Shown here: positions 1-59,383 of the stretch, in pieces | Position numbering within the stretch: the first letter of the stretch is position 1 | Layout of the letters: each line of letters starts with the position of its first letter | Assembly: GCA_012960415.1 (NCBI GenBank) | Contig: DUBH01000066.1 | Location: forward strand, 7,568 to 66,950 | DNA: 59,383 bases | Reading direction: 5' to 3' | Source of the DNA: Henriciella sp. | GTDB lineage: Bacteria > Pseudomonadota > Alphaproteobacteria > Caulobacterales > Hyphomonadaceae | Program-made: the position numbers and the translations under genes | Notes under the pieces: model-generated | What the model was told of the DNA's origin: nothing | What the model saw: only the letters and a program-made list of their open reading frames with translations | The model's database searches: none

Positions 1-297
1 GTAGCCGCATTGTGGAATGTCGAGCTCGACCCATGCCTGTTGCACCGGGTGGCTGCCATCTTCGGACAGACCCTCAATCGTGGTGATTTCCTCTTCGCCC
101 GAGAGCGCGCCGACCGGGTAGGTGCAGGAGCGGACAGGCTGGCCATCAATGTGGATCGTGCACGTGCCGCACTGGGCGATACCGCATCCATATTTGGCGC
201 CCGTTAGTCCCAGATGTTCACGCAGCACCCAGAGAAGCGGTGTGTTCTCTTCTGCGTCGACGCTTACGGTTTGCCCGTTGACCTTGAGTTCTGCCAT
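1..297 (-). CDS. [2Fe-2S] subunit of a molybdopterin oxidoreductase (partial)
   Basis: The first 99 residues of a small iron-sulfur subunit of the xanthine dehydrogenase / isoquinoline 1-oxidoreductase class; the gene leaves the window at base 1. Seen: a plant-ferredoxin-type cluster motif CGIAQCGTC followed by a further Cys in RSCTYP, and the family phrase PQCGY at the edge, which normally begins the second cluster domain. In the family this subunit passes electrons from a molybdopterin-binding subunit; that partner is expected just outside the window, which is inference. The ATG at 297 has an AGGAGG ribosome binding site about 8 bases upstream. It lies 188 bp downstream of the 5-oxoprolinase on the same strand, so it may have its own promoter. 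Substrate cannot be told. Confidence 0.85.
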
Positions 298-485
298 GCG
301 CTGATCCTCCTCTCGCACTGCGAAAGACACCGGTTCGAAGCGATGGTCGCTTGCTGAGCGCGCGAGCCGACAAGTCAGGCATAGCCTTTGTCGCGATGGC
401 TGCGCCCCCCCTCATCCGGGCCTTAACATGGGTTAGACTAGTCCGCTTGGCTGTAGCCTGCCAGAGAGATGACCAAAAAAATCGA

Positions 486-3400
486 TCAATTCTGCTTGAA
501 GCGGCCAAAGCCACCACCGCCCGGCGTCTCGATCGTGATTGTATCACCCGCTTCCATCTCATCTGCGACGATGCCTTCAATAGCTTCGCGGCGGCCGTCG
601 GCCCGCACGATCCATTGACGTCCGCAGAGGGCGTCCCCTCCGCCTTCGAGGCCAAAAGGCGCGGTCTGTCGGGAAGAAGAGACCAGCGTGCAGACGGTGT
701 TCGACAGCGCGCGAATGGTGCGCACGACGCCGTCTCCGCCCGTGTGCTTGCCATCTCCGCCTGAGCCGCGCCGCAGAGAGAAGCGCTCAAGACGCAACGG
801 GTAGGTCATTTCCATGATTTCCGGATCGGTGATGCGCGTATTCGTCATATGCGTATGGACGCCGGACGTGCCGTTAAAGCCCGGGCCTGCGCCGCTACCG
901 CCGCAGATTGTCTCGTAATATTGGTAGTCATCATTGCCGAAGAGCAGATTGTTCATCGTGCCTTGTGCCGCCGCGCTGACGCCCATTGCGCCGAACAGCA
1001 CATTGCAGACCGCCTGACTGACTTCGGTATTGCCCGCCACAACAGCTGCACCATGCGACGGAGACAGGAAAGACCCCTCCGGTATCACCAGTTCCAGAGG
1101 CCGCATGCAGCCCTCATTCAGTGGCAACTCATCTGCCACGAGACAGCGAAACGCGTAGAGCACGGCGGAACGGCAAACGACTGGCGGCGCGTTGAAGTTG
1201 CCGGGGCGTTGCGGGCCTGTGCCAGTGAAATCGATTGTCGCTGACCGGGCCTGCCTGTCGACCTTGATCGAGACGCAGAGCGGCAGGCCATCATCCATCG
1301 TGATCTGCATCTCGCCGTCGCTCAGCCGGTCGATAACCCGGCGGACGCTCTCTTCGGCATTGTCGAGAACATGGCCTGCATAGGAGGCCACTCCCTCCCA
1401 ACCATACCGCTCTATCATGGCGAGCAGGTCCTTCGCGCCAGCGATATTGGCGGCCATCTGGGCGCGGAGGTCGGCGACATTCTGATCTGGCTTGCGGGCG
1501 GGCCACGGCGCATCGGCAAGCATTTGGCGCAAGGCGTCTTCGCGAAATTCGCCTTCGCTGAGCAGCAGGAAGTCATCAATAACGACACCTTCCTCTTCCA
1601 GTTTCGTTGCGCGTGCCGGGGTCGAGCCGGGCGTTAGCCCGCCAATGTCTGCGTGATGTCCGCGATTGGCGACAAAGAAGCGTATGTTCTTTCCGTCTTG
1701 GTCGAACACCGGCGCGATGACGGTGATGTCCGGCAGGTGCGTGCCGCCATTGAAGGGATTGTTGAGGCAGATCATGTCGCCCGGCTTCAGGCTCGCGCCG
1801 CGGCTTTTCAGGACGGTTCGAACGCTCTCGCCCATCGCGCCCAGATGGACCGGCATGTGAGGCGCGTTGGCAAGGAGGCGGCCCTGCTCGTCAAAGACCG
1901 CGCACGAGAAATCCAGTCGCTCCTTGATGTTCACGCTGGTCGCTGTGTCACGCAGTACCGCGCCCATACGCTCAGCGATCGCCATAAACATGTTGTTGAA
2001 CAGTGACAGCAGCACCGGGTCTGGCGTGTCTGTAGCCTCGACCAGCTCTCGCCGTGCGGCGCCGCTCCTCTGCATGATGATTTCTCTGCCCCGCGCGACA
2101 CTTGCCGACCAGCCAGCGTCAATGACGGTTGTGCCGGTCTCTTCTGCGATGAGGGCAGGGCCATCGATATGCTGGCCTGGTGACAGGGCGGCACGCGCAA
2201 TCATTGGCGCATCAACCTCTTCGCCGCGGCTCCAGAGCTTTACGGTGTTCTGTTCGCTAGGCTCGCTGGTCGCTTCTGGCGGTGCGCTCTCAAAAGCGGG
2301 GGCGGGGCGACGCGCCTCGCAAGTGAGAGATTCGAGGACCATTTGGCGCCCGGTGGTTCTGAAGCCGAAACGTGCTTCGTGAAGCGTCTCGAAGGCCTCA
2401 CACATCGCGCCCAACTCGCCAAACTTTACGGGCAGGCTGGTATCGGTCCCGGCGTAGCGGATTGCTGCGCTGACGGTCCATGAAAGCTCGCCGGCGCCGA
2501 GCCTTGCGCGCTGCTGGTCTTTCAGGCCTTCGATCCGCTCGTGAGCGCGCTCGAGCGACTCGTCATTGAGCGTTTCTTCGACGGAGGCCCGGGCAATATC
2601 GATTTCATCTGAGAGGCCGATGCCAAGCGCTGACAGGACGCCTGCCAGCGGGTGGATAATGACGGTCTGTATGTCGAGCTCGTCTGCGACGAGACAGGCA
2701 TGCTGACCGCCAGCGCCGCCGAACGCCTGAAGCGCAAAATCGGCAGGGTCGCGGCCTTTTTCCAGCGTCACCTTACGGATCGCGCGGGCCATGTTGGCAA
2801 CTGCGATCTGGAGGAAACCGGCTGCGAGCTCCTCGGCGGATCGGTCGAGCCCCGTCTCTGCCTCAACCTCGCGCGCCATCTGATCGAAGCCGTTCCGCAC
2901 GGCGTCGAGGTCCAGCGGCTGATCCTGCTTTGGCCCGAAAACGGGCGGAAATGCGCTTGGCTGGATGCGGCCGAGCAGGATGTTAGCGTCAGTGACGGTC
3001 AGCGGGCCGCCGCGTCTGTAGGCTGCAGGCCCCGGATTTGCGCCTGCGCTTTGCGGGCCTGCCTGCAGCTGTCCCTGATCGAAGCGAAGGACTGATCCTC
3101 CGCCTGCCGCGACGGTGTGAATGTCCATCATGGGAACGCGTAGCGGCGCACCGGCGACTTCGGTTTCAGTGACGCGCTCAAACTGACCATCATAGACAGA
3201 GATGTCGGTCGATGTGCCGCCCATGTCGAAGCCGATGATCCGGTCATGGCCGAGCAGGGCGGCGGTCTTTGCTGCGCCAACGACGCCGCCTGCAGGGCCT
3301 GAGAGGACCGCATCACGTCCCCGGAAGCGGCTCGCCTCCATCAGGCCGCCATTTGACTGCATGAAGTGGAGGGATGTGTCGCCGAGACGGCTGGCGACCT

Positions 3401-4070
3401 GATCGACATAGCGCTGCAGGACCGGGGTGAGGTAAGCGTCGGCTACGGCGGTGGCAGAGCGGGCGACATAGCCGGCCAGCGGGTCGGCTTCATGGCTGAG
3501 CGTAACCGTCTCGAACCCGGCCTGCCGGGCAAGCGCGCCGACCTGCTTTTCAAGGTCAGGGTGTTTCCACGCATGAAGCAGAGAAACCGCGCAGGTCTCG
3601 AGGCCGCGCTGGCGCGCCTCTGACAGGGCATCCGCGACGGTCTTCTCATCCAGCGGCTGCAGGAAGTCGCCATTTAGGTCGATACGCGCGGCGACTTCGA
3701 GGACGTCGTCATTGAGCGGGGCAGGGCGCTGGATATCAAGGTCGAACAGACGCGGTCTCGACTGGCGGCCTATGACCAACAGGTCGCCGAACCCCTCATT
3801 AACCACAAAGAGGGTCGGCGCGCCTTTCCTCTCCAGAAGCGCATTGGTGGCAACTGTCGTGCCCATGCGCACCTGGTCGATTTCATGGAAGGGGAGCGGC
3901 TGTCCTTCCGGCGCATTGAGTGAGCGCCGGATGCCCTCGATGGCCGCATCCTGATAGGCGCCGGGGTTTTCGCTGAGGAGCTTCAGAAGCTCATAGCGTC
4001 CGTCAGGTGTGCGGGCGACGATGTCGGTAAACGTGCCGCCCCGATCGATCCAGAACTGCCAGCCGCTCAT
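486..4070 (-). CDS. 5-oxoprolinase (ATP-hydrolysing), HyuA-HyuB fusion
   Basis: A protein of 1194 residues with both hydantoinase/oxoprolinase halves in one chain. The N-terminal IDRGGTFTDIVA motif and the following residues resemble eukaryotic OPLAH closely; the HyuA-like half holds GFDMGGTSTDIS, and the HyuB-like half holds the GGSGAGPGFNGTSGVHTHMT region and a Gly-rich end. OPLAH enzymes open 5-oxoproline (pyroglutamate) to glutamate with ATP, in the cytoplasm. Length matches the fused family (about 1200-1290). The start at 4070 overlaps the stop of the upstream Nramp-like gene as ATGA, which points to translational coupling; a start 10 codons earlier is possible but less likely. A related hydantoin or other cyclic-amide substrate cannot be excluded. 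Confidence 0.88.
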   Translation of the reverse strand: MSGWQFWIDRGGTFTDIVARTPDGRYELLKLLSENPGAYQDAAIEGIRRSLNAPEGQPLPFHEIDQVRMGTTVATNALLERKGAPTLFVVNEGFGDLLVIGRQSRPRLFDLDIQRPAPLNDDVLEVAARIDLNGDFLQPLDEKTVADALSEARQRGLETCAVSLLHAWKHPDLEKQVGALARQAGFETVTLSHEADPLAGYVARSATAVADAYLTPVLQRYVDQVASRLGDTSLHFMQSNGGLMEASRFRGRDAVLSGPAGGVVGAAKTAALLGHDRIIGFDMGGTSTDISVYDGQFERVTETEVAGAPLRVPMMDIHTVAAGGGSVLRFDQGQLQAGPQSAGANPGPAAYRRGGPLTVTDANILLGRIQPSAFPPVFGPKQDQPLDLDAVRNGFDQMAREVEAETGLDRSAEELAAGFLQIAVANMARAIRKVTLEKGRDPADFALQAFGGAGGQHACLVADELDIQTVIIHPLAGVLSALGIGLSDEIDIARASVEETLNDESLERAHERIEGLKDQQRARLGAGELSWTVSAAIRYAGTDTSLPVKFGELGAMCEAFETLHEARFGFRTTGRQMVLESLTCEARRPAPAFESAPPEATSEPSEQNTVKLWSRGEEVDAPMIARAALSPGQHIDGPALIAEETGTTVIDAGWSASVARGREIIMQRSGAARRELVEATDTPDPVLLSLFNNMFMAIAERMGAVLRDTATSVNIKERLDFSCAVFDEQGRLLANAPHMPVHLGAMGESVRTVLKSRGASLKPGDMICLNNPFNGGTHLPDITVIAPVFDQDGKNIRFFVANRGHHADIGGLTPGSTPARATKLEEEGVVIDDFLLLSEGEFREDALRQMLADAPWPARKPDQNVADLRAQMAANIAGAKDLLAMIERYGWEGVASYAGHVLDNAEESVRRVIDRLSDGEMQITMDDGLPLCVSIKVDRQARSATIDFTGTGPQRPGNFNAPPVVCRSAVLYAFRCLVADELPLNEGCMRPLELVIPEGSFLSPSHGAAVVAGNTEVSQAVCNVLFGAMGVSAAAQGTMNNLLFGNDDYQYYETICGGSGAGPGFNGTSGVHTHMTNTRITDPEIMEMTYPLRLERFSLRRGSGGDGKHTGGDGVVRTIRALSNTVCTLVSSSRQTAPFGLEGGGDALCGRQWIVRADGRREAIEGIVADEMEAGDTITIETPGGGGFGRFKQN

Positions 4071-5278
4071 GCGCCAAACACCGTGCTGAGGGCTCTCCAT
4101 ATGCCGCGAAGACCGATCAAGAGCGTGATCAGGATGACCAGTCCGCCCGCAATGTTGGCAGCAAGCCCGTTTACGCTGTCGCCGAGCAGTGCCTTGCGGT
4201 TCATCACATAGAGGAGAAACACTGCGATAATCGGCAGGAGTAGCCCATTGGCAGCCTGCGCGGTCACAATCAGGGAGACCGCGTCGATGCCGAGCAGCGA
4301 GATGGCTGCGCCGATGGCGACGATGGTCAGGGCGATGGCGCGGAAGCGTCCAGTTTGCCCGCTTTCCGATTTGGCCGGAAACATCTCGGTGATCGCGTAG
4401 GCGGTCGCCATCGGCGCGGTGATGGCTGAGGTGAGGCCGGCCGCAAAGAGGCCGATGCCAACGAGATAGCGCGCCGCCGGGCCAAAAGCTGGTTCAAGGG
4501 CAATCGCCATGTCGCGAGCATTGCTGACCTCCATGCCCGCCACGAACAGGCTGCCTGCCGCGGTCGACAGGATCAGGATGGAGACAAGCCCGCCGAGCCC
4601 GATGGAGATGGCAGAGTCGCGCCGTGCCTCGCTGAGTTTGCTGGCATCGGCCCAGTGATTGCGCGCCGCTGCGGCATGCAGGAACAGGTTGTAGGGGACG
4701 ATGGTCGTGCCGATCAGCGCAACTGCGGTGAGCTGCGCGCTTTCCGGTATGGATGGCACAAGGCCCGCCGCGAACGTAGAAAGGTCCGGGCGCACCAGAA
4801 TGGCAGAGATGATGAATGCAAGGCTCATCACGAGGACGAGCCCGATCAGGATGCGCTCGATGGGCTTGTAGGCGCCGATCAGCAATACGCCCGCCGCCAC
4901 AATGGCGAGACCAGCGACGAGCAGGCGCCGCGTGCCCTCTCCAAGAAGCGCTTCCAGCCCCATAACGCCGCCAGCGAGGTTGCCGCCTTCATAGGCCGCA
5001 TTACCGACGCCGATGGCGAGCAATACCAGGATCGCTGCGCCCACCTTGCCGATGGGGCCGCTGACGCTGGCCATCAGCGCTTCGCCGAGACCGCGCCGGG
5101 CCCCCGCACCCAGCCGCGCCGCCATGTCCTGCAGCACGATTGTGGCAAGCGTCGCAAAGACCAGCGCCCAGACGAGCGCATGGCCGAAACTCGCCCCGGC
5201 AACGGTGCAGGCGGTGACGGTGCCCGGCCCGATAAAGGCGGCGGCGACAAGTGCGCCCGGCCCGAAGGAAAGTTTCAT
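4067..5278 (-). CDS. Nramp-family membrane transporter with non-canonical metal motifs
   Basis: A 403-residue polytopic membrane protein, hydrophobic along its whole length, with the Nramp fold signature near the N-terminus (AAFIGPGTVTAC). Canonical MntH/Nramp metal transporters have DPGN in TM1 and A-x-M-P-H in TM6; here TM1 reads GPGT and TM6 reads TIVPYN, so the Asp, Asn, Met and His normally tied to Mn/Fe binding are not conserved. The gene overlaps the 5-oxoprolinase by 4 bp. In Bacillus subtilis the Nramp-like ycsG lies in the pxpABC (5-oxoprolinase) operon, so a role in pyroglutamate or related import is a reasonable inference. The start at 5278 gives the usual short Nramp N-terminus; its ribosome binding site is weak. 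Confidence 0.8.
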   Translation of the reverse strand: MKLSFGPGALVAAAFIGPGTVTACTVAGASFGHALVWALVFATLATIVLQDMAARLGAGARRGLGEALMASVSGPIGKVGAAILVLLAIGVGNAAYEGGNLAGGVMGLEALLGEGTRRLLVAGLAIVAAGVLLIGAYKPIERILIGLVLVMSLAFIISAILVRPDLSTFAAGLVPSIPESAQLTAVALIGTTIVPYNLFLHAAAARNHWADASKLSEARRDSAISIGLGGLVSILILSTAAGSLFVAGMEVSNARDMAIALEPAFGPAARYLVGIGLFAAGLTSAITAPMATAYAITEMFPAKSESGQTGRFRAIALTIVAIGAAISLLGIDAVSLIVTAQAANGLLLPIIAVFLLYVMNRKALLGDSVNGLAANIAGGLVILITLLIGLRGIWRALSTVFGA

Positions 5279-5359
5279 GTCGTGCCCCGCAGCGTCATGG
5301 CGCAGAGCCTGCACGGAGCGGCCTGATTTGTCGATATGGCGCTAGAGTGCCAGCCGGTT

Positions 5360-6109
5360 CTAGCTGCCGCCGTCGACGCGCAGGATCGTGCCCGTCGTAA
5401 AGCTTGATGCGTCGCTCGCAAGGCAGAGCGCGGCGGTGACGATCTCTTCGGGATTGCCGGGACGGCCGAGCGCATTGTCAGCCGACTGACGCATCTCTTC
5501 GGGCCACGCCTTTGAAATGTCTGTCAGGAACGGGCCTGCAGAGATCGTATTCACGCGCACTTTCGGTCCGTACTCGCGGGCAAAGGAGACCGTCATCGCG
5601 TTCAGCGCCGCCTTTGCGCCGCTATAGGGAACGACCTGTGGCAGGGGCATAAGCGCACCGGTCGACGAGATGTTGATGATCGACCCGCCATCTCCATCGG
5701 CCATGCGCTTGCCGATCTTCGCGCCGATCCTGAACGGACCCTTGAAGTTGAGGTTCAGCACACTGTCGAAAAGGCTTTCCTCAACCTCATGGCTTGGGAC
5801 GCGCGGGCTCATGCCTGCATTGTTGATGAGGATGTCGATCTTGCCGAACGCCTCGTACGCCTTCTCGATCATGGGATCGATCTCTTCCCATTTGCCGCAA
5901 TGAGCACTCAGGGCGAGTGCCTTGCGTCCGAGACTGCGGACCTCTTCGGCGACCTCTTCGCAGGCATCGAGTTTGCGGCTGACGATGATCGTATCGGCGC
6001 CCTGTTCGGCAAAAGCCTTCACCATCTGATAGCCAAGCCCGCGGCTGCCGCCGGTCACCAGAACCGTCTTGCCGGTGAAATCGAAAAGCCTGCTTGCGAG
6101 GTCTGCCAT
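5360..6109 (-). CDS. SDR family oxidoreductase
   Basis: A classical short-chain dehydrogenase/reductase of 249 residues. Seen: the NAD(P)-binding TGGSRGLG motif at residues 19-26, NNAG, the active-site Ser in ISSTG, the YSGAK catalytic Tyr/Lys and a C-terminal LRVDGG, as in FabG-like enzymes. These enzymes reduce or oxidise a carbonyl/alcohol pair with NAD(P)H in the cytosol; the substrate cannot be read from sequence. The start at 6109 is chosen because it has a GGGAGA ribosome binding site and gives the normal N-terminus; upstream in-frame codons encode no recognisable sequence. It is first in a minus-strand run with the Nramp-like and 5-oxoprolinase genes (81-bp gap) and is divergent from the metalloprotease. 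Confidence 0.85.
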   Translation of the reverse strand: MADLASRLFDFTGKTVLVTGGSRGLGYQMVKAFAEQGADTIIVSRKLDACEEVAEEVRSLGRKALALSAHCGKWEEIDPMIEKAYEAFGKIDILINNAGMSPRVPSHEVEESLFDSVLNLNFKGPFRIGAKIGKRMADGDGGSIINISSTGALMPLPQVVPYSGAKAALNAMTVSFAREYGPKVRVNTISAGPFLTDISKAWPEEMRQSADNALGRPGNPEEIVTAALCLASDASSFTTGTILRVDGGS

Positions 6110-6256
6110 CTGCTCTGTCTCCCTGTGTTTCGCTGCAAGTTTGCAGGAAGGCTCGCGCATGACAATCTGCCGGGGCGCTTTCCCGCGCGGCATGCGCTCG
6201 ACATCTCATCGCCAATGACCTTAGGGTCTGGCGACCAGCCAGAAGGAGACCGCCCG

Positions 6257-8650
6257 TTGCGCCAGATTTTGACCGGATTACTCGCAGTTCTGATACTTGT
6301 CCTGTCGCCGCCATCGGGCGCGCAGACGGGCGAAAGCAGTGGTTTCTTTGATCTGGCGATCAATGATGAGAACAAGGTGATCGCGACACTGCCGGCACTC
6401 GGTGAAGACGGCGTCATACTGCGGATGATCCATGCCGTCAGACTGAAGGCAGGTCTTGGGTCCAACCCCGTCGGTCTTGACCGGGGATGGGGCTCCAGCG
6501 GCGAAATCCTCGTCTTCCGCAAAATCGGCAACCGGGTCGTCTTGGAGGTCGAGAACCAGACCTACAGGGCCAACCCTGACAATCCGCTGGAAGCGCGGGC
6601 GGTGGCTGAGAGCTTCGCAAATTCCTTCGTCGCGGCTGCAGACATCACATCTCAGGATGCGGGCTCGGTTTCCTTCGACCTGACCGGCTTTCTGACCGGC
6701 GACCGGCTGAACCTCGTCCAGCACCTGAAGGATGCCGGCCAGGGCACGTTCAGCCTGAAAGAGGATCGCTCAATGGTCGATCCCGAAGGTATCCTGGCCT
6801 TCCCGGACAATGTCGAAATCGACGTTTTCCTGACGCTATCGAGCAGCGATCCGGGGCGTGAAGTAGCGACGACGGCCGCGAACGGGACCGACGTAACGCT
6901 GGTCCAGCATCACTCCTTCGTGCGCCTTCCTGAAGCAGGATATACGCCAATCAAGTCAGATCCGCGTGCCGGTGTGATCGATCAGGTCCATTTCGATTAT
7001 AGCGCAGGCCTTGCAGAGCCGGTCGTGACGCGTCTCGCCCGGCGCTACCGCCTACAGAAGAACGAAGCAGGCGAGACAATCAATCCGATCGTCTTCTACA
7101 TCGATAGCGGCGCGCCACCGCAGATACAGGACGCGCTTCTGGACGGCGCCCGCTGGTGGGGTGATGCGTTCGCTGCGGCAGGCTACCCTGATGGATACCG
7201 CGTCGAAATTCTGCCCGAAGACTCGCATCCACTCGATATCCGCTACAATGTCGTCCAATGGGTGCACCGTCAGACGCGTGGTTGGTCTTATGGCGGCGGC
7301 ATTTCCGACCCGCGCACTGGTGAGATGCTGAAGGGGCATGTCATTCTTGGTTCGCTGCGCGTGCGTCAGGACCGGATGATCTTTGAAGGTCTTACTGGAA
7401 CTGCAGAGACGGGGACGGGATCTGAAACCGACCCTGTCGAGCTTGCCCTTGCACGCATCCGCCAGCTTTCAGCGCATGAAATCGGCCACGCCCTCGGCTT
7501 CCAGCACAATTTTGCGGCCAGTACTTATGGCAAAGGCTCTGTCATGGACTATCCGGCCCCTGATGTCCGGGTCCGACGCGGCGCGCTGGACTTCAGCAAC
7601 GTCTACGGAGTTGGTATCGGTAGCTGGGACAAGTTCACGGCGATGTGGCTCTATGGTGACCTGACCGAGGAGGAGCGCGATGACCTCGTCCTAGAGGCGC
7701 GGTCCAATGGCCTCATCTATGTCGCCGATCAGGATGCGCGTAGTGCGTCGACGGGCCACCCCCTTGGCAATATTTGGGACAATGGGCGAGACCCGGTCGC
7801 CGCGCTCCGTGAGACGCTAGAAATCAGGCGCATTGCACTGGAGAATTTCGGCGAGGACCGCGTGCAGCAGGGCCAGCCCCTGTCTGATCTCAACGATGTA
7901 ATCGTGCCCATCTACCTCTATCATCGCTATCAGACGGCCGCCGCAGCGAAGCTCGTCGGCGGTATGAGCTTCAACTACGGAAAGCGGGGCGATGGTCAGC
8001 CTGCGGCAGAAATCGTTTCGCCGGAACGCCAGCTTGAGGCACTGGATGTGCTTCTGGAAACAGTCTCACCGTCGCGCCTTGATCTCAGCGATGAGGTTCT
8101 CAACCTGCTGACGCCGGGCATGGCGAACTATGCGCTGGCTGACTGGGACAGGGAGCGGTTTGCCGGGTCCGCAAGCCCAGCATTCGACCTGATCGCCGCA
8201 GCCGATACCGCCGCAGCGACGACATTCGGCATCCTTCTGGAACCCCATCGCGTCGCGCGCCTCATAGAGTTCAATCGCCGTGATCCTGAAAATCCGGGGG
8301 CGGGCGACATGCTCGCGCGCATCCAGCAGGCGGTGATGGCAACACCGAATTCGGCACGGACCCGGCCCATCGCTGAAGCCGTGCGGGCGCGTTACGCCTT
8401 CGCTCTGATGGGCCTCGCCGGCGCCGACACGACAGCGGCCGTAAAGGCGTCCGCTGCCGCTGGCTTGCGCGATCTTTCGCGGGCCCTTGATAGCAAGCGC
8501 GATCGTCATGCGATCTGGCTCAACGAGCGGATCGAGGATTTCCTCGACGCGCCGGCTGATATCGATCCGCCAGCCGTGACCGCCAAGGCGCTGCCACCGG
8601 GCGGGCCAATCGGTTACACGCCTTATGAGACCTGCTGGCACTGCGACTAG
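6257..8650 (+). CDS. Secreted zinc-dependent metalloprotease (DUF5117/DUF4953-like)
   Basis: An exported protein of 797 residues. It starts at a TTG codon: AAGGAG lies 8 bases upstream, and this start places a clean signal peptide (hydrophobic LLAVLILVL, then a likely cleavage after SGA) at the N-terminus. Upstream in-frame ATGs would put non-signal sequence in front. The zincin motif HEIGHALGFQH gives zinc ligands His407, His411 and His417 with Glu408 as catalytic base. The arrangement fits the large bacterial DUF5117/DUF4953 zinc-dependent peptidase family common in Caulobacterales and Sphingomonadales; natural substrates are not known to me. The chain ends in CWHCD, an unusual terminal CxxC. 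It converges with the PaaX-like gene after 3 bp. Confidence 0.85.
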   Translation: MRQILTGLLAVLILVLSPPSGAQTGESSGFFDLAINDENKVIATLPALGEDGVILRMIHAVRLKAGLGSNPVGLDRGWGSSGEILVFRKIGNRVVLEVENQTYRANPDNPLEARAVAESFANSFVAAADITSQDAGSVSFDLTGFLTGDRLNLVQHLKDAGQGTFSLKEDRSMVDPEGILAFPDNVEIDVFLTLSSSDPGREVATTAANGTDVTLVQHHSFVRLPEAGYTPIKSDPRAGVIDQVHFDYSAGLAEPVVTRLARRYRLQKNEAGETINPIVFYIDSGAPPQIQDALLDGARWWGDAFAAAGYPDGYRVEILPEDSHPLDIRYNVVQWVHRQTRGWSYGGGISDPRTGEMLKGHVILGSLRVRQDRMIFEGLTGTAETGTGSETDPVELALARIRQLSAHEIGHALGFQHNFAASTYGKGSVMDYPAPDVRVRRGALDFSNVYGVGIGSWDKFTAMWLYGDLTEEERDDLVLEARSNGLIYVADQDARSASTGHPLGNIWDNGRDPVAALRETLEIRRIALENFGEDRVQQGQPLSDLNDVIVPIYLYHRYQTAAAAKLVGGMSFNYGKRGDGQPAAEIVSPERQLEALDVLLETVSPSRLDLSDEVLNLLTPGMANYALADWDRERFAGSASPAFDLIAAADTAAATTFGILLEPHRVARLIEFNRRDPENPGAGDMLARIQQAVMATPNSARTRPIAEAVRARYAFALMGLAGADTTAAVKASAAAGLRDLSRALDSKRDRHAIWLNERIEDFLDAPADIDPPAVTAKALPPGGPIGYTPYETCWHCD

Positions 8651-8653
8651 GGC

Positions 8654-9466
8654 TCAGCCCGTCGCGAAGAAGGCCTGCCAGCTTTTCTGGCCGGCTTCAT
8701 TATACCTGCGCATGGTCTCGACCATGTTGAGGAACCCCTTCTGATCCGCAAGTTCTGGCGGCAGAAGCGGGTCATAGTTGATGAGGCGGATGACGGCCTG
8801 CCCGATGAGCAGGGACTCACGGGCAGCGTCCGGCACTGGAAGAGCGTTGAGCCGCTTGAGGCTGTCCTCCATGGCGCGTGTCGCCTCGACATAGGTTGCG
8901 GCAAGCTCATCAGCGGACCAGAGATCTGGCCAGGCGGACGCATCGGGCATTTCGATCGCATCAGCGTGCAGCAGCAGGATGTCTTCATCCGCGCCGATGG
9001 CGATCAGCTCTAACCGGTGCTCATCCAGAGGCTGTGACAGGTTCGCCGGACGCGCCCATACGCCTTCAGGCGTGCGTCGATAACCGGAAAGGCCCAATGC
9101 GCGCTCGCGGGCGGTGAGCTGCTTGCGGTCAGTCCGTCCGAGATGCTGGGTCAGCGCGATCAGCCAGCCGCCATCCCAACGCACGATCTTGCTGTCCACG
9201 TTCTGCCAGTCCTGCAACCGGCGCACGAGTGAGCGTGATTTTGGACCGGGCTGATAAAGGCCGCGCGACGGGCTTTCGAGCAGTCCGTCCTTGATGAGCC
9301 GGGTCACCGCGACGCGCAGGGTGGAGGCTTCGATATCGAAAAGGCTCGCCGCCTGGATGAGACGCGAAATTGTCTCCGGCTCGCTTCGGCGGCTCGAAAG
9401 CAGAGACAGCACCATGGCTCGGGCCGTCATGCTGCTTCTGTCGAGAGGTTTAAAATAATACGACAT
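8654..9466 (-). CDS. PaaX-like transcriptional regulator
   Basis: A protein of 270 residues with an N-terminal winged-helix region (about residues 15-75, including STLRVAVTRLIKDGLLE), a middle part and a C-terminal PaaX-type domain with LRxxNALPVPDA-like and LINYDPLLPPEL segments. PaaX proteins are GntR-like repressors that release DNA on binding an aryl-CoA or acyl-CoA; that ligand class is family knowledge, the ligand here is unknown. No phenylacetate genes are nearby. The gene is divergent from a fatty acid desaturase, and the shared 60-bp region holds a promoter and an inverted repeat, so the desaturase is the probable target. A start at 9430 (second Met) is possible and would free the whole inverted repeat from the coding region. 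Confidence 0.75.
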   Translation of the reverse strand: MSYYFKPLDRSSMTARAMVLSLLSSRRSEPETISRLIQAASLFDIEASTLRVAVTRLIKDGLLESPSRGLYQPGPKSRSLVRRLQDWQNVDSKIVRWDGGWLIALTQHLGRTDRKQLTARERALGLSGYRRTPEGVWARPANLSQPLDEHRLELIAIGADEDILLLHADAIEMPDASAWPDLWSADELAATYVEATRAMEDSLKRLNALPVPDAARESLLIGQAVIRLINYDPLLPPELADQKGFLNMVETMRRYNEAGQKSWQAFFATG

Positions 9467-9480
9467 TTGACAGAAGCTGC
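9431..9480. promoter_or_regulatory. Candidate operator: 12-bp inverted repeat
   Basis: Arms GCTGCTTCTGTC (9431-9442) and GACAGAAGCTGC (9469-9480) are inverted repeats with one mismatch in 12, separated by 26 bp. The right arm overlaps the -35 box of the desaturase promoter; the left arm spans the first codons of the PaaX-like gene. Binding by that regulator is inference. Confidence 0.45.
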
Positions 9481-9495
9481 TTATAAGTGTAATAA
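9467..9495 (+). promoter_or_regulatory. Near-consensus sigma-70-type promoter of the desaturase
   Basis: A perfect TTGACA at 9467-9472 and TAATAA at 9490-9495 are separated by exactly 17 bp, placing transcription start near 9502, about 25 bases before the desaturase ATG. It is the best promoter match noticed in the window. Confidence 0.7.
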
Positions 9496-9526
9496 AAGAG
9501 AAAGGCTAGGCATCAGGAGTCCGCTC

Positions 9527-10444
9527 ATGCAACAGGGAATGAAGCTTTCGCAAGCGCTGTCAAAGAGCGAGCTGCGTGCCTTTCAGAAGAAATCGGACCT
9601 GCGGGCCCTTGGTGGCCTCGCCTTCAATTGGGGCATGATCGTCTTTGCCTTCGCAATTGCGATTATCTGGCCGAACCCCCTGACGATCTTGGCGGGCATC
9701 ATCCTCCTTGGCGGACGCCAGCTTGGCCTCGGTGTCATGAACCATGACTGCGCCCACCATGCTTTCTTCAAAAGCCCGAAAGTCGATGAGTTCGTTGGCC
9801 ACTGGCTCGCTGGCGCGCCCATGAACACCTCGCTGAAGGCCTACCGGGCCTATCATCTGAAGCACCACAAGTTTGCGGGCACACCGAACGATCCGGACAT
9901 CGGCTTCGTGAAGAACTATCCCGTCTCCAAGTCGAGCCTGAAGCGCAAGTTCATCCGTGACTTCACTGGTCAGACGGGCTTTCGAGACACGATGAATGAC
10001 CTCAGGAAGTTCAAGCTTTCACGCAATTACCCGTGGCTTATGTTCCACATCGCTCTACTCGGCACACTAACACTGGTTGGTGCGCCATGGGCGTATCTGA
10101 TGTGGTGGGCAGCGCGCCTCTTTGTTTTCCCTGCCATCGTGCGCCTTCGCCAGATAGGTGAGCATGGCACCGCATTGGACCGCACCAGCCTCGATGCGAG
10201 GCTGAATACCGGCACGACGGTCGCGCCGCTCTGGCAGCGTGTGATCGTGGCCCCGAATGATGTGAACTATCACCTGGAGCATCATCTGCTTGCCAGCGTG
10301 CCGCCCTACAGGCTCGGCCGCCTGCACAGACTGCTCAGCGAGCGCGGCTATTATGATGGTTATGACTGCATCTCGAAGGATTATTTCGACGTGATCCGGC
10401 GGGCCGTACGGCCAGATGAGCCACGCATGGTCGCTGCCGAATAG
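9527..10444 (+). CDS. Fatty acid desaturase (membrane di-iron)
   Basis: A membrane desaturase of 305 residues with the three His clusters of the family: HDCAHH, HLKHH and HLEHH followed by a typical AxVPPYxLxxLH end. These bind two irons and insert a double bond (or hydroxylate) using O2 and reduced ferredoxin or cytochrome b5; the substrate may be a fatty acyl chain or, in related proteins, a carotenoid. Hydrophobic segments near residues 35-75 and 175-205 fit membrane embedding. The ATG at 9527 has AGGAG 7 bases upstream. It is driven by the strong promoter at 9467-9495 and divergent from the PaaX-like regulator, which suggests repression relieved by an acyl-CoA-type signal (inference). Confidence 0.87.
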   Translation: MQQGMKLSQALSKSELRAFQKKSDLRALGGLAFNWGMIVFAFAIAIIWPNPLTILAGIILLGGRQLGLGVMNHDCAHHAFFKSPKVDEFVGHWLAGAPMNTSLKAYRAYHLKHHKFAGTPNDPDIGFVKNYPVSKSSLKRKFIRDFTGQTGFRDTMNDLRKFKLSRNYPWLMFHIALLGTLTLVGAPWAYLMWWAARLFVFPAIVRLRQIGEHGTALDRTSLDARLNTGTTVAPLWQRVIVAPNDVNYHLEHHLLASVPPYRLGRLHRLLSERGYYDGYDCISKDYFDVIRRAVRPDEPRMVAAE

Positions 10445-10450
10445 GTCGTC

Positions 10451-11212
10451 TCAGACTGCGCCTTCGATTTCGACGGCGCGGCCTGCAACCTTCGCGCTGA
10501 CACCGAACACCTCTGCCATGCGCTCTGCGGTCAGCGTGTCCTCGACCGGCCCGTCAGAAACGATGCAGGTGTCCTTCATCCAGATCATGCGGCTCGCATA
10601 GCGGGCTGCCAGAGATATGTCGTGCAGCACGACAAGCGCGCCGCCGCCTGCAGCGACGTATTGCTGGATGATATCCATGATCCGGAACTGGTGACGCGGA
10701 TCGAGCGCGGCGACAGGTTCATCAGCAACTAGCAGGCCAGCCTCTGACGCCAGCGCCCGGGCGAAGTGCACGCGCGCCAGCTCACCCCCCGATAGCGTAT
10801 CGGTCTGGCGGGTTGCCAGTTCCTCAAGTCCGCACTTCATCAGCGCGCGATCAACCGCGTCCGCATCTTGATTGCCGAGCCGTCCGGGGGCTGCGCCATA
10901 GGCATAGCGGCCCAGCGCGACGACATCGCGGACAGTATTTGGCCATGCAAGGGGGCGCTGCTGCGGGAGGTAGGCGACGCGCCGGGCGCGCTCCATCGGG
11001 GCGAGCTCAGCGCTGTTATCGCCGTTTACGCTCGCGCGGCCGCCACTGGCTCTTTCGAGGCCGAGCGATGCGCGCAGAAGGCTTGTCTTTCCGGCGCCGT
11101 TAGGGCCGATCAGCGCGACGAATTCGCCTGCGCCAATGAGGAAATTGGCCTCCGTGACCAAGGGGGTCCGGCCAGCATGTACGCTAAGCTTTTCGGCGAC
11201 GAGTTCAGTCAT
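10451..11212 (-). CDS. btuD: Vitamin B12 ABC transporter ATP-binding protein
   Basis: An ABC ATPase of 253 residues of the iron-siderophore/B12 (FecE/BtuD) class. Seen: Walker A GPNGAGKT, a Q-loop in LPQQRP, the signature LSGGE, Walker B LLVADEP with the D-loop AALD, and the switch His in VLHD. It powers import across the inner membrane with the permease upstream. The reading frame begins 8 bp inside the end of the permease gene, and the four genes 14922-10451 form one minus-strand operon behind a cobalamin riboswitch, which is what makes B12 the likely substrate; the family also serves heme and siderophores. Confidence 0.85.
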   Translation of the reverse strand: MTELVAEKLSVHAGRTPLVTEANFLIGAGEFVALIGPNGAGKTSLLRASLGLERASGGRASVNGDNSAELAPMERARRVAYLPQQRPLAWPNTVRDVVALGRYAYGAAPGRLGNQDADAVDRALMKCGLEELATRQTDTLSGGELARVHFARALASEAGLLVADEPVAALDPRHQFRIMDIIQQYVAAGGGALVVLHDISLAARYASRMIWMKDTCIVSDGPVEDTLTAERMAEVFGVSAKVAGRAVEIEGAV

Positions 11213-12197
11213 GGATCGCCCGCCTTCCCATAGCGATCCAGATAAAGGCGGGCGCCCCGATCAGGGAAGCGACAACGCCAAGCTTCAGCTCATTCACGGT
11301 CGGCAGGATGCGTACGCCAATGTCGGCGAGCACCAGGATCAGTCCGGCCAGCAGGGTGGAGGGGATAAGGGACCGGGCCGGATCATGGCCCACGAAAGGG
11401 CGGACAATATGCGGCGCGACAATGCCGACAAAGCCGATGGCGCCTGCAAGCGCGACCGAGCCGCCCGTCGCGATGCCCGCGCCTAGCACGGTCAGGATAC
11501 GCTGATTACGCAGATTGAGGCCGATGCCGCTAGCTGCTTCCTCGCCGAGCGTTAGGGCAGAGAGGCCCCGGCGCGACGTCAGCAGGATGGCGCCCCCGCC
11601 GATAATGAAAGGCGCTGCAAAGCCAAGCTCGCGGAAGCTTCGATTGGCGACGGAGCCGAGCATCCAGTTGATCATGTCCGACAGGGTGAAGGGTGTCGGC
11701 GCGAGGTTCATAAGAAGGCTCATCGCCGCCCCTGCAAAGGCGGAAATCCCAACACCGACAAGGATCAAGGTCACCACCGACCGGGTCTTGATGGCTGCTA
11801 GCGCGATAAGCGCGGTCGCTGCGAGCGCCCCGAGCATCGCCGCTATTGGCAGGACCCACGGCGATAGCGCAACTAGCCCGTAATAGAGCGAGAACGTCGC
11901 AAACAGCGACGCCGATGCAGACACGCCGAGCACGCCCGGTTCAGCCAGCGGATTGCGCAATAACCCTTGCAGCCCCGCTCCGCTGATGCCGAGGGCGGCG
12001 CCGGTTGCGAAGGCGGCCAGGGCTCGGGGGAGGCGGATTTGCCAGACGACGATTTGATCTGCGACCTCGCCGCTGCCGAAGAGGGCGAGTAGGACGCGAT
12101 CGATGGGCATGGGGGTTGAGCCAAGGAGGCAGGCGGTGAAAACCGCGAGAATACAGGCCACTAAGAGAGCCGGAATGAGGGCGCGGTTCGGGGTCAT
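11205..12197 (-). CDS. btuC: Vitamin B12 ABC transporter permease (FecCD family)
   Basis: A permease of 330 residues with about ten hydrophobic segments and the FecCD family hallmarks GAALGISGAGLQGLLRNPLAEP near the N-terminus, LTLGEEAASGIGLN as the ATPase-contacting loop, and GFVGIVAPHIVR. BtuC-type permeases work as a homodimer with two copies of the ATPase to bring cobalamin from the periplasm into the cell. It overlaps the binding-protein gene by 4 bp (ATGA) at its start and the ATPase gene by 8 bp at its end. Substrate assignment rests on the riboswitch and on the receptor in the same operon. Confidence 0.87.
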   Translation of the reverse strand: MTPNRALIPALLVACILAVFTACLLGSTPMPIDRVLLALFGSGEVADQIVVWQIRLPRALAAFATGAALGISGAGLQGLLRNPLAEPGVLGVSASASLFATFSLYYGLVALSPWVLPIAAMLGALAATALIALAAIKTRSVVTLILVGVGISAFAGAAMSLLMNLAPTPFTLSDMINWMLGSVANRSFRELGFAAPFIIGGGAILLTSRRGLSALTLGEEAASGIGLNLRNQRILTVLGAGIATGGSVALAGAIGFVGIVAPHIVRPFVGHDPARSLIPSTLLAGLILVLADIGVRILPTVNELKLGVVASLIGAPAFIWIAMGRRAIHD

Positions 12198-13042
12198 GAG
12201 GCGTCACTATCGGCCAGGGCTTCGATGGCGTCCATGAGGAACCAGCCCCCGCAAGCGGTCCAGGAACCCGGTACAGTGACGGTGTTTCCACGGTGTAGCA
12301 GACGGTGTGCGATTGGATGGCTTGAAGCGCTCCAATAATCAGGCGTGAAACCGCCTTGTTCAGAGAATTGCGCGGGCACGGTGACGTCGGGTTGTTCGCG
12401 TGTCAGCCGCTCCAGCGGGATCGGATTCCAGCCGGGGGCTTCCTGAAAATTGCGGAGACCTGCCGCCTCGATCATTTCGTGAACGAGAGAGCCGGGGCCG
12501 GAGGTTACACCGCCCGACGCCATGTAGAGCGCCGTCTTGTCGCCGCTGCGGGCCTGTACGTCTTCGAGCCGCTGGCGGAACTCCGCGATGAGCGCTTCGC
12601 CGCGCTCGCTATGACCGAGACCGTCTGCCATGTGCTGGATGACGCCCGGAATGGATGTGGAGCCCTCCCCATCGATGGTGGAGGTCCAGCCGACATTGAG
12701 AACGGGAACGCCTGCCTGTTCAAAGAAGGCTTCGGCATTCGGCCCGCCGCCATAGGAGCGAACGATGAGATCAGGCTTCAGGACGAGGACGCTTTCTGCA
12801 TCCGCGCGCACCGTCGGGAAGTCTTTGGCCGCTTCGCGCATATAGGAGAAACTGCCCGTCCCGCCGGGAGAGATGGCGAGGATCTGCTCCGGGTCGGCAA
12901 GTTTCAGGACATATTGATCAGCGCAATAGTCGAGGCTGACGATCCGCATCGGCCGCTCACCGGGCTGCGTGCCGGGCGCCTCAACGGGCGCGCTGCAAGC
13001 AGCGGCGAGACATGCCAGAAAGGGGATCGCCAGCCTCATCAT
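12194..13042 (-). CDS. btuF: Vitamin B12 periplasmic binding lipoprotein
   Basis: A class III substrate-binding protein of 282 residues. The N-terminus has a signal with a lipobox-like LAAAC, so it is probably a lipoprotein anchored through that Cys. Two lobes follow: the first starts RIVSLDYCADQYV and holds PDLIV, the second follows a long linking helix, as in BtuF/FhuD-type proteins. It captures substrate in the periplasm and delivers it to the permease. Two consecutive ATGs occur (13042 and 13039). Only 2 bp separate it from the receptor stop, and it overlaps the permease by ATGA. Cobalamin specificity is inferred from the operon. Confidence 0.83.
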   Translation of the reverse strand: MMRLAIPFLACLAAACSAPVEAPGTQPGERPMRIVSLDYCADQYVLKLADPEQILAISPGGTGSFSYMREAAKDFPTVRADAESVLVLKPDLIVRSYGGGPNAEAFFEQAGVPVLNVGWTSTIDGEGSTSIPGVIQHMADGLGHSERGEALIAEFRQRLEDVQARSGDKTALYMASGGVTSGPGSLVHEMIEAAGLRNFQEAPGWNPIPLERLTREQPDVTVPAQFSEQGGFTPDYWSASSHPIAHRLLHRGNTVTVPGSWTACGGWFLMDAIEALADSDAS

Positions 13043-13044
13043 TG

Positions 13045-14922
13045 CTATCTCAGCTTCAGCCCGATGAAGGCACCTGCGCCCGGCCCGCGATAGCCATAGA
13101 CGTCAGTGACTTGCTCATCGAAAAGGTTGCTGGCGCGGAGGGTGATAGCGAGGCGTTCGGTGACAGGGACCTCTGCTGTGAGCGAAGCCAGCGTATAGGC
13201 GTCCAGCGTGACCCGCCGGGACGGGAAGGCGCCGAAGTCGAAATCATCCTGCTCGCCGACATAGTCGAGGGCTGCCCCGATGCGGAGGCCCTTATCGTTG
13301 ACCCGCCAGCTGGCGGCGATGCTTGCCGTATCTGCAGGGACACGGATTTCGTCGCTGCCATCATCAGCTTCGCTGTCGATGGAAGTGAACTGGCCAGTGA
13401 TGTCGAGACGGTCGGTTGGTGACCATCTTGCTCCGATTTCGACGCCGGAGCGCTTGCTGTCACCTGCCCGGTTTGCGGCGGTCGACAGAAAGGTCGGGGT
13501 GAAGGCGGTATAGATTTCGTCTTCGAGTTCGGCTTCAAAATAGGTGATCGAGGCGCTGAACCGGTCCCATGTCTGGTCCCAGCCGATTTCCCAGCTTGTC
13601 GATTTTTCAGGCTCCAGGTCCGGATTGCCGATAAAGCTGCCCGGGTAGAAGCCGAAGAGCTCGGTGAAGGTCGGGTTTTTGACGCCGCTGCCAACCGAGG
13701 CGCGCAGGCGACCGCCAAAGTCGAAGCTGTAGGCTGCGCCGGCGCGCCAGGTGACGGCATCTTCGAACTGGCCGTCATTGTCATCGAAGCGGGCCGATGC
13801 GTTCACCTGCAGCGCGTTGAGCGTGAGGCGGTACTCGCCTGCGATGCCAAACGTCTCAAAGCTCTGGCTCTGGTTCGGGTCACCAAAGGAAAGGTCCGTC
13901 GAGCGGCGCTCATAGTCCTCGCTTTCATGGTCGACGAGGGCGCTGAAGGTCTGGACGAGGCTACCTTCTCCAGCCGTGATGGATGGGCTCCAGGAGAGTT
14001 TGGTGCGTTCACCATCGGTGGAGTCGGTATAGGTCCCGTCCGCGCGATTGGTGCGGTCTACTTCGTTGAGATTGGCGCGGAACACGTGATCGATCCGGCC
14101 GGTTTTGCCTGAAAGGGCCGCGCCAACAATGGTCTGCTCGCTGTCTGTCGTGCGGTCGACATTGTTGAGGAGCCCGTCGAAATCGGTGTCGCTGTCGAAC
14201 TGTGATTCAGCTTCGCGATAGGTGGCGAGAAGTGACAGGTTCCAGCCCGTGCCAAGTTCCACGCCGCCGCGCGCGAGGAAGGCGAGGCTGTCAGAGCCAT
14301 CCTTTTCGCCGCCGAGACCTGAACTATCGACGCCCTCTGTCGTGAAGCCGGACACGGCGCCGCCAAATGTGAAGCGCTCAGAGGCTGAGTTGAAGCCAGC
14401 CGAGCCATTTACGGTCTCACGCGACCCCGCCTCAATCTCGGCATTGAAGCCGGGCTGGGCGGACGTCTCGATGGAGAGAACCCCGCCAATTGCATCAGAG
14501 CCATAGAGAGATGACTGCTCACCGCGCAGGATTTCGATACGGGCGATATCGAGGCCAGAGAGAAGGCCGAAATCGGTCTCGCCGGTGACCGGGTCCGAGA
14601 ACTCTATCCCGTCGAGGAAGACGAGTGTGTGATTGGCCTCTGCGCCCCGCACGCGCACCTGCGTCAGCCCGCCAAGCGAGCCCGAGCGCGAGATGGCGAC
14701 GCCCGGCACAGCGCGCAGCTGGTCTGCGACATAGGGCGTGTCGCGGATGGCGAGGTCATCTTCGGTGAGGATGGCGACGTCTTCGGTCAGCGTATCTGTC
14801 GCAACAGGCTGGAGGCCGGACACCGTGACGGTGTCGAGGCGTCGCTCATCTAGGGTCTGGGCAGAGGTGAGGGGGGTGAAAGCGATAAGGGCCGAACCGG
14901 CCAACAGGGTTAGTCTGAACAT
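13045..14922 (-). CDS. btuB: TonB-dependent vitamin B12 receptor
   Basis: An outer-membrane receptor of 625 residues. It has a signal peptide (FRLTLLAGSALIAF, cleavage near TSA), a TonB-box-like DTVTVSG just after it, a plug domain with VRGAEANHTLVFLDGIEF and ILRGEQSSLYGSDAIGGV, and a 22-strand-type barrel ending in FIGLKLR. Size and plug motifs fit BtuB. It moves cobalamin across the outer membrane using TonB energy; no tonB/exbBD is in this window. The start at 14922 has GGAG 8 bases upstream and gives the signal peptide directly; in-frame codons further upstream are leader RNA. Expression is expected to fall when cobalamin binds the riboswitch in the leader. Confidence 0.87.
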   Translation of the reverse strand: MFRLTLLAGSALIAFTPLTSAQTLDERRLDTVTVSGLQPVATDTLTEDVAILTEDDLAIRDTPYVADQLRAVPGVAISRSGSLGGLTQVRVRGAEANHTLVFLDGIEFSDPVTGETDFGLLSGLDIARIEILRGEQSSLYGSDAIGGVLSIETSAQPGFNAEIEAGSRETVNGSAGFNSASERFTFGGAVSGFTTEGVDSSGLGGEKDGSDSLAFLARGGVELGTGWNLSLLATYREAESQFDSDTDFDGLLNNVDRTTDSEQTIVGAALSGKTGRIDHVFRANLNEVDRTNRADGTYTDSTDGERTKLSWSPSITAGEGSLVQTFSALVDHESEDYERRSTDLSFGDPNQSQSFETFGIAGEYRLTLNALQVNASARFDDNDGQFEDAVTWRAGAAYSFDFGGRLRASVGSGVKNPTFTELFGFYPGSFIGNPDLEPEKSTSWEIGWDQTWDRFSASITYFEAELEDEIYTAFTPTFLSTAANRAGDSKRSGVEIGARWSPTDRLDITGQFTSIDSEADDGSDEIRVPADTASIAASWRVNDKGLRIGAALDYVGEQDDFDFGAFPSRRVTLDAYTLASLTAEVPVTERLAITLRASNLFDEQVTDVYGYRGPGAGAFIGLKLR

Positions 14923-15055
14923 AAAACATGCTCCGCGGCGCGCCCGATAAGGGCACATTACAAGACGAAGCTGCGCCATGGGGCACAGCTGACGAATTGT
15001 CGTGAAACGGAGAAAGCTCCGCCGCCCGCTGGCTTTTCCCGGCCTTGGGCAAACG

Positions 15056-15224
15056 ACGCGATGGCAGGTTTCCTGGCTCGCCGATCAACGCTTCTGGCCG
15101 TCTTCCCGGGGCTTTCACCCCAGTGACATACTGGCCATCAGCTCCTGGCTGACAGTTGCGGGTACAGCACCGGATTTGCACCGGTTTCCCTCTTAGCCCC
15201 CCGGTTAAGGGAGGCACCATCTGC
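15056..15224 (-). promoter_or_regulatory. Cobalamin riboswitch (AdoCbl-type leader)
   Basis: Read on the minus strand, the segment starts with the GGTGCC element, then AAGAGGGAAACCGGTGC, the conserved AATCCGGTGCTG and CCGCAACTGT core, and closes with the B12 box AGCCAGGAAACCTGCC (plus-strand 15063-15078). All main conserved blocks of the class are present and in order. It lies 134 nt upstream of the btuB start; a small CGGAG/CTCCG hairpin followed by TTT in that gap could be part of the expression switch. Cobalamin binding would lower expression of the btu operon. Reading this segment as protein gives no sensible product. Confidence 0.95.
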
Positions 15225-15252
15225 GGCTGGTCATGTTGCAAGTGCGAATGGG

Positions 15253-15258
15253 TGTCAA
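15253..15258 (-). promoter_or_regulatory. Possible -35 element for the btu leader
   Basis: TTGACA on the minus strand lies about 30 bases upstream of the first riboswitch helix. No convincing -10 hexamer is seen 16-18 bases downstream (CATGAC at best), so this is only a candidate. Confidence 0.3.
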
Positions 15259-15281
15259 TAGCGCGAATTTATTGCGTCCAC

Positions 15282-15297
15282 TCACCCGTTTGGGTGA
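15282..15297. repeat. Hairpin TCACCC-GTTT-GGGTGA
   Basis: A perfect 6-bp inverted repeat with a 4-base loop in the 140-bp gap between the btu riboswitch and the divergent surface-protein gene. No T run follows on either strand, so it is more likely an operator or a leader hairpin than a terminator. Confidence 0.35.
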
Positions 15298-15363
15298 TGT
15301 GGCCCATTTCTGGCCCGCCTAGCATGGCCCCCGGGACCGTAGCTGGGATTTGGGGGGACGCAC

Positions 15364-18300
15364 GTGGACATCTTCAGGAAACGACTGAGCGCTTTTGCGA
15401 AATGGAGCATCCGGGGACTTGGCCTGGCGCTTGGGGCCAGCATGTTTGCGTTGAGTGCGCAGGCCACGGGCGGCGGGCTAACTCTCAGCATTGATTTTGT
15501 TGATGCCCATGGTTCGCCTATCACCTCGATCGAGGTCGGCGAGACAGCCACAATGCGCTACTCGTTTCTTATTGATTATTCCGACTATCCTAGTTCTGAC
15601 CGACTGTCTTTTTCTCATGATTTCGGTTCTGGAATGGTCGTGGCCAGCGCTCCCGACACGTCGCAGTTTGGCCCCTGTTACAGCTTGTCTCATGATGCCA
15701 CCATTGGAGCTTCATCCGTCTTTTACAGCTTTTCGCAGTGGTCTTCTCCCCCTGTCAGCTGTACATTTTCCATGGATGTGACGTTCAATGCTGTCGGCGA
15801 ATATTCTTCCTCGACTAGCGTGATCACTCCTAGTCAGTCCTTTCGCCAGCCGGGAGACCCTGCTGTAGCTAGCATCACTGTTACGGCTCCGCCGCCGCTG
15901 CCACCAACCTTCAGCATGGAATTCGTGGACGAGCTGGATCAGGAAGTCACCAGCGTCCGCGCCGGAGAGCCGGTGACGTTGCTCTATACATTGGAGAACT
16001 TAAACCAGGATGGCGTATCATTTAGATTCGAACACGCGTTCCCATCCGGCGTGACGGCCATAATTGAAAGCTTTACTCAAAACTGCGGTCCGCATGCCGC
16101 TACCTATGCCGCTGGTTTTGTTCAACATACTTACAGTTCCACAGTTCCGGGAAGTTCGACCTGCACGATATCCTTGGACGTCATTTCATCGCAGGTTGGG
16201 ACTTTCTCATTTACGACAAGTCCGCTGGACAGTGAAGTCGGGACCAGCGGAGCCGCTTCGGCAACCCTGACCGTGACTGACGGGACAGCGCCTCGCGTGC
16301 AGTCGATTACCCGATTCTCACCCTCGGCCATCGACACCGATGCCGACAGCCTGACCTGGCGCGTTGAGTTCAATGAGCCCATCGATGCGCATACAGTGTC
16401 AGCGGCTGACTTCCAAGTAGCCGAAACGACTGGCACACTTTCAGTGAATCGTATCAGCGAAACGATCTTTGATGTTACCGTCTCCGGCGGCGACCTGGCT
16501 GAGCTTAACGCAACGGTTTTTCTTGATTTCGCTAGTCAGGAAGAGATTGCAGACGTCGCTGGTAACGTTCTGACCAACGACACGCCGATTGGTCTGGAAG
16601 ACATTTCCTACAACGTCCGGAACGATACCACCCCGCCAATGGTGACGGCCTTTGAGCGCTACACGCCGCTGGATGAAAACACCAATGCTGATGAGCTGGT
16701 CTTCAAGATTACGTTCAGCGAGCCCGTCCAGAATGTTGGGCCCGACAGCTTCCAGGTAACAGGCACGAGCGCGACCGGCACGGATCTCCGTACGTTCGGT
16801 GGAAGGGAAGACATTAACCGCGACAAGATCGGCCAAGTCAGACAGGGTCAGGAAATGGGCGGTAAAATGGGTTTTGAGGTTTTTCGTGGCCTGTCCGGCC
16901 AGACTTTCCTCCTGACGGTCTCTGGCGGCGACCTTGCAACTTATAATGGCGTCGTGGGGCTCGATCTGGCGCTTGGGGGCGGACAAATCGACGCGAGGAT
17001 CGATCCGCCAGCTCCTATTCTTATCTTCCGTCGCATATCGGATAATGCGGGTAATGGTCTCCTCTCTGGAGAGCCTGCAACGGATGAAACCTACACGGTA
17101 GACAATCGCGGCCCGGAGCTCGCGTCGATCACGCGGCTGACCCCGGACAGCGAAGTGACCGACGCCGATACGCTGACATGGGACTTTCAGTTCAGCAGGA
17201 TTTCCCGGCTATATGCCATTGAGCCGAGCGCCTTCACGCTAACCGGTACGACAGCGACCCTCTCCGTCGAGCGGTACAGTATTGGTTTCTATGTGACAGC
17301 CTCGGGCGGTGATCTGGCCGATCTCAACGGGCCTGTAACGATCGCACTCAGCGCAGGCTCTGTTGATGAGTTTGGCAATGCGCTGATGAGCGGTGAGCCG
17401 ACCGGCGCGAACGAGAACAGCTATACGCTAAAGCAGGCGCCGACCGATACGGAAGGTCCGGACGTGTCAATTGCAAGCACATCGACCGGTCCGGTTTCAG
17501 GGGCTTTCCCGGTCACCTTTACATTCACAGAGGATGTAACCGGATTTGCTGCTGAAGACGTCACACTCGGCAATGCGACACTAGCCAATTTCGCGGCGAC
17601 GGATGCGAAAGTGTATACGGCTGACGTCACGCCTTCGGCGGACGGTGCGCTAACCATTGATGTCGCCGCAAATGTTGCGACAGACGCGGCTGAAAATGGC
17701 AATGATGCAGCGCCCCAATTTACCATTGTGGCAGATGCAAGCCCGCCCGGGCTATCAATCGAGCTACCGGGGACCGAAACAACGGGCGCATTCACCGCGA
17801 CCTTCACCTTCACTGAAGATGTGACGGGTTTCGAACTAGCAGATATTGTGCTCGGGAACGCAGCAGCCAGTGATTTCGCGGCGACGAGCGGTTCGGTCTA
17901 CACCGCGCGCATCACGCCTTCTGCGCCGGGTACGGTCAGCGTCAGTGTCGCCGCAGCGGCGGGCAAGGATGCGGCCGGCAATGACAGCTTGGAGGCGAGT
18001 GTGTCTCTGGCGGCTGTTTCTGAAATCCCTGAAGTGGTGATCGATCTGAGTTCCGACATTGCTGACCCTGAGCAGGCGGCAACCGTTGCGACCATCTCCA
18101 ATCCGGGCAGCGCGCCGCTTCCATTCACCGTGCAGGTTGATGTGCCGTGGATCACGGTTACGCCGCTATCTGGGACGATCTCGCCGCTTGGCACATTCGA
18201 CCTGTCGGTCAGTCTCAATGATGCGGTGAATAGCCTGGATCCGGGCGATTATATCGGAACCGTGACCGTTACGGTGGGCGACGCGCCGGTTGCGCTTGCG

Positions 18301-19959
18301 TCTATGGGCGGTGCGAACGGCCAGCCGCTTCGGTCTGGCGGCACTGGTGGCGCGGTTGGCGTGGGCCTGGCGGCCGGTACGATCCTGGTGGAACTGCCAG
18401 TGAATGTTGCGGTGCAGGAGCGCTTCGGCAACGTCCAGCTCGTTGCAACGACGCAGGAAGGCCCATCCGGCGAGGCGAGCTTTACCTATGCCTCTGATGT
18501 GCCGGCCTTCGACGGTCTCACGCTTTCGACGAGCAATAACCGGGCAAGCGCAGGCAGCGGCGATATCCTGTTTGGCAGCTATGACATCACCCAGACGGCA
18601 CCTCCGGGCTGGCGTGTGGAAGCGTTCAACTGCTCGGGCGATCTGGATGGCGCGACGCGCTATGACGCGGCGACTGACACGGCGACCATCGATGTCGATC
18701 CGGGTGAGAGCATCGTCTGCGTGTTTGAAAATGTGCGCGATGAGGATGCTGTAAGGCTTGCGACCCAGCGGGCGATCCGCAACTTCATGCTCCGCCGGGC
18801 TGACCGCATCATCGACGCTGCGCCAGAGCTGTCGCGCCGCTTTGCTGAGCGCAATTCGGCCCAGCGCGGCGGCATGTCCGCCAATGCATCGGGGGCAGGC
18901 TTTTACCAGATGGACTTCTCGGTCTCGCTGGCCGGGGCCCGCAACGCTGCTGCCGCCGAAGAGGCTGACACGGGGTCGCGCTTCGGCAATTCGGATGCGC
19001 CTTTCCTCGACGGCTGGGACATCTGGCTGGCGGCTGAAGCATCCGGCGTGCGTGATGACCGCGCTGGTGAACGCTCGAAGACCGACTTTGCAACGGTACA
19101 GCTCGGCGTAGACTATCTTCTGCGCGAGGACCTGATCGTCGGCGCGATGGCCCAGTATGACTGGATGGAAGATGAGGCCCGCGAAGTGTTCACCGATGCT
19201 GGCGCGGTGCGCGGGGCGCAGGTGCAGGGCAATGGCTGGATGGCTGGTCCCTATGCCGTCTGGCGTGTGAAGGACAGCCTCACCGTCGATGGCCTCGCCA
19301 TGTTCGGGGAGTCGGACAACCGCGTGAACCCGCTTGGCCTCTATAGTGATGACTTTGAAACAGAGCGCTACATGGTGCAGGCCAATGTGACGGGGGAGAT
19401 GCGGTCTGGTCCGTGGACGGTGCGTCCGCAGGCAGGCATTACCCAGTTCAAGGAAACGCAATCGGCCTACACCGATAGCCTCGGCATCAAGATCCCGTCG
19501 CAGGATATCAGTCTTGGCCGCTTCCGCGCGGGGCCTGAAGTAGCGTGGCGCAATGAGTTCCGCGATGGCAGCTGGCTACAGCTGAGCGGCCGACTGGACG
19601 CCATCTGGGACTATGACAGCGCGGACCTGCTGACCGAGAGCGGCTTCCTGAGCAGCGATGAAACCGACCTTCGTGCCGACGCGCGGATTGGTCTGGCGAC
19701 ACAGACCAAATGGGGTCCGCTGGTGCGTCTTGAAGTTGGTATTGCCGGTCTCGGCGCCGGAGACTTCCGGGCGGAGACGGCACGGATCGAGATCCGCGTG
19801 CCGTTCGGGTCAGGCGGGCTGGCGCAGGGCATCCAGTCCATGGCGTTCGGTCCGGCGGGTATGGGCATGGGCGGACGCTGTGATGTACCAGGCGGCGGCG
19901 TGCATAGCGCCTTCGCCAGCCAGTCCGGCTGCGGCGGCGGCGATATGCGAGGTTACTAG
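15364..19959 (+). CDS. Large Ig-repeat surface protein with autotransporter-like barrel
   Basis: A protein of 1531 residues starting at GTG after a GGGGGGA ribosome binding site. Order of parts: signal peptide (to about residue 34, ALSAQA), two beta-rich modules (about 35-300), three related modules starting near residues 308, 423 and 582 with a TDADxLTW-like phrase, two Big-type Ig modules near 697 and 792 sharing FTFTEDVTGF, a linker, and a barrel-like C-terminal region (about 1210-1481) with alternating aromatic beta strands. The last predicted strand RIEIRVPF is followed by a Gly/Met/Cys-rich tail of about 50 residues, unusual because autotransporters normally end with the last strand. 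Likely an outer-membrane adhesin or surface-display protein; ligand unknown. No secretion partner gene is adjacent. Confidence 0.75.
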   Translation: MDIFRKRLSAFAKWSIRGLGLALGASMFALSAQATGGGLTLSIDFVDAHGSPITSIEVGETATMRYSFLIDYSDYPSSDRLSFSHDFGSGMVVASAPDTSQFGPCYSLSHDATIGASSVFYSFSQWSSPPVSCTFSMDVTFNAVGEYSSSTSVITPSQSFRQPGDPAVASITVTAPPPLPPTFSMEFVDELDQEVTSVRAGEPVTLLYTLENLNQDGVSFRFEHAFPSGVTAIIESFTQNCGPHAATYAAGFVQHTYSSTVPGSSTCTISLDVISSQVGTFSFTTSPLDSEVGTSGAASATLTVTDGTAPRVQSITRFSPSAIDTDADSLTWRVEFNEPIDAHTVSAADFQVAETTGTLSVNRISETIFDVTVSGGDLAELNATVFLDFASQEEIADVAGNVLTNDTPIGLEDISYNVRNDTTPPMVTAFERYTPLDENTNADELVFKITFSEPVQNVGPDSFQVTGTSATGTDLRTFGGREDINRDKIGQVRQGQEMGGKMGFEVFRGLSGQTFLLTVSGGDLATYNGVVGLDLALGGGQIDARIDPPAPILIFRRISDNAGNGLLSGEPATDETYTVDNRGPELASITRLTPDSEVTDADTLTWDFQFSRISRLYAIEPSAFTLTGTTATLSVERYSIGFYVTASGGDLADLNGPVTIALSAGSVDEFGNALMSGEPTGANENSYTLKQAPTDTEGPDVSIASTSTGPVSGAFPVTFTFTEDVTGFAAEDVTLGNATLANFAATDAKVYTADVTPSADGALTIDVAANVATDAAENGNDAAPQFTIVADASPPGLSIELPGTETTGAFTATFTFTEDVTGFELADIVLGNAAASDFAATSGSVYTARITPSAPGTVSVSVAAAAGKDAAGNDSLEASVSLAAVSEIPEVVIDLSSDIADPEQAATVATISNPGSAPLPFTVQVDVPWITVTPLSGTISPLGTFDLSVSLNDAVNSLDPGDYIGTVTVTVGDAPVALASMGGANGQPLRSGGTGGAVGVGLAAGTILVELPVNVAVQERFGNVQLVATTQEGPSGEASFTYASDVPAFDGLTLSTSNNRASAGSGDILFGSYDITQTAPPGWRVEAFNCSGDLDGATRYDAATDTATIDVDPGESIVCVFENVRDEDAVRLATQRAIRNFMLRRADRIIDAAPELSRRFAERNSAQRGGMSANASGAGFYQMDFSVSLAGARNAAAAEEADTGSRFGNSDAPFLDGWDIWLAAEASGVRDDRAGERSKTDFATVQLGVDYLLREDLIVGAMAQYDWMEDEAREVFTDAGAVRGAQVQGNGWMAGPYAVWRVKDSLTVDGLAMFGESDNRVNPLGLYSDDFETERYMVQANVTGEMRSGPWTVRPQAGITQFKETQSAYTDSLGIKIPSQDISLGRFRAGPEVAWRNEFRDGSWLQLSGRLDAIWDYDSADLLTESGFLSSDETDLRADARIGLATQTKWGPLVRLEVGIAGLGAGDFRAETARIEIRVPFGSGGLAQGIQSMAFGPAGMGMGGRCDVPGGGVHSAFASQSGCGGGDMRGY

Positions 19960-19987
19960 AGGGGGCTGTGCGCGCCCTCGCGCGGGC

Positions 19988-20614
19988 CTAGTTGCCCGCG
20001 CCAAGGCCCGCAGCGAAGGAGATGCGAAGGGCGGCTGAAAGGCTATCGACGCCCAGCTTGTCCATCATGTTCGCGCGGTGAATCTCCACCGTACGCGGGG
20101 AGATATCGAGCGAGTTGGCGATACCCTTATTGGTCAGCCCTTCAACGAGGCCATCAAGAATGTCGCGCTCACGCGGGCTGAGATGCGCGAGGCGCTTTTC
20201 AGCCTCGGCTTTCTGGACCGCGCCCTGCTGGAGGCTGTCTAGGTGCTCAAAGCCTTCATTAATGGCCTGAAGCAGGACCTGTTTTTCGTAGGGCTTCTCG
20301 ACGAAGTTCACCGCGCCAGCCTTCATGGCCTGCACCGCGACAGACACATCGCCATGCCCGGTGAGAACGATGATCGGCATCTCGCAGCCGCGCTCATTCA
20401 GGGCCTTTTGTACGGCGAGGCCATTCATCTGCGGCATCTGGACATCGAGAAGCACGCAGCCTGATTCCAGATCATCCAGCTTTGCCAGGAAGCTCACGCC
20501 GTCCGGATGGGTCTGCACGCGGTAGCCTGCGAGACGCAGCATGAAACTCGCAGAATGGCGGATGGCCTCGTCATCGTCGACGAGGTGGACAAGCGGCTTT
20601 TCTGAATCGGTCAT
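19988..20614 (-). CDS. fixJ: Two-component response regulator FixJ
   Basis: A protein of 208 residues with a receiver domain (acidic pocket VDDDE, phospho-acceptor Asp57 in LLDVQMP, conserved Lys in VEKPY) and a C-terminal LuxR-type HTH (LSPRERDILDGLVEGLTNKGIANSLDISPRTVEIHRANMMDKL). The sequence matches FixJ closely. Phosphorylated FixJ activates low-oxygen genes, usually through fixK; no fixK is in this window. It overlaps fixL by 4 bp (20611-20614), so the two are translated together. Position next to the cbb3 oxidase operon supports an oxygen-response role. Confidence 0.9.
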   Translation of the reverse strand: MTDSEKPLVHLVDDDEAIRHSASFMLRLAGYRVQTHPDGVSFLAKLDDLESGCVLLDVQMPQMNGLAVQKALNERGCEMPIIVLTGHGDVSVAVQAMKAGAVNFVEKPYEKQVLLQAINEGFEHLDSLQQGAVQKAEAEKRLAHLSPRERDILDGLVEGLTNKGIANSLDISPRTVEIHRANMMDKLGVDSLSAALRISFAAGLGAGN

Positions 20615-21735
20615 GCGTTCGTTTCTACTGGTTCAAGTGTGAAGGCGAAACGTGTGCCCGTGTCGCCTGCAGGCATGGCTTCGATGGTGCCGCCATGGGC
20701 TTCGACAATGGTCCGGCAGATGGACAGACCAAGGCCCATGCCGGTGGACTTGGAACTCGCCAAAGGGCGGAAGAGGTGCTCGGACACCTCCCGGTCTATG
20801 CCAGGGCCGTTATCCTCAATGGTGACGAGCACCATGCCATTGTCGCTAATTGTCGCGCGGATATCGATCTTTGGATCAACCTGCGTCCCGATGGCTTCAA
20901 TGGCATTGCGGACAATGTTGATCACGACCTGCTGGATCTGGATCGGATCGATCATGACATTAGGGGTGCTTTCCGCCACGCTGACCGAAATAGCGCCCGT
21001 TCCCGCGCTCATCTCCGTCTGGATAAGGGCGACAGCATCTCCGAATAGCGGAACGAGATCGGTCGGACGCTTCTCGACTTCACCGCGGGAGACATAGTCA
21101 CGTAGCTTCCGGACAATCTGACCTGCGCGGACAGACTGTTTTGCCGCTTCGCTGAGCGCCTCCTGCACCATCTTCATGGTTTCTTCGTCCGGCGCATCAA
21201 GCAGGTCGCGCGCCGCTTCAAGATAGTTGGTCACGACCGTGAGCGGCTGGTTCAGCTCATGCGCGAGGGCAGATGCCATCGTGCCAACAGAGCTCAGTCT
21301 CGAGAAATGGACGAGTTCGGCCTGCAGGGCCTTTATGCGCGTTTCATTGCGCCGCTGCTCGGTCAGGTCCCGCATGAATGCCGTGAAGAGGTAATGGTCG
21401 CCGATCTTGGCTTCGCCGATCTTGAGGTCGATGGGAAAAAGAGAGCCGTCAGCGCGACGCGCGGTAACCGTTCGGCCAATGCCGATAATCTGGCGCTCGC
21501 CGGTGCGAAGATAGCGCGAGATATAGCCGTCATGCTGCGATTTGTCGGTTGGCGACATGAGGATGCTGACATTGCGGCCGAGCAGCTGATCAGCTTCATA
21601 GCCGAAAAGGGTTTCTGCCGCCTTGCTGACAGCCGTGATGATCCCGGCGTCATTGATGACGACCATGGCATCCGGCACCGATTGGAGGATGGACCGGAAG
21701 TGCTGATGGAGCGCATCAACGTCCATCTCCGCCAT
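20611..21735 (-). CDS. fixL: Oxygen-sensing heme PAS histidine kinase FixL
   Basis: A soluble sensor kinase of 374 residues with no membrane segment. The PAS domain (about 10-130) keeps the heme-sensor signature of Bradyrhizobium FixL: SQHDGYISRY gives a proximal His at residue 68 (His200 there), Arg74 (Arg206) and, in IIGIGR, Arg88 (Arg220, the oxygen-switch Arg). The kinase half has the phospho-His in ALAHELNQPL (His159), an N box, DNGPGID and GMGLGLS. Oxygen on the heme should switch the kinase off; low oxygen should phosphorylate FixJ. Unlike Sinorhizobium FixL it has no membrane anchor. Start codon choice (21735 or Met4 at 21726) is not certain. Confidence 0.92.
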   Translation of the reverse strand: MAEMDVDALHQHFRSILQSVPDAMVVINDAGIITAVSKAAETLFGYEADQLLGRNVSILMSPTDKSQHDGYISRYLRTGERQIIGIGRTVTARRADGSLFPIDLKIGEAKIGDHYLFTAFMRDLTEQRRNETRIKALQAELVHFSRLSSVGTMASALAHELNQPLTVVTNYLEAARDLLDAPDEETMKMVQEALSEAAKQSVRAGQIVRKLRDYVSRGEVEKRPTDLVPLFGDAVALIQTEMSAGTGAISVSVAESTPNVMIDPIQIQQVVINIVRNAIEAIGTQVDPKIDIRATISDNGMVLVTIEDNGPGIDREVSEHLFRPLASSKSTGMGLGLSICRTIVEAHGGTIEAMPAGDTGTRFAFTLEPVETNA

Positions 21736-21849
21736 ATCGTAGATCTGGTCCGGACTTTTCAGTGTTCACACCCCTGTCTTCTGCATGTCCGCAATGCGAC
21801 AGGCAGGGCAGGGTGGTCAACAAGTAGCGTGACGGGAGGTGCTGATTTC

Positions 21850-22113
21850 TCATGGCATGATCCGGGCCAGCCGCTGCACCAGCATGCGCGCATGCTGCAG
21901 GAACGGACTGACGATCATTACGGCGATACCGGAGACGAAAACAGGGCACCACACGCAGTGCATGCCGAAAAGGCTTGGCGTGCCCGGCACCTGGCCTGAC
22001 GACGAGCACCAGGCAAGCTGCAGCAATTCACTGCGCAGGTGATGCGACTGGACTTGCGGCCACGCGATCATCGCAATGGCCAGCCCGACGGTGAATATGA
22101 TGACACGGTTCAT
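21850..22113 (-). CDS. Small membrane protein with HCVWCP motif
   Basis: An 87-residue protein I do not recognise. A perfect AGGAGG ribosome binding site 6 bases before the ATG argues that it is real. It has an N-terminal hydrophobic segment (VIIFTVGLAIAMIAW, signal or anchor), a polar loop with SHH and one Cys, then HCVWCP leading into a second hydrophobic segment (VFVSGIAVMIV) and a basic amphipathic tail. The CxxC next to a membrane segment suggests a metal, heme or redox site, but nothing proves it. It lies between fixL and the divergent ccoN, about 114 bp upstream of fixL on the same strand, so it may share low-oxygen control. Confidence 0.6.
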   Translation of the reverse strand: MNRVIIFTVGLAIAMIAWPQVQSHHLRSELLQLAWCSSSGQVPGTPSLFGMHCVWCPVFVSGIAVMIVSPFLQHARMLVQRLARIMP

Positions 22114-22158
22114 GCGGGGCCTCCTATTGCCCGCAACCTAATGTGTCTGCGACAGGCT

Positions 22159-22176
22159 GGCCCATACGTATGAGCC
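22159..22176. promoter_or_regulatory. Palindrome CATACGTATG in the ccoN upstream region
   Basis: A perfect 10-bp palindrome (22163-22172) extends to 18 bp with one mismatched pair (GGCC ... AGCC flanks). It lies between the small membrane-protein gene and ccoN, about 95 bp before the ccoN start. No FixK/FNR box (TTGAT-N4-ATCAA) was found in this gap, so this palindrome is the best operator candidate seen there. Confidence 0.4.
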
Positions 22177-22270
22177 CGTATACCGGACGATCCGCGCCTT
22201 CCGTAATCCCTCAGGCATGATGAGACAGCCGCCGCTTCCGGTGGCGTCTGAATGTTGAGGGGTAGGCAAA

Positions 22271-23950
22271 TTGAGCACCAGCATCCTTAAGAGAGGAGCG
22301 AGGGATAGCAGCACCGGAATGGTGTCGGCCTTCCTTTGCGTCTTCGCTGTCCTGGCGATCCTGATCGCGGGTAACGCAGCAGATAATCTGATGGGCGTTC
22401 ACGCGCTCCTGTTCTTTTCCGCAATCATCGCCTGGCTGGTGGGGATTGCGCTCTGGGCAGGCAAGCTCGGCGACCGCAATCCCTTTGATGAGACTCAGTA
22501 TGAGGACACGCTCGTCAAATTCGGTGTGGCGGCTGCCATGTTCTGGGGCCTCGCGGGCCTTCTGGTCGGCGTTCTCATCGCCTGTCAGCTGACCTGGCCA
22601 AACCTTTTCTATGTCGAAGAGCTTGGCTGGACGAATTTCGGCAGGCTGCGCCCGCTTCATACGTCGGCCGTTATCTTTGCTTTCGGCGGCAACGTGCTTC
22701 TGGCAACCAGCTTCTATGTCGTCCAGCGCACGACACGTGCGCGCCTGTTTGGCGGCATGTGGCCGTGGTTTGTCTTCTGGGGCTACCAGCTTTTCATCGT
22801 GATTGCCGCGACCGGCTATCTGATGGGCATCACCCAGTCGAAAGAGTATGCAGAGCCTGAATGGTATGCAGACCTCTGGCTGACCATCGTCTGGGTAGCC
22901 TATCTCATCATCTTCCTCGGCACGCTCTGGAAGCGGAAAGAGCCGCATATCTATGTGGCAAACTGGTTCTACCTGTCCTTCATCGTGACCATCGCGATGC
23001 TGCACATCGTGAACAACCTTTCGCTGCCGGTCTCGCTCGGATCGTCCAAGAGCTACCAGCTTTTTGCGGGTGTCCAGGATGCGCTGACCCAGTGGTGGTA
23101 TGGCCATAATGCCGTCGGCTTTTTCCTGACGACCGGCTTCCTGGCCATCATGTACTACTTCATCCCCAAGCGCGTGGACCGGCCGGTCTATTCCTACCGC
23201 CTGTCGATCGTTCACTTCTGGTCGCTGATCTTCATCTATATCTGGGCAGGTCCGCACCACCTTCACTACACCGCTCTTCCGCAATGGGCGCAGACCCTCG
23301 GCATGACCTTCTCGATCATGCTGTGGATGCCCAGCTGGGGCGGTATGATCAACGGCGTGATGACCCTGTCGGGCGCCTGGGACAAGCTGCGCACCGACCC
23401 TGTGGTCCGCATGATGGTCGTCTCGCTCGCCTTCTATGGCATGTCGACCTTTGAAGGTCCGCTCATGTCGGTGCGGGCGGTGAACTCGCTCAGCCACTAT
23501 ACCGAATGGGGCATCGGCCACGTGCATTCCGGTGCACTCGGCTGGGTTGGTTTCATCTCTTTCGGGGCGCTCTACTGCCTTACCCAGTGGCTTTACAAGC
23601 GCAAGAGCCTCTACTCGATGGCGCTTGTCGAGTGGCACTTCTGGCTCGCGACGATCGGTATCGTCTTCTACATCGTCTCGATGTGGTTCGCGGGCATCAT
23701 GGAAGGCCTGATGTGGCGCGCCTATAACGATTTTGGCTTCCTCGAATACAGCTTCGTGGAAACGGTCGAGGCCAAGCATATCAGCTATATCATCCGCATG
23801 GTGGGCGGCCTGCTCTACCTCAGCGGCGCTGTGATCATGTCCTACAATCTGATCCGCACCGCGATGGGCCATGAGCGCATCAACCAGCCCGCCGATGCCA
23901 CCCCCGTAAGCAAACCACCGGCAGCCGCTGAGCTGCAGCCGGCCGAATAG
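22271..23950 (+). CDS. ccoN: cbb3-type cytochrome c oxidase subunit I
   Basis: The catalytic subunit, 559 residues, with 12 or more membrane segments. Seen: the low-spin heme His in [13 protein letters not shown], the CuB/Tyr region [11 protein letters not shown], the CuB pair in [12 protein letters not shown], and the heme ligands in [12 protein letters not shown]. It reduces O2 to water with high affinity in the inner membrane. The start is probably TTG at 22271 with GAGGGG about 8 bases upstream; an ATG at 22319 would trim 16 residues. The two extra N-terminal hydrophobic segments before the conserved core fit other alphaproteobacterial CcoN as I recall them. First gene of ccoNOQP-GHIS, all on the plus strand with gaps under 15 bp or overlaps. 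Confidence 0.95.
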
Positions 23951-23964
23951 GAGCGTCGAGAACA

Positions 23965-24732
23965 ATGGGACTGCTCAACAAACACGGCGTGTTCGAACGC
24001 CACTCGCTTATCCTGACGATCGGCATCCTGATCACGGTCTCGATCGGTGGGCTTATCCAGATGGCGCCGCTCTTCTACATGGAGAACACCATCGAGAAAG
24101 TGGAAGGCATGCGCCCTTACACCCCGCTCGAAGTGGCTGGCCGCAACATCTATCTGCGCGAAGGCTGCTATGTCTGCCACAGCCAGATGGTACGCCCGCT
24201 GCGCGACGAGGTGGAGCGCTATGGCCACTACTCGCTGGCAGCGGAGTCGATGTACGATCATCCGTTTCAGTGGGGCTCGAAGCGGACCGGGCCTGACCTT
24301 GCCCGCGTCGGCGGCAAGTATTCCGATGAATGGCATGTCGACCACCTGATCGACCCGCGTGCCCTGGTGCCGGAATCCATCATGCCGCCCTATGCCTTCT
24401 TGGCTGAGAAGTCGCTCGACTTCCGCAATATCCAGGATGACCTGAAGGCGCTTCGTGCGGTCGGCGTCCCCTACACCGACGAAATGATCGAGAATGCCAG
24501 CATGGACCTTCGGGCTCAGGTGGATCCCGACATCTATTTCGATGAGCAGGACGCGCTGGTGGCTCGTTACACCGAAGCATCGGGCCGCGAAGGCACCGTC
24601 CAGATCCGCGACTTCGACCAGGATCCAGACCGTATCACCGAGATGGATGCACTCGTCGCCTACCTTCAGATGACCGGCACGCTGGTGGATTTCTCCACCT
24701 ACGAAGCCGAAGACCTGATGAACGCGCGCTAG
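23965..24732 (+). CDS. ccoO: cbb3-type cytochrome c oxidase subunit II (mono-heme)
   Basis: A 255-residue protein with one N-terminal membrane anchor ([18 protein letters not shown]) and a periplasmic cytochrome c domain with the single heme site CYVCHS at about residue 69 and a distal Met in the SIMPPY region. It passes electrons from CcoP to CcoN. Length and motifs are normal for the family. It follows ccoN by 14 bp with a GGAG ribosome binding site. Confidence 0.95.
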
Positions 24733-24746
24733 GGGGGGCACCAGAC

Positions 24747-24908
24747 ATGTACGAGAAACTGTCCAGCTTCGCCCAGACCGGCGGCCTGATCTATTTTGTG
24801 GCGATTTTCGCCGCCGTTCTGGCCTACGCGCTCTGGCCCAAAAACCAGAAGAAATTCGACAAGGCCGCAAGCCTTCCACTTTCAGACCGGGAGCCGGGAG
24901 ATGAGTGA
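24747..24908 (+). CDS. ccoQ: cbb3-type oxidase subunit CcoQ
   Basis: A 53-residue protein with one membrane segment (LIYFVAIFAAVLAYALW) and the family phrase WPKNQKKFDKAA followed by a short polar tail. CcoQ stabilises the oxidase complex and is commonly this small. It starts 14 bp after ccoO, and its last 8 bases overlap the start of ccoP. Confidence 0.92.
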   Translation: MYEKLSSFAQTGGLIYFVAIFAAVLAYALWPKNQKKFDKAASLPLSDREPGDE

Positions 24909-25785
24909 ACACCACAAGGATATCGACCAGCCAACCGGCGTAGAGACCACGGGCCATGAATGGGATGGCATCAAGGAGCTGAACAATCCGCTCCCACGCT
25001 GGTGGCTCTATATCTGGTATGGGACCATTGCCTTCTCGATTGGCTATATGGTCGTCATGCCAGCCATCCCGGCCCTGCCGGGGCTCGGCACCAATACGCG
25101 CGGTCTTGCAGGCCAATCTGACCGGATCGCGGTGGCTGAGCAGGTGGAAAGCCTGCGCGCGCAGCGTAGCGCTTCTGGGTCTGCCCTGCTGACGGCGAGC
25201 CTCGAAGAAATTGAGACGGACCGTGAGTTGCAACAGTTCGCAATGGCATCTGGCGAAAGCGCCTTTGGCGACAATTGCGCCACTTGTCACGGCGCGGGTG
25301 GCCGGGGTGCCAAGGGCTATCCAACGCTTGCCGACGACGCCTGGCTCTGGTCGGGCACGCTTGAGGGCATCCAGTACACACTCCAGCACGGTATCCGCCA
25401 TGAAGAAGACCCGGAAACCCGGTTCTCGCTCATGCCGGCGTTCGGCCGCGACCGGCTTCTGGAGCGCCAGCAGATCGACGACGTCGTCAATCATGTGCTG
25501 TCGCTGTCTGGCCGGGAGGTGGACGAGGCTGCCAGCAGCCGGGGTGCCGACATCTTCGCTGCGCAATGCGCGTCCTGCCACGGTGCGAATGGGACGGGTG
25601 ACCGCACGGTCGGTGCGCCGAACCTGACGGACGATATCTGGGTCTTCGGCGGCGAATACCGCGATGTCTACAACACCGTCTACAATGCCCGGAATGCGCA
25701 CATGCCTGCCTGGGGTGAGCGTCTCGATGAAGCGACGATCAAGTCGCTGGCGGTCTATGTCCACTCGCTTGGCGGCGGGGAGTAG
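24901..25785 (+). CDS. ccoP: cbb3-type cytochrome c oxidase subunit III (di-heme)
   Basis: A 294-residue membrane-anchored di-heme cytochrome c. Seen: one membrane segment (LYIWYGTIAFSIGYMVV) preceded by the usual ELNNPLPRWW, then two heme c sites CATCHG and CASCHG. It accepts electrons from soluble cytochrome c or the bc1 complex for the oxidase. The ATG at 24901 inside the end of ccoQ is the right start because it gives the usual MSEHH-type N-terminus; longer in-frame readings would run through ccoQ. Confidence 0.95.
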   Translation: MSEHHKDIDQPTGVETTGHEWDGIKELNNPLPRWWLYIWYGTIAFSIGYMVVMPAIPALPGLGTNTRGLAGQSDRIAVAEQVESLRAQRSASGSALLTASLEEIETDRELQQFAMASGESAFGDNCATCHGAGGRGAKGYPTLADDAWLWSGTLEGIQYTLQHGIRHEEDPETRFSLMPAFGRDRLLERQQIDDVVNHVLSLSGREVDEAASSRGADIFAAQCASCHGANGTGDRTVGAPNLTDDIWVFGGEYRDVYNTVYNARNAHMPAWGERLDEATIKSLAVYVHSLGGGE

Positions 25786-25796
25786 GGGCGGAGCCG

Positions 25797-27254
25797 ATGA
25801 GCCGTGTCACCCTCATAACGCCAAAGTCTCCGCCACCGGCCCCTCCGCCGCAGGATCTCTATGCCAAGCGCAAGCAGATCTATCCGAAGCTTGCCCACGG
25901 CAAGTTCAGGACGGTGAAATGGCTCGCCATGGCGGGGATGCTGGGCATCTATTATCTGGTGCCATGGCTGCGCTGGGACCGCGGGACAGGCGTGCCTGAC
26001 CAGGCGGTGCTGGCGGACTTTGCGGGTGAGCGGTTCTTCTTCTTCGGGATCGAGATCTGGCCGCAGGAGGCGTACTATCTCGCAGGCCTGATGATCCTGG
26101 CCGCGCTTGGCCTGTTCCTCGTGACATCGCTGTTCGGGCGGGTCTGGTGCGGCTATGCCTGCCCGCAGACGGTGTGGACTGACCTCTATATCTGGGTTGA
26201 GCGCGCGTTTGAGGGTGACCGGGCGGCGCGCATGCGGCTCGATGCCAAGCCAATGAGCTTCAACAAGGCCTGGCGGAAGGTTGGCAAGCATGCGGTCTGG
26301 CTGCTGATCGCCTTTGTGACAGGCGGCGCTTTCATCCTCTACTTCCATGATGCGCAGATGATCGCGCAGACCTTCTTCATCGGCGAAGCGCCACTGTCTG
26401 CTTACTGGTTTGCCGCCATTCTGACCTTCACCACCTATGCCCTTGCCGGCACGATGCGTGAGCAGGTCTGTACCTATCTCTGCCCGTGGCCGCGTATCCA
26501 GGCGGCGCTTACCGATGAGCACGCCCTCAACGTGACCTATCGCTATGACCGGGGGGAGCCGCGCGGGCCTCACCGCAAGGGTGAGAGCTGGGAAGGACGC
26601 GGCGACTGCATCGACTGCAAGCAGTGCGTTCAGGTCTGCCCGATGGGGATCGATATCCGTGACGGCGCGCAGCTTGAGTGCATCCATTGCGCGCTGTGCA
26701 TCGATGCCTGCGACGAGATGATGAAGAAGGTCGAGCGCCCGACCGGTCTCATCGCCTACGACACGGACATTGCCGTTGCGCGCCGCGCCGCCGGTATGCG
26801 AACGCAGTACCGGCTGATCCGTGCGCGGACCGTGCTTTATGCGGCGCTGATGGTCGCCATTGCTGCGCTCATGGCTTGGGGGCTGCTCAATCGCGGTACG
26901 TTCGAGGTGAACGTGCTGAAGGACCGTTCGCCGCCTTATGTGCGCCTGTCTGACGGCGATATCCGTAACGGCTATACGCTGAAGCTCGTCAACAAGTCCG
27001 GCGAGGCGCGCGAGATGAGCCTTGAGGCCAATGGCATTGACGGGCTTCAGCTGGAAGTGATCGGTCTCGAAGCCACTGAGGCAGGCCGCATCTTCCTGCC
27101 GGTCGCAGCCCATGGTGTGGACCGCTACCGCATCTTCGTGACCGTGCCGCAGGAAACCGCTGGGGGGCGGGACCACTTCACCCTTCTTCTTCAGGACACA
27201 GCCACAGGCGAGCTCCATGGAAACCGTACGAGTTTCATGGCGCCGGGAGACTAG
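25797..27254 (+). CDS. ccoG: cbb3 oxidase assembly protein CcoG (FixG/RdxA)
   Basis: A 485-residue polyferredoxin membrane protein. Seen: WCGYACPQTVW and CTYLCPWPRIQ in the membrane part, two 4Fe-4S motifs (CIDCKQCVQVCP and CIHCALCIDAC), and a C-terminal periplasmic Ig-like domain (IG_FixG). In Rhodobacter and others CcoG reduces Cu(II) to Cu(I) for oxidase copper loading. It is 11 bp after ccoP with a GGAG ribosome binding site and sits in the standard place before ccoH. Confidence 0.94.
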   Translation: MSRVTLITPKSPPPAPPPQDLYAKRKQIYPKLAHGKFRTVKWLAMAGMLGIYYLVPWLRWDRGTGVPDQAVLADFAGERFFFFGIEIWPQEAYYLAGLMILAALGLFLVTSLFGRVWCGYACPQTVWTDLYIWVERAFEGDRAARMRLDAKPMSFNKAWRKVGKHAVWLLIAFVTGGAFILYFHDAQMIAQTFFIGEAPLSAYWFAAILTFTTYALAGTMREQVCTYLCPWPRIQAALTDEHALNVTYRYDRGEPRGPHRKGESWEGRGDCIDCKQCVQVCPMGIDIRDGAQLECIHCALCIDACDEMMKKVERPTGLIAYDTDIAVARRAAGMRTQYRLIRARTVLYAALMVAIAALMAWGLLNRGTFEVNVLKDRSPPYVRLSDGDIRNGYTLKLVNKSGEAREMSLEANGIDGLQLEVIGLEATEAGRIFLPVAAHGVDRYRIFVTVPQETAGGRDHFTLLLQDTATGELHGNRTSFMAPGD

Positions 27255-27257
27255 ATC

Positions 27258-27764
27258 ATGACAAATGTAACGCTCATCGACGCCCCGCGCGAACGCCAGC
27301 TCAAGGGCTGGCACGTCCTCCTGATCATGCTCGCCTTTTTCGGCGTCATGTTCACGGTGAATGGCTTCTTTCTCTATTCGGCGATCACCAGCTTCCCGGG
27401 TGAGGATGTCGAGAAGTCCTATCTTCAGGGCCTCAACTATAACCAGACGCTCGAAGCCCGCCGCGCGCAGGCAGAGCTTGGCTGGACGGTGCGGGCAGGC
27501 CTTTCGGGGCTGGAAGCGGTGGCCGTGCAGGTCGCAGACGCAGACGGCGCGCCTGTCGGCGGTCTGAGCGTTGAGGCGAAGCTGCGGCGTCTCGCGACGG
27601 GCGCACAGGATGTGACCGTCTCGCTGGATGCTGCTGGCTCGCCCGGTCTTTACCGTGCCGACCTGCCAGAGCTTGAGAGCGGCCAGTGGGAGATGATCGT
27701 CACCGCTATTGATATGTCGGGTGATGTGACGCTCGAGGCCCGCAAGGATGTGAGGGTGCCGTGA
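27258..27764 (+). CDS. ccoH: cbb3 oxidase assembly protein CcoH (FixH family)
   Basis: A 168-residue protein with one membrane segment (VLLIMLAFFGVMFTVNGFF) and the family marker GLNYNQTLEARRAQ, followed by a periplasmic beta domain. FixH/CcoH helps assemble and stabilise the oxidase. It lies 3 bp after ccoG; its TGA stop overlaps the GTG start of ccoI. Confidence 0.92.
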   Translation: MTNVTLIDAPRERQLKGWHVLLIMLAFFGVMFTVNGFFLYSAITSFPGEDVEKSYLQGLNYNQTLEARRAQAELGWTVRAGLSGLEAVAVQVADADGAPVGGLSVEAKLRRLATGAQDVTVSLDAAGSPGLYRADLPELESGQWEMIVTAIDMSGDVTLEARKDVRVP

Positions 27765-29971
27765 CCACTGCGGGTAATCCCTCTGCAGGCTGTCCCAGCG
27801 GGCTCGCATCCGCTGAACAAGCGCGTGCGAGCGACATCAGCGCGTTCGTCCGCCGCTCGCCTGAGGGCAATACGCTGCAGCTGACCGTGCGCGGCGCAAA
27901 GTGTGCAGGCTGTCTCTCCAAGATTGAAAAGAGCGTGCAGGCCCTTCCCGGTGTGACGCAGGCGCGGCTCAACCTCTCCAATGGCCGCTTCGACGTGCGC
28001 TGGCGCGGCGACCTTTCGGCAAATGACGTCGCAGGGACGGTGTCTGCGCTCGGGTATGGTGTCGCGCCCTTTGCCCCCGACGCCGCAGACAGCGCGGCCA
28101 AGAGCGAAGAGCGCAAGCTGCTTATCGCAATGGCCGTCGCAGCTTTCGCGGCAGCGAATGTCATGCTGCTTTCGGTTTCGATCTGGTCGGGCCACGGAGA
28201 GATGGGGGAAGCAACCCGGCGGGTCATGCATGCAATCTCTGGCGCCATCGCCCTTCCGGCCGCGCTCTTTTCGGGCCGCATCTTCTTCCAGTCGGCCTGG
28301 TCAGTGCTTCGCCGGGGCCATGCGAATATGGACGTGCCGATCTCGCTCGCCGTTCTGCTCGCCCTCGGTGTGAGTGTCACCGAGACAATCCGGGGCGGCG
28401 AACATGCCTATTTCGACGCCGCCGTCATGCTGCTCTTCTTTCTGCTGATCGGCCGCTTTCTTGATGCGCGTCTGCGTCGTCGGACCCATGCCGCCGCGCA
28501 CGATCTGGCGGCGCTACAGGCGCGTACCGTGACCCGTCTGGAAGGCACTGAAACGCGCTCCGTGCGTGCCGATGAGATCATGGCGGGCGATATCGTGCTG
28601 GTCGCGCCGGGTGAGCGCCTCACCGTCGATATCGACGTGCTGGACGGTGTCAGCGAGGCTGATGAGAGCCTTGTCAGCGGTGAGAGCCTGCCGCGTGCCA
28701 TTGCGCCCGGAGCGCGTCTCTTCGCGGGCTCAATTAACCTGACGCAGCCATTACGTGGATGCGCGATCTCTGCGGCGAGTGACTCTCTTCTCGCTGACAT
28801 TGCGCGCATGCTTGAGGCGGGTGAGCAACGTCGTTCCAGGTATCGCCGTATCGCGGACAAGGCAGTCTCTCTCTATATTCCGCTGGTTCACACAACCGCT
28901 GCGTTTACCCTGATTGGCTGGCTTTTGGCCGGGGCAGGTGTGCGTGAAGCGATCATGATCGCTGTCTCGACGCTGATCATTACCTGTCCGTGTGCACTCG
29001 CGCTGGCCGCGCCTGTCGTGCAGGTGGTCGCCGCCGGTCGCCTGTTCCGCAAGGGCGTCTTCCTTCGCTCCGGCGATGCGCTTGAACGGATTGCAGAGTG
29101 TGATCACGTCGTCTTCGACAAGACCGGCACGCTGACCCTTGGGGAGCCTGAGCTTGCCCGCAGTGCCAATGATCAGGACACTGTCCAGCGCGCCGCACGC
29201 CTTGCGCGCGCCTCCCGCCATCCGCTGTCACGCGCGCTCGTCGCTGCGGCTGGCGCAGGCAGTGTCGCTGCCCATGTGAAGGAGCATCCGGGCCTTGGTC
29301 TCGAGGCTGAGATTGATGGCGTGCGCTGCCGTCTTGGGTCTGCCGAATGGGTGGGCGAGGAAACCTCTGCCGCCACCACCAGCCTTCAGCTCTGGTATGT
29401 TGAGGGCGATGCGGCTCCTCATCGTTTCCTGTTCGAGGATGCGCTTCGCCCTGGTGCGGGCGATGTCGTCGAAACGCTGCGTCGCCGCGGCATCGGTGTC
29501 GAGATCCTGTCGGGCGATCGCCCAGATGCGGTTGCCACGATCGCATCGGCGCTGTCGGTGACCGATTGGCGCGCGGGCGCAAGCCCGGCCGACAAGGTTG
29601 AGCGACTGGAAGAGCTGCGTGCGGACGGCCGCAAGGTTCTGATGATCGGCGACGGTCTCAATGACGCTGCCTCGCTTTCGCTGGCGCATGCCTCGCTTGC
29701 GCCAGGCGGTGCCATGGATGTCAGCCAGTCTGCCAGCGACGGTGTCTATACGGGCGCGGGCCTTGGTGCGATCCTGACCATGATCGACGCGTCGAGCCTT
29801 GCCCGGCGCCGGATGGTGCAGAACTTCTCACTGGCTGCGGTCTATAACTTCATCGCGGTGCCGATTGCGGTGGCCGGTTTTGCGACGCCCCTGGTCGCAG
29901 CGATCGCCATGTCGGGGTCGTCCATCATTGTGACGCTGAATGCGCTTCGGCCTGGCTGGAAGAGGTCCTGA
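27761..29971 (+). CDS. ccoI: Copper-exporting P1B-type ATPase CcoI (FixI)
   Basis: A 736-residue heavy-metal ATPase. Seen: an N-terminal metal-binding domain with RGAKCAGC (Cys48, Cys51), the TM6 copper motif CPC in TCPCALALA, the phosphorylation site DKTGTLT, and GDGLNDAASL. CcoI proteins move Cu(I) out of the cytoplasm to supply the oxidase CuB site. The start is GTG, overlapping the ccoH stop by 4 bp (GTGA). Position and length are typical. Confidence 0.94.
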   Translation: MTTAGNPSAGCPSGLASAEQARASDISAFVRRSPEGNTLQLTVRGAKCAGCLSKIEKSVQALPGVTQARLNLSNGRFDVRWRGDLSANDVAGTVSALGYGVAPFAPDAADSAAKSEERKLLIAMAVAAFAAANVMLLSVSIWSGHGEMGEATRRVMHAISGAIALPAALFSGRIFFQSAWSVLRRGHANMDVPISLAVLLALGVSVTETIRGGEHAYFDAAVMLLFFLLIGRFLDARLRRRTHAAAHDLAALQARTVTRLEGTETRSVRADEIMAGDIVLVAPGERLTVDIDVLDGVSEADESLVSGESLPRAIAPGARLFAGSINLTQPLRGCAISAASDSLLADIARMLEAGEQRRSRYRRIADKAVSLYIPLVHTTAAFTLIGWLLAGAGVREAIMIAVSTLIITCPCALALAAPVVQVVAAGRLFRKGVFLRSGDALERIAECDHVVFDKTGTLTLGEPELARSANDQDTVQRAARLARASRHPLSRALVAAAGAGSVAAHVKEHPGLGLEAEIDGVRCRLGSAEWVGEETSAATTSLQLWYVEGDAAPHRFLFEDALRPGAGDVVETLRRRGIGVEILSGDRPDAVATIASALSVTDWRAGASPADKVERLEELRADGRKVLMIGDGLNDAASLSLAHASLAPGGAMDVSQSASDGVYTGAGLGAILTMIDASSLARRRMVQNFSLAAVYNFIAVPIAVAGFATPLVAAIAMSGSSIIVTLNALRPGWKRS

Positions 29972-29972
29972 T

Positions 29973-30137
29973 ATGGAAATGCTCGCCTTTCTTATTCCCG
30001 TTGCTTTGATGCTGGGTCTGGTTGGCCTCGTCAGCTTCATCTGGGCGGTGCGGGAAGGCCAGTTCGATGACCCGGACGGAGCCGCCGCCCGCATCCTGAT
30101 CGACGAGGATGAACCGGCCGAGCGGCCGCTTAAGTAG
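29973..30137 (+). CDS. ccoS: cbb3 oxidase maturation protein CcoS
   Basis: A 54-residue protein with one membrane segment (LAFLIPVALMLGLVGLVSFIWA) and the family tail VREGQFDDPDGAAARIL. CcoS is needed for cofactor insertion into the oxidase in Rhodobacter. It starts one base after the ccoI stop; an earlier in-frame start would overlap ccoI. Confidence 0.93.
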   Translation: MEMLAFLIPVALMLGLVGLVSFIWAVREGQFDDPDGAAARILIDEDEPAERPLK

Positions 30138-30207
30138 CTCTACCTAGAGACCCTCAACCTCCCCGCAGCTAGTTTTCTGCCAAGACCGAAGCAAGGGATT
30201 GGCAGGC

Positions 30208-31554
30208 ATGAGAGACGACTGGATCGAGTTCGCTGGCGCTCAGGTGCCTCGCTATACAAGCTATCCGACCGCCGTTGATTTCGACGAATCCGTGACCGCT
30301 GAAACGGCGAAGTCATGGCTTTCTGCAATCGAGGAAGGCGAAGGCCTCTCGGTCTATGTCCATATCCCTTTTTGCCGGAAGCTCTGCTGGTATTGCGGCT
30401 GCGCGACCTCTGTCCCGAACGGCTACAACCGGATCGCTTCCTATTTCGACGTCCTTCTGAAAGAGGTCGATCTCTGGTCGAACCAGATTGGCGAGGGCGA
30501 GGTCCGTCACCTTCATTTTGGTGGGGGCACGCCGAACGCACTCTCACCTGACGATTTCCGGCGCCTCACACACCATATCCGCTCACGGTTCCGGGTCGCG
30601 GAAGACGCAGAGTTCTCGGTTGAACTCGACCCCCGGGTCCTGAGCGGCGGAATGATCGAGGCGATGGCCGATAGCGGTGTGACGCGCGCCAGCCTGGGCG
30701 TCCAGACGCTGAGCCTGCCAGTCCAGAAGGCCATCAACCGGATCCAGCCGCGGTCAATGATCACCCGGCATATCGCATCGCTTCGACGGGTCGGCATCCG
30801 GGCGCTGAATGCTGATCTCATGTATGGCTTGCCGCTTCAGACCGAAGCTGATGTCGCCGAAGCGGCCGACTACTGCGCTGAGACCGGTATCAACCGCATT
30901 TCGGTCTTCGGCTATGCGCATGTGCCGTGGTTTGCGAAGCATCAGCGCGCCATCGCCGAGGCAGACCTGCCGGGGCTCGCCGAACGTATGCGCCAGGCCG
31001 AAACCGCCGAGCGCATTTTCGAAAAGGCAGGCTATGCAAGCATTGGCTTTGATCACTATGCCTTGCCAACCGACAGCCTTGCCATCGCGGCGACCGAGGG
31101 ACGGCTGCGGCGTAATTTCCAGGGCTATACGGACGATCAGAGCCGCTACCTTATCGGTATCGGGCAGACGGCGATCTCAGGCTTTCCGCAAGGCTATGCC
31201 CAAGGCCAGAAGGGCCTTCTGGAATGGCGTAATAGCGTGCTGGACGGCGACCTGCCCATCGCACGCGGCATTGCGAAGACGGGCAAGGATGAGATGCGGG
31301 CTTATGCGATCGAGCGGTTGCTCTGCGATCTGAAAGTCGATCTGGGCGATGTGCTGCACCGCTTCGGCTATGACCGTCATGAGTTCGACGCTGCGCTATC
31401 GCGGATGCGCCAGCTTAAGGCACACGACCTCTGCGTCATTGATGGTCTGAAAGTCAGCGTGCCTGAGACCGCGCGCCTTCTTATCCGCAATGTGGCCGCC
31501 GCGCTCGACCCGCGTCTCGTCCAGGCAGCGAAGCGCCACGCCATCGCTGGTTAG
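30208..31554 (+). CDS. hemN: Oxygen-independent coproporphyrinogen III oxidase
   Basis: A radical SAM enzyme of 448 residues. Seen: the HemN cluster motif CRKLCWYCGC in YVHIPFCRKLCWYC, the GGGTPN loop, and a C-terminal HemN domain. It makes protoporphyrinogen IX without O2, supplying heme at low oxygen, which fits its place 70 bp after the cbb3 assembly genes. The ATG at 30208 is chosen because AAGGGA lies 9 bases upstream; a TTG three codons earlier overlaps that site and is less likely. No FixK box is seen in the short gap, so it may be read from the cco operon. Confidence 0.92.
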   Translation: MRDDWIEFAGAQVPRYTSYPTAVDFDESVTAETAKSWLSAIEEGEGLSVYVHIPFCRKLCWYCGCATSVPNGYNRIASYFDVLLKEVDLWSNQIGEGEVRHLHFGGGTPNALSPDDFRRLTHHIRSRFRVAEDAEFSVELDPRVLSGGMIEAMADSGVTRASLGVQTLSLPVQKAINRIQPRSMITRHIASLRRVGIRALNADLMYGLPLQTEADVAEAADYCAETGINRISVFGYAHVPWFAKHQRAIAEADLPGLAERMRQAETAERIFEKAGYASIGFDHYALPTDSLAIAATEGRLRRNFQGYTDDQSRYLIGIGQTAISGFPQGYAQGQKGLLEWRNSVLDGDLPIARGIAKTGKDEMRAYAIERLLCDLKVDLGDVLHRFGYDRHEFDAALSRMRQLKAHDLCVIDGLKVSVPETARLLIRNVAAALDPRLVQAAKRHAIAG

Positions 31555-31584
31555 GCACTCAGCGGTTTTTCAGTTTTCAGGAAT

Positions 31585-32730
31585 TCAGGGGCAGCCAATT
31601 GCTCGGGCGAGGCTGTTGCGGTGAATTTCGCTCGTGCCGGAATAGATCGTCGCGGCGCGGGTAAAGAAGTATTTCGCGAGCGCCTTCTCATCGTGCGGGG
31701 CAGCCTCCAGCGCGACTTCGGTGATTTTCTGATGCAGCTCGCTGGCGCGCAGTTTCATCATCGCTGAGCGGGCCGCATCATTCAGCTGCGCATGCTCCTT
31801 TGACAGCCTTGCCTCCAGTGCTTCGAACCCGGTGATGTCCGCCTCTAAAAGATTCAGACGGCGCTTGAGGTCGGGATCATTCGCTGCCGCAGTCACGAAC
31901 CGCGCGGCGGCGCGCCAGGCCTGCCTCAGCGTCCCCGTGGTGGTGTTGTTCGACCGGGCGATCTTCATCAGGACCCGCGCGATGCGCCAGCCGTCGCCTG
32001 CCTTGCCGAGCGCGGCGCTTGCAGGCGCCTTCACATTGTCGAAGTGGACTTCACAAATCTCTTCGGAGCCATCGATACAGCGGATCGGACGGACCTCGAT
32101 GCCCGGGAGCGACATGTCCAGCAGCAGGAAGACGAGCCCGTCGCGGCCGCTTGAGCCTGGCTCGCTGCGGGCCAGCATGTACATATGCGTCGCCATCTCA
32201 GCGAAGCTCGTCCAGAGCTTGGTGCCATTCAGCAGGAAATGGTCACCGGTGAGCTCTGCCTTCATCGAGAGGGCAGGGAGGTCTGATCCTGCACCGGCTT
32301 CGGAGAAGCCCTGACACCATTCATGCTCACCCGTCAGGATACGCGGCAGGTAATGGGCTTTCTGAGCGGGGGTGCCTTCCTGCATCAGGAGGGGGCCGAT
32401 TGTACGGATACCGGACGACATGATGAGGGGCGCGTCATTCGCCGCGCAGGCCTGCTCAAAGTAGAGCCGCTCTGGCGTGGACCAGCCCGCGCCGCCATGC
32501 ATCGTTGGCCAGCTTGGCGCGAGCCATCCCTTGTCGAACAGCTTCTGGCGCCATTCCTTGCAGGCCCATGACGGGGACTTGAGACCGGTCGTCGCGCGTC
32601 CGGCGTCTCTCAGCTCTGGCGTCAGTTCCGTTGCCAGAAAGCGGTCGACCTCGCGCCGGAAACACTCCGTTGCGCCGAGATCTGTATCGGTCGCCGTTTG
32701 GCTAAACTGCGAAGAAAATGATCCATCCAT
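31585..32730 (-). CDS. Acyl-CoA dehydrogenase
   Basis: A flavoenzyme of 381 residues with the usual three domains: N-terminal helical, a beta domain with WCQGFSEAGAGSDLPAL and LNGTKLWTSFA, and a C-terminal helical domain ending near YSGTSEIHRNSLARAIG. At the Glu site of many family members the sequence reads YSGTSEI rather than YEGTSQI, so the base may lie elsewhere. It oxidises an acyl-CoA with FAD; chain type unknown. The ATG at 32730 with GAGGG 9 bases upstream is preferred over a TTG two codons earlier. It is divergent from the LysR gene and has its own promoter and operator candidates (32835-32875). Confidence 0.85.
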   Translation of the reverse strand: MDGSFSSQFSQTATDTDLGATECFRREVDRFLATELTPELRDAGRATTGLKSPSWACKEWRQKLFDKGWLAPSWPTMHGGAGWSTPERLYFEQACAANDAPLIMSSGIRTIGPLLMQEGTPAQKAHYLPRILTGEHEWCQGFSEAGAGSDLPALSMKAELTGDHFLLNGTKLWTSFAEMATHMYMLARSEPGSSGRDGLVFLLLDMSLPGIEVRPIRCIDGSEEICEVHFDNVKAPASAALGKAGDGWRIARVLMKIARSNNTTTGTLRQAWRAAARFVTAAANDPDLKRRLNLLEADITGFEALEARLSKEHAQLNDAARSAMMKLRASELHQKITEVALEAAPHDEKALAKYFFTRAATIYSGTSEIHRNSLARAIGCP

Positions 32731-32834
32731 GGGCAAGAGCCCTCATGTTTCAGCGTGCACCCAGCAGACGCGTCATGAGGGCAAACGCCAATGAGGAACA
32801 CTACCTAGCGCGGCGTCAGCCGGGCCATGCAACT

Positions 32835-32851
32835 TATTTGAATATGAAATA
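32835..32851. promoter_or_regulatory. Candidate LysR-type box TATTT-N7-AAATA
   Basis: A 17-bp inverted repeat with 5-bp arms that contains the T-N11-A spacing of LysR-family sites. It overlaps the -10 box of the acyl-CoA dehydrogenase promoter and lies 130 bp upstream of the LysR gene. Binding is inference. Confidence 0.4.
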
Positions 32852-32875
32852 TACTGTTCCGGAATGATCAGACAA
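32848..32875 (-). promoter_or_regulatory. Promoter of the acyl-CoA dehydrogenase
   Basis: Minus strand TTGTCT (32875-32870) and TATATT (32853-32848) are separated by 16 bp. Transcription would start near 32841, giving a leader of about 110 nt. The rest of the 251-bp divergent gap holds no gene that I can see. Confidence 0.5.
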
Positions 32876-32981
32876 ATTCGACTGCATTGCCGGGCCCGAC
32901 TGTATGTTCTGTTGCGATTTCCGCACTATTGCTTATGGGCTGTACTGAGGCATAATTATTCATCTGTGGAATGACTTGAAA

Positions 32982-33917
32982 ATGTCCAAGCAAGCTTTGG
33001 CAGACCTTCACGTCCGTGATCTGAGGCGGATAGATCTCAATCTGCTCCTCGTTTTCGAGGCAATCTTCAAAGCCGAGAGCGTTAGCCAGGCGGCGCAGAC
33101 GCTGGGCATGGCGCAGCCGACCGTAAGTAACGCGCTTAATCGTCTTCGCGACCAGTTTTCTGACCGCTTGTTTGTGCGCTCTGATCGCGGGGTCCGGCCG
33201 ACGCCGCTTGCCCTAAGCCTTGCCGGGCCGATCTCGGATGCGCTGAACCTGCTGCGGAGCGGGCTACAGGCAGAGGCTGACTTCGACGTCGCAACGGCCA
33301 ACCGGCACTTCAAACTCATCCTGCATGATTACAGCGTGCCGTCCGTCCTGCCGCCGCTTCTGAAGCTGCTGGACCATCGCGAATCCAGCTGCAAGCTGGA
33401 AGTCATTACGCCCGACTGGCAGCGCCCGCATGATGCGCTGACGAATGGTGCAGCCGATCTCATGCTGGACGTGTACCCGGTGAAGACGCCGGGCCTTGTG
33501 TTTGAGCCGATAACAGATGTTGAGGCGGCCTATATCGTTCGCGGAGGTCACCCCGTCGTGACGCATGAGATGACGAGGGAGCATTTCGAAACGCTGGGGC
33601 ACGCGGTGCTGCAAACGCCAATCCAGCAGCGCCTGCAGGTGCCTCATATGTTGATGGCCGAACAGCTGAAGCGCAGGGAGGTGTGCATTCTGCCGAATGC
33701 GTCGGATCTGGCGCTGACAGTGGCGACGACTGATCTGATCGCGGCCGTCCCGAAACGTTTCGCAACGCTGGTGGCACCGTTCTACCGTCTTCGAGTGCTG
33801 CCGGCGCCATTCGATTATCCGAAATTCAAGATGTTCCTGTCCTGGTCGAGTGACAAGAATGATGACCCCGGCCTGCGCTGGATCCGCAATGTGATCCGCA
33901 ACATCTTTATCGACTAG
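32982..33917 (+). CDS. LysR family transcriptional regulator
   Basis: A protein of 311 residues. The N-terminal winged HTH (about 15-75; LRRIDLNLLLVFEAIF, SVSQAAQTLGMAQPTVSNALNRLR, RLFVRSDRGVRPT) is typical and resembles the NodD/NahR-like branch; a periplasmic-binding-like effector domain follows. It probably controls the divergent acyl-CoA dehydrogenase 251 bp away in response to an unknown small molecule. The ATG at 32982 is preferred; a TTG two codons earlier is possible. The ribosome binding site is weak. Confidence 0.85.
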   Translation: MSKQALADLHVRDLRRIDLNLLLVFEAIFKAESVSQAAQTLGMAQPTVSNALNRLRDQFSDRLFVRSDRGVRPTPLALSLAGPISDALNLLRSGLQAEADFDVATANRHFKLILHDYSVPSVLPPLLKLLDHRESSCKLEVITPDWQRPHDALTNGAADLMLDVYPVKTPGLVFEPITDVEAAYIVRGGHPVVTHEMTREHFETLGHAVLQTPIQQRLQVPHMLMAEQLKRREVCILPNASDLALTVATTDLIAAVPKRFATLVAPFYRLRVLPAPFDYPKFKMFLSWSSDKNDDPGLRWIRNVIRNIFID

Positions 33918-33964
33918 TCGAAAGAGGCTGCCGCGCGAGGCCGGGTGTCTATGTCCGGGCGAGT

Positions 33965-36175
33965 TTACTCGCCGCTGACGATGGTCATTTCCTCGATCAG
34001 GCGATCAGCACCATCTACCTTGTCCATGACCCAGAGCATGTAGCGGGAGTCGACATGGATGGTGCGCGTCGTGCGGGGGTCGAAGTCCCAGTCGGAATTC
34101 ACGCTTTCGATCGTGCCGTCAAAGAGAAGGCCGACCAGCTCGCCCTTGCTGTTCATCGTCGGCGAGCCGGAATTGCCGCCGGTCGAGTCGAGGTCAGACA
34201 GGAAGTTGACCGGCACCGAGCCGAGCGTGTCGAGCGCGTACTGGCCGTAATCGCCTGCCTCGATCAGGTCGAGCTGGCGCTGCGGCGAGTTGAATGGCTC
34301 TTCGCCTGTGTCTTTCTCTGTGATGCCTTCCAGCGTTGTAAACGGCGTGTAGATGAGGCCATCCTTTGGCGAGCCGCCCATCACGGTGCCATACGTCACG
34401 CGCAGGGTGGAGTTGGCATCCGGATAGGCTGCGAAGCCTTCGCTGGCCTGCCAGTCGATAATGGCCTGCATATAGTCCGGGCGCAGCGAAGCCATGCGGC
34501 CAGCGCGGTCCTTGGCGGCTGCTTCCATCTCGCGGTCAGTTTGATAAAGAGCAACGGCGAGTTCGATCAACGGGTCGCTGCTCTCTTCAAAGAAGCTTGG
34601 CTCCTGTTCCATCAGCGAGAGCCGGTACTCGGTCTCATCGAGCTGGGTTTCGGCGTAATAGGTGTCGAGGATGTCCGACACCGCTTCTTCATCCCAGTTT
34701 TCCGGCAGGCCGAGTGCTTCGTCGAAGGCGGCGACGCGCACGGTGTCGCTTGAGGTCATGTAGTCCTTGAGGAAGAGCATCCACTCTGCCTTTTCGACGG
34801 CCGGGTCGAAGCGGCGCTCAAGTGCCTGCAGACCTTGGCGGAAGAAGGTCATGTCGCGTTCCTGATAGCCGCTTTCGCGCTCTTCATTCGGCTTCTGACG
34901 CTCCAGCGACAGGCGGTAGAGACGCTTTGCTGCAGACAGTAGTTGCGAGCGATTGGCGTTGGAATAGCCCCAGTTCTCACGGCTGACTTCGGCGCTTTCG
35001 GCACTGAGGGCGTCGAGCGCAGCGAGCGTGCCTGCATAGTCCGTCTCGCCGGTCTGCTGTGCGATCCAGGTGTTGAGGGCCTCTTCGCGCTCTGCGCGCC
35101 GTCCAACCAGGTCAACGCGGCGCGCGCCTTCGATCTGGCCGCCGAGGTTCTTCATATAGTTATTGAGACCGGCGAGGCGGGACTCATACTTGATGCGCGC
35201 ATCAGAGCCAGCAGGTGCTGCGTCTTCGATGGCTGCGATCCAGTCAGCGAGAAGCGCCTGAAACTCCGGATACTGCCAGTTGAAGGTCTGCTCGACCTCG
35301 GCAAGGCGCGTATAGCGCTGGGTGGAGCCTGGATAACCAGCAGCCATGACGAAGTCGCCGTCATTGAGGCCGCCTGCCGAAACCTTCAGGAAGTGGTCTG
35401 GCTCAAACGGAACGTTCTCTTCGGCATAGTCTGCAGGCAGACCGTCCGGGCCGACATAGGCGCGGTAGAAAGCAAAGTCGCCCGTGTGGCGCGGCCACAT
35501 CCAGTTGTCGATGTCGCCGCCATATTTGCCGATGCTGTCGCTCGGGCCGTAGACGAGACGGACGTCGCGGATTTCGAGACGGTCGATCAGCTTATACTCA
35601 AGGCCGCCATAGAAGGAGGAGACCTGACAGCGGTGCCCAGCCTGCGCTTCGCACTCGGCGACGATCGCTTTCTCGGCATTCTCGACGACGGCGAAGATTT
35701 CCTCACCCGACATGCCTTGCTCGATATTGCCTCGAACGCGTTCGGTGACGTCTTCCACGTTTACTGTGACATAGACGCGGGTGCCTGGCGCAGCAGCGCG
35801 CTCGTCTTCAAGGCTGTTCGCGAGGAAGCCCGTTTCAAGGAAATTTTCTTCCTCGGTGGAATTGTACTGGATGGAGCCACGGGCGCAGTGATGGTTGGTC
35901 ACGACGAGGCCGGCCGGCGACACGAAGCTGGCGGTGCAGCCGCCGAGCGAGATGACGGCGCCCATAGGGAATGCGGTAAGATCGGTCAGCGAAGCCGGAT
36001 CGAGCTCCAGCCCGGTTTCGCGAAGGTCATCAGCGATCTGAGGCAGTTGGTCCGGCGTCCACATGCCTTCCTTGGCTGAAGCCGTCTGGGCGATGCCAGC
36101 AATACAAAGCGCGGCAACTGAAACAGTGCCGAGGCGCCCGGCCAATTGTTTGGTCTCAGAATTTCTGGATGACAT
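33965..36175 (-). CDS. S46 family dipeptidyl-peptidase
   Basis: An exported serine peptidase of 736 residues. A signal peptide (VSVAALCIAGIAQTASA) follows a basic N-terminus, and the mature chain starts KEGMWTPDQLP as in DPP7/DPP11. The catalytic His is in TNHHCARG (residues 95-96), an Asp region follows in DNWMWPRHTGDFAF, and the Ser is in GGNSGSP near the C-terminus. S46 enzymes remove dipeptides from peptide N-termini in the periplasm. The DPP7-versus-DPP11 specificity cannot be decided here. The start at 36175 has GGAG 6 bases upstream. It converges with the LysR gene after 47 bp. Confidence 0.9.
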   Translation of the reverse strand: MSSRNSETKQLAGRLGTVSVAALCIAGIAQTASAKEGMWTPDQLPQIADDLRETGLELDPASLTDLTAFPMGAVISLGGCTASFVSPAGLVVTNHHCARGSIQYNSTEEENFLETGFLANSLEDERAAAPGTRVYVTVNVEDVTERVRGNIEQGMSGEEIFAVVENAEKAIVAECEAQAGHRCQVSSFYGGLEYKLIDRLEIRDVRLVYGPSDSIGKYGGDIDNWMWPRHTGDFAFYRAYVGPDGLPADYAEENVPFEPDHFLKVSAGGLNDGDFVMAAGYPGSTQRYTRLAEVEQTFNWQYPEFQALLADWIAAIEDAAPAGSDARIKYESRLAGLNNYMKNLGGQIEGARRVDLVGRRAEREEALNTWIAQQTGETDYAGTLAALDALSAESAEVSRENWGYSNANRSQLLSAAKRLYRLSLERQKPNEERESGYQERDMTFFRQGLQALERRFDPAVEKAEWMLFLKDYMTSSDTVRVAAFDEALGLPENWDEEAVSDILDTYYAETQLDETEYRLSLMEQEPSFFEESSDPLIELAVALYQTDREMEAAAKDRAGRMASLRPDYMQAIIDWQASEGFAAYPDANSTLRVTYGTVMGGSPKDGLIYTPFTTLEGITEKDTGEEPFNSPQRQLDLIEAGDYGQYALDTLGSVPVNFLSDLDSTGGNSGSPTMNSKGELVGLLFDGTIESVNSDWDFDPRTTRTIHVDSRYMLWVMDKVDGADRLIEEMTIVSGE

Positions 36176-36327
36176 GGATAGCTCCGGTTTAGGCAAAAGG
36201 ATGCAAATGAAACTATTCGATATCCGCCCAAGCGGAGGGCCACAAGGCGGCAGCGGCAATGTGCCCGTATCTGCCGCAGCTGCAACACAACACGGCTGCA
36301 CTGACTGTCGTGTTGCTAATAAGAAAA

Positions 36328-36356
36328 CGGCCGGAAGCGAGAAACGCTTCCGGCCG
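36328..36356 (-). terminator. Intrinsic terminator downstream of the first curlin gene
   Basis: A perfect 12-bp stem CGGCCGGAAGCG / CGCTTCCGGCCG with loop AGAAA. On the minus strand it is followed by TTTTCTTATT. It lies 24 bp after the curlin stop at 36380 and upstream of the S46 gene, so it separates the two. The rest of 36176-36379 holds no gene. Confidence 0.85.
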
Positions 36357-36379
36357 TCTTTGGCATGCTAGCTAGTCAG

Positions 36380-36892
36380 TTAGTGGTCGCCTTGGATCAC
36401 GAGCGTGACGTTGCCGCGGCCAGACTGCTTGACGTTTGCGGTCTGACCTTCGCCGACCTGGATCACGCCAAGGCCGTTATACGAACCGGTCTGCGTCGTC
36501 ACGGCCGTGTGGCCGTTGCCGATCTGGGCGACGCCGGTCGTGCTGGCATAGGCGTTCTGGTAGGTGTCGGCATAGTTGTAGGCACCGTTCTGGCCGACCA
36601 CCGTGGAGTTGCGGCGGCCATGCTGGGCCACGATGGCGTCATTGCTTCTGCCGTACTGGCCAACGGTCGCGCCGTTGCGTGCGCCGTTCTGATAGGTGCT
36701 GATAAACTGGCCATAGCCGTTCTGGCGGACAGACAGCGATTGCTGGTAGCCGGTCTGACGCCCGGCGATCTCGTTCGAGTAACCGGACTGGTTGATGCGC
36801 ACATTGTTGCGCGATTGGGCGTCGGCGGTCGAAACGGTGGCGGCGACGGAGACAACGCTGAGCGATGCGGCGAGAAGAATACGGAGGTTCAT
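36380..36892 (-). CDS. Curlin-repeat secreted protein (paralog 1)
   Basis: A 170-residue protein with a signal peptide (ILLAASLSVVSVAATVSTADA) and about ten Gln/Asn/Gly-rich curlin-type repeats with the pattern V-x-Q-x-G (INQSGY, VRQNGY, VGQYGR, VGQNGA, VAQIGN, VIQVGE). Such repeats stack as the beta-helix of curli-like amyloid fibres. A second protein of exactly the same length and layout lies 230 bp upstream. No csgG, csgE or csgF gene is in this window. The ribosome binding site GAAAGGA is shared with the paralog. Whether it is a major subunit (CsgA-like) or a nucleator (CsgB-like) cannot be said. Confidence 0.82.
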   Translation of the reverse strand: MNLRILLAASLSVVSVAATVSTADAQSRNNVRINQSGYSNEIAGRQTGYQQSLSVRQNGYGQFISTYQNGARNGATVGQYGRSNDAIVAQHGRRNSTVVGQNGAYNYADTYQNAYASTTGVAQIGNGHTAVTTQTGSYNGLGVIQVGEGQTANVKQSGRGNVTLVIQGDH

Positions 36893-36957
36893 CTTCTGGT
36901 CCTTTCAGGGTCAAGTGCACGCGATGACCGCGTCACAGATCCCTGTCTAGGGAGCCC

Positions 36958-36987
36958 GCACTTAACCAAAACGGAGTGGGGCGTTCA
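36958..36987 (-). promoter_or_regulatory. Shared curlin promoter element, copy 1
   Basis: GCACTTAACCAA (36958-36969, plus strand) followed by CGGAGT and CGTTCA. The same 12 bases occur 67 bp from the start of the other curlin gene; here the distance is 66 bp. TTAACC resembles a CtrA half site, but that is only a resemblance. Confidence 0.5.
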
Positions 36988-37060
36988 CCTTCCGCTCACC
37001 AATAAGATCGGGTGTCCGAGGCGCCGATCTTGTAAGTCTCTCTGGCCCGTTCAAACGCAA

Positions 37061-37093
37061 AAAGCAGGAAAGGCGGGCGGCCTTTCCTGCTTT
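37061..37093 (-). terminator. Intrinsic terminator after the second curlin gene
   Basis: Stem AAAGCAGGAAAGG / CCTTTCCTGCTTT (13 bp perfect, 7-base loop) with TTTTTGCG following on the minus strand. It lies 30 bp after the curlin stop at 37123 and upstream of the promoter of paralog 1, so the two curlin genes are separate transcription units. Confidence 0.85.
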
Positions 37094-37122
37094 ATCGAAG
37101 CAGTCCGATTCTTGCGGTCTGT

Positions 37123-37635
37123 TCAGAAACCGCCTTGAATGACGAGCTTCACTTCACCGTCTCGCGTCTGGGTGACGTTGGTCGTCTGGCCATTGCCGAC
37201 CTGAATGACACCGAGCGCGCTGTAGGACCCGGTCTGCGTTGTCACAGCCGTGTTGTTCGACCCCATCTGGGCGACGCCGGTAATGTTGTTGCTGCCGGAC
37301 TGATAGGTGCTGCTGCGGTTATAGGCGCCAAGTTGTCCGAGGAAGGACCGGTTGCGCCAACCGTCCTGCGTCAGGGCAGCTTCATTCCGTGCACCATACT
37401 GCCTGATCGCGGCAACAGTCTGCGCGCCCCTCTGGGCTGCCTGGATGTACTGCCCATATCCGTCCTGCTTCACGGAAAGCGAGACCTGATAACCGCTCTG
37501 ACGGCCTGCGATCTGGTTGTTGGTACCGGTTTGTTCGATGCGGATCTGGCTGCGCGGCTGGGCGTCGGCAAGTGGGGCGGCAGCAGCGACAGAGGCAAGG
37601 CCGGCCGAAGCGGCAAGAAGCAGGCGGAATTTCAT
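37123..37635 (-). CDS. Curlin-repeat secreted protein (paralog 2)
   Basis: A 170-residue protein, same length and plan as paralog 1: signal peptide (LLLAASAGLASVAAAAPLADA), then curlin repeats (IEQTGT, VKQDGY, IRQYGA, LGQLGA, VAQMGS, VIQVGN) and a related end (LVIQGGF against LVIQGDH). Several stretches are shared with paralog 1, such as NTAVTTQTGSY against HTAVTTQTGSY. It is likely a fibre subunit exported to the surface. The start at 37635 has GAAAGGA 8 bases upstream; a longer in-frame reading would cross the promoter region. Confidence 0.82.
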   Translation of the reverse strand: MKFRLLLAASAGLASVAAAAPLADAQPRSQIRIEQTGTNNQIAGRQSGYQVSLSVKQDGYGQYIQAAQRGAQTVAAIRQYGARNEAALTQDGWRNRSFLGQLGAYNRSSTYQSGSNNITGVAQMGSNNTAVTTQTGSYSALGVIQVGNGQTTNVTQTRDGEVKLVIQGGF

Positions 37636-37701
37636 TTTCGGTTTTCCTTTCAGGGTCGAAGGCGCGTTGACGACGCGCAGTGATGCCTGCCTAGAAGGTC
37701 T

Positions 37702-37731
37702 GCACTTAACCAAGCCGGAGTTCGCCGTTCA
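37702..37731 (-). promoter_or_regulatory. Shared curlin promoter element, copy 2
   Basis: GCACTTAACCAA at 37702-37713 with CGGAGT and CGTTCA after it, matching copy 1 at the same distance from the gene start. Between element and gene both copies also share CTTTCAGGGTC. The remaining intergenic bases to 37797 hold no gene that I can see. Confidence 0.5.
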
Positions 37732-37797
37732 GCCTGTGGTCACTTCTTACGCAGCGAGCGGACAAGTTTGATGGTGCCTTTGGCCCGGCGAAAACAC

Positions 37798-37826
37798 TTG
37801 TGCGCAATATCAGAACATGTTCTAAT
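37798..37826 (+). promoter_or_regulatory. Promoter with palindromic operator on the -10 box
   Basis: TTGTGC (37798-37803), a 17-bp spacer and TCTAAT (37821-37826). A perfect palindrome AGAACATGTTCT (37812-37823) covers the spacer end and half of the -10 box, a usual place for a repressor. The TetR gene at the end of the operon is the natural candidate; that is inference. Transcription would start about 20 bases before the first gene. Confidence 0.55.
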
Positions 37827-37853
37827 TTTCTGAAAATATGACGGGAGCGAAAC

Positions 37854-38096
37854 ATGTCTGACACCAAATTATCGGTCGTCCGGAAATCCATCAGGCCTCA
37901 GGCTGGCGACAGCTGGGCGACGATTGCCGACCGGGAATTGCCGAAGCTCAAAACAGAAGATGGCGTCTCCAGCCTGCAGAGCTGGAACCTTCACGTTTAC
38001 ATGCGCGCACCGGCCCCAGAGGGCAGCCCGCGCGCCGGCAATCCCATCCTGCCGAGCGATGTGATCTTCATCGAGCCGCCAATGGCCGCCGCATGA
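37854..38096 (+). CDS. Small uncharacterised protein, possibly LysM-like
   Basis: An 80-residue protein I do not recognise. It has no signal peptide or membrane segment. The phrase AGDSWATIADRELP and, near the end, GNPILPSDVIFIEPP are spaced as in LysM modules (GD-x-W-x-I-A ... P-x-D-x-I-x-I), but the middle is unlike a standard LysM. GGGAG lies 6 bases before the ATG. It is first in the operon and overlaps the next small gene by 4 bp, so it is probably translated with it. A role as scaffold or binding partner for the enzymes downstream is only a guess. Confidence 0.65.
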   Translation: MSDTKLSVVRKSIRPQAGDSWATIADRELPKLKTEDGVSSLQSWNLHVYMRAPAPEGSPRAGNPILPSDVIFIEPPMAAA

Positions 38097-38365
38097 GCAG
38101 CGCGACTATCAAGCATGTTCAGATCGCGGCTGCCCATGACGGCATCGCCGAGCTGATTGTGACGCTCGCCTTCGAGAATGGCGGGCAGTCACTCGTGACG
38201 CTTGATGAGTACGCGACAAGCAGACTGATGGAGTCGACCGGTGCAGACCAGCCGGAAGACCTAACCGGAACCGGGTGGGAGTATGTGCGCGACGCACTCG
38301 CCGCCTCTTCGGCCAGATATCTCAACGAAAAAGAACAAGACCAGAGGGAAACGCCCCATGTATGA
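38093..38365 (+). CDS. Small uncharacterised protein
   Basis: A 90-residue protein of unknown family, soluble, with an alternating beta pattern in the first half (IAELIVTLAFENGGQSLVTL) and helices in the second (GTGWEYVRDALAASSARYL). It overlaps the upstream small gene by ATGA and the amidohydrolase by 8 bp, so it is firmly part of the operon. The coupling suggests a partner or accessory subunit of the amidohydrolase; no direct evidence. Confidence 0.65.
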   Translation: MSSATIKHVQIAAAHDGIAELIVTLAFENGGQSLVTLDEYATSRLMESTGADQPEDLTGTGWEYVRDALAASSARYLNEKEQDQRETPHV

Positions 38366-40055
38366 TCTCATTATCCGCAACGGTACTGTCGTCGATGGCT
38401 CCGGCCTGCCAGGCTATCAGGCCGACGTCGCCGTCAGAGGCAACCGCATCGCCAAGATCGGCAAGATTGCTGAAACCGCAGACAAGGAAGTCGACGCATC
38501 CGGCAAGGTTGTCGCGCCTGGCTTCATTGATCCGCACACCCACTTTGACGCCCAGCTTCTCTGGGATGGGGCGGCAAAGCCTGCGCTGTCGCACGGGGTA
38601 ACGACCATCGTCCCGGGCAATTGCTCGCTCTCATTGGCGCCCCTGAAGGCCGACCACCGCATGCGCCTTGTCGGCATGTTCAACCAGATTGAGGAAATGC
38701 CGTACAAAGCTTTCCGTGAGGGTGTGGTCTGGGACTGGGAGACCTTCTCCGAATACATCACGCGCATCCGCAAGGGGCTTGCGATCAATGTGGCCCCGCT
38801 TGTTGGCCACAGTGTTATTCGCCTCTGGGTGATGAATGATGCCGCCACAGAGCGCACGGCGACAGACGCGGAAATCGCGGAGATGCAGGACGTCCTGCGC
38901 GAATGCCTCGATGCAGGCGCCGCAGGCCTTTCCACCAGCTATGTCGACATGGACGAGACGCTCCAGCCGGTGCCGAGCCGCTATGCCGACGCCCGCGAAG
39001 TCGATGCGCTCGCGGCTGTTCTCGGTGAGTATGGCCGCATGCTGCAGATCGTGCCGGAATTCTACGACCCGGACCTCACGATTGCGCGCCTCGACCAGCT
39101 TGCAGAAATGTCGATCAAGTATCAGATTCCGACGACGTTCTCTCCGCTCTTCGTGAACTCTGACAATGTGGCCGCGGTCGATAAGGTGATGAACCGCGTT
39201 GATGAGCAGTTTGCGCGCGGGGCACGTGTGTGGCCGCAAGTCCAGACGCGCCCGATCGACATCTCGTTCTCCTTTGCTGTGCCGAGCCTCCTCTTCATCC
39301 GCTACCCGAACTGGTACCGGATCATGCGCTTCGGCACGCCGGAGGAGATCAAGGCGCACTTCGCTGATCCGGAGAACCGCAAGGCGCGGGCTGCTGAGGT
39401 TGCCGATGCCAAGGAACTCTGGCCGCGCCTTGTGCTGCGTCAGGTCAAGACCGACGCCAACCAGAAATATGTTGGTAAGACATTGGCTGGCATCGCGGCT
39501 GAGCGCGGTGTCACGCCGGTTGAGGCCATGATCGATATTTCGGTCGAAGAGGACCTTGAGGCACATTTCCTTGCAGCCGACATGGGCCACAACAATGACG
39601 ACAAGGTTGTTAGTCTGCTGAAGCATCCTCGCGTCCATATCGGCGCAAGCGATGGCGGTGCGCACATCTTGTCCTTCTCGACCTATGGCGACACGGGCTA
39701 TCTTTTCGCTCACTTCGTTCGCGACCTGAAAACCATGCGGCTTGAGGATGCGGTGAAGAAGATCACCTCAGACACAGCCTCCATCTGGGGCATTCCAGAA
39801 CGTGGGCTTCTGCAGCCCGGCTATATCGCAGACATAGCAGTCTTTGATCCGCAGACCGTGGATCGCGGCGTCGAGAAGTTCGTCCAGGATGTGCCGGGCG
39901 ATGGTAGCCGCTATGTGCGCGACTCCCACGGCGTCGATACGGTCATCGTCAGTGGTGGCATCGCCTGGTCTGCCAAGGGCGGCTATCAGGAAGCCCGCGG
40001 CGCCGTCTTGCCGGGCGAGACGTCCCGGCAGCCAGAACTGGTTGCTGCCGAATGA
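38358..40055 (+). CDS. Amidohydrolase, N-acyl-D-amino-acid deacylase type
   Basis: A metal-dependent hydrolase of 565 residues. The N-terminus MYDLIIRNGTVVDGSG and the metal site PGFIDPHTHFDAQ are typical of D-aminoacylase and related amidohydrolases; further metal or catalytic residues probably sit in IGASDGGAH. Standard D-aminoacylases are about 480-500 residues, so this is a longer member with extra helices in the middle (about 250-400). It cleaves an amide or imide bond; the substrate is unknown. The ATG at 38358 has AGAGGGA 8 bases upstream. Overlaps on both sides tie it to the small proteins and the alpha/beta hydrolase. Confidence 0.82.
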   Translation: MYDLIIRNGTVVDGSGLPGYQADVAVRGNRIAKIGKIAETADKEVDASGKVVAPGFIDPHTHFDAQLLWDGAAKPALSHGVTTIVPGNCSLSLAPLKADHRMRLVGMFNQIEEMPYKAFREGVVWDWETFSEYITRIRKGLAINVAPLVGHSVIRLWVMNDAATERTATDAEIAEMQDVLRECLDAGAAGLSTSYVDMDETLQPVPSRYADAREVDALAAVLGEYGRMLQIVPEFYDPDLTIARLDQLAEMSIKYQIPTTFSPLFVNSDNVAAVDKVMNRVDEQFARGARVWPQVQTRPIDISFSFAVPSLLFIRYPNWYRIMRFGTPEEIKAHFADPENRKARAAEVADAKELWPRLVLRQVKTDANQKYVGKTLAGIAAERGVTPVEAMIDISVEEDLEAHFLAADMGHNNDDKVVSLLKHPRVHIGASDGGAHILSFSTYGDTGYLFAHFVRDLKTMRLEDAVKKITSDTASIWGIPERGLLQPGYIADIAVFDPQTVDRGVEKFVQDVPGDGSRYVRDSHGVDTVIVSGGIAWSAKGGYQEARGAVLPGETSRQPELVAAE

Positions 40056-41014
40056 GCTGGCCGGGGGTGAGTGAGCGCCGGATCGAGACGAACGGGATCG
40101 AGCTCAATATCGCAGAAGCAGGGGAGGGGCCTCTTGTCCTGCTTCTGCATGGCTTTCCGGAATCCTGGTATTCCTGGCGCCATCAGTTCAAGCCGATCGC
40201 CGAGGCTGGCTATCATGTCGTTGCGCCGGACATGCGCGGCTATGGCAAGTCACACAAGCCGCATGAGATCGAGGCTTACAATCAGGTCGAAGTCCGCAAG
40301 GACATAATCGGTCTGATCCCAGCACTCGGTCACGAGAAGGCGATTGTTATCGGTCATGACTGGGGCGCGCCGACGGCCTGGGCGACTGCGCTTCATCATC
40401 CCGACAAGGTGCGTGCAGTCGGCGCTCTTTCGGTGCCCTTCATCCCGCGTTCTCCAGTCCCGCCAATGGCGGCCATGCGCGAGATGTTCAAAGGTCAGTT
40501 CTTCTACCAGCTCTACTTCTATGAGCCGGGCGTGGCCGAGGCCGAATTTGAAGCGGATATCCGCACCGCCCTGAAGAAATTCATGGTGCTCGCTGGCGGA
40601 GAAACCGACCTCACCCAGATGCCCGTCAAAGGGCCCGATGACGACATGTTCTCCGGCTTGCCCAATCCGGACAAACTTCCGGACTGGTTGAGTGAGGAAG
40701 ACCTCGATTTCTATGCAGCCGAGTTCACCCGCTCCGGCATGCGCGGGCCACTCAATTACTATCGCAATCATGACCTTGCATGGAAGCTAACCGAGGGCGC
40801 GCCCGATCATATCGACCAGCCAGCTTTCTTCCTTGGCGGGGCTAATGACGGGGTGATCATGATGGCCGCCGAAGCCTATCAGGCCATGCCGACATTCGTT
40901 CGCGATCTGCGCATCAACGAGCTCATTCCTGGCATCGGTCACTGGACGCAGCAGGAAGCGCCAGAGAAGACCAATGAGGTCATTCTCCGCTTCCTGAAGG
41001 AGGTGGGTGGATGA
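40052..41014 (+). CDS. Alpha/beta hydrolase, epoxide hydrolase-like
   Basis: A 320-residue alpha/beta hydrolase. Seen: oxyanion motif HGFPESWYSW at 33-42, nucleophile Asp103 in IGHDWGAPTAW, a cap domain in the middle, and the catalytic His in GIGHWTQQE near the end. An Asp nucleophile with HGFPE is the mark of soluble epoxide hydrolases (and haloalkane dehalogenases); these open an epoxide to a diol. Substrate unknown. It overlaps the amidohydrolase and the FAD oxidoreductase by 4 bp each, so the three enzymes are likely made together and may act in sequence. Confidence 0.85.
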   Translation: MSWPGVSERRIETNGIELNIAEAGEGPLVLLLHGFPESWYSWRHQFKPIAEAGYHVVAPDMRGYGKSHKPHEIEAYNQVEVRKDIIGLIPALGHEKAIVIGHDWGAPTAWATALHHPDKVRAVGALSVPFIPRSPVPPMAAMREMFKGQFFYQLYFYEPGVAEAEFEADIRTALKKFMVLAGGETDLTQMPVKGPDDDMFSGLPNPDKLPDWLSEEDLDFYAAEFTRSGMRGPLNYYRNHDLAWKLTEGAPDHIDQPAFFLGGANDGVIMMAAEAYQAMPTFVRDLRINELIPGIGHWTQQEAPEKTNEVILRFLKEVGG

Positions 41015-42531
41015 CAGAGACAGTTCTCGTCATTGGCGCTGGCATTGGCGGTCTTTGTACTGCGCTATCGCTTTCGCCAACCGGCCGCCAGATCACCATA
41101 TTGGAGCGGGACGCGCCGCCGCCTGCTGACGATCCGGACGTCGTGTTCCTCGACTGGCACCGGCGGGGGGCAGGACATGTTCGTCAGAGCCACGCCTTCC
41201 TTGCCCGGCTTCGAAACATCATCAAACAGCATCATCCAGCCCTGCTTGAAGAGCTGAAAGCCCTCGGCACGCGTGATCTCACTTTCGATATGATGCTGAC
41301 CGAGCAGCAGCGCGAGCGTTATGAACCGCTGCCTGAGGATGCTGATCTTACGATCATCACCAGCCGCCGGACCACGCTGGAGCTTGCCATTCGCCGCTAT
41401 GTGGAGGGGCTGGAAAACGTCACGATCCGGTCCGGCTTCCTTGTGCGCAAGCTGACCACGCGGGCGGGCGAAGGCAGCCTCATCGAGGTTTGCGGTGTGC
41501 GCGGAGAAGAAAATAGCGAGCCTGTGGTTCTCTCTGCTGACACTATTGTCGACGCCAGCGGCAAGTCTGGCTTCCTGATCCAGCAGCTGATGGATGAAGG
41601 CGCAGCAATCGCGGAAGAAAGTGAAACGGCGGGCATTCTCTACTTCACCCGCCATTACCGGCTGCGGCCCGGGCAGGATGAACCGTCGCGGACGGAAAAC
41701 CCACCTGCAAGCGGTGACCTTGGCTATATCAAGTTCGGCGTGTTTCCCGGCGACAATGGCTGCTTCTCGGTTACGATTTCCGTGCCTGAGGTCGAGCTGG
41801 AGCTGCGCAAGGCGATCATGAACCCCGATGTGTTCCACGCGATTACGCTGCAGCTTCCAGGGATTGCGCCGTGGACCAATGTGGCAAGGTCCGAGCCGCG
41901 CGGCAAGGTGCACGGCATGGGGGACCTGCACAGCCGCTGGCGGGATATGGTCGTCGATAATGTTCCAGCGACGCGCAACTACTATCCGCTCGGCGATACG
42001 CTGGTTCGAACCAATCCGCTCTATGGCCGTGGCTGTTCCTTCGCGGCCGTGAGCGCAGAGATGTTGCGCGAGACGCTGGAAGAGACGTCAGACGTGACCG
42101 AACGACAGCGCATCTATCATGCAAAGCTGCGCACAGAGCTTCGGCCCTATTACATGAACCAGCGTGCGCAGGACCGCTCTGCGATCAAGCGGGCTGAAGC
42201 GGCATTGACGCCGGGCTACAAAAAGAGCTGGCGCGGCAAGATGGTGGAAAGCTTCTTCGAGGATGGTGTACGGATTGCGCTGCGCTCTGATGTGGACTTG
42301 CTAAGACAGGCCATGCGCGGTTTTCACATGCTCGAGCACCCTAACAAATGGCTCGGCAAGCCAGCCAATCTGGGCCGCGTTCTCTGGTACTGGTCTCGTG
42401 GAAAGAAGAGGAATGCCGCTGCTTATCCACCCGAGGCCGGACCGGAGCGCCAGCAGATGATGGTGGCACTCAACCTCGACCCGAAGGCCGATATGCGACA
42501 GACACCCGTTGAGGCTGAACTTGCAGCCTGA
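41011..42531 (+). CDS. FAD-dependent oxidoreductase / monooxygenase-like
   Basis: A flavoprotein of 506 residues. Seen: the dinucleotide-binding GAGIGG at residues 8-13 and a second FAD motif NYYPLGDTLVRTNPLYGRG about two thirds along, as in para-hydroxybenzoate hydroxylase-fold proteins and related halogenase-like enzymes. No tryptophan-halogenase WxWxIP motif was seen. It probably oxidises or epoxidises a substrate that the neighbouring epoxide hydrolase could then open; this order is inference. It starts in an ATGA overlap with the hydrolase gene. Confidence 0.75.
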   Translation: MTETVLVIGAGIGGLCTALSLSPTGRQITILERDAPPPADDPDVVFLDWHRRGAGHVRQSHAFLARLRNIIKQHHPALLEELKALGTRDLTFDMMLTEQQRERYEPLPEDADLTIITSRRTTLELAIRRYVEGLENVTIRSGFLVRKLTTRAGEGSLIEVCGVRGEENSEPVVLSADTIVDASGKSGFLIQQLMDEGAAIAEESETAGILYFTRHYRLRPGQDEPSRTENPPASGDLGYIKFGVFPGDNGCFSVTISVPEVELELRKAIMNPDVFHAITLQLPGIAPWTNVARSEPRGKVHGMGDLHSRWRDMVVDNVPATRNYYPLGDTLVRTNPLYGRGCSFAAVSAEMLRETLEETSDVTERQRIYHAKLRTELRPYYMNQRAQDRSAIKRAEAALTPGYKKSWRGKMVESFFEDGVRIALRSDVDLLRQAMRGFHMLEHPNKWLGKPANLGRVLWYWSRGKKRNAAAYPPEAGPERQQMMVALNLDPKADMRQTPVEAELAA

Positions 42532-42559
42532 CAGTTCAGCAGCGAAGGGGCGTCAAATC

Positions 42560-43261
42560 GTGGAAGATTTAGGCAAGCGCGAGCAGGCCAAAGCGCGCCG
42601 GCGGACAGACATCGTGCGTGCGGCGCGCGACCTCATCCGCGAGACCGGCGAAACAGATCTCTCCATGCGGACGCTGGCGCAGCGCGCAGGTGTCAGCCTG
42701 TCGACGCCGTACAACCTGTTCGGGTCAAAGCGCGCTGTCGTGCTGGCAGTCCTCGAGGATGAGCGCGATTTCGCTGAACGTTTTCGCAAGCTCGTTAGCG
42801 GCAATAGCATCGACCGCATCTTCGGCGCGCATGATCTTGCCTTCAGCTATTATACGAGCGATCCTGAGTTCTATCGCACGCTGTGGCGCGCGTTGCTGTC
42901 GACGTCGGGGCAGGATGATACCGGACTTGCGACACCGGAACGCCTCGCCCAGACGCGTGCAATCTGGCTTGGCCTTGTCAGTAATGCTGTTCGTGATGGT
43001 TATCTGGCCGATGATATTCCAGCAGAGCTGATCATGCAGTCGATGGCCCACGTCACGGGCGGCGCGCTTCTGTCCTGGGCCATGGGAGGCCTTTCGACGT
43101 CGGCGCTGACGGCAACGGTTGGCATCGGTTATGCGCTATGCCTGAAAGGGTCGGCCACCGCGAAGGGCCAGGCGCTTCTTCAGGCGAAGATCGAAGCGTA
43201 TCAGGTAAGCCTTTCAAAGGCAGGCCGACAGGTGAGCGAGCGTGCGCCCGAAACCCTATAG
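42560..43261 (+). CDS. TetR family transcriptional regulator
   Basis: A protein of 233 residues from the GTG start. The N-terminal HTH (about residues 12-60) reads RRTDIVRAARDLIRETG, LSMRTLAQRAGVSLSTPYNLFGSK; the C-terminal ligand domain is hydrophobic and unassigned. The GTG at 42560 has GAAGGGGCG about 9 bases upstream; a TTG at 42509 inside the previous gene is possible. Last in the operon that begins at 37854, it is the likely repressor acting at the AGAACATGTTCT palindrome in the promoter. Confidence 0.83.
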   Translation: MEDLGKREQAKARRRTDIVRAARDLIRETGETDLSMRTLAQRAGVSLSTPYNLFGSKRAVVLAVLEDERDFAERFRKLVSGNSIDRIFGAHDLAFSYYTSDPEFYRTLWRALLSTSGQDDTGLATPERLAQTRAIWLGLVSNAVRDGYLADDIPAELIMQSMAHVTGGALLSWAMGGLSTSALTATVGIGYALCLKGSATAKGQALLQAKIEAYQVSLSKAGRQVSERAPETL

Positions 43262-43318
43262 ATCGGACTGGGCAACCCGTCCGTCAGGTGAGTGTTCTCC
43301 ACGAGGCTGCCTTGCCTG

Positions 43319-43501
43319 CCGGACTATCTGGTGGCCGACAAGATCAGTTAGGGTAAGCTGACGCGGGTTCTGGAAGATTGGTGCCTGCCTTTTCCAGGCT
43401 TTCACCTTTACTATCCGAGCCGGCGGGAAGGGTCTCGTGCGTTCCGTCTTTTCGTCGATGAGTTTAGGGAGCAGGCCAAGCGCCCGCGCAATTCGGATTA
43501 A
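43319..43501 (+). pseudogene. C-terminal remnant of a LysR family regulator
   Basis: One frame encodes PDYLVADKIS, an in-frame TAG, then GKLTRVLEDWC, FPGFHLYYPSRR and a normal stop at 43499. This is the usual end of a LysR effector domain (RVLEDWCPPFPGFxLYYPSRR). The N-terminal two thirds are missing and a stop interrupts the rest, so it is decayed. The upstream bases 43262-43318 show no clear continuation. It fills the gap between the TetR gene and the CoA-transferase. Confidence 0.7.
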
Positions 43502-43509
43502 GTGCCGGG

Positions 43510-44748
43510 TCAGGCTTCGCTTTCCCGCCTGAAATCCGGGTGAGCGATGGCCATCAGTCTTTCGCGGCGCTCATCCAGCGTTGCATGTCTGAGATCAGCG
43601 ACGCCGAACTCTGTGACAACAAAGCCGACATCGGCGCGGGGTGTTGTGACCGGGCCTGAAAGCTCGGCGACAATACGGCTGCGGCCTTTGGCTGTGGAGG
43701 GCAGGGCAATGATGCCCTTCCCGCCTTTGGATGCAGCCGCCCCGCGCATGAAATTCACTGCGCCGCCCACCGCGCCGACATAGCGCCCGCCAGCGACTTC
43801 AGCGTTCACCTGTCCGGAAAGATCGACCTCGATCGCAGAATTGATTGCTGTAAACTGCTTGATCTGTCCGATGACGCTCTCGGCGTGAGTGTAGCTACTG
43901 GGCTTTATGAGAAGGTGGCGGTTGCCATCGGCCCAGCCCATCAGTTCTTTCCCACCAGAGAGAACACCCGCCACCGTGCAGCCAGCGTCGATCGCCTTGC
44001 TCTCATTTGTGATCACACCTGCCTGGCTGAGCTCCATGACGCCGTCCGTGATCAGGCCAGAGTGCACCCCAAGCCTGCGATGATCTTGCAGGGCACTGAG
44101 AATTGCTGCGGGAAGGGAGCCGAGCCCGATCTGAAGCGTCGCGCCATCATCGATCAGGCCTGCGACATGGCTGGCAATGGTGCGCTCGGTCTCACCAACG
44201 CTTTGGGAAGCTGGCTGCGGGCAAGGCGATGCCGTGCGGATGATGATATCAAGGTCGCTGCGATGGACATCCCTGCCGTCGCCGGTTCGCGGCGTTTCGG
44301 AGCTGACTTCGGCGATCACCAGCCTTGCATGGGGTAGCAGGTCCGCGAGATAATCGCCGCCTGCGCCAAAGCTGAAATATTCCTCGTCGTTACCGGGCGC
44401 GAGGCGGATGAGCACGATCAGCTGACCATCGGCACACGAAATCAGGGTGCGCGCCAACTCGGTATAGTGCACGGGTAGTATGGAGAGCTGATCGCCAAGC
44501 GACCTGTTCTTGCCCGTGCCGCAATAGGAGGTGAACTCGACCATATCGGCATGCTCAAGGCTCACGCAGTCGCCATAGCCAATGCCAGCAAAGGCGCGAA
44601 AGCGGCCCACCTTATGCCGGGCTGCCATCAGTGAACGCGTGAGACTATCAGGTTCCGCCGACGCCTGCCCCCAAACGACGAGATCGCCGGGACTTATCAG
44701 TGCCGGCCAGTTGACGTCTTTCAGATCTACATCACGCGGGCTGCGCAT
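43510..44748 (-). CDS. Acetyl-CoA hydrolase/transferase family protein (class I CoA-transferase)
   Basis: A protein of 412 residues with the two Rossmann-like halves of the acetyl-CoA hydrolase / 4-hydroxybutyrate CoA-transferase family. The probable catalytic Glu is in INSAIEVDLSGQVNAE, followed by GGAVNFMRGA and the end ATLDERRERLM. These enzymes swap CoA between acyl-CoA and a free acid or hydrolyse the thioester. The start at 44748 has GAGAGGG 9 bases upstream and is 4 bp after the thiolase stop, so the two are one operon. The acid used is unknown. Confidence 0.83.
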   Translation of the reverse strand: MRSPRDVDLKDVNWPALISPGDLVVWGQASAEPDSLTRSLMAARHKVGRFRAFAGIGYGDCVSLEHADMVEFTSYCGTGKNRSLGDQLSILPVHYTELARTLISCADGQLIVLIRLAPGNDEEYFSFGAGGDYLADLLPHARLVIAEVSSETPRTGDGRDVHRSDLDIIIRTASPCPQPASQSVGETERTIASHVAGLIDDGATLQIGLGSLPAAILSALQDHRRLGVHSGLITDGVMELSQAGVITNESKAIDAGCTVAGVLSGGKELMGWADGNRHLLIKPSSYTHAESVIGQIKQFTAINSAIEVDLSGQVNAEVAGGRYVGAVGGAVNFMRGAAASKGGKGIIALPSTAKGRSRIVAELSGPVTTPRADVGFVVTEFGVADLRHATLDERRERLMAIAHPDFRRESEA

Positions 44749-44752
44749 CCGG

Positions 44753-45949
44753 TCATGCCCTCTCGAATATCGCTGCCATGCCCTGACCGCCGCCGATACA
44801 CATGGTCTCGAGGCCATAGCGCACATCCCGGCGCTTCATCTCGTGAAGTAACGTCGTCATGATCCGGACACCGGTCGCGCCGATCGGATGGCCAAGCGAG
44901 ATGCCGGAACCGTTGACGTTGAGAATGGACTGGTCATTCCAGTCCAGCGCTTTGAGGCAGGCCAAGACCTGCGCCGCGAAAGCTTCATTGATCTCGACCA
45001 GCCCCATATCATCCATGGAAAGACCGGTACGTTTCAGCACTTTCTGTGTCGCGCCGACCGGGCCGATGCCCATATGCGACGGCTCGCAGCCGACAGCCGA
45101 CCATCCGTTAAGAAACGCAATGGGTGTCAGGCCCAGCTCATTGAGTTTGTCTTCCGACACGATGAGGCAGGCCGCGGCGGCATCATTCTGCTGGGCGGCA
45201 TTGCCGGCCGTAACGGTGCCGTCCTTGGTCAGAACGCGCAATTTGCTGAGACTGTCACTGGTCGTTTCGGCACGTATGCCCTCGTCTGTTGCGAAGGTGA
45301 TCGGGTCGCCCTTTCGTTGGGGGACTTCGACTGGCACGACTTCTTCATCGAACTTGCCCTCATTCCAGGCAGCAGCCGCGCGCTGCTGGCTTTGCGCTGC
45401 GTAGGCGTCGGCAGCTTCGCGCGAAATGTTATAGTCCCGTGCGAGGTTCTCGGCAGTCTCGATCATCCCCGAAATAAACCCGAACCGGTCTCCAGGCTGG
45501 GACCGCTCGCGTCCACGATCCAGCCTGTCATAGAGGCGCGTCGAACCTGAACGTGAACCCCAGCGCATATCCGTGGTGTAGTACTCAATATTCGACATGC
45601 TTTCGACGCCGCCCGCGAGCACTACGTCACAAGCGCCAGATTCAATCATCATCGCGCCGGTGACGATGGCTTGGAGGCCCCCGCCGCAGCGCCGGTCGAG
45701 TTGAAGGCCCGGCACCGTGACGGGAAGCCCCGACTCAAGCGCAATCCAGCGGCCGACACATGGCGTTTCACTGTTCGCATAGGACTGGGCGAAGACGAAG
45801 TCCTCGATAAGCGCGGGGTCGATGCCCGTCCGTTTCAGAACTTCTTTTGTGACAGTCGCGCCCAGCTTTTCGACGGGGACGTCCTTGAGCGATTTTCCGA
45901 AGGCGCCGACGGGCGTGCGGACGGGGCTGACTATGGCTGCGCGAGGCAT
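44753..45949 (-). CDS. Acetyl-CoA C-acyltransferase (thiolase)
   Basis: A degradative-type thiolase of 398 residues. Seen: nucleophile Cys88 in LDRRCGGGLQA (the usual form is CGSG), the His of GHPIGATG and the second Cys in ETMCIGGGQG. It splits a 3-ketoacyl-CoA with CoA into acetyl-CoA and a shorter acyl-CoA. The ATG at 45949 gives the standard MPRAAIVSPVRTPVG N-terminus; the longer reading is basic and proline-rich and unlikely. It follows the IclR gene by 38 bp on the same strand. Confidence 0.9.
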   Translation of the reverse strand: MPRAAIVSPVRTPVGAFGKSLKDVPVEKLGATVTKEVLKRTGIDPALIEDFVFAQSYANSETPCVGRWIALESGLPVTVPGLQLDRRCGGGLQAIVTGAMMIESGACDVVLAGGVESMSNIEYYTTDMRWGSRSGSTRLYDRLDRGRERSQPGDRFGFISGMIETAENLARDYNISREAADAYAAQSQQRAAAAWNEGKFDEEVVPVEVPQRKGDPITFATDEGIRAETTSDSLSKLRVLTKDGTVTAGNAAQQNDAAAACLIVSEDKLNELGLTPIAFLNGWSAVGCEPSHMGIGPVGATQKVLKRTGLSMDDMGLVEINEAFAAQVLACLKALDWNDQSILNVNGSGISLGHPIGATGVRIMTTLLHEMKRRDVRYGLETMCIGGGQGMAAIFERA

Positions 45950-45987
45950 GGGCGTATTCCTGTCATGGGTAGAGGTCGGGCGGAGCC

Positions 45988-46830
45988 TTATGACCGGGTT
46001 CTGGAAATCGATTGGGCGAGATGGAGCAGGCGTGGGCCGATATCGGTCTCGATCCGCTCGCGGTCGAGGTCGAAGGCGGGGCCGCCGCAATTCAGGGCAA
46101 GCCAGTTATCGTGATCAGCGTCATAGACCGGCGTGGCGACGCCGCGGACATTTCTGCGCCATTCGCCTTCCACGACACAGAAGCCTTTCTCGCGAACATC
46201 TTCGATGGCCGTCCTGACGCGGTCTTCCAGATCAGGCCAGTCCGCGCCGTAGAAGATCGACCAGCGGTCAAACAGGTCCTGCCTGTCATCGTCGGAGAGC
46301 GTCGAAAGATAAGCCCTGCCTGCAGCGCTTTTGGCCATCGACATGCGTGAGCCGATCTCGGGCATGAGGTCCGATGAGGTGAGGGCAATGCTCGCGGAAA
46401 TGTAGATCATCGTATCGCTGTCGGGCCACGATATCCCGACCGTGCCGCCCGCCAGATTGGCGAGTTCCTGCATCGGTCGCTGAGCCATTTGCCTGATGCG
46501 GAAACCGCCGAGAACGGGGCGGGCAAGCGACAAAAGATTAGGGGTCGGCGCGTATTGCCGGTTCCGCGTCCTGTCGAGGTAGCCGAGTTCTGTGAGCGTA
46601 TGGGTGATCCGGCTCACCGTGGCTTTGGCGATGCCTGTGCGCTCAGAGAGTTCGCTGTTTCCAATGGCGCCTTCATCTGGCCGAAAAGCCTGAAGCAACT
46701 GCAAAGTCCTTGCGACCGACCAGATGAACTTCCTGTCGTCGCCGTACGATTCCTCAAGATCAGCAAGCTCAGGCGCGCGAAGCAGCTCTGCGGTCGGGCT
46801 TTCTTTCGCCGGAATCAGGGATCTGGACAT
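45988..46830 (-). CDS. IclR family transcriptional regulator
   Basis: A protein of 280 residues with an N-terminal winged HTH (about 35-95: ARTLQLLQAF, NSELSERTGIAKATVSRITHTLTELGYL) and an IclR effector domain (about 110-270) with SAAGRAYLSTL. IclR proteins bind a small organic acid or its derivative and act as repressor or activator. It lies between the thiolase operon and the divergent acyl-CoA dehydrogenase operon and probably controls both through the inverted repeats at 46885-46930. It has an N-terminal extension of about 35 residues before the HTH. Confidence 0.87.
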   Translation of the reverse strand: MSRSLIPAKESPTAELLRAPELADLEESYGDDRKFIWSVARTLQLLQAFRPDEGAIGNSELSERTGIAKATVSRITHTLTELGYLDRTRNRQYAPTPNLLSLARPVLGGFRIRQMAQRPMQELANLAGGTVGISWPDSDTMIYISASIALTSSDLMPEIGSRMSMAKSAAGRAYLSTLSDDDRQDLFDRWSIFYGADWPDLEDRVRTAIEDVREKGFCVVEGEWRRNVRGVATPVYDADHDNWLALNCGGPAFDLDRERIETDIGPRLLHLAQSISRTRS

Positions 46831-46884
46831 TTTGGCGAGTGCCTCGCTTGCGGCATTGGTGATGGTCAGACTCTACCGCGCCAG

Positions 46885-46930
46885 TTTCAGAAATTGAAGT
46901 CTTGTGCTCAAAAAATGAAATGATAGTTTC
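46885..46930. promoter_or_regulatory. Candidate IclR operator pair
   Basis: Two imperfect palindromes in the 163-bp divergent gap: TTTCAGAAATTGAAG (46885-46899) and GAAA-TGATAG-TTTC (46917-46930). Paired TTTC/GAAA half sites are typical of IclR targets. No other gene or clear promoter is seen in the gap. Confidence 0.4.
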
Positions 46931-46993
46931 GCAGAGCGGAATTTACGACGCGCCGAAATGAGGTGATCGTCAACAGAGCAAGGAAATGCAAAA

Positions 46994-48148
46994 ATGAATA
47001 AGGGCATCGATCAGGACGTCTTCGATCAGCTTCTGGAGACCGTGAGGCGGTTCACGCAGAAACGCCTCATCCCGACCGAGACCGAGGTTGAGGAAACCGA
47101 CAACATTCCGGAAGACATCGTTCAGGAGGTCCGCGACCTTGGCCTGTTCGGCATTTCCATCCCGGAAGAATATGGCGGCATCGGGCTCAATATGGAGCAG
47201 GAGACGCTTGTCATTGAGGAGCTCTGCAACGCATCGCTGGCCTTCCGCTCGCTGATCGGGACGACCGTCGGTATCGGGTCCCAGGGCCTCGTCATGGACG
47301 GCACCGAAGAGCAGAAGCAGGCTTTCCTGCCACGGCTCGCCACGGGTGAGATTATTTCCTCCTTCGCACTCACGGAGCCGGACTTTGGCTCCGATGCGGC
47401 CCACATCCAGACAACCGCGCGGCGTGACGGCGATGATTTCGTGATCAATGGCACCAAGCGCTACATCACAAATGCCAGCCGTGCAGGTATGTTCACATTG
47501 CTGGCGCGCACCGACCCGGACAAGGATGGCGCAAGCGGCGTCACGGCTTTCCTGATGCCAGCCGACACACCGGGTATCTCGTTCGGCAAGACCGACAAGA
47601 AGATGGGCCAGCGCGGCACGCGGACGTGCGACGTCATGCTAGATGATGTCCGCCTGCCAGCTTCCGCGATCATTGGTGGCCCGGATAATCTCGGTAAAGG
47701 CTTCTATACGGCTATGAAGGTTCTCGACCGGGGCCGTATTCACCTGTCAGCCGTGGCTGTGGGGACGTCACAGCGCATGATCAACATTGCCACCGAGTAC
47801 GCCCGCGAACGCAAACAGTTCGGCGTGCCGATCGGTCAGCATCAGCTGGTGCAGGCGCTGCTGGCCGACTCGCAGACCGATCTTCTTGCTGCGCGGCATC
47901 TCTGCCGGGCAGCCGCGCGCAAGTATGATGCTGAGGGCAGCGCTGTCCCGGAAGCGTCCTGCTCCAAACTCTTCTCGAGTGAAGCGGCAGGCCGTATTGC
48001 CGACCGGTGCGTGCAGGTCCATGGCGGGGCAGGCTACATCGCCGACTATCAGATCGAACGCCTTTACCGTGACGTTCGCCTGCTGAGAATCTATGAGGGC
48101 ACGTCCCAGATCCAGCAGATCATCATCGCACGGGCGATGCTGAAATAG
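46994..48148 (+). CDS. Acyl-CoA dehydrogenase (first of two)
   Basis: A 384-residue flavoenzyme with FALTEPDFGSDAA and INGTKRYITNA in the beta domain and the catalytic Glu in RIYEGTSQIQQ near the C-terminus, as in short- and medium-chain enzymes. It introduces a 2,3-double bond in an acyl-CoA and passes electrons to ETF. AAGGA precedes the ATG. It opens a plus-strand cluster of acyl-CoA genes divergent from the IclR regulator. Confidence 0.9.
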   Translation: MNKGIDQDVFDQLLETVRRFTQKRLIPTETEVEETDNIPEDIVQEVRDLGLFGISIPEEYGGIGLNMEQETLVIEELCNASLAFRSLIGTTVGIGSQGLVMDGTEEQKQAFLPRLATGEIISSFALTEPDFGSDAAHIQTTARRDGDDFVINGTKRYITNASRAGMFTLLARTDPDKDGASGVTAFLMPADTPGISFGKTDKKMGQRGTRTCDVMLDDVRLPASAIIGGPDNLGKGFYTAMKVLDRGRIHLSAVAVGTSQRMINIATEYARERKQFGVPIGQHQLVQALLADSQTDLLAARHLCRAAARKYDAEGSAVPEASCSKLFSSEAAGRIADRCVQVHGGAGYIADYQIERLYRDVRLLRIYEGTSQIQQIIIARAMLK

Positions 48149-48237
48149 TCGACTGGCTGGACACGGGCTCAGCATTGAGGCCAGCTTGCGAGGCGTCCAG
48201 CCAGAAGACGTAATGAACCATTTAGGGAGATACGCCT

Positions 48238-49401
48238 GTGAAGACCTGCGCACCGGACACGCACGATGAACTACGCAACGCGCTGAGATCGCTGTGCGCT
48301 GAATTCCCGTCAGAATACCATCGTAAGCACGGTGCGGCTGAAACCTACCCCGAGGAGTTCATCGACGCACTGACCTCCGCAGGCTGGCTGGCGGCCATGA
48401 TTCCCGAGGAATATGGCGGGTCGGGCCTCGGCCTCACCGAGGCCTCCATCGTGATGGAAGAGATCAATCGGGGCGGCGGCAATGCGGGCCACTGCCATGG
48501 CCAGATGTACAATATGGGCACGGTTCTGCGTCACGGCTCGCCTGAGCAGAAAGCCAGATACCTTCCCAAGATTGCGTCTGGCGAACTGCGCCTGCAGTCG
48601 ATGGCTGTGACCGAACCGACAACGGGAACTGACACGACCAAGCTGAAGACGACAGCGGTCAAGAAGGGCGACCGGTATGTGGTGAACGGTCAGAAAGTCT
48701 GGATCAGCCGCATCCAGCATTCCGACCTTATGGTTCTTCTGGCCCGGACCACTCCGCTTGCAGAGGTGCAACGCAAATCGCAGGGGCTCTCCGTCTTTAT
48801 CGTCGATCTGAAGGATGCGCTTGGGTCCGGAATGGAGATCAAGAAGATCCGGAACATGGTTGGCCATGAAACCAATGAGGTCTTCTTCGATGATCTTGAG
48901 ATCCCCGAAGAGAATCTGATCGGCGAAGAGGGCAAGGGCTTCCGCTACATCCTCGATGGGCTCAACGCCGAGCGCACGCTGATCGCGGCCGAGTGCATTG
49001 GGGACGGCTACTGGTTTATCGACCGGGCAGTGAACTATGCGAGTGAGCGGGTCGTGTTCGACCGCCCGATTGGGCAGAACCAGGGTGTCCAGTTCCCGAT
49101 CGCCCGCGCCTTTGTGAATGTGGAGGCGGCCAATCTGATGCGGTTTGAAGCCTGCCGGCGCTACGACGCGAATGAAGAATGCGGCGCCCAGGCCAATATG
49201 GCGAAACTGCTCGCTGCGGATGCGAGCTGGCAGGCCGCGAATGAGTGTATGCAGGCGCATGGCGGCTTCGGCTTCGCTGAGGAATACGATATCGAGCGCA
49301 AGTTCCGCGAGACCCGTCTCTATCAAGTGGCGCCAATCTCGACCAATCTCATCCTCTCTTATGTCGCTGAGCATATCCTCGGCATGCCGCGTTCGTTCTG
49401 A
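48238..49401 (+). CDS. Acyl-CoA dehydrogenase (second, altered active-site end)
   Basis: A 387-residue family member starting at GTG with AGGGAG upstream. It has MAVTEPTTGTDTTKL and VNGQKVWISRI in the beta domain. At the place where most enzymes have Y-E-G-T it reads YQVAPISTN, so the usual catalytic Glu is absent; a base elsewhere in the chain or an unusual reaction is possible. It follows the first dehydrogenase by 89 bp and precedes a CitE-like lyase, so it should work on a CoA ester of the same pathway. Confidence 0.85.
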   Translation: MKTCAPDTHDELRNALRSLCAEFPSEYHRKHGAAETYPEEFIDALTSAGWLAAMIPEEYGGSGLGLTEASIVMEEINRGGGNAGHCHGQMYNMGTVLRHGSPEQKARYLPKIASGELRLQSMAVTEPTTGTDTTKLKTTAVKKGDRYVVNGQKVWISRIQHSDLMVLLARTTPLAEVQRKSQGLSVFIVDLKDALGSGMEIKKIRNMVGHETNEVFFDDLEIPEENLIGEEGKGFRYILDGLNAERTLIAAECIGDGYWFIDRAVNYASERVVFDRPIGQNQGVQFPIARAFVNVEAANLMRFEACRRYDANEECGAQANMAKLLAADASWQAANECMQAHGGFGFAEEYDIERKFRETRLYQVAPISTNLILSYVAEHILGMPRSF

Positions 49402-49413
49402 GCAGAAAAGATC

Positions 49414-50217
49414 ATGCTCGCTTTCTCCTTTCCGCTTTTTGTCCCCGCATCCCGGCCCGACCGCTTTCAGAAGGCGGCAGCTTCAGGCGCTGACACGATC
49501 ATCATTGATCTTGAGGATGCGGTTCAGGAGGGCAGGAAGGATCAAGCCCGAGAGCAGGCGGCGCAGACATTTTCTGGGCTGAATGGCTCGGATGTCTGGC
49601 TGCGTGTGAACGCCAGCGACACGCGCTGGCATGAGAAGGATGTCGAGGTCGCGGTACAGGGCGGGCTTAAGGGCATTGTGCTTCCGAAAGCCGAGAGCGC
49701 CGAGCAAATCAGGCAGGTGCGCGCACGCATGCGCGGCGATCAGCTGCTGATCGCGCTCGTTGAAAGCGCGCGGGGCATTCGCGACGCCTACGCAATTGCC
49801 GAAGTCAGCGACAGGCTTCTCTTCGGCTCAATCGACTTTGCCCTTGATGCGGGCTGCGCGGAAACCGACGAAGCATGCCTGATGGCGAGGTCCACCCTCG
49901 TGATCGCGTCGCGGGCGGCGCGGATTCCTGCTCCGCTCGATGGGGTTACGGTCAAGGTGAATGATGAAGGCGCCGTGCGCAGCGCTGCATCCTACGCAAA
50001 CGGTCTTGGCTTTGGCGGCAAGCTGCTGATCCACCCGGCTCAGCTAAAGCCAGCGCGCGCAGCATTTGCGCCTTCGGCCGAAGACATTGAGTGGGCACGC
50101 AAGATACTGTCCAGCGGCGAAGGTGGCGAAGCTCGGTCTTTAGATGGTGACATGATTGACGCGCCCGTTGTCGAGCGGGCCCGGCGGCTTCTGGTCAGGC
50201 TGGAGGAGACCGCATGA
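49414..50217 (+). CDS. HpcH/HpaI (CitE-like) CoA-ester lyase
   Basis: A 267-residue TIM-barrel enzyme of the CitE / malyl-CoA lyase class. Seen: RPDRFQKAAASGADTIIIDLEDAV at the metal and substrate site, LVESARGI, and GFGGKLLIHPAQ. Members split 3-hydroxyacyl-CoA esters such as citramalyl-CoA or malyl-CoA into acetyl-CoA (or propionyl-CoA) and a keto acid. It is 12 bp after the second dehydrogenase and overlaps the hydratase-like gene by ATGA, so lyase and hydratase are probably consecutive steps. Confidence 0.85.
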   Translation: MLAFSFPLFVPASRPDRFQKAAASGADTIIIDLEDAVQEGRKDQAREQAAQTFSGLNGSDVWLRVNASDTRWHEKDVEVAVQGGLKGIVLPKAESAEQIRQVRARMRGDQLLIALVESARGIRDAYAIAEVSDRLLFGSIDFALDAGCAETDEACLMARSTLVIASRAARIPAPLDGVTVKVNDEGAVRSAASYANGLGFGGKLLIHPAQLKPARAAFAPSAEDIEWARKILSSGEGGEARSLDGDMIDAPVVERARRLLVRLEETA

Positions 50218-51053
50218 TCCGTCTCGACATCCATGCCTTACAAGACTTTCTCGGGCGCGAGGAAGTCCGCAACGATACTGTCCGGCAAGCAGCGTTGCAC
50301 CAGTTTCGCGATACACTCGAAGATCATCTGGTCAGCGATGCCGTCTCAGTCGTGCCACCCGGCTTCCACTGGACCCTGTTTCAGCCGATGGTGCCGACAT
50401 CCGAGCTTGGCCCCGATGGACACCCCAAATCGCTCGGTCTGCTTCCCGAATTGCCGGAGTTCTCCAGGATGTGGGCTGGCGGCGAGGTGTCGTTTCATGC
50501 GCCGCTCGAAGTTGGCGCAGATGTCGAGCGGCGCACCCGGGTTGAATCGATTACTGAAAAAGCCGGGTCTTCCGGCAGACTGTTATTCGTATCCCTGAGG
50601 CACGAGATCAGTGCGGGCGGGCAACTTGCGATCAGCGAGACGCAGACGCTAGTTTACCGGCCTATCGTGCGCTCGAGCGCCAGCCACATACTTCCGGCGC
50701 AGAGCACTGCCAATGCAGATTTCGTCGCCGACAGCCGGCTCCTGTTTCGCTACTCTGCGCTGACGTTCAATACCCACCGGATCCATTACGATAGGGAATA
50801 TGCCCGCAGCGAAGAGGGGTATCCTGAGCTCGTCGTGCATGGCCCATTGCAGGCAACCCTTCTGATGAACTGCGTCGCCGCGAAACTCGGCACTGGGCTG
50901 TTTTCATTTTCCTATCGCGGCACTGCGCCGCTGCATGCGGGCGAGCCTGCCTTTATCCGCATTGCGGGCGAAAGCGCTGGCGAGGTTTCTGTGCAGCGGG
51001 TGTCTGGCGGTGTCACGATGCAGGCGAGATTCTTCGATAGGGAAGGCGAGTAA
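50214..51053 (+). CDS. MaoC-fold / mesaconyl-CoA hydratase-like protein
   Basis: A 279-residue double-hotdog protein. The first half has PPGFHWTLFQPMVPTSELGPDGHPK and a GGEVSFHAPLEVG strand; the second has FRYSALTFNTHRIHYDREYA and LVVHGPLQATLL, where the Asn/His pair matches MaoC hydratases. The layout resembles the mesaconyl-C4-CoA hydratase and FAS1-like dehydratase group, which add water to an unsaturated dicarboxylyl-CoA to give citramalyl-CoA. That fits the CitE-like lyase just upstream. Another 2-enoyl-CoA is possible. The 140-bp gap after it holds no clear gene. Confidence 0.78.
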   Translation: MIRLDIHALQDFLGREEVRNDTVRQAALHQFRDTLEDHLVSDAVSVVPPGFHWTLFQPMVPTSELGPDGHPKSLGLLPELPEFSRMWAGGEVSFHAPLEVGADVERRTRVESITEKAGSSGRLLFVSLRHEISAGGQLAISETQTLVYRPIVRSSASHILPAQSTANADFVADSRLLFRYSALTFNTHRIHYDREYARSEEGYPELVVHGPLQATLLMNCVAAKLGTGLFSFSYRGTAPLHAGEPAFIRIAGESAGEVSVQRVSGGVTMQARFFDREGE

Positions 51054-51193
51054 GGCATAGCCCTAACTCCAGTATCACAAGGATCCGAAAAAACGACGGA
51101 AACCCGATAGGCAAGCTCATCAAGCGCCTGATGAAGGATGAATAAGCGACCGGCTGACGATAAAGTGCAGCCAAGGACAGATCGGAGAACCGG

Positions 51194-52369
51194 ATGACAT
51201 CAGGTAGAATGCTGGAGGGCGTGAGGGTCGTCGATATGACGAGCGTCGTGTTCGGCCCCTATGCGACCCAAATACTTGCTGACCTTGGCGCAGACGTCAT
51301 CAAGGTCGAACCACCGACGGGCGACGCCTTCCGCTATTCCGGAAAGCCTGCCCAGACCCGCGGGATGGCGCCAAGTTTCATGGCCCTTAACAAGGGCAAG
51401 CGCTCGGTCGTGCTCGACCTGAAAGCCGAAGAGGACCGCGCGGCGATGCGCGACCTTCTCGCGAGTGCAGACATCTTCATCCACAATGTTCGCAGTCAAG
51501 CGATCGAGAAGCTCGGCTTTTCTCGTGAGCAAACTAAAAAGATCAATAACGACCTGATCTACATTCACTGCGTCGGCTTTGCCGAAGGCGGTCCTTATTA
51601 TGGGCTGCAGGCCTATGATGATGTGATCCAGGCCGCGAGCGGCACTGCAACCCTGGCGGGGCGGGTCGATGGTTCCGGCGAGGCGCGCTACCTGCCCTCC
51701 CTGATCGCCGACAAGGTCGCTGGCCTGCACGGCGCGCAGGCTGCGATGGCCGCTTATATTCACAAGCTGCGCACTGGTGAGAGCCAGTTCGTAGAAGTGC
51801 CGATGTTCGAAGTGTTCACGAAGTTCATGCTTATGGAGCATCTGGCCGGTCTTACCTTCGATCCGCCCAACGCGCCTGTCTGCTATTTCCGGCAGATCGA
51901 CCCTGACCGCCAGCCATTCCAGACAAGCGACGGCTTCATCAGCATGGTGCCGTACACGCCGGAAGCATGGCGTCCGGTATTCGATGTTCTGGGAGAGCCG
52001 GAGTTTCTGGATAAGCCGGAATTCTCCACGCCGCGCGCTCTCTTCGAAAATCAGGCGCTCCTCTACCGGCGCACGGCGGAGATCACGCCGAGCCGAACAA
52101 CCGCTGAATGGACGCAGATGTTCAATGATGCGCGCATTCCCTGCATGCCGGTCCGGGACATGGCCGATATCCTCGAAGACCCCCATCTCAAGGCGACGGG
52201 CTTCTTCCAGCACACCCAGCATCCGAGTGAAGGGAACTGGTATGATATGAAGTCGCCAATTTCCTACTCGGCCTACAAGGCTTACGATGTCGCCCCGCCG
52301 CCTCGCCTTGGTGAGCATAGCGCCGATGTCGGCAGCATTCTGGCGGATTGGAAAGATCGGGATAGTTGA
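51194..52369 (+). CDS. CaiB/BaiF (class III) CoA-transferase
   Basis: A 391-residue family III CoA-transferase. Seen: the N-terminal GVRVVDMTSVVFGPYATQILADLGADVIKVEPP, the catalytic Asp in LQAYDDVIQAASG (142 or 143), and a C-terminal domain with IPCMPVRDMADILEDPHL. It moves CoA between an acyl-CoA donor and a carboxylic acid. Together with the hydratase and lyase it could activate a C5 dicarboxylate, as Ict does for itaconate. GGAG lies before the ATG. It is 140 bp after the hydratase gene and on the same strand. Confidence 0.87.
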   Translation: MTSGRMLEGVRVVDMTSVVFGPYATQILADLGADVIKVEPPTGDAFRYSGKPAQTRGMAPSFMALNKGKRSVVLDLKAEEDRAAMRDLLASADIFIHNVRSQAIEKLGFSREQTKKINNDLIYIHCVGFAEGGPYYGLQAYDDVIQAASGTATLAGRVDGSGEARYLPSLIADKVAGLHGAQAAMAAYIHKLRTGESQFVEVPMFEVFTKFMLMEHLAGLTFDPPNAPVCYFRQIDPDRQPFQTSDGFISMVPYTPEAWRPVFDVLGEPEFLDKPEFSTPRALFENQALLYRRTAEITPSRTTAEWTQMFNDARIPCMPVRDMADILEDPHLKATGFFQHTQHPSEGNWYDMKSPISYSAYKAYDVAPPPRLGEHSADVGSILADWKDRDS

Positions 52370-52434
52370 CCTGGCGCAGACTTGCTGCGACCTGCAGTCT
52401 TGTGCCGGGCTCGAGCGCTTGAAGGATCAGGATT

Positions 52435-53484
52435 ATGAAAAGCTACAAAGTCGTCGAATTTGGAAAACCGCTTGAGAAAGTGGAAGCCACACCGCCAGAG
52501 CCGAAAGGGACCGAAGTCCTGATCCGGATTGCGACCTGCGGTGTCTGCCACAGCGATATCCACCTGCATGACGGGTATTTCGACCTTGGTGGCGGCCGCA
52601 AGCTCGATATGGGGCGCAGCATGAAGCTGCCCCATACGCTCGGCCACGAGATCGTCGGTGAAGTCGTCGCTGCTGGTCCAGATGCCGGTGACGTGAAGCC
52701 AGGGTCCAAATGGCTCGTCTTTCCGTGGATCGGGTGCGGCGAGTGCGCACTCTGCAAGAATGGCGATGAGCATCTTTGCGGGCCGAACCAGGCGCTCGGT
52801 GTTTCGCGCGATGGCGGCTTCAGCGATCATGTCGTCGTGCCTCATCCGCGCTATCTCGTGGATTATGGAGATGTGCCTGATGCGGTGGCTTGCACCTATG
52901 CCTGCTCGGGCCTGACAGCGTTCAGCGCCCTGAAGAAGGCCGAGCATGTGTCGGACGCTGATCCGATCCTGATCGTCGGTGCCGGCGGCGTCGGCCAGTC
53001 AGCAATCGGCCTCTGCCAGTCGCTGCACGGCGTTGCCCCGATCGTCGCAGACATTGACCCGGCGAAACGCGAGCAGGCGCTGGCGCTAGGTGCTGGTGAA
53101 GCCGTGGACCCGTCTGACAAGAGCGCGCGCAAGGAATTGCTCCAGAAAACCGGCGGCGGCTTCGCGGCCGTGATCGACTTTGTCGGCGCAGCAAGCTCGA
53201 CGGAGTTCGGCATGTCGGTCCTGCGCAAGGGTGGCAAGATCGTTATCGTTGGCCTGTTCGGCGGTTCCATCGACCTTCCGCTCGCAACCGTGCCGATGAA
53301 GGCGATTACGATTTCAGGTTCCTATGTCGGCTCGCTCGCTGAGCTGGAGGAGCTCGCTGCGATCGGTCGCAAAGGCGGGATCCCGCAGATCTCCGTCTCG
53401 ACGCGTTCGCTGGATGAAGTTCAGGAAACTCTCGACCAGCTGCGCGAAGGCAAGATCGTAGGCCGCGCTGTGCTGCAGGCCTGA
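52435..53484 (+). CDS. Zinc-dependent alcohol dehydrogenase
   Basis: A 349-residue medium-chain dehydrogenase. Seen: catalytic zinc site CGVCHSD and GHEIVGEV, the structural zinc loop with four Cys (CGECALCKNGDEHLC), and the nucleotide-binding GAGGVGQSA. It oxidises an alcohol or reduces an aldehyde with NAD(P). Substrate unknown. It ends the plus-strand acyl-CoA cluster and is followed by a strong terminator. Confidence 0.88.
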   Translation: MKSYKVVEFGKPLEKVEATPPEPKGTEVLIRIATCGVCHSDIHLHDGYFDLGGGRKLDMGRSMKLPHTLGHEIVGEVVAAGPDAGDVKPGSKWLVFPWIGCGECALCKNGDEHLCGPNQALGVSRDGGFSDHVVVPHPRYLVDYGDVPDAVACTYACSGLTAFSALKKAEHVSDADPILIVGAGGVGQSAIGLCQSLHGVAPIVADIDPAKREQALALGAGEAVDPSDKSARKELLQKTGGGFAAVIDFVGAASSTEFGMSVLRKGGKIVIVGLFGGSIDLPLATVPMKAITISGSYVGSLAELEELAAIGRKGGIPQISVSTRSLDEVQETLDQLREGKIVGRAVLQA

Positions 53485-53522
53485 TCCCTCTCGGCGCAAG
53501 CGCCTCAACACGCCGACAAAAT

Positions 53523-53560
53523 AAAAGCCCACCCGGACGTGATGATCCGGGTGGGCTTTT
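53523..53560 (+). terminator. Strong intrinsic terminator after the alcohol dehydrogenase
   Basis: A perfect 15-bp stem AAAAGCCCACCCGGA / TCCGGGTGGGCTTTT with an 8-base loop. The T and A runs make it able to work in both directions. It closes the acyl-CoA cluster and isolates the PLP-enzyme gene downstream. Confidence 0.9.
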
Positions 53561-53636
53561 ATTGATGTGCCATGCATCCGCCAAAAAAAGCGCCTCGGCC
53601 ATTGCGGGCAGACTGCGAATGTGGAGAACCGACCCG

Positions 53637-54671
53637 ATGAGTTCAGCATCATCACTCCTCATCGATAACACTAAGCTGCATTCGCAGGACTGCCCCTTCG
53701 AGATCGGGAACACACCACTTCGACGGTTTCAGATCATCATTCAGGGATTACGTCACGAGATCTGTGTGAAGGATGAAAGTGCCAATGCGTTCGGCTCCAT
53801 AAAGGACCGCGTTGCCTGGTACATCCTCTCCAGTGAAATGGTGAAGAACCCGGGCGTCCGCCACTTCGTCGATGCGTCGTCCGGAAACTATGGCTATGCG
53901 CTGGCATCGATTGGCCGTGAACTCGGGCTCGACATTACCATCGTCAGCTCGCCATCCATCACAGCCTTCAATGCAGCGGGCATACGCGGCGCAGGCGCAA
54001 GGCTGGTCATCGCCGAAAGCGAGCATGGGGAAAGCTCAAACGCGGCAAGAATGCGCGTCGCGGCGCAAATCGCCGAAGAGACCGGCGCGTGTTTCCTGAA
54101 CCAGTATGAGAGCGGGTTGAACCCTGCCTGCCACCGCGTCTGGACTGCACCAGAAACACTTGAAGGCAATAGATTTGATGCGTGCTTCGTGAGTGCGTCT
54201 TCGGGTGGCACAGGCCGCGGATTTGCCGATTACCTCGCCGGGAGCGACTGTCGGACGCAGCTCATGCACGTCGAGCCGCCTGGCTCCAACGCGTTCCTCG
54301 ATGCCGAATCCAGTGAGCGCGGACCAAGTCTGCCGGGCTTTGGCAGCGGACGGAAATCAACCTTCTCCGCCGAACTCAAGGCGCCAGAGATGATCCGCAT
54401 TGAGGATGCTCACGCCGTTGCGGCATTCACGGTCTTGAGGGATATCTCTATCCTCCCCATCGGCCTCTCCAGCGTGGCGGTCGTGCTCGGCGCGATCGAG
54501 TGGCTGACGCGCCAGAGCGAACAACGCCGTGTCGTGTGCATGTGCGCCGACGGAAGCGAGCGTTACGCAGACGAGCTGGAAAGCCGTTACATCGCGGCAC
54601 TTGAGCCAGCGGCTATTCGGCAAATTCGCGAAGGCCTGCGCCCAGTTCTCGAAAAGCTGCGCCCTTGCTGA
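53637..54671 (+). CDS. PLP-dependent enzyme, cysteine synthase fold
   Basis: A 344-residue fold-type II PLP enzyme. Seen: the probable PLP Lys56 in GSIKDRVA, the substrate loop DASSGNYGYAL and the phosphate-binding SSGGTGRG. It resembles cysteine synthase and the 2,3-diaminopropionate-route enzyme SbnA more than threonine dehydratase, but the usual NPTGSxKDR reads NAFGSIKDR, so the substrate may differ. It has no normal cysteine-biosynthesis neighbours. The start at 53637 has GGAG 10 bases upstream. The next gene is a LuxR-type fusion on the same strand 142 bp later, which may be its regulator. Confidence 0.8.
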   Translation: MSSASSLLIDNTKLHSQDCPFEIGNTPLRRFQIIIQGLRHEICVKDESANAFGSIKDRVAWYILSSEMVKNPGVRHFVDASSGNYGYALASIGRELGLDITIVSSPSITAFNAAGIRGAGARLVIAESEHGESSNAARMRVAAQIAEETGACFLNQYESGLNPACHRVWTAPETLEGNRFDACFVSASSGGTGRGFADYLAGSDCRTQLMHVEPPGSNAFLDAESSERGPSLPGFGSGRKSTFSAELKAPEMIRIEDAHAVAAFTVLRDISILPIGLSSVAVVLGAIEWLTRQSEQRRVVCMCADGSERYADELESRYIAALEPAAIRQIREGLRPVLEKLRPC

Positions 54672-54777
54672 GCTGTTAAAGCCGGGCCGCGGAAAAGGCG
54701 CTTTGCGCAACGGGCAAGACGACAGCCACTGTGCAGATAATGCTCAGATCAAAGCAACGCGCCGCCGCAATTTTTTG

Positions 54778-54805
54778 AATAGACTGATATACGAAATTGT
54801 CTATT
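54778..54805. promoter_or_regulatory. Inverted repeat AATAGAC-N14-GTCTATT
   Basis: Perfect 7-bp arms (54778-54784 and 54799-54805) with centres 21 bp apart, two turns of the helix. It ends 8 bp before the start of the LuxR-type fusion gene and could be its own operator. The rest of 54672-54813 is AT-richer than its surroundings and holds no gene that I can see. Confidence 0.4.
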
Positions 54806-54813
54806 TACAGGTG

Positions 54814-56508
54814 ATGGACCGATCACTCCATGATGTGCTGGACGCAGCTTACGAGTTGCCGGAAGAACCAGAAGCGTTTGACCAGTTTTTGAGCGAAGCC
54901 AAACGCTATCTCTTCGGCGATGAGGCAGGAGCGGTTATTGCAGATCATGTCGCTGTTATTGAGGACGATGATCCGGCACTGGAGCGACATACGAACAGGC
55001 TCGACAGGCTGATCCACCGGCTGGTCAATTCCGAAGGTCGGACGATCACTCGGTTTCATGCCGTCCTGGACGTTTCATCTTCAGGTTCGGTTGTCGGCAA
55101 TGGCGCGGCTGAGCGGCTGTTCAGCTGCCATTTCCCGACGACACTGGATGCATTGCCGCTGGACCATGAGGCCTTGCGGTTCATTCGCGGCTATCTCTCA
55201 ACGATCCCCGTCACTCAAGCCGAGGATCAGGTGTTTCTCGCAACGATCGAGGCTGATGACACCCGATCATGTATGGCCTTGATCCAGCGTCCCGTCGCTG
55301 CCGACGGTCTGGCGCGTATTAGCGTATCCTACATCGACTGGTCAGAGCGACTGTTGAGCCGGATTGGCGCGGCCTTCGGCTTGACCTCGGCGGAAACGTC
55401 CGTACTGGCTGGGCACCTGCATAATCAGAGCCCCGGCGAAATTGCGGAAGAGCGGGGACGTTCTCTTGAGACGATCAAATCACAATCGAAGTCGATCCTG
55501 AGGAAGAGCGGCTGCGCGCGGATGAGCGACGTAATCCATATTGCCGCGAGCATCGCCTACCTGCTGCGCGAGATGCCTGACACCACAACGGAGAGTCCGG
55601 CGCCGCTGAGCTGGGAAACACCAAAGGACGGGCTCCAGTTCTGTCAGGTTCGAGGTGAGCGCCAGCTTGCCTGGTATCGAGTGGGAAGCGGGACACGCCC
55701 AGCGCTCTTCATTCACGGCCTCATTCAGGGGCCTTTCTTTTCAGATAAGTTTGTCCAGCTACTCGATGAGAATGACCTCTTCCTGATCTGCCCCTCGCGG
55801 CCAAGTTTTGGATATTCCCAGCCGAGTTCGACGCGGAAGAATTACAATCAGACCGTCGTAGAAGACTGCGTAGACCTGCTAAAGCATCTTGCGATCTCGT
55901 CCTTGCCTGTCATCGCGCACCAAGGCGGCTCCAGCCACGGTTTTCGTATTGCTAGAACGCTCGGAAGCGCTTGCTCCGGACTTGCCATCGTCGATGGCGG
56001 CGTGCCCGTGCATGACGAGGCGAGCCTTCGCTATATGGATAGCGGCTCGAGAATGATGGCGGCCGCAAACAGGCGATCGCCCAGCTTTCTGAAGATGCTG
56101 ACGCGGCTGGGTCTCACAACCTACCGTGTTCGTGGTATCGAGGCTTTCTTGCACGAACTTTACGGCAATTCGGCGCCCGATATGGTTGCACTCGAGGACG
56201 ATGAGATCGCTCACGTCGCTGCGAGAGGCATCTTTCACGTGACCGAGCAATCAGCCGAAATATGGGTCCGGGATGGCAATGCTGCGATGGAGGACTGGGA
56301 ACAAGACTTTGAAGCCTATGGCGGCGCGCAGGTCTGGCTTCTCGGAGAGAAAGCCAAGATTCTTGATCCATTTTGGGTCCAGAAGCGGCTTGAGCAATGC
56401 GATCCGGAGAAGGTCAACCTGTCCGTGATTACCAACGCAGGAAATACGCTGCTGTACACCTACCCAGATACCATCGTAGCCGAATTGGTCCGTCTCCACA
56501 GATCCTGA
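54814..56508 (+). CDS. LuxR-HTH / alpha-beta-hydrolase fusion regulator
   Basis: A 564-residue protein in three parts: an N-terminal region of unknown type (1-180), a LuxR-family HTH (about 188-250; LTSAETSVLAGHLHNQSPGEIAEERGRSLETIKSQ) and a C-terminal alpha/beta-hydrolase domain (about 285-564). The hydrolase keeps an oxyanion HG (301-302) and a GSSHG nucleophile elbow (Ser374), but where the catalytic His is expected the sequence reads NAGNTLLY (Asn544), so it may bind a ligand without turning it over. It is probably a one-component transcription factor; ligand and targets are unknown. The ATG at 54814 (or GTG at 54811) lacks a good ribosome binding site. An inverted repeat lies just upstream. 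Confidence 0.78.
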   Translation: MDRSLHDVLDAAYELPEEPEAFDQFLSEAKRYLFGDEAGAVIADHVAVIEDDDPALERHTNRLDRLIHRLVNSEGRTITRFHAVLDVSSSGSVVGNGAAERLFSCHFPTTLDALPLDHEALRFIRGYLSTIPVTQAEDQVFLATIEADDTRSCMALIQRPVAADGLARISVSYIDWSERLLSRIGAAFGLTSAETSVLAGHLHNQSPGEIAEERGRSLETIKSQSKSILRKSGCARMSDVIHIAASIAYLLREMPDTTTESPAPLSWETPKDGLQFCQVRGERQLAWYRVGSGTRPALFIHGLIQGPFFSDKFVQLLDENDLFLICPSRPSFGYSQPSSTRKNYNQTVVEDCVDLLKHLAISSLPVIAHQGGSSHGFRIARTLGSACSGLAIVDGGVPVHDEASLRYMDSGSRMMAAANRRSPSFLKMLTRLGLTTYRVRGIEAFLHELYGNSAPDMVALEDDEIAHVAARGIFHVTEQSAEIWVRDGNAAMEDWEQDFEAYGGAQVWLLGEKAKILDPFWVQKRLEQCDPEKVNLSVITNAGNTLLYTYPDTIVAELVRLHRS

Positions 56509-56571
56509 GATAGACATTCAGCTTTGCGCGTAAGCTCAGACGGCCACCGCTTTCATCCCTTTTGCACGAAA

Positions 56572-56599
56572 GCCAGCCCTGCCTCGGGGCAGGGCTGGC
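56572..56599 (-). terminator. Intrinsic terminator of the Sel1-like gene
   Basis: A perfect 12-bp stem GCCAGCCCTGCC / GGCAGGGCTGGC with loop TCGG. On the minus strand TTTCGTGC follows. It lies 34 bp after the minus-strand stop at 56634, in the 125-bp convergent gap with the LuxR-type fusion gene. Confidence 0.7.
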
Positions 56600-56633
56600 G
56601 ATTGGGCGACAAGTCGTTGGAATCAAACGTTTT

Positions 56634-58043
56634 CTAGTAGTCCGCACACTCCGGGCGCGTCGTAGAGAGACCATCTCGAGAGGTGATGGAGCTATTGCTG
56701 CAATAGCTGGGCTTCCAGTCTTTGAAGCTGTTGCCGAGCGCCTCGATCTGTTCGCCCAGAGTTGGTGTCCGCTGAATAGGCTGCACGGGGCGCTGGAGAT
56801 CAGCGATCATCTGCTCATTGCGGCGATCGATTTCAGCGTTCCGGGCGGCCCGGGCATCGAGTTCCTCGACGAAATCGCACCCTTGGGAGAAGCCGAGCGA
56901 ACACGATTTTGCGTACAGATGCCGATTGTGTCGATCGCCATCCAGCCAGAACGTATTGCTGGCATAGGTGTAGCAGGCCCAGCCATCGCCCGTGTCGCAA
57001 GCGGCTCTGGCATATTCAGTCGTCTTGGCATTCTCCGCGCCGAAACCTCGATAGGCTGCAACGGCTGCCATCGGGCAGTTGGCGTCTGACGGCTCGGCAT
57101 CACACGCCTGTTGATAGGCTGCGAAACTCTTCGCGTAATTTTCGTCCGTAAATGCAAGCTGACCTTCAATGGCACATGCGCCCATGTTTCCAAGCTCGCA
57201 TCCCTTCTGGGCCATTGTCCGGGCAGAGACGGGGTTCTTCTCGACACTATTAACGCCATGATGAAATGCTGAGGCAGCAAACTCGCAATTATTGGCATTG
57301 CCCATCTCGCATGAGCGATAGAGAGCGTGCTCGGCCTGCTCCGGTTCAGCTGGAACACCTTCGCCACCTCGCAGGAAATAGTAGGACATATAGCACCCGA
57401 AAGACACTTCTTCGGCATCGAAATAGGCGTCGTCACCGGGCTCTGAGATGCACGCGCGCCTGTATCCGATCAGAGACTTTTCGGCGTCTACCTGCACACC
57501 TTTTGGCGGACTAAACGGGCTGAACCACAGACCTTGGGCAAAGCACGCCGACGGTGAGCCACGCTCACATCCAATGGCGTAAGAGTTTCCGACATAATCA
57601 GGGTCGTAGGCAGCGTGATCTTCGTCATTGAATGTGATCGCGCCTGCAATGCAGGTGACCGGGTCACCATTAATGCAGCGCACGGCCATCGCCTCTTTGA
57701 AGACGCTGAGGGCGGCAGGCTCATCGACCGGCTTGTTGTCATCGCCGACAACCATTCCGGTTGCATACTCGCACATCTCCAGATTGCCATAGCGGCAGGC
57801 CTTGAGGAGATAGTAGCCCGTATAGGTGCGACTGACCGGGACACCATCGAGCCCCTTCAGGTGTTGATTGGCGAGGTTTTCGCAAGCTTGATAGCCGCCT
57901 TCCTGACCGCATTGCGCAATCCACTCCGGATTACCGCGGTCGGGCAGGCTGGCTGGCTCCATCGCCATCGCAGTCGGCACGATAACACCGTGCAAAGCAA
58001 CAACCGCTGCGACCGCTTTCCAGTGGCGGATAAAAGGCATCAT
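56634..58043 (-). CDS. Exported Cys-rich Sel1/TPR-like repeat protein
   Basis: A 469-residue protein with a signal peptide (AVAAVVALHGVIVPTAMA) and about nine helical repeats of Sel1 type. Most repeats carry a Cys pair about eight residues apart (for example ACRYGNLEMC, GCERGSPSAC, SCEMGNANNC, GCELGNMGAC, SCSLGFSQGC), as in Helicobacter cysteine-rich Hcp proteins, where such pairs form disulfides that staple each repeat. It is probably periplasmic. The C-terminal 80 residues are polar and not repeated. GGAG precedes the double ATG. Role unknown; Sel1 proteins often bind other proteins. Confidence 0.8.
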   Translation of the reverse strand: MMPFIRHWKAVAAVVALHGVIVPTAMAMEPASLPDRGNPEWIAQCGQEGGYQACENLANQHLKGLDGVPVSRTYTGYYLLKACRYGNLEMCEYATGMVVGDDNKPVDEPAALSVFKEAMAVRCINGDPVTCIAGAITFNDEDHAAYDPDYVGNSYAIGCERGSPSACFAQGLWFSPFSPPKGVQVDAEKSLIGYRRACISEPGDDAYFDAEEVSFGCYMSYYFLRGGEGVPAEPEQAEHALYRSCEMGNANNCEFAASAFHHGVNSVEKNPVSARTMAQKGCELGNMGACAIEGQLAFTDENYAKSFAAYQQACDAEPSDANCPMAAVAAYRGFGAENAKTTEYARAACDTGDGWACYTYASNTFWLDGDRHNRHLYAKSCSLGFSQGCDFVEELDARAARNAEIDRRNEQMIADLQRPVQPIQRTPTLGEQIEALGNSFKDWKPSYCSNSSITSRDGLSTTRPECADY

Positions 58044-58226
58044 CTACTCTCTCCATCAAATGAACGAAGAGTAGACCGCCTCCTTCTCTATACGCTTCAC
58101 CCCGGAGGGTGAAAACGCATCCCGAAGGTGCCGCAATCTGTAACGTTTCTGGGCATCCTGGCATCGCATGGCGCCGAAGCCACGCAATTGTCCGTTCGCG
58201 TCAGCCCAGATGCCGGCCGGAAATCC

Positions 58227-58342
58227 GAGACCAAAAGTCATGAAAAAGCCCGCCCGTGGCGGGTAATCCATAGCTGCCAGATCAGGCAACAAATTCAAAT
58301 TTGGGTGGCGGTGTTGTCGGACGAAGGCAAACTCGTCTCCGT
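58227..58342 (-). repeat. Approx. 117-bp repeat, copy A (with terminator hairpin)
   Basis: On the minus strand it starts GGAGACGAGTTTGCC, passes CGCCACCC and ends after a hairpin with TTTGGTCTC. Copy B at 58754-58872 has the same blocks in the same order and orientation. No protein is convincing in the bases 58044-58411 around it. Confidence 0.55.
58249..58263 (-). terminator. Terminator hairpin inside repeat A
   Basis: Stem CCCGCC / GGCGGG with a 3-base loop and, on the minus strand, CTTTTTCATGA after it. It lies 149 bp after the minus-strand stop of the gene remnant at 58412. Confidence 0.6.
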
Positions 58343-58411
58343 CAGTCGCCCAATGAGAGGATCGGGTAAATCGATCGTTTGACGGTCTTCCCTGACGGGC
58401 CGCAAGAAGCA

Positions 58412-58678
58412 TCACTCGCCAGAGGCGGCTTCTTGAGAGCGTCGCTTGGCCTTTTCGTTGAGCTCTTGAAATCCGCCAGCCATGAAAGAGGCCATGTGGG
58501 CCTTAACGGCTTCGAAGTGGAAATCGAAGAGTTCTGCGCCGTACGTCGTATTTGACGATTGCGCGCCAAGCACACCATAATTCTTCCAGCCTTCGCCGCC
58601 CTGGCTGTAGAGGTCGAGGTCTGTATCGAGGAAAGCGCGAAGCGCGCCTTCAACTGTCGGCTTGCAAGACGCACCACT
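58412..58678 (-). pseudogene. 5'-truncated gene remnant
   Basis: A frame with clear coding character (GC-rich third positions) ends at 58412 with TGA; it reads KPTVEGALRAFLDTDLDLYS, then GGEGWKNYGVLGAQSSNTTYG and a charged helical end ELNEKAKRRSQEA. No ATG, GTG or TTG exists in frame between this segment and an in-frame TGA at 58847, and that stretch runs through repeat B. I do not recognise the family. It looks like the last 83 or so residues of a lost gene. Confidence 0.45.
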
Positions 58679-58753
58679 TAGACATCTGGCGAAATTGCTG
58701 GGTAGAGAGTTCGGCGGGAATACCGCGGCTGAGCAGGGGGATCGTGGAAAACA

Positions 58754-58872
58754 GAGACCAAACGATATGAAAAGGCCCGCCAGTGGCGGGCGTTTCGGGA
58801 ATGTGGCAGATCCGGTCGTCGAATTCGGGGCTGGGTGGCGATGTCGTCAGACCAGTGCGAAGTCGTCTCTGT
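58754..58872 (-). repeat. Approx. 117-bp repeat, copy B (with terminator hairpin)
   Basis: On the minus strand: AGAGACGACTTCGCA, then CGACATCGCCACCC, a hairpin and TTTGGTCTC. It begins 20 bp after the Coq4-family stop. It matches copy A along its length, with several substitutions and small length differences; 527 bp separate the copies. Confidence 0.55.
58775..58791 (-). terminator. Terminator hairpin inside repeat B
   Basis: Stem GCCCGCC / GGCGGGC with a 3-base loop and CTTTTCATATC after it on the minus strand. It is well placed to end transcription of the Coq4-family gene about 100 bp upstream. Confidence 0.65.
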
Positions 58873-58892
58873 TCTTGAAGAAGCAAGAGCGG

Positions 58893-59383
58893 TTAGACGG
58901 TACCGCCGTTGAAGGTGCGCGACAAACCACGGCGAAAGCGTTGGACAAAGCCTCTTACGCGTTCGAGCTTTTGCGATATTGCCTGGCCGCGTTCAATCAG
59001 GCCGGGTGGGTGCGGGCTGTCATAAGTCGTCAGCCTGTATTGGCCGCGAATTGTTTCGACAGACTGATGCCAGACATCTTCCCAAGGAATGAGAATAAGC
59101 GCGGGCGATTGCCGACCGTGTCTCCATGCACTTGTTATCGTGTCCATGAGAATGGCGTATCCGGGTCCGGGTGCATCGGCTCCCAGCACCGCAGTTATTG
59201 AGAGAAACTGCGCCGAATAATTGTGACCGAACTGGGCCATCTGGAAGGCTGAGATGGCGATCTCATGCAGCGCCGTCGTCTCATAGCCGCCGGTAATGTG
59301 CCAGAGATCATGCGCTTGAAGCATCCGCGTATTGAGATAGGCCAGTGGTTGGGGAAGATCAGACAGCCCGATAGCGTCCCGGT
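58893..59383 (-). CDS. Coq4 family protein (partial, N-terminus outside window)
   Basis: The last 163 residues of a Coq4-family protein; the frame is open to the right edge, where it reads DAIGLSDLPQPLAYLNTRML. Seen: the family motif HDLWHITGGYETTALHE (HDxxH-x11-E, metal site), then QFGHNYSA and a C-terminal part with PWEDVWHQSVETIR. Coq4 takes part in ubiquinone biosynthesis in the inner membrane complex; bacterial members are often found outside ubi operons. The Met at 59324 is internal, because coding sequence continues in frame upstream of it. Confidence 0.82.
   Translation of the reverse strand, partial: RDAIGLSDLPQPLAYLNTRMLQAHDLWHITGGYETTALHEIAISAFQMAQFGHNYSAQFLSITAVLGADAPGPGYAILMDTITSAWRHGRQSPALILIPWEDVWHQSVETIRGQYRLTTYDSPHPPGLIERGQAISQKLERVRGFVQRFRRGLSRTFNGGTV

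Follow-up and report, generated by a model that had tools for sequence, protein, structure and literature searches.

Urease combines two small subunits with an amidohydrolase large subunit. To our knowledge, the known D-aminoacylase-type enzymes work without partner subunits and have no counterparts of the two small proteins, P1 and P2, that are considered here. PMC10560226 describes the flavin-dependent epoxidase MonCI as acting on a carrier-bound polyene. Cholate-induced D-aminoacylases and an amidohydrolase beside a TetR gene are reported in passages of PMC12882949 that do not show their identity with the present operon. Judged by title and abstract among the matches listed (subscription papers fell outside the scope), the literature gave no description of this operon.

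The operon lies in a stretch of 59,383 nucleotides from Henriciella sp. (the window, i.e. the whole stretch of DNA that was analysed), and the closest named relatives are Henriciella. Our preferred reading of its sequence, to which we give a probability of about 0.5, is a self-contained, substrate-inducible operon that would epoxidise and hydrolyse a hydrophobic unsaturated small molecule, with the amidohydrolase complexed with P1 and P2 and the whole controlled by TetR.

Layout and control region of the operon

Six plus-strand open reading frames at 37854-43261 encode, in order, P1, P2, an amidohydrolase (AMH), an epoxide hydrolase (EH), a flavoprotein (FAD) and a regulator (TetR). The features are as follows.

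37798..37826, + strand: weak promoter candidate picked by eye, TTGTGC and TCTAAT with 17 nt between them; it shares bases with the palindrome
37809..37826, no strand: palindrome ATCAGAACATGTTCTAAT, proposed TetR operator
37854..38096, + strand: P1, small protein of 80 aa without known family
38093..38365, + strand: P2, small protein of 90 aa, predicted as three strands then helices, with no known family or fold found
38358..40055, + strand: AMH, 565 aa, amidohydrolase related to D-aminoacylase / N-acyl-D-glutamate deacylase
40052..41014, + strand: EH, 320 aa, alpha/beta hydrolase of the soluble epoxide hydrolase / EphA type
41011..42531, + strand: FAD, 506 aa, flavoprotein related to the epoxidases MonCI and Lsd18/LasC
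42560..43261, + strand: TetR, 233 aa, GTG start, TetR-family regulator with a TetR_N match

Successive overlaps among the first five genes are 4, 8, 4 and 4 bp, and FAD and TetR are separated by 28 bp, as an earlier note on this DNA had claimed; the spacings are identical in L031-L034, four loci from the same genus. Joint expression of the genes, also proposed there, is consistent with these overlaps and with the palindrome that recurs upstream of P1. The low dN/dS values of P1 (0.05-0.12) and P2 (0.05-0.15), computed for the window against five relatives, argue that the operon is more than a chance arrangement.

TetR contains a TetR_N domain (33.9 bits against a cut-off of 24), and we propose the palindrome as its operator. 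Within its own genome, the palindrome is the only zero-mismatch match to the 15-base core. Counted on the same loci in which the motif was first seen, the palindrome is present before P1 in all 32 loci where TetR lies downstream, in 0 of 10 where it lies upstream and in 3 of the 38 (out of 80, some cut by contig ends) where TetR was not detected, and it appears in 7 of 1600 shuffles. The promoter picked by eye is weak, because a consensus scan of 37700-43600 gave 0 promoter-like sites against 1.6 expected in shuffles. The region scan for terminators gave 5 sites against 4.3 expected, and none is claimed.

Gene order in Alpha- and Gammaproteobacteria

With the small proteins as the key of the search, the gene order suggested for checking in the earlier note proved to be conserved. 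Among 105 genomes of the family, P2 is found in 35, AMH in those same 35, and FAD in 34. We compared 20 of the 35 family loci as stretches of 18-20 kb, and in every one the six genes follow each other in identical order (EH is split in two pieces in L037); the curlin genes flanking the operon in the window are common to only four of them (L031-L034). The downstream catabolic genes (43510-53484) were considered as part of the operon and rejected, as close matches to them are missing next to it in all 20 of these loci. Weak acyl-CoA-dehydrogenase matches beside the family operons are the exception, and a few loci of the wider set have partial matches, for example L137 (38% and 53%) and L105 (48%).

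A scan with P1 found 100 relatives, of which 80 loci were kept for the counts. By record title these come mostly from Alpha- and Gammaproteobacteria (46 labelled alpha and 34 gamma, including L131, Candidatus Azophilus, which we take to belong among the gamma loci); four of the 46 alpha-labelled loci bear Acidobacteria-type titles. P1 is followed by P2 and AMH in 80 of 80 loci, and 60 also have EH and FAD. The distance between P2 and AMH is at most 150 bp in 79 loci (L086 has one gene in between). The trio P1-P2-AMH also occurs in groups represented here by metagenome bins alone (titles OM182, K189A, SAR86), and a remote locus reached by the P2 profile again has all three together (P1 36% and AMH 60% identical). 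Among 385 genomes of the class, P1 and P2 occur in exactly the three whose AMH reaches at least 78% identity, and nine loci with AMH relatives at 37-45% identity have no P1 or P2 gene in the 1.5 kb upstream.

The earlier note would have given up the operon if the small proteins were not conserved with the enzymes. This was not the case, and the claim was not refuted. P1 and P2 follow the amidohydrolase and not EH and FAD: in eight loci with no early contig end (L075, L083, L088, L104, L105, L120, L123, L135), neither EH nor FAD adjoins the trio. The same loci favour two modules behind one promoter, in which P1-P2-AMH would be a multi-subunit hydrolase and EH-FAD would serve epoxide detoxification or dihydroxylation, the two being co-induced and not acting as steps on one molecule. 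Searching 12 genomes with an incomplete operon for FAD, we found it beside AMH in two and elsewhere in eight; the remaining two hold the trio and have no FAD homologue at 1e-40, so the trio can exist without FAD. One of the eight, a Novosphingobium (L187), has EH adjoining the FAD gene away from the trio. Two lineages occupy the FAD slot (identity at most 42% between alpha and gamma and at least 50% within a class, sequences shorter than the length limits or with no more than 30% identity being omitted), and this split is deeper than that of AMH, EH, P1 and P2, so the role of FAD may differ. Against two modules, however, FAD is present, adjacent or elsewhere, in most of the trio genomes examined, and the five-gene order is common to Alpha- and Gammaproteobacteria although TetR closes the operon in alpha loci and opens it in 10 gamma loci. 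We regard a two-module arrangement as possible but somewhat doubtful.

As clues to a substrate the neighbours are of little help: antisense ORFs apart, the commonest gene outside the six is found in 13 of the 80 loci. Named by eye, the recurring neighbours are enoyl-CoA hydratase-like (13), SDR-like (9), permease-like (6, all in gamma loci), MaoC-like (5) and Baeyer-Villiger-like flavoprotein (5) genes. Beside seven unlinked gamma-type FAD copies, an SDR gene is adjacent in four and lies within about 3.2 kb in two. A plasmid search with FAD returned 76 records, all below 60% identity and 55 of them from Streptomyces.

Predicted functions of the encoded proteins

EH matches mycobacterial EphA over nearly its full length (9.1e-85) and aligns with human soluble epoxide hydrolase (sEH) at all five expected residues, which we take to act as the nucleophile (Asp), the ring-opening pair (both Tyr), the acid (Asp) and the His; the epoxide hydrolase named in the earlier note is borne out by this alignment. 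For the oxidising FAD enzyme of the same note, the nearest solved relatives are epoxidases. A search of the PDB with the FAD profile gave nine sequences at 1e-6 or better, all of them MonCI (5.2e-29) or LasC/Lsd18 (3.7e-22 to 8e-22), and G9, G11, G14, G328 and D329 are invariant in 20 rows. FAD thus probably makes epoxides; the likeness is at the profile level only, so the substrate of MonCI or Lsd18 is not transferable to it.

These relatives from polyether biosynthesis, the small ORFs that lead the operon and the permease-like gene near it in six gamma loci would fit a biosynthetic operon that tailors a secondary metabolite, P1 or P2 then serving as its precursor peptide or as a carrier. In a family profile search none of the six proteins matched a carrier, PKS, NRPS or peptide-modification family, the conserved residues occur along most of the P1 and P2 sequences with no leader/core pattern, and no neighbouring gene exceeds the 13 loci given above, all of which make a biosynthetic role very improbable.

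The metal-site ligands that we take to be those of known D-aminoacylase (HxH, bridging Cys and Asp) align with H60, H62, C89 and D432 of AMH, which are present in 78 of 78 AMH sequences longer than 530 aa, the window included (three shorter ones were left out). The likely positions of the beta5/beta6 metal histidines, which fall in a part of AMH (residues 195-412) that does not align with D-aminoacylase, read P in 56, H in 21 and N in one of the 78 at position 233, and P in all 78 at position 263. These positions are mostly not His, so the hydrolase chemistry of AMH is not assured.

That the small proteins match no known family, as first claimed, holds. Family profiles gave P1 and P2 only scattered weak single-member matches, also in NCBIfam (best 0.0028, transketolase, one P2 member). 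A PDB sequence search with the P2 profile returned nothing up to E 10. The P1 profile matched RecA fusions (E 0.0011 to 0.049) and Acl4 (about 0.8), and the RecA matches, to chains built of repeated fusions and as long as 2050 residues, are probably chance. The predicted model of P2 (pLDDT 86.6) is a small compact alpha/beta protein and that of P1 is poor (pLDDT 63.7); the fold look-up against the PDB gave no match at E 0.001 or better (best E 0.036 for P2 and 3 for P1). The GDxW..IA motif and the predicted strand-helix-helix order of P1 had suggested LysM. This identity was rejected, as a profile comparison with 18 LysM domains, those cleanly read among 30 loci, gave a probability of 8.5%, column shuffles did as well in 3 of 100 (local) and 10 of 100 (global) cases, and Pfam LysM matched none of 27 P1 members. 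A viral scan with P2 gave eight pattern stretches and zero relatives.

Since P1 and P2 are strictly linked to this AMH clade only, both precede AMH, and P2 is predicted to be small and compact, they might be expression, folding or delivery factors for AMH (a chaperone or metal-loading pair) instead of subunits. We consider this quite unlikely, as similarity to chaperones or metallochaperones is not consistent: a T3SS/YbjN chaperone family weakly matched one of 27 P2 members (E 0.048), FliS matched the P2 of the window (E 0.15), and nothing else of this kind was seen. H47 and D69 of P1 and H15 and E20 of P2 are invariant in 27 rows. An unlikely extension of the subunit reading makes P1 and P2 obligate components of a three-part amidohydrolase, whose urease-like layout would have arisen independently on a large subunit of the D-aminoacylase type. 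These four residues would then help to build an active site without the usual beta5/beta6 histidines, and the enzyme would act on diols from the MonCI-like epoxidase and EH of the operon. It is weakened because AMH relatives without P1 and P2 also lack the putative beta5/beta6 histidines.

Proposed pathway and comparison with known systems

A single operon pathway is the best reading of the constant trio, the coincidence among family genomes, the homologies of FAD and EH and the palindrome that goes with a downstream TetR. We infer the reactions and their order on the unsaturated substrate as follows. The MonCI-like FAD enzyme would add oxygen across a C=C bond, EH would open the epoxide to a vicinal diol, and the D-aminoacylase-like AMH, in complex with P1 and P2, would hydrolyse another bond (an amide, a carbamate or an ester). 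TetR would bind the palindrome upstream of P1 and repress the operon until released by a ligand. The earlier note had suggested a route of oxidation, epoxide opening and amide cleavage, with the small proteins as possible scaffold or accessory subunits, and this interpretation is partly supported.

The operon suggests an undescribed pathway and perhaps a new multi-part enzyme, as two unnamed small protein families without a fold match track one amidohydrolase clade through Alpha- and Gammaproteobacteria. Should they prove to be subunits, 'amidohydrolase' or 'D-aminoacylase' would be an incomplete annotation for this clade, and the large gene expressed alone could yield an inactive enzyme. The operon would also give MonCI-like enzymes a bacterial setting outside polyether biosynthesis, with a candidate operator, and the predicted natural pair of epoxidase and epoxide hydrolase may be of use for making vicinal diols.

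EH has its catalytic residues in common with EphA and human sEH and differs by sitting inside this operon. FAD matches MonCI over profile residues 5-359, with the GxGxxG, DASG and GD-box regions aligned, whereas its setting differs from that of MonCI and Lsd18 in that none of the six proteins matched a polyketide or carrier family. Urease resembles P1-P2-AMH in layout only (two small genes, then an amidohydrolase of about 565 aa); no urease family matches P1 or P2, homology to the gamma and beta subunits is not seen, and the trio is not a member. D-aminoacylase and N-acyl-D-glutamate deacylase share with AMH the HTH and GNC stretches and matching N- and C-terminal parts. Residues 195-412 of AMH do not align with D-aminoacylase, the putative beta5/beta6 positions in this part are mostly not His, and, unlike D-aminoacylase, it is accompanied by P1 and P2 in every locus seen.

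Layout of the operon and its surroundings

The operon is a tight unit of six forward-strand ORFs:

37854-38096, + strand: P1, small protein of 80 aa
38093-38365, + strand: P2, small protein of 90 aa
38358-40055, + strand: AMH, amidohydrolase
40052-41014, + strand: EH, epoxide hydrolase
41011-42531, + strand: FAD, flavoprotein
42560-43261, + strand: TetR, TetR-family regulator

The ORF coordinates give overlaps of 4, 8, 4 and 4 bp followed by a 28-bp gap, the same values that the earlier note had read from the sequence, and L031-L034, four congeneric loci, have these spacings to the base. Because dN/dS against five relatives is low (0.05-0.12 for P1 and 0.05-0.15 for P2), both small proteins are genuine genes. 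With 27 members of each searched against Pfam and NCBIfam, neither has a consistent match (single-member matches only, best 0.0028). In PDB sequence searches P2 had no match and P1 matched only RecA fusions (E 0.0011), taken as chance, and weaker entries. P1 contains two nearly invariant stretches (LQSWNLHV and NPILPSD) and its structure prediction was poor (pLDDT 63.7); a LysM-like look of this protein failed when tested. The predicted P2 model, of fair confidence (pLDDT 86.6), has three strands plus helices, and its fold search against the PDB returned nothing at 0.001.

Other features of the window are as follows:

15364-19959: 1531-aa protein with autotransporter beta-domain, Ig-like Big_12 and DUF7933 domains
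33965-36301: S46 peptidase, next after the curlin-repeat pair, whole in two of L031-L034
36380-37713, - strand: two adjoining curlin-repeat proteins (Pfam Curlin_rpt), divergent upstream of the operon, in the same position in L031-L034
43510-53484: probable acyl-CoA catabolic cluster (by Pfam, acetyl-CoA hydrolase/transferase, acyl-CoA dehydrogenase, HpcH/HpaI-type lyase and CoA-transferase family III; named by eye, thiolase, IclR and a second dehydrogenase)

None of the 20 family loci compared keeps the last cluster next to its operon.

Distribution of the operon and its core

P2 is present in 35 of 105 family genomes, AMH (1e-100) in the same 35, and FAD (1e-60) in 34 of them; the exception, G071, carries its operon on a contig just 6.3 kb long. 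All 20 family loci fetched (20 of the 35, 18-20 kb each) have the order P1-P2-AMH-EH-FAD-TetR, and 16 of these have none of the curlin genes that flank the operon in the window. The closest named P1 relatives are from Henriciella (90-98% identity), which led us to treat the window as DNA of a Henriciella-like hyphomonad. A P1 profile scan of named genomes yielded 100 relatives; the 80 kept come from Henriciella, Hyphomonas, other Caulobacterales-type genomes, Novosphingobium, Sphingorhabdus, Polymorphobacter, Pacificimonas and many gammaproteobacterial metagenome bins. P1 is followed by P2 and AMH in 80/80 kept loci, with no more than 150 bp between P2 and AMH in 79 (one gene intervenes in L086). 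Downstream of this trio, 60 loci have both EH and FAD, 12 have neither, two have FAD without EH, and six have EH without FAD (one, L105, being a weak unrelated match). Of the 20 incomplete loci, nine lie on contigs that end less than 3.2 kb past P1 (L073, L074, L085, L110, L111, L115, L117, L122 and L132); the remaining 11 have at least 3.2 kb 3' of P1.

Three of 385 class genomes contain P1; P2 occurs in those three, with one further weak match (E 0.0056). AMH at 78% identity or more occurs in exactly these three, and every other AMH match at 1e-90 is at most 45% identical. Nine loci with such AMH relatives encode neither P1 nor P2 within 1.5 kb upstream. P1 and P2 thus go with a single amidohydrolase clade. 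A P2 profile was positive in six of 398 phylum genomes, including a new, remote one (G731), where P2 is flanked by P1 (36%) and AMH (60%), and EH and FAD are absent beside the trio. The trio is thus the invariant core within the loci seen. A remote version (L192:6378-9851) has a thiolase-like gene, P1, P2 and AMH in this order, with EH and FAD not adjoining, and in Polymorphobacter (L077:3382-7803) two extra amidohydrolases, about 31% identical to AMH, lie directly upstream of the trio.

Regulator position and upstream palindrome

A palindrome (consensus approximately TTrGAACryGTTCyAA; up to three mismatches allowed within 250 bp upstream) is usually some 40-50 bp upstream of P1, and further away in L067 and L076. 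It was found in 32/32 loci with a downstream TetR versus 0/10 with an upstream TetR, the former figure being partly circular because the consensus was derived from those loci. It also occurs in 3/38 loci without a detected TetR (L082, L085 and L115, whose contigs all end before the TetR place), and in 7 of 1600 shuffled upstream regions; the evidence for it is the between-group contrast and the shuffles. Its outer variable pair is A/T in 16, G/C in 8 and non-complementary in 8 of the 32. In the organism's own genome, the 15-base core has no perfect match other than the one before P1, and since looser matches do not exceed a reversed-pattern control (7+5 vs 9+5), no wider regulon is indicated. 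A consensus promoter scan gave nothing at threshold.

In 10 gammaproteobacterial loci (class assigned from record titles) a TetR gene instead precedes P1, ending within about 12 bp of P1 or overlapping it in the five read closely; its product is 29-38% identical to the TetR of the window and is perhaps another TetR. The regulator thus varies in place, while the order of the five other genes does not.

The three enzymes

The ends of AMH match D-aminoacylase (~9e-48) and N-acyl-D-glutamate deacylase (1.5e-38). Nine residues (H60, H62, C89, H151, E234, H403, H411, D432 and H436) are invariant in 78/78 AMH sequences, the likely beta5 position 233 is P in 56, H in 21 and N in one, and the likely beta6 position 263 is P in all 78. 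Loss of the beta5/beta6 metal ligands from AMH is suggested rather than demonstrated, since D-aminoacylase and AMH cannot be aligned over residues 195-412. AMH relatives without P1 and P2 likewise lack these ligands, so the small proteins did not simply come in as ligand replacements.

For P1, P2, AMH and EH, median identity between alpha- and gammaproteobacterial loci (57, 49, 68 and 65%) is about equal to that within the latter (58, 52, 69 and 67%), whereas FAD has 37% between classes versus 57% within gammaproteobacteria. FAD forms two lineages (at most 42% identity between classes, at least 50% within each) separated by a long branch (0.66); the AMH and EH trees also split by class, on short branches (0.05 and 0.04), with L107 misplaced in the AMH tree. 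Given this deeper split, the FAD slot was refilled or diverged fast, with the family unchanged.

We searched for FAD in 12 genomes whose operon is incomplete (L132 and the 11 with longer contigs) and found it in 10, adjoining AMH in two (L107 and L124). Eight of the 10 genomes without FAD seen beside AMH hold it elsewhere, in one case adjoined by EH (L187); the L088 and L105 genomes have none at 1e-40. Near the unlinked gamma-type FAD (seven loci), a similar SDR is adjacent in four and within about 3.2 kb in two (L184, L185 and L188-L191; Pfam adh_short was tested on the L189 copy only), possibly the next pathway step.

The main rival reading is that of two functional modules sharing one promoter. 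The best-supported reading is that the operon is inducible, serves epoxidation and hydrolysis, and has a hydrolase dependent on P1-P2. Anatomy, homology and linkage are observed here, and from them onward we infer chemistry, substrate, complex and repression. Homology supports the enzyme types behind the "oxidise, open" steps proposed in the earlier note, and the third step of that chain, amide cleavage, is a possible one. EH matches EphA (9.1e-85) and aligns with human soluble epoxide hydrolase at five catalytic residues: nucleophile, two tyrosines, acid and histidine. The FAD profile matches in the PDB, at 1e-6 or better, only MonCI (5.2e-29) and LasC/Lsd18 (3.7e-22 to 8e-22), which are flavin epoxidases from polyether biosynthesis.
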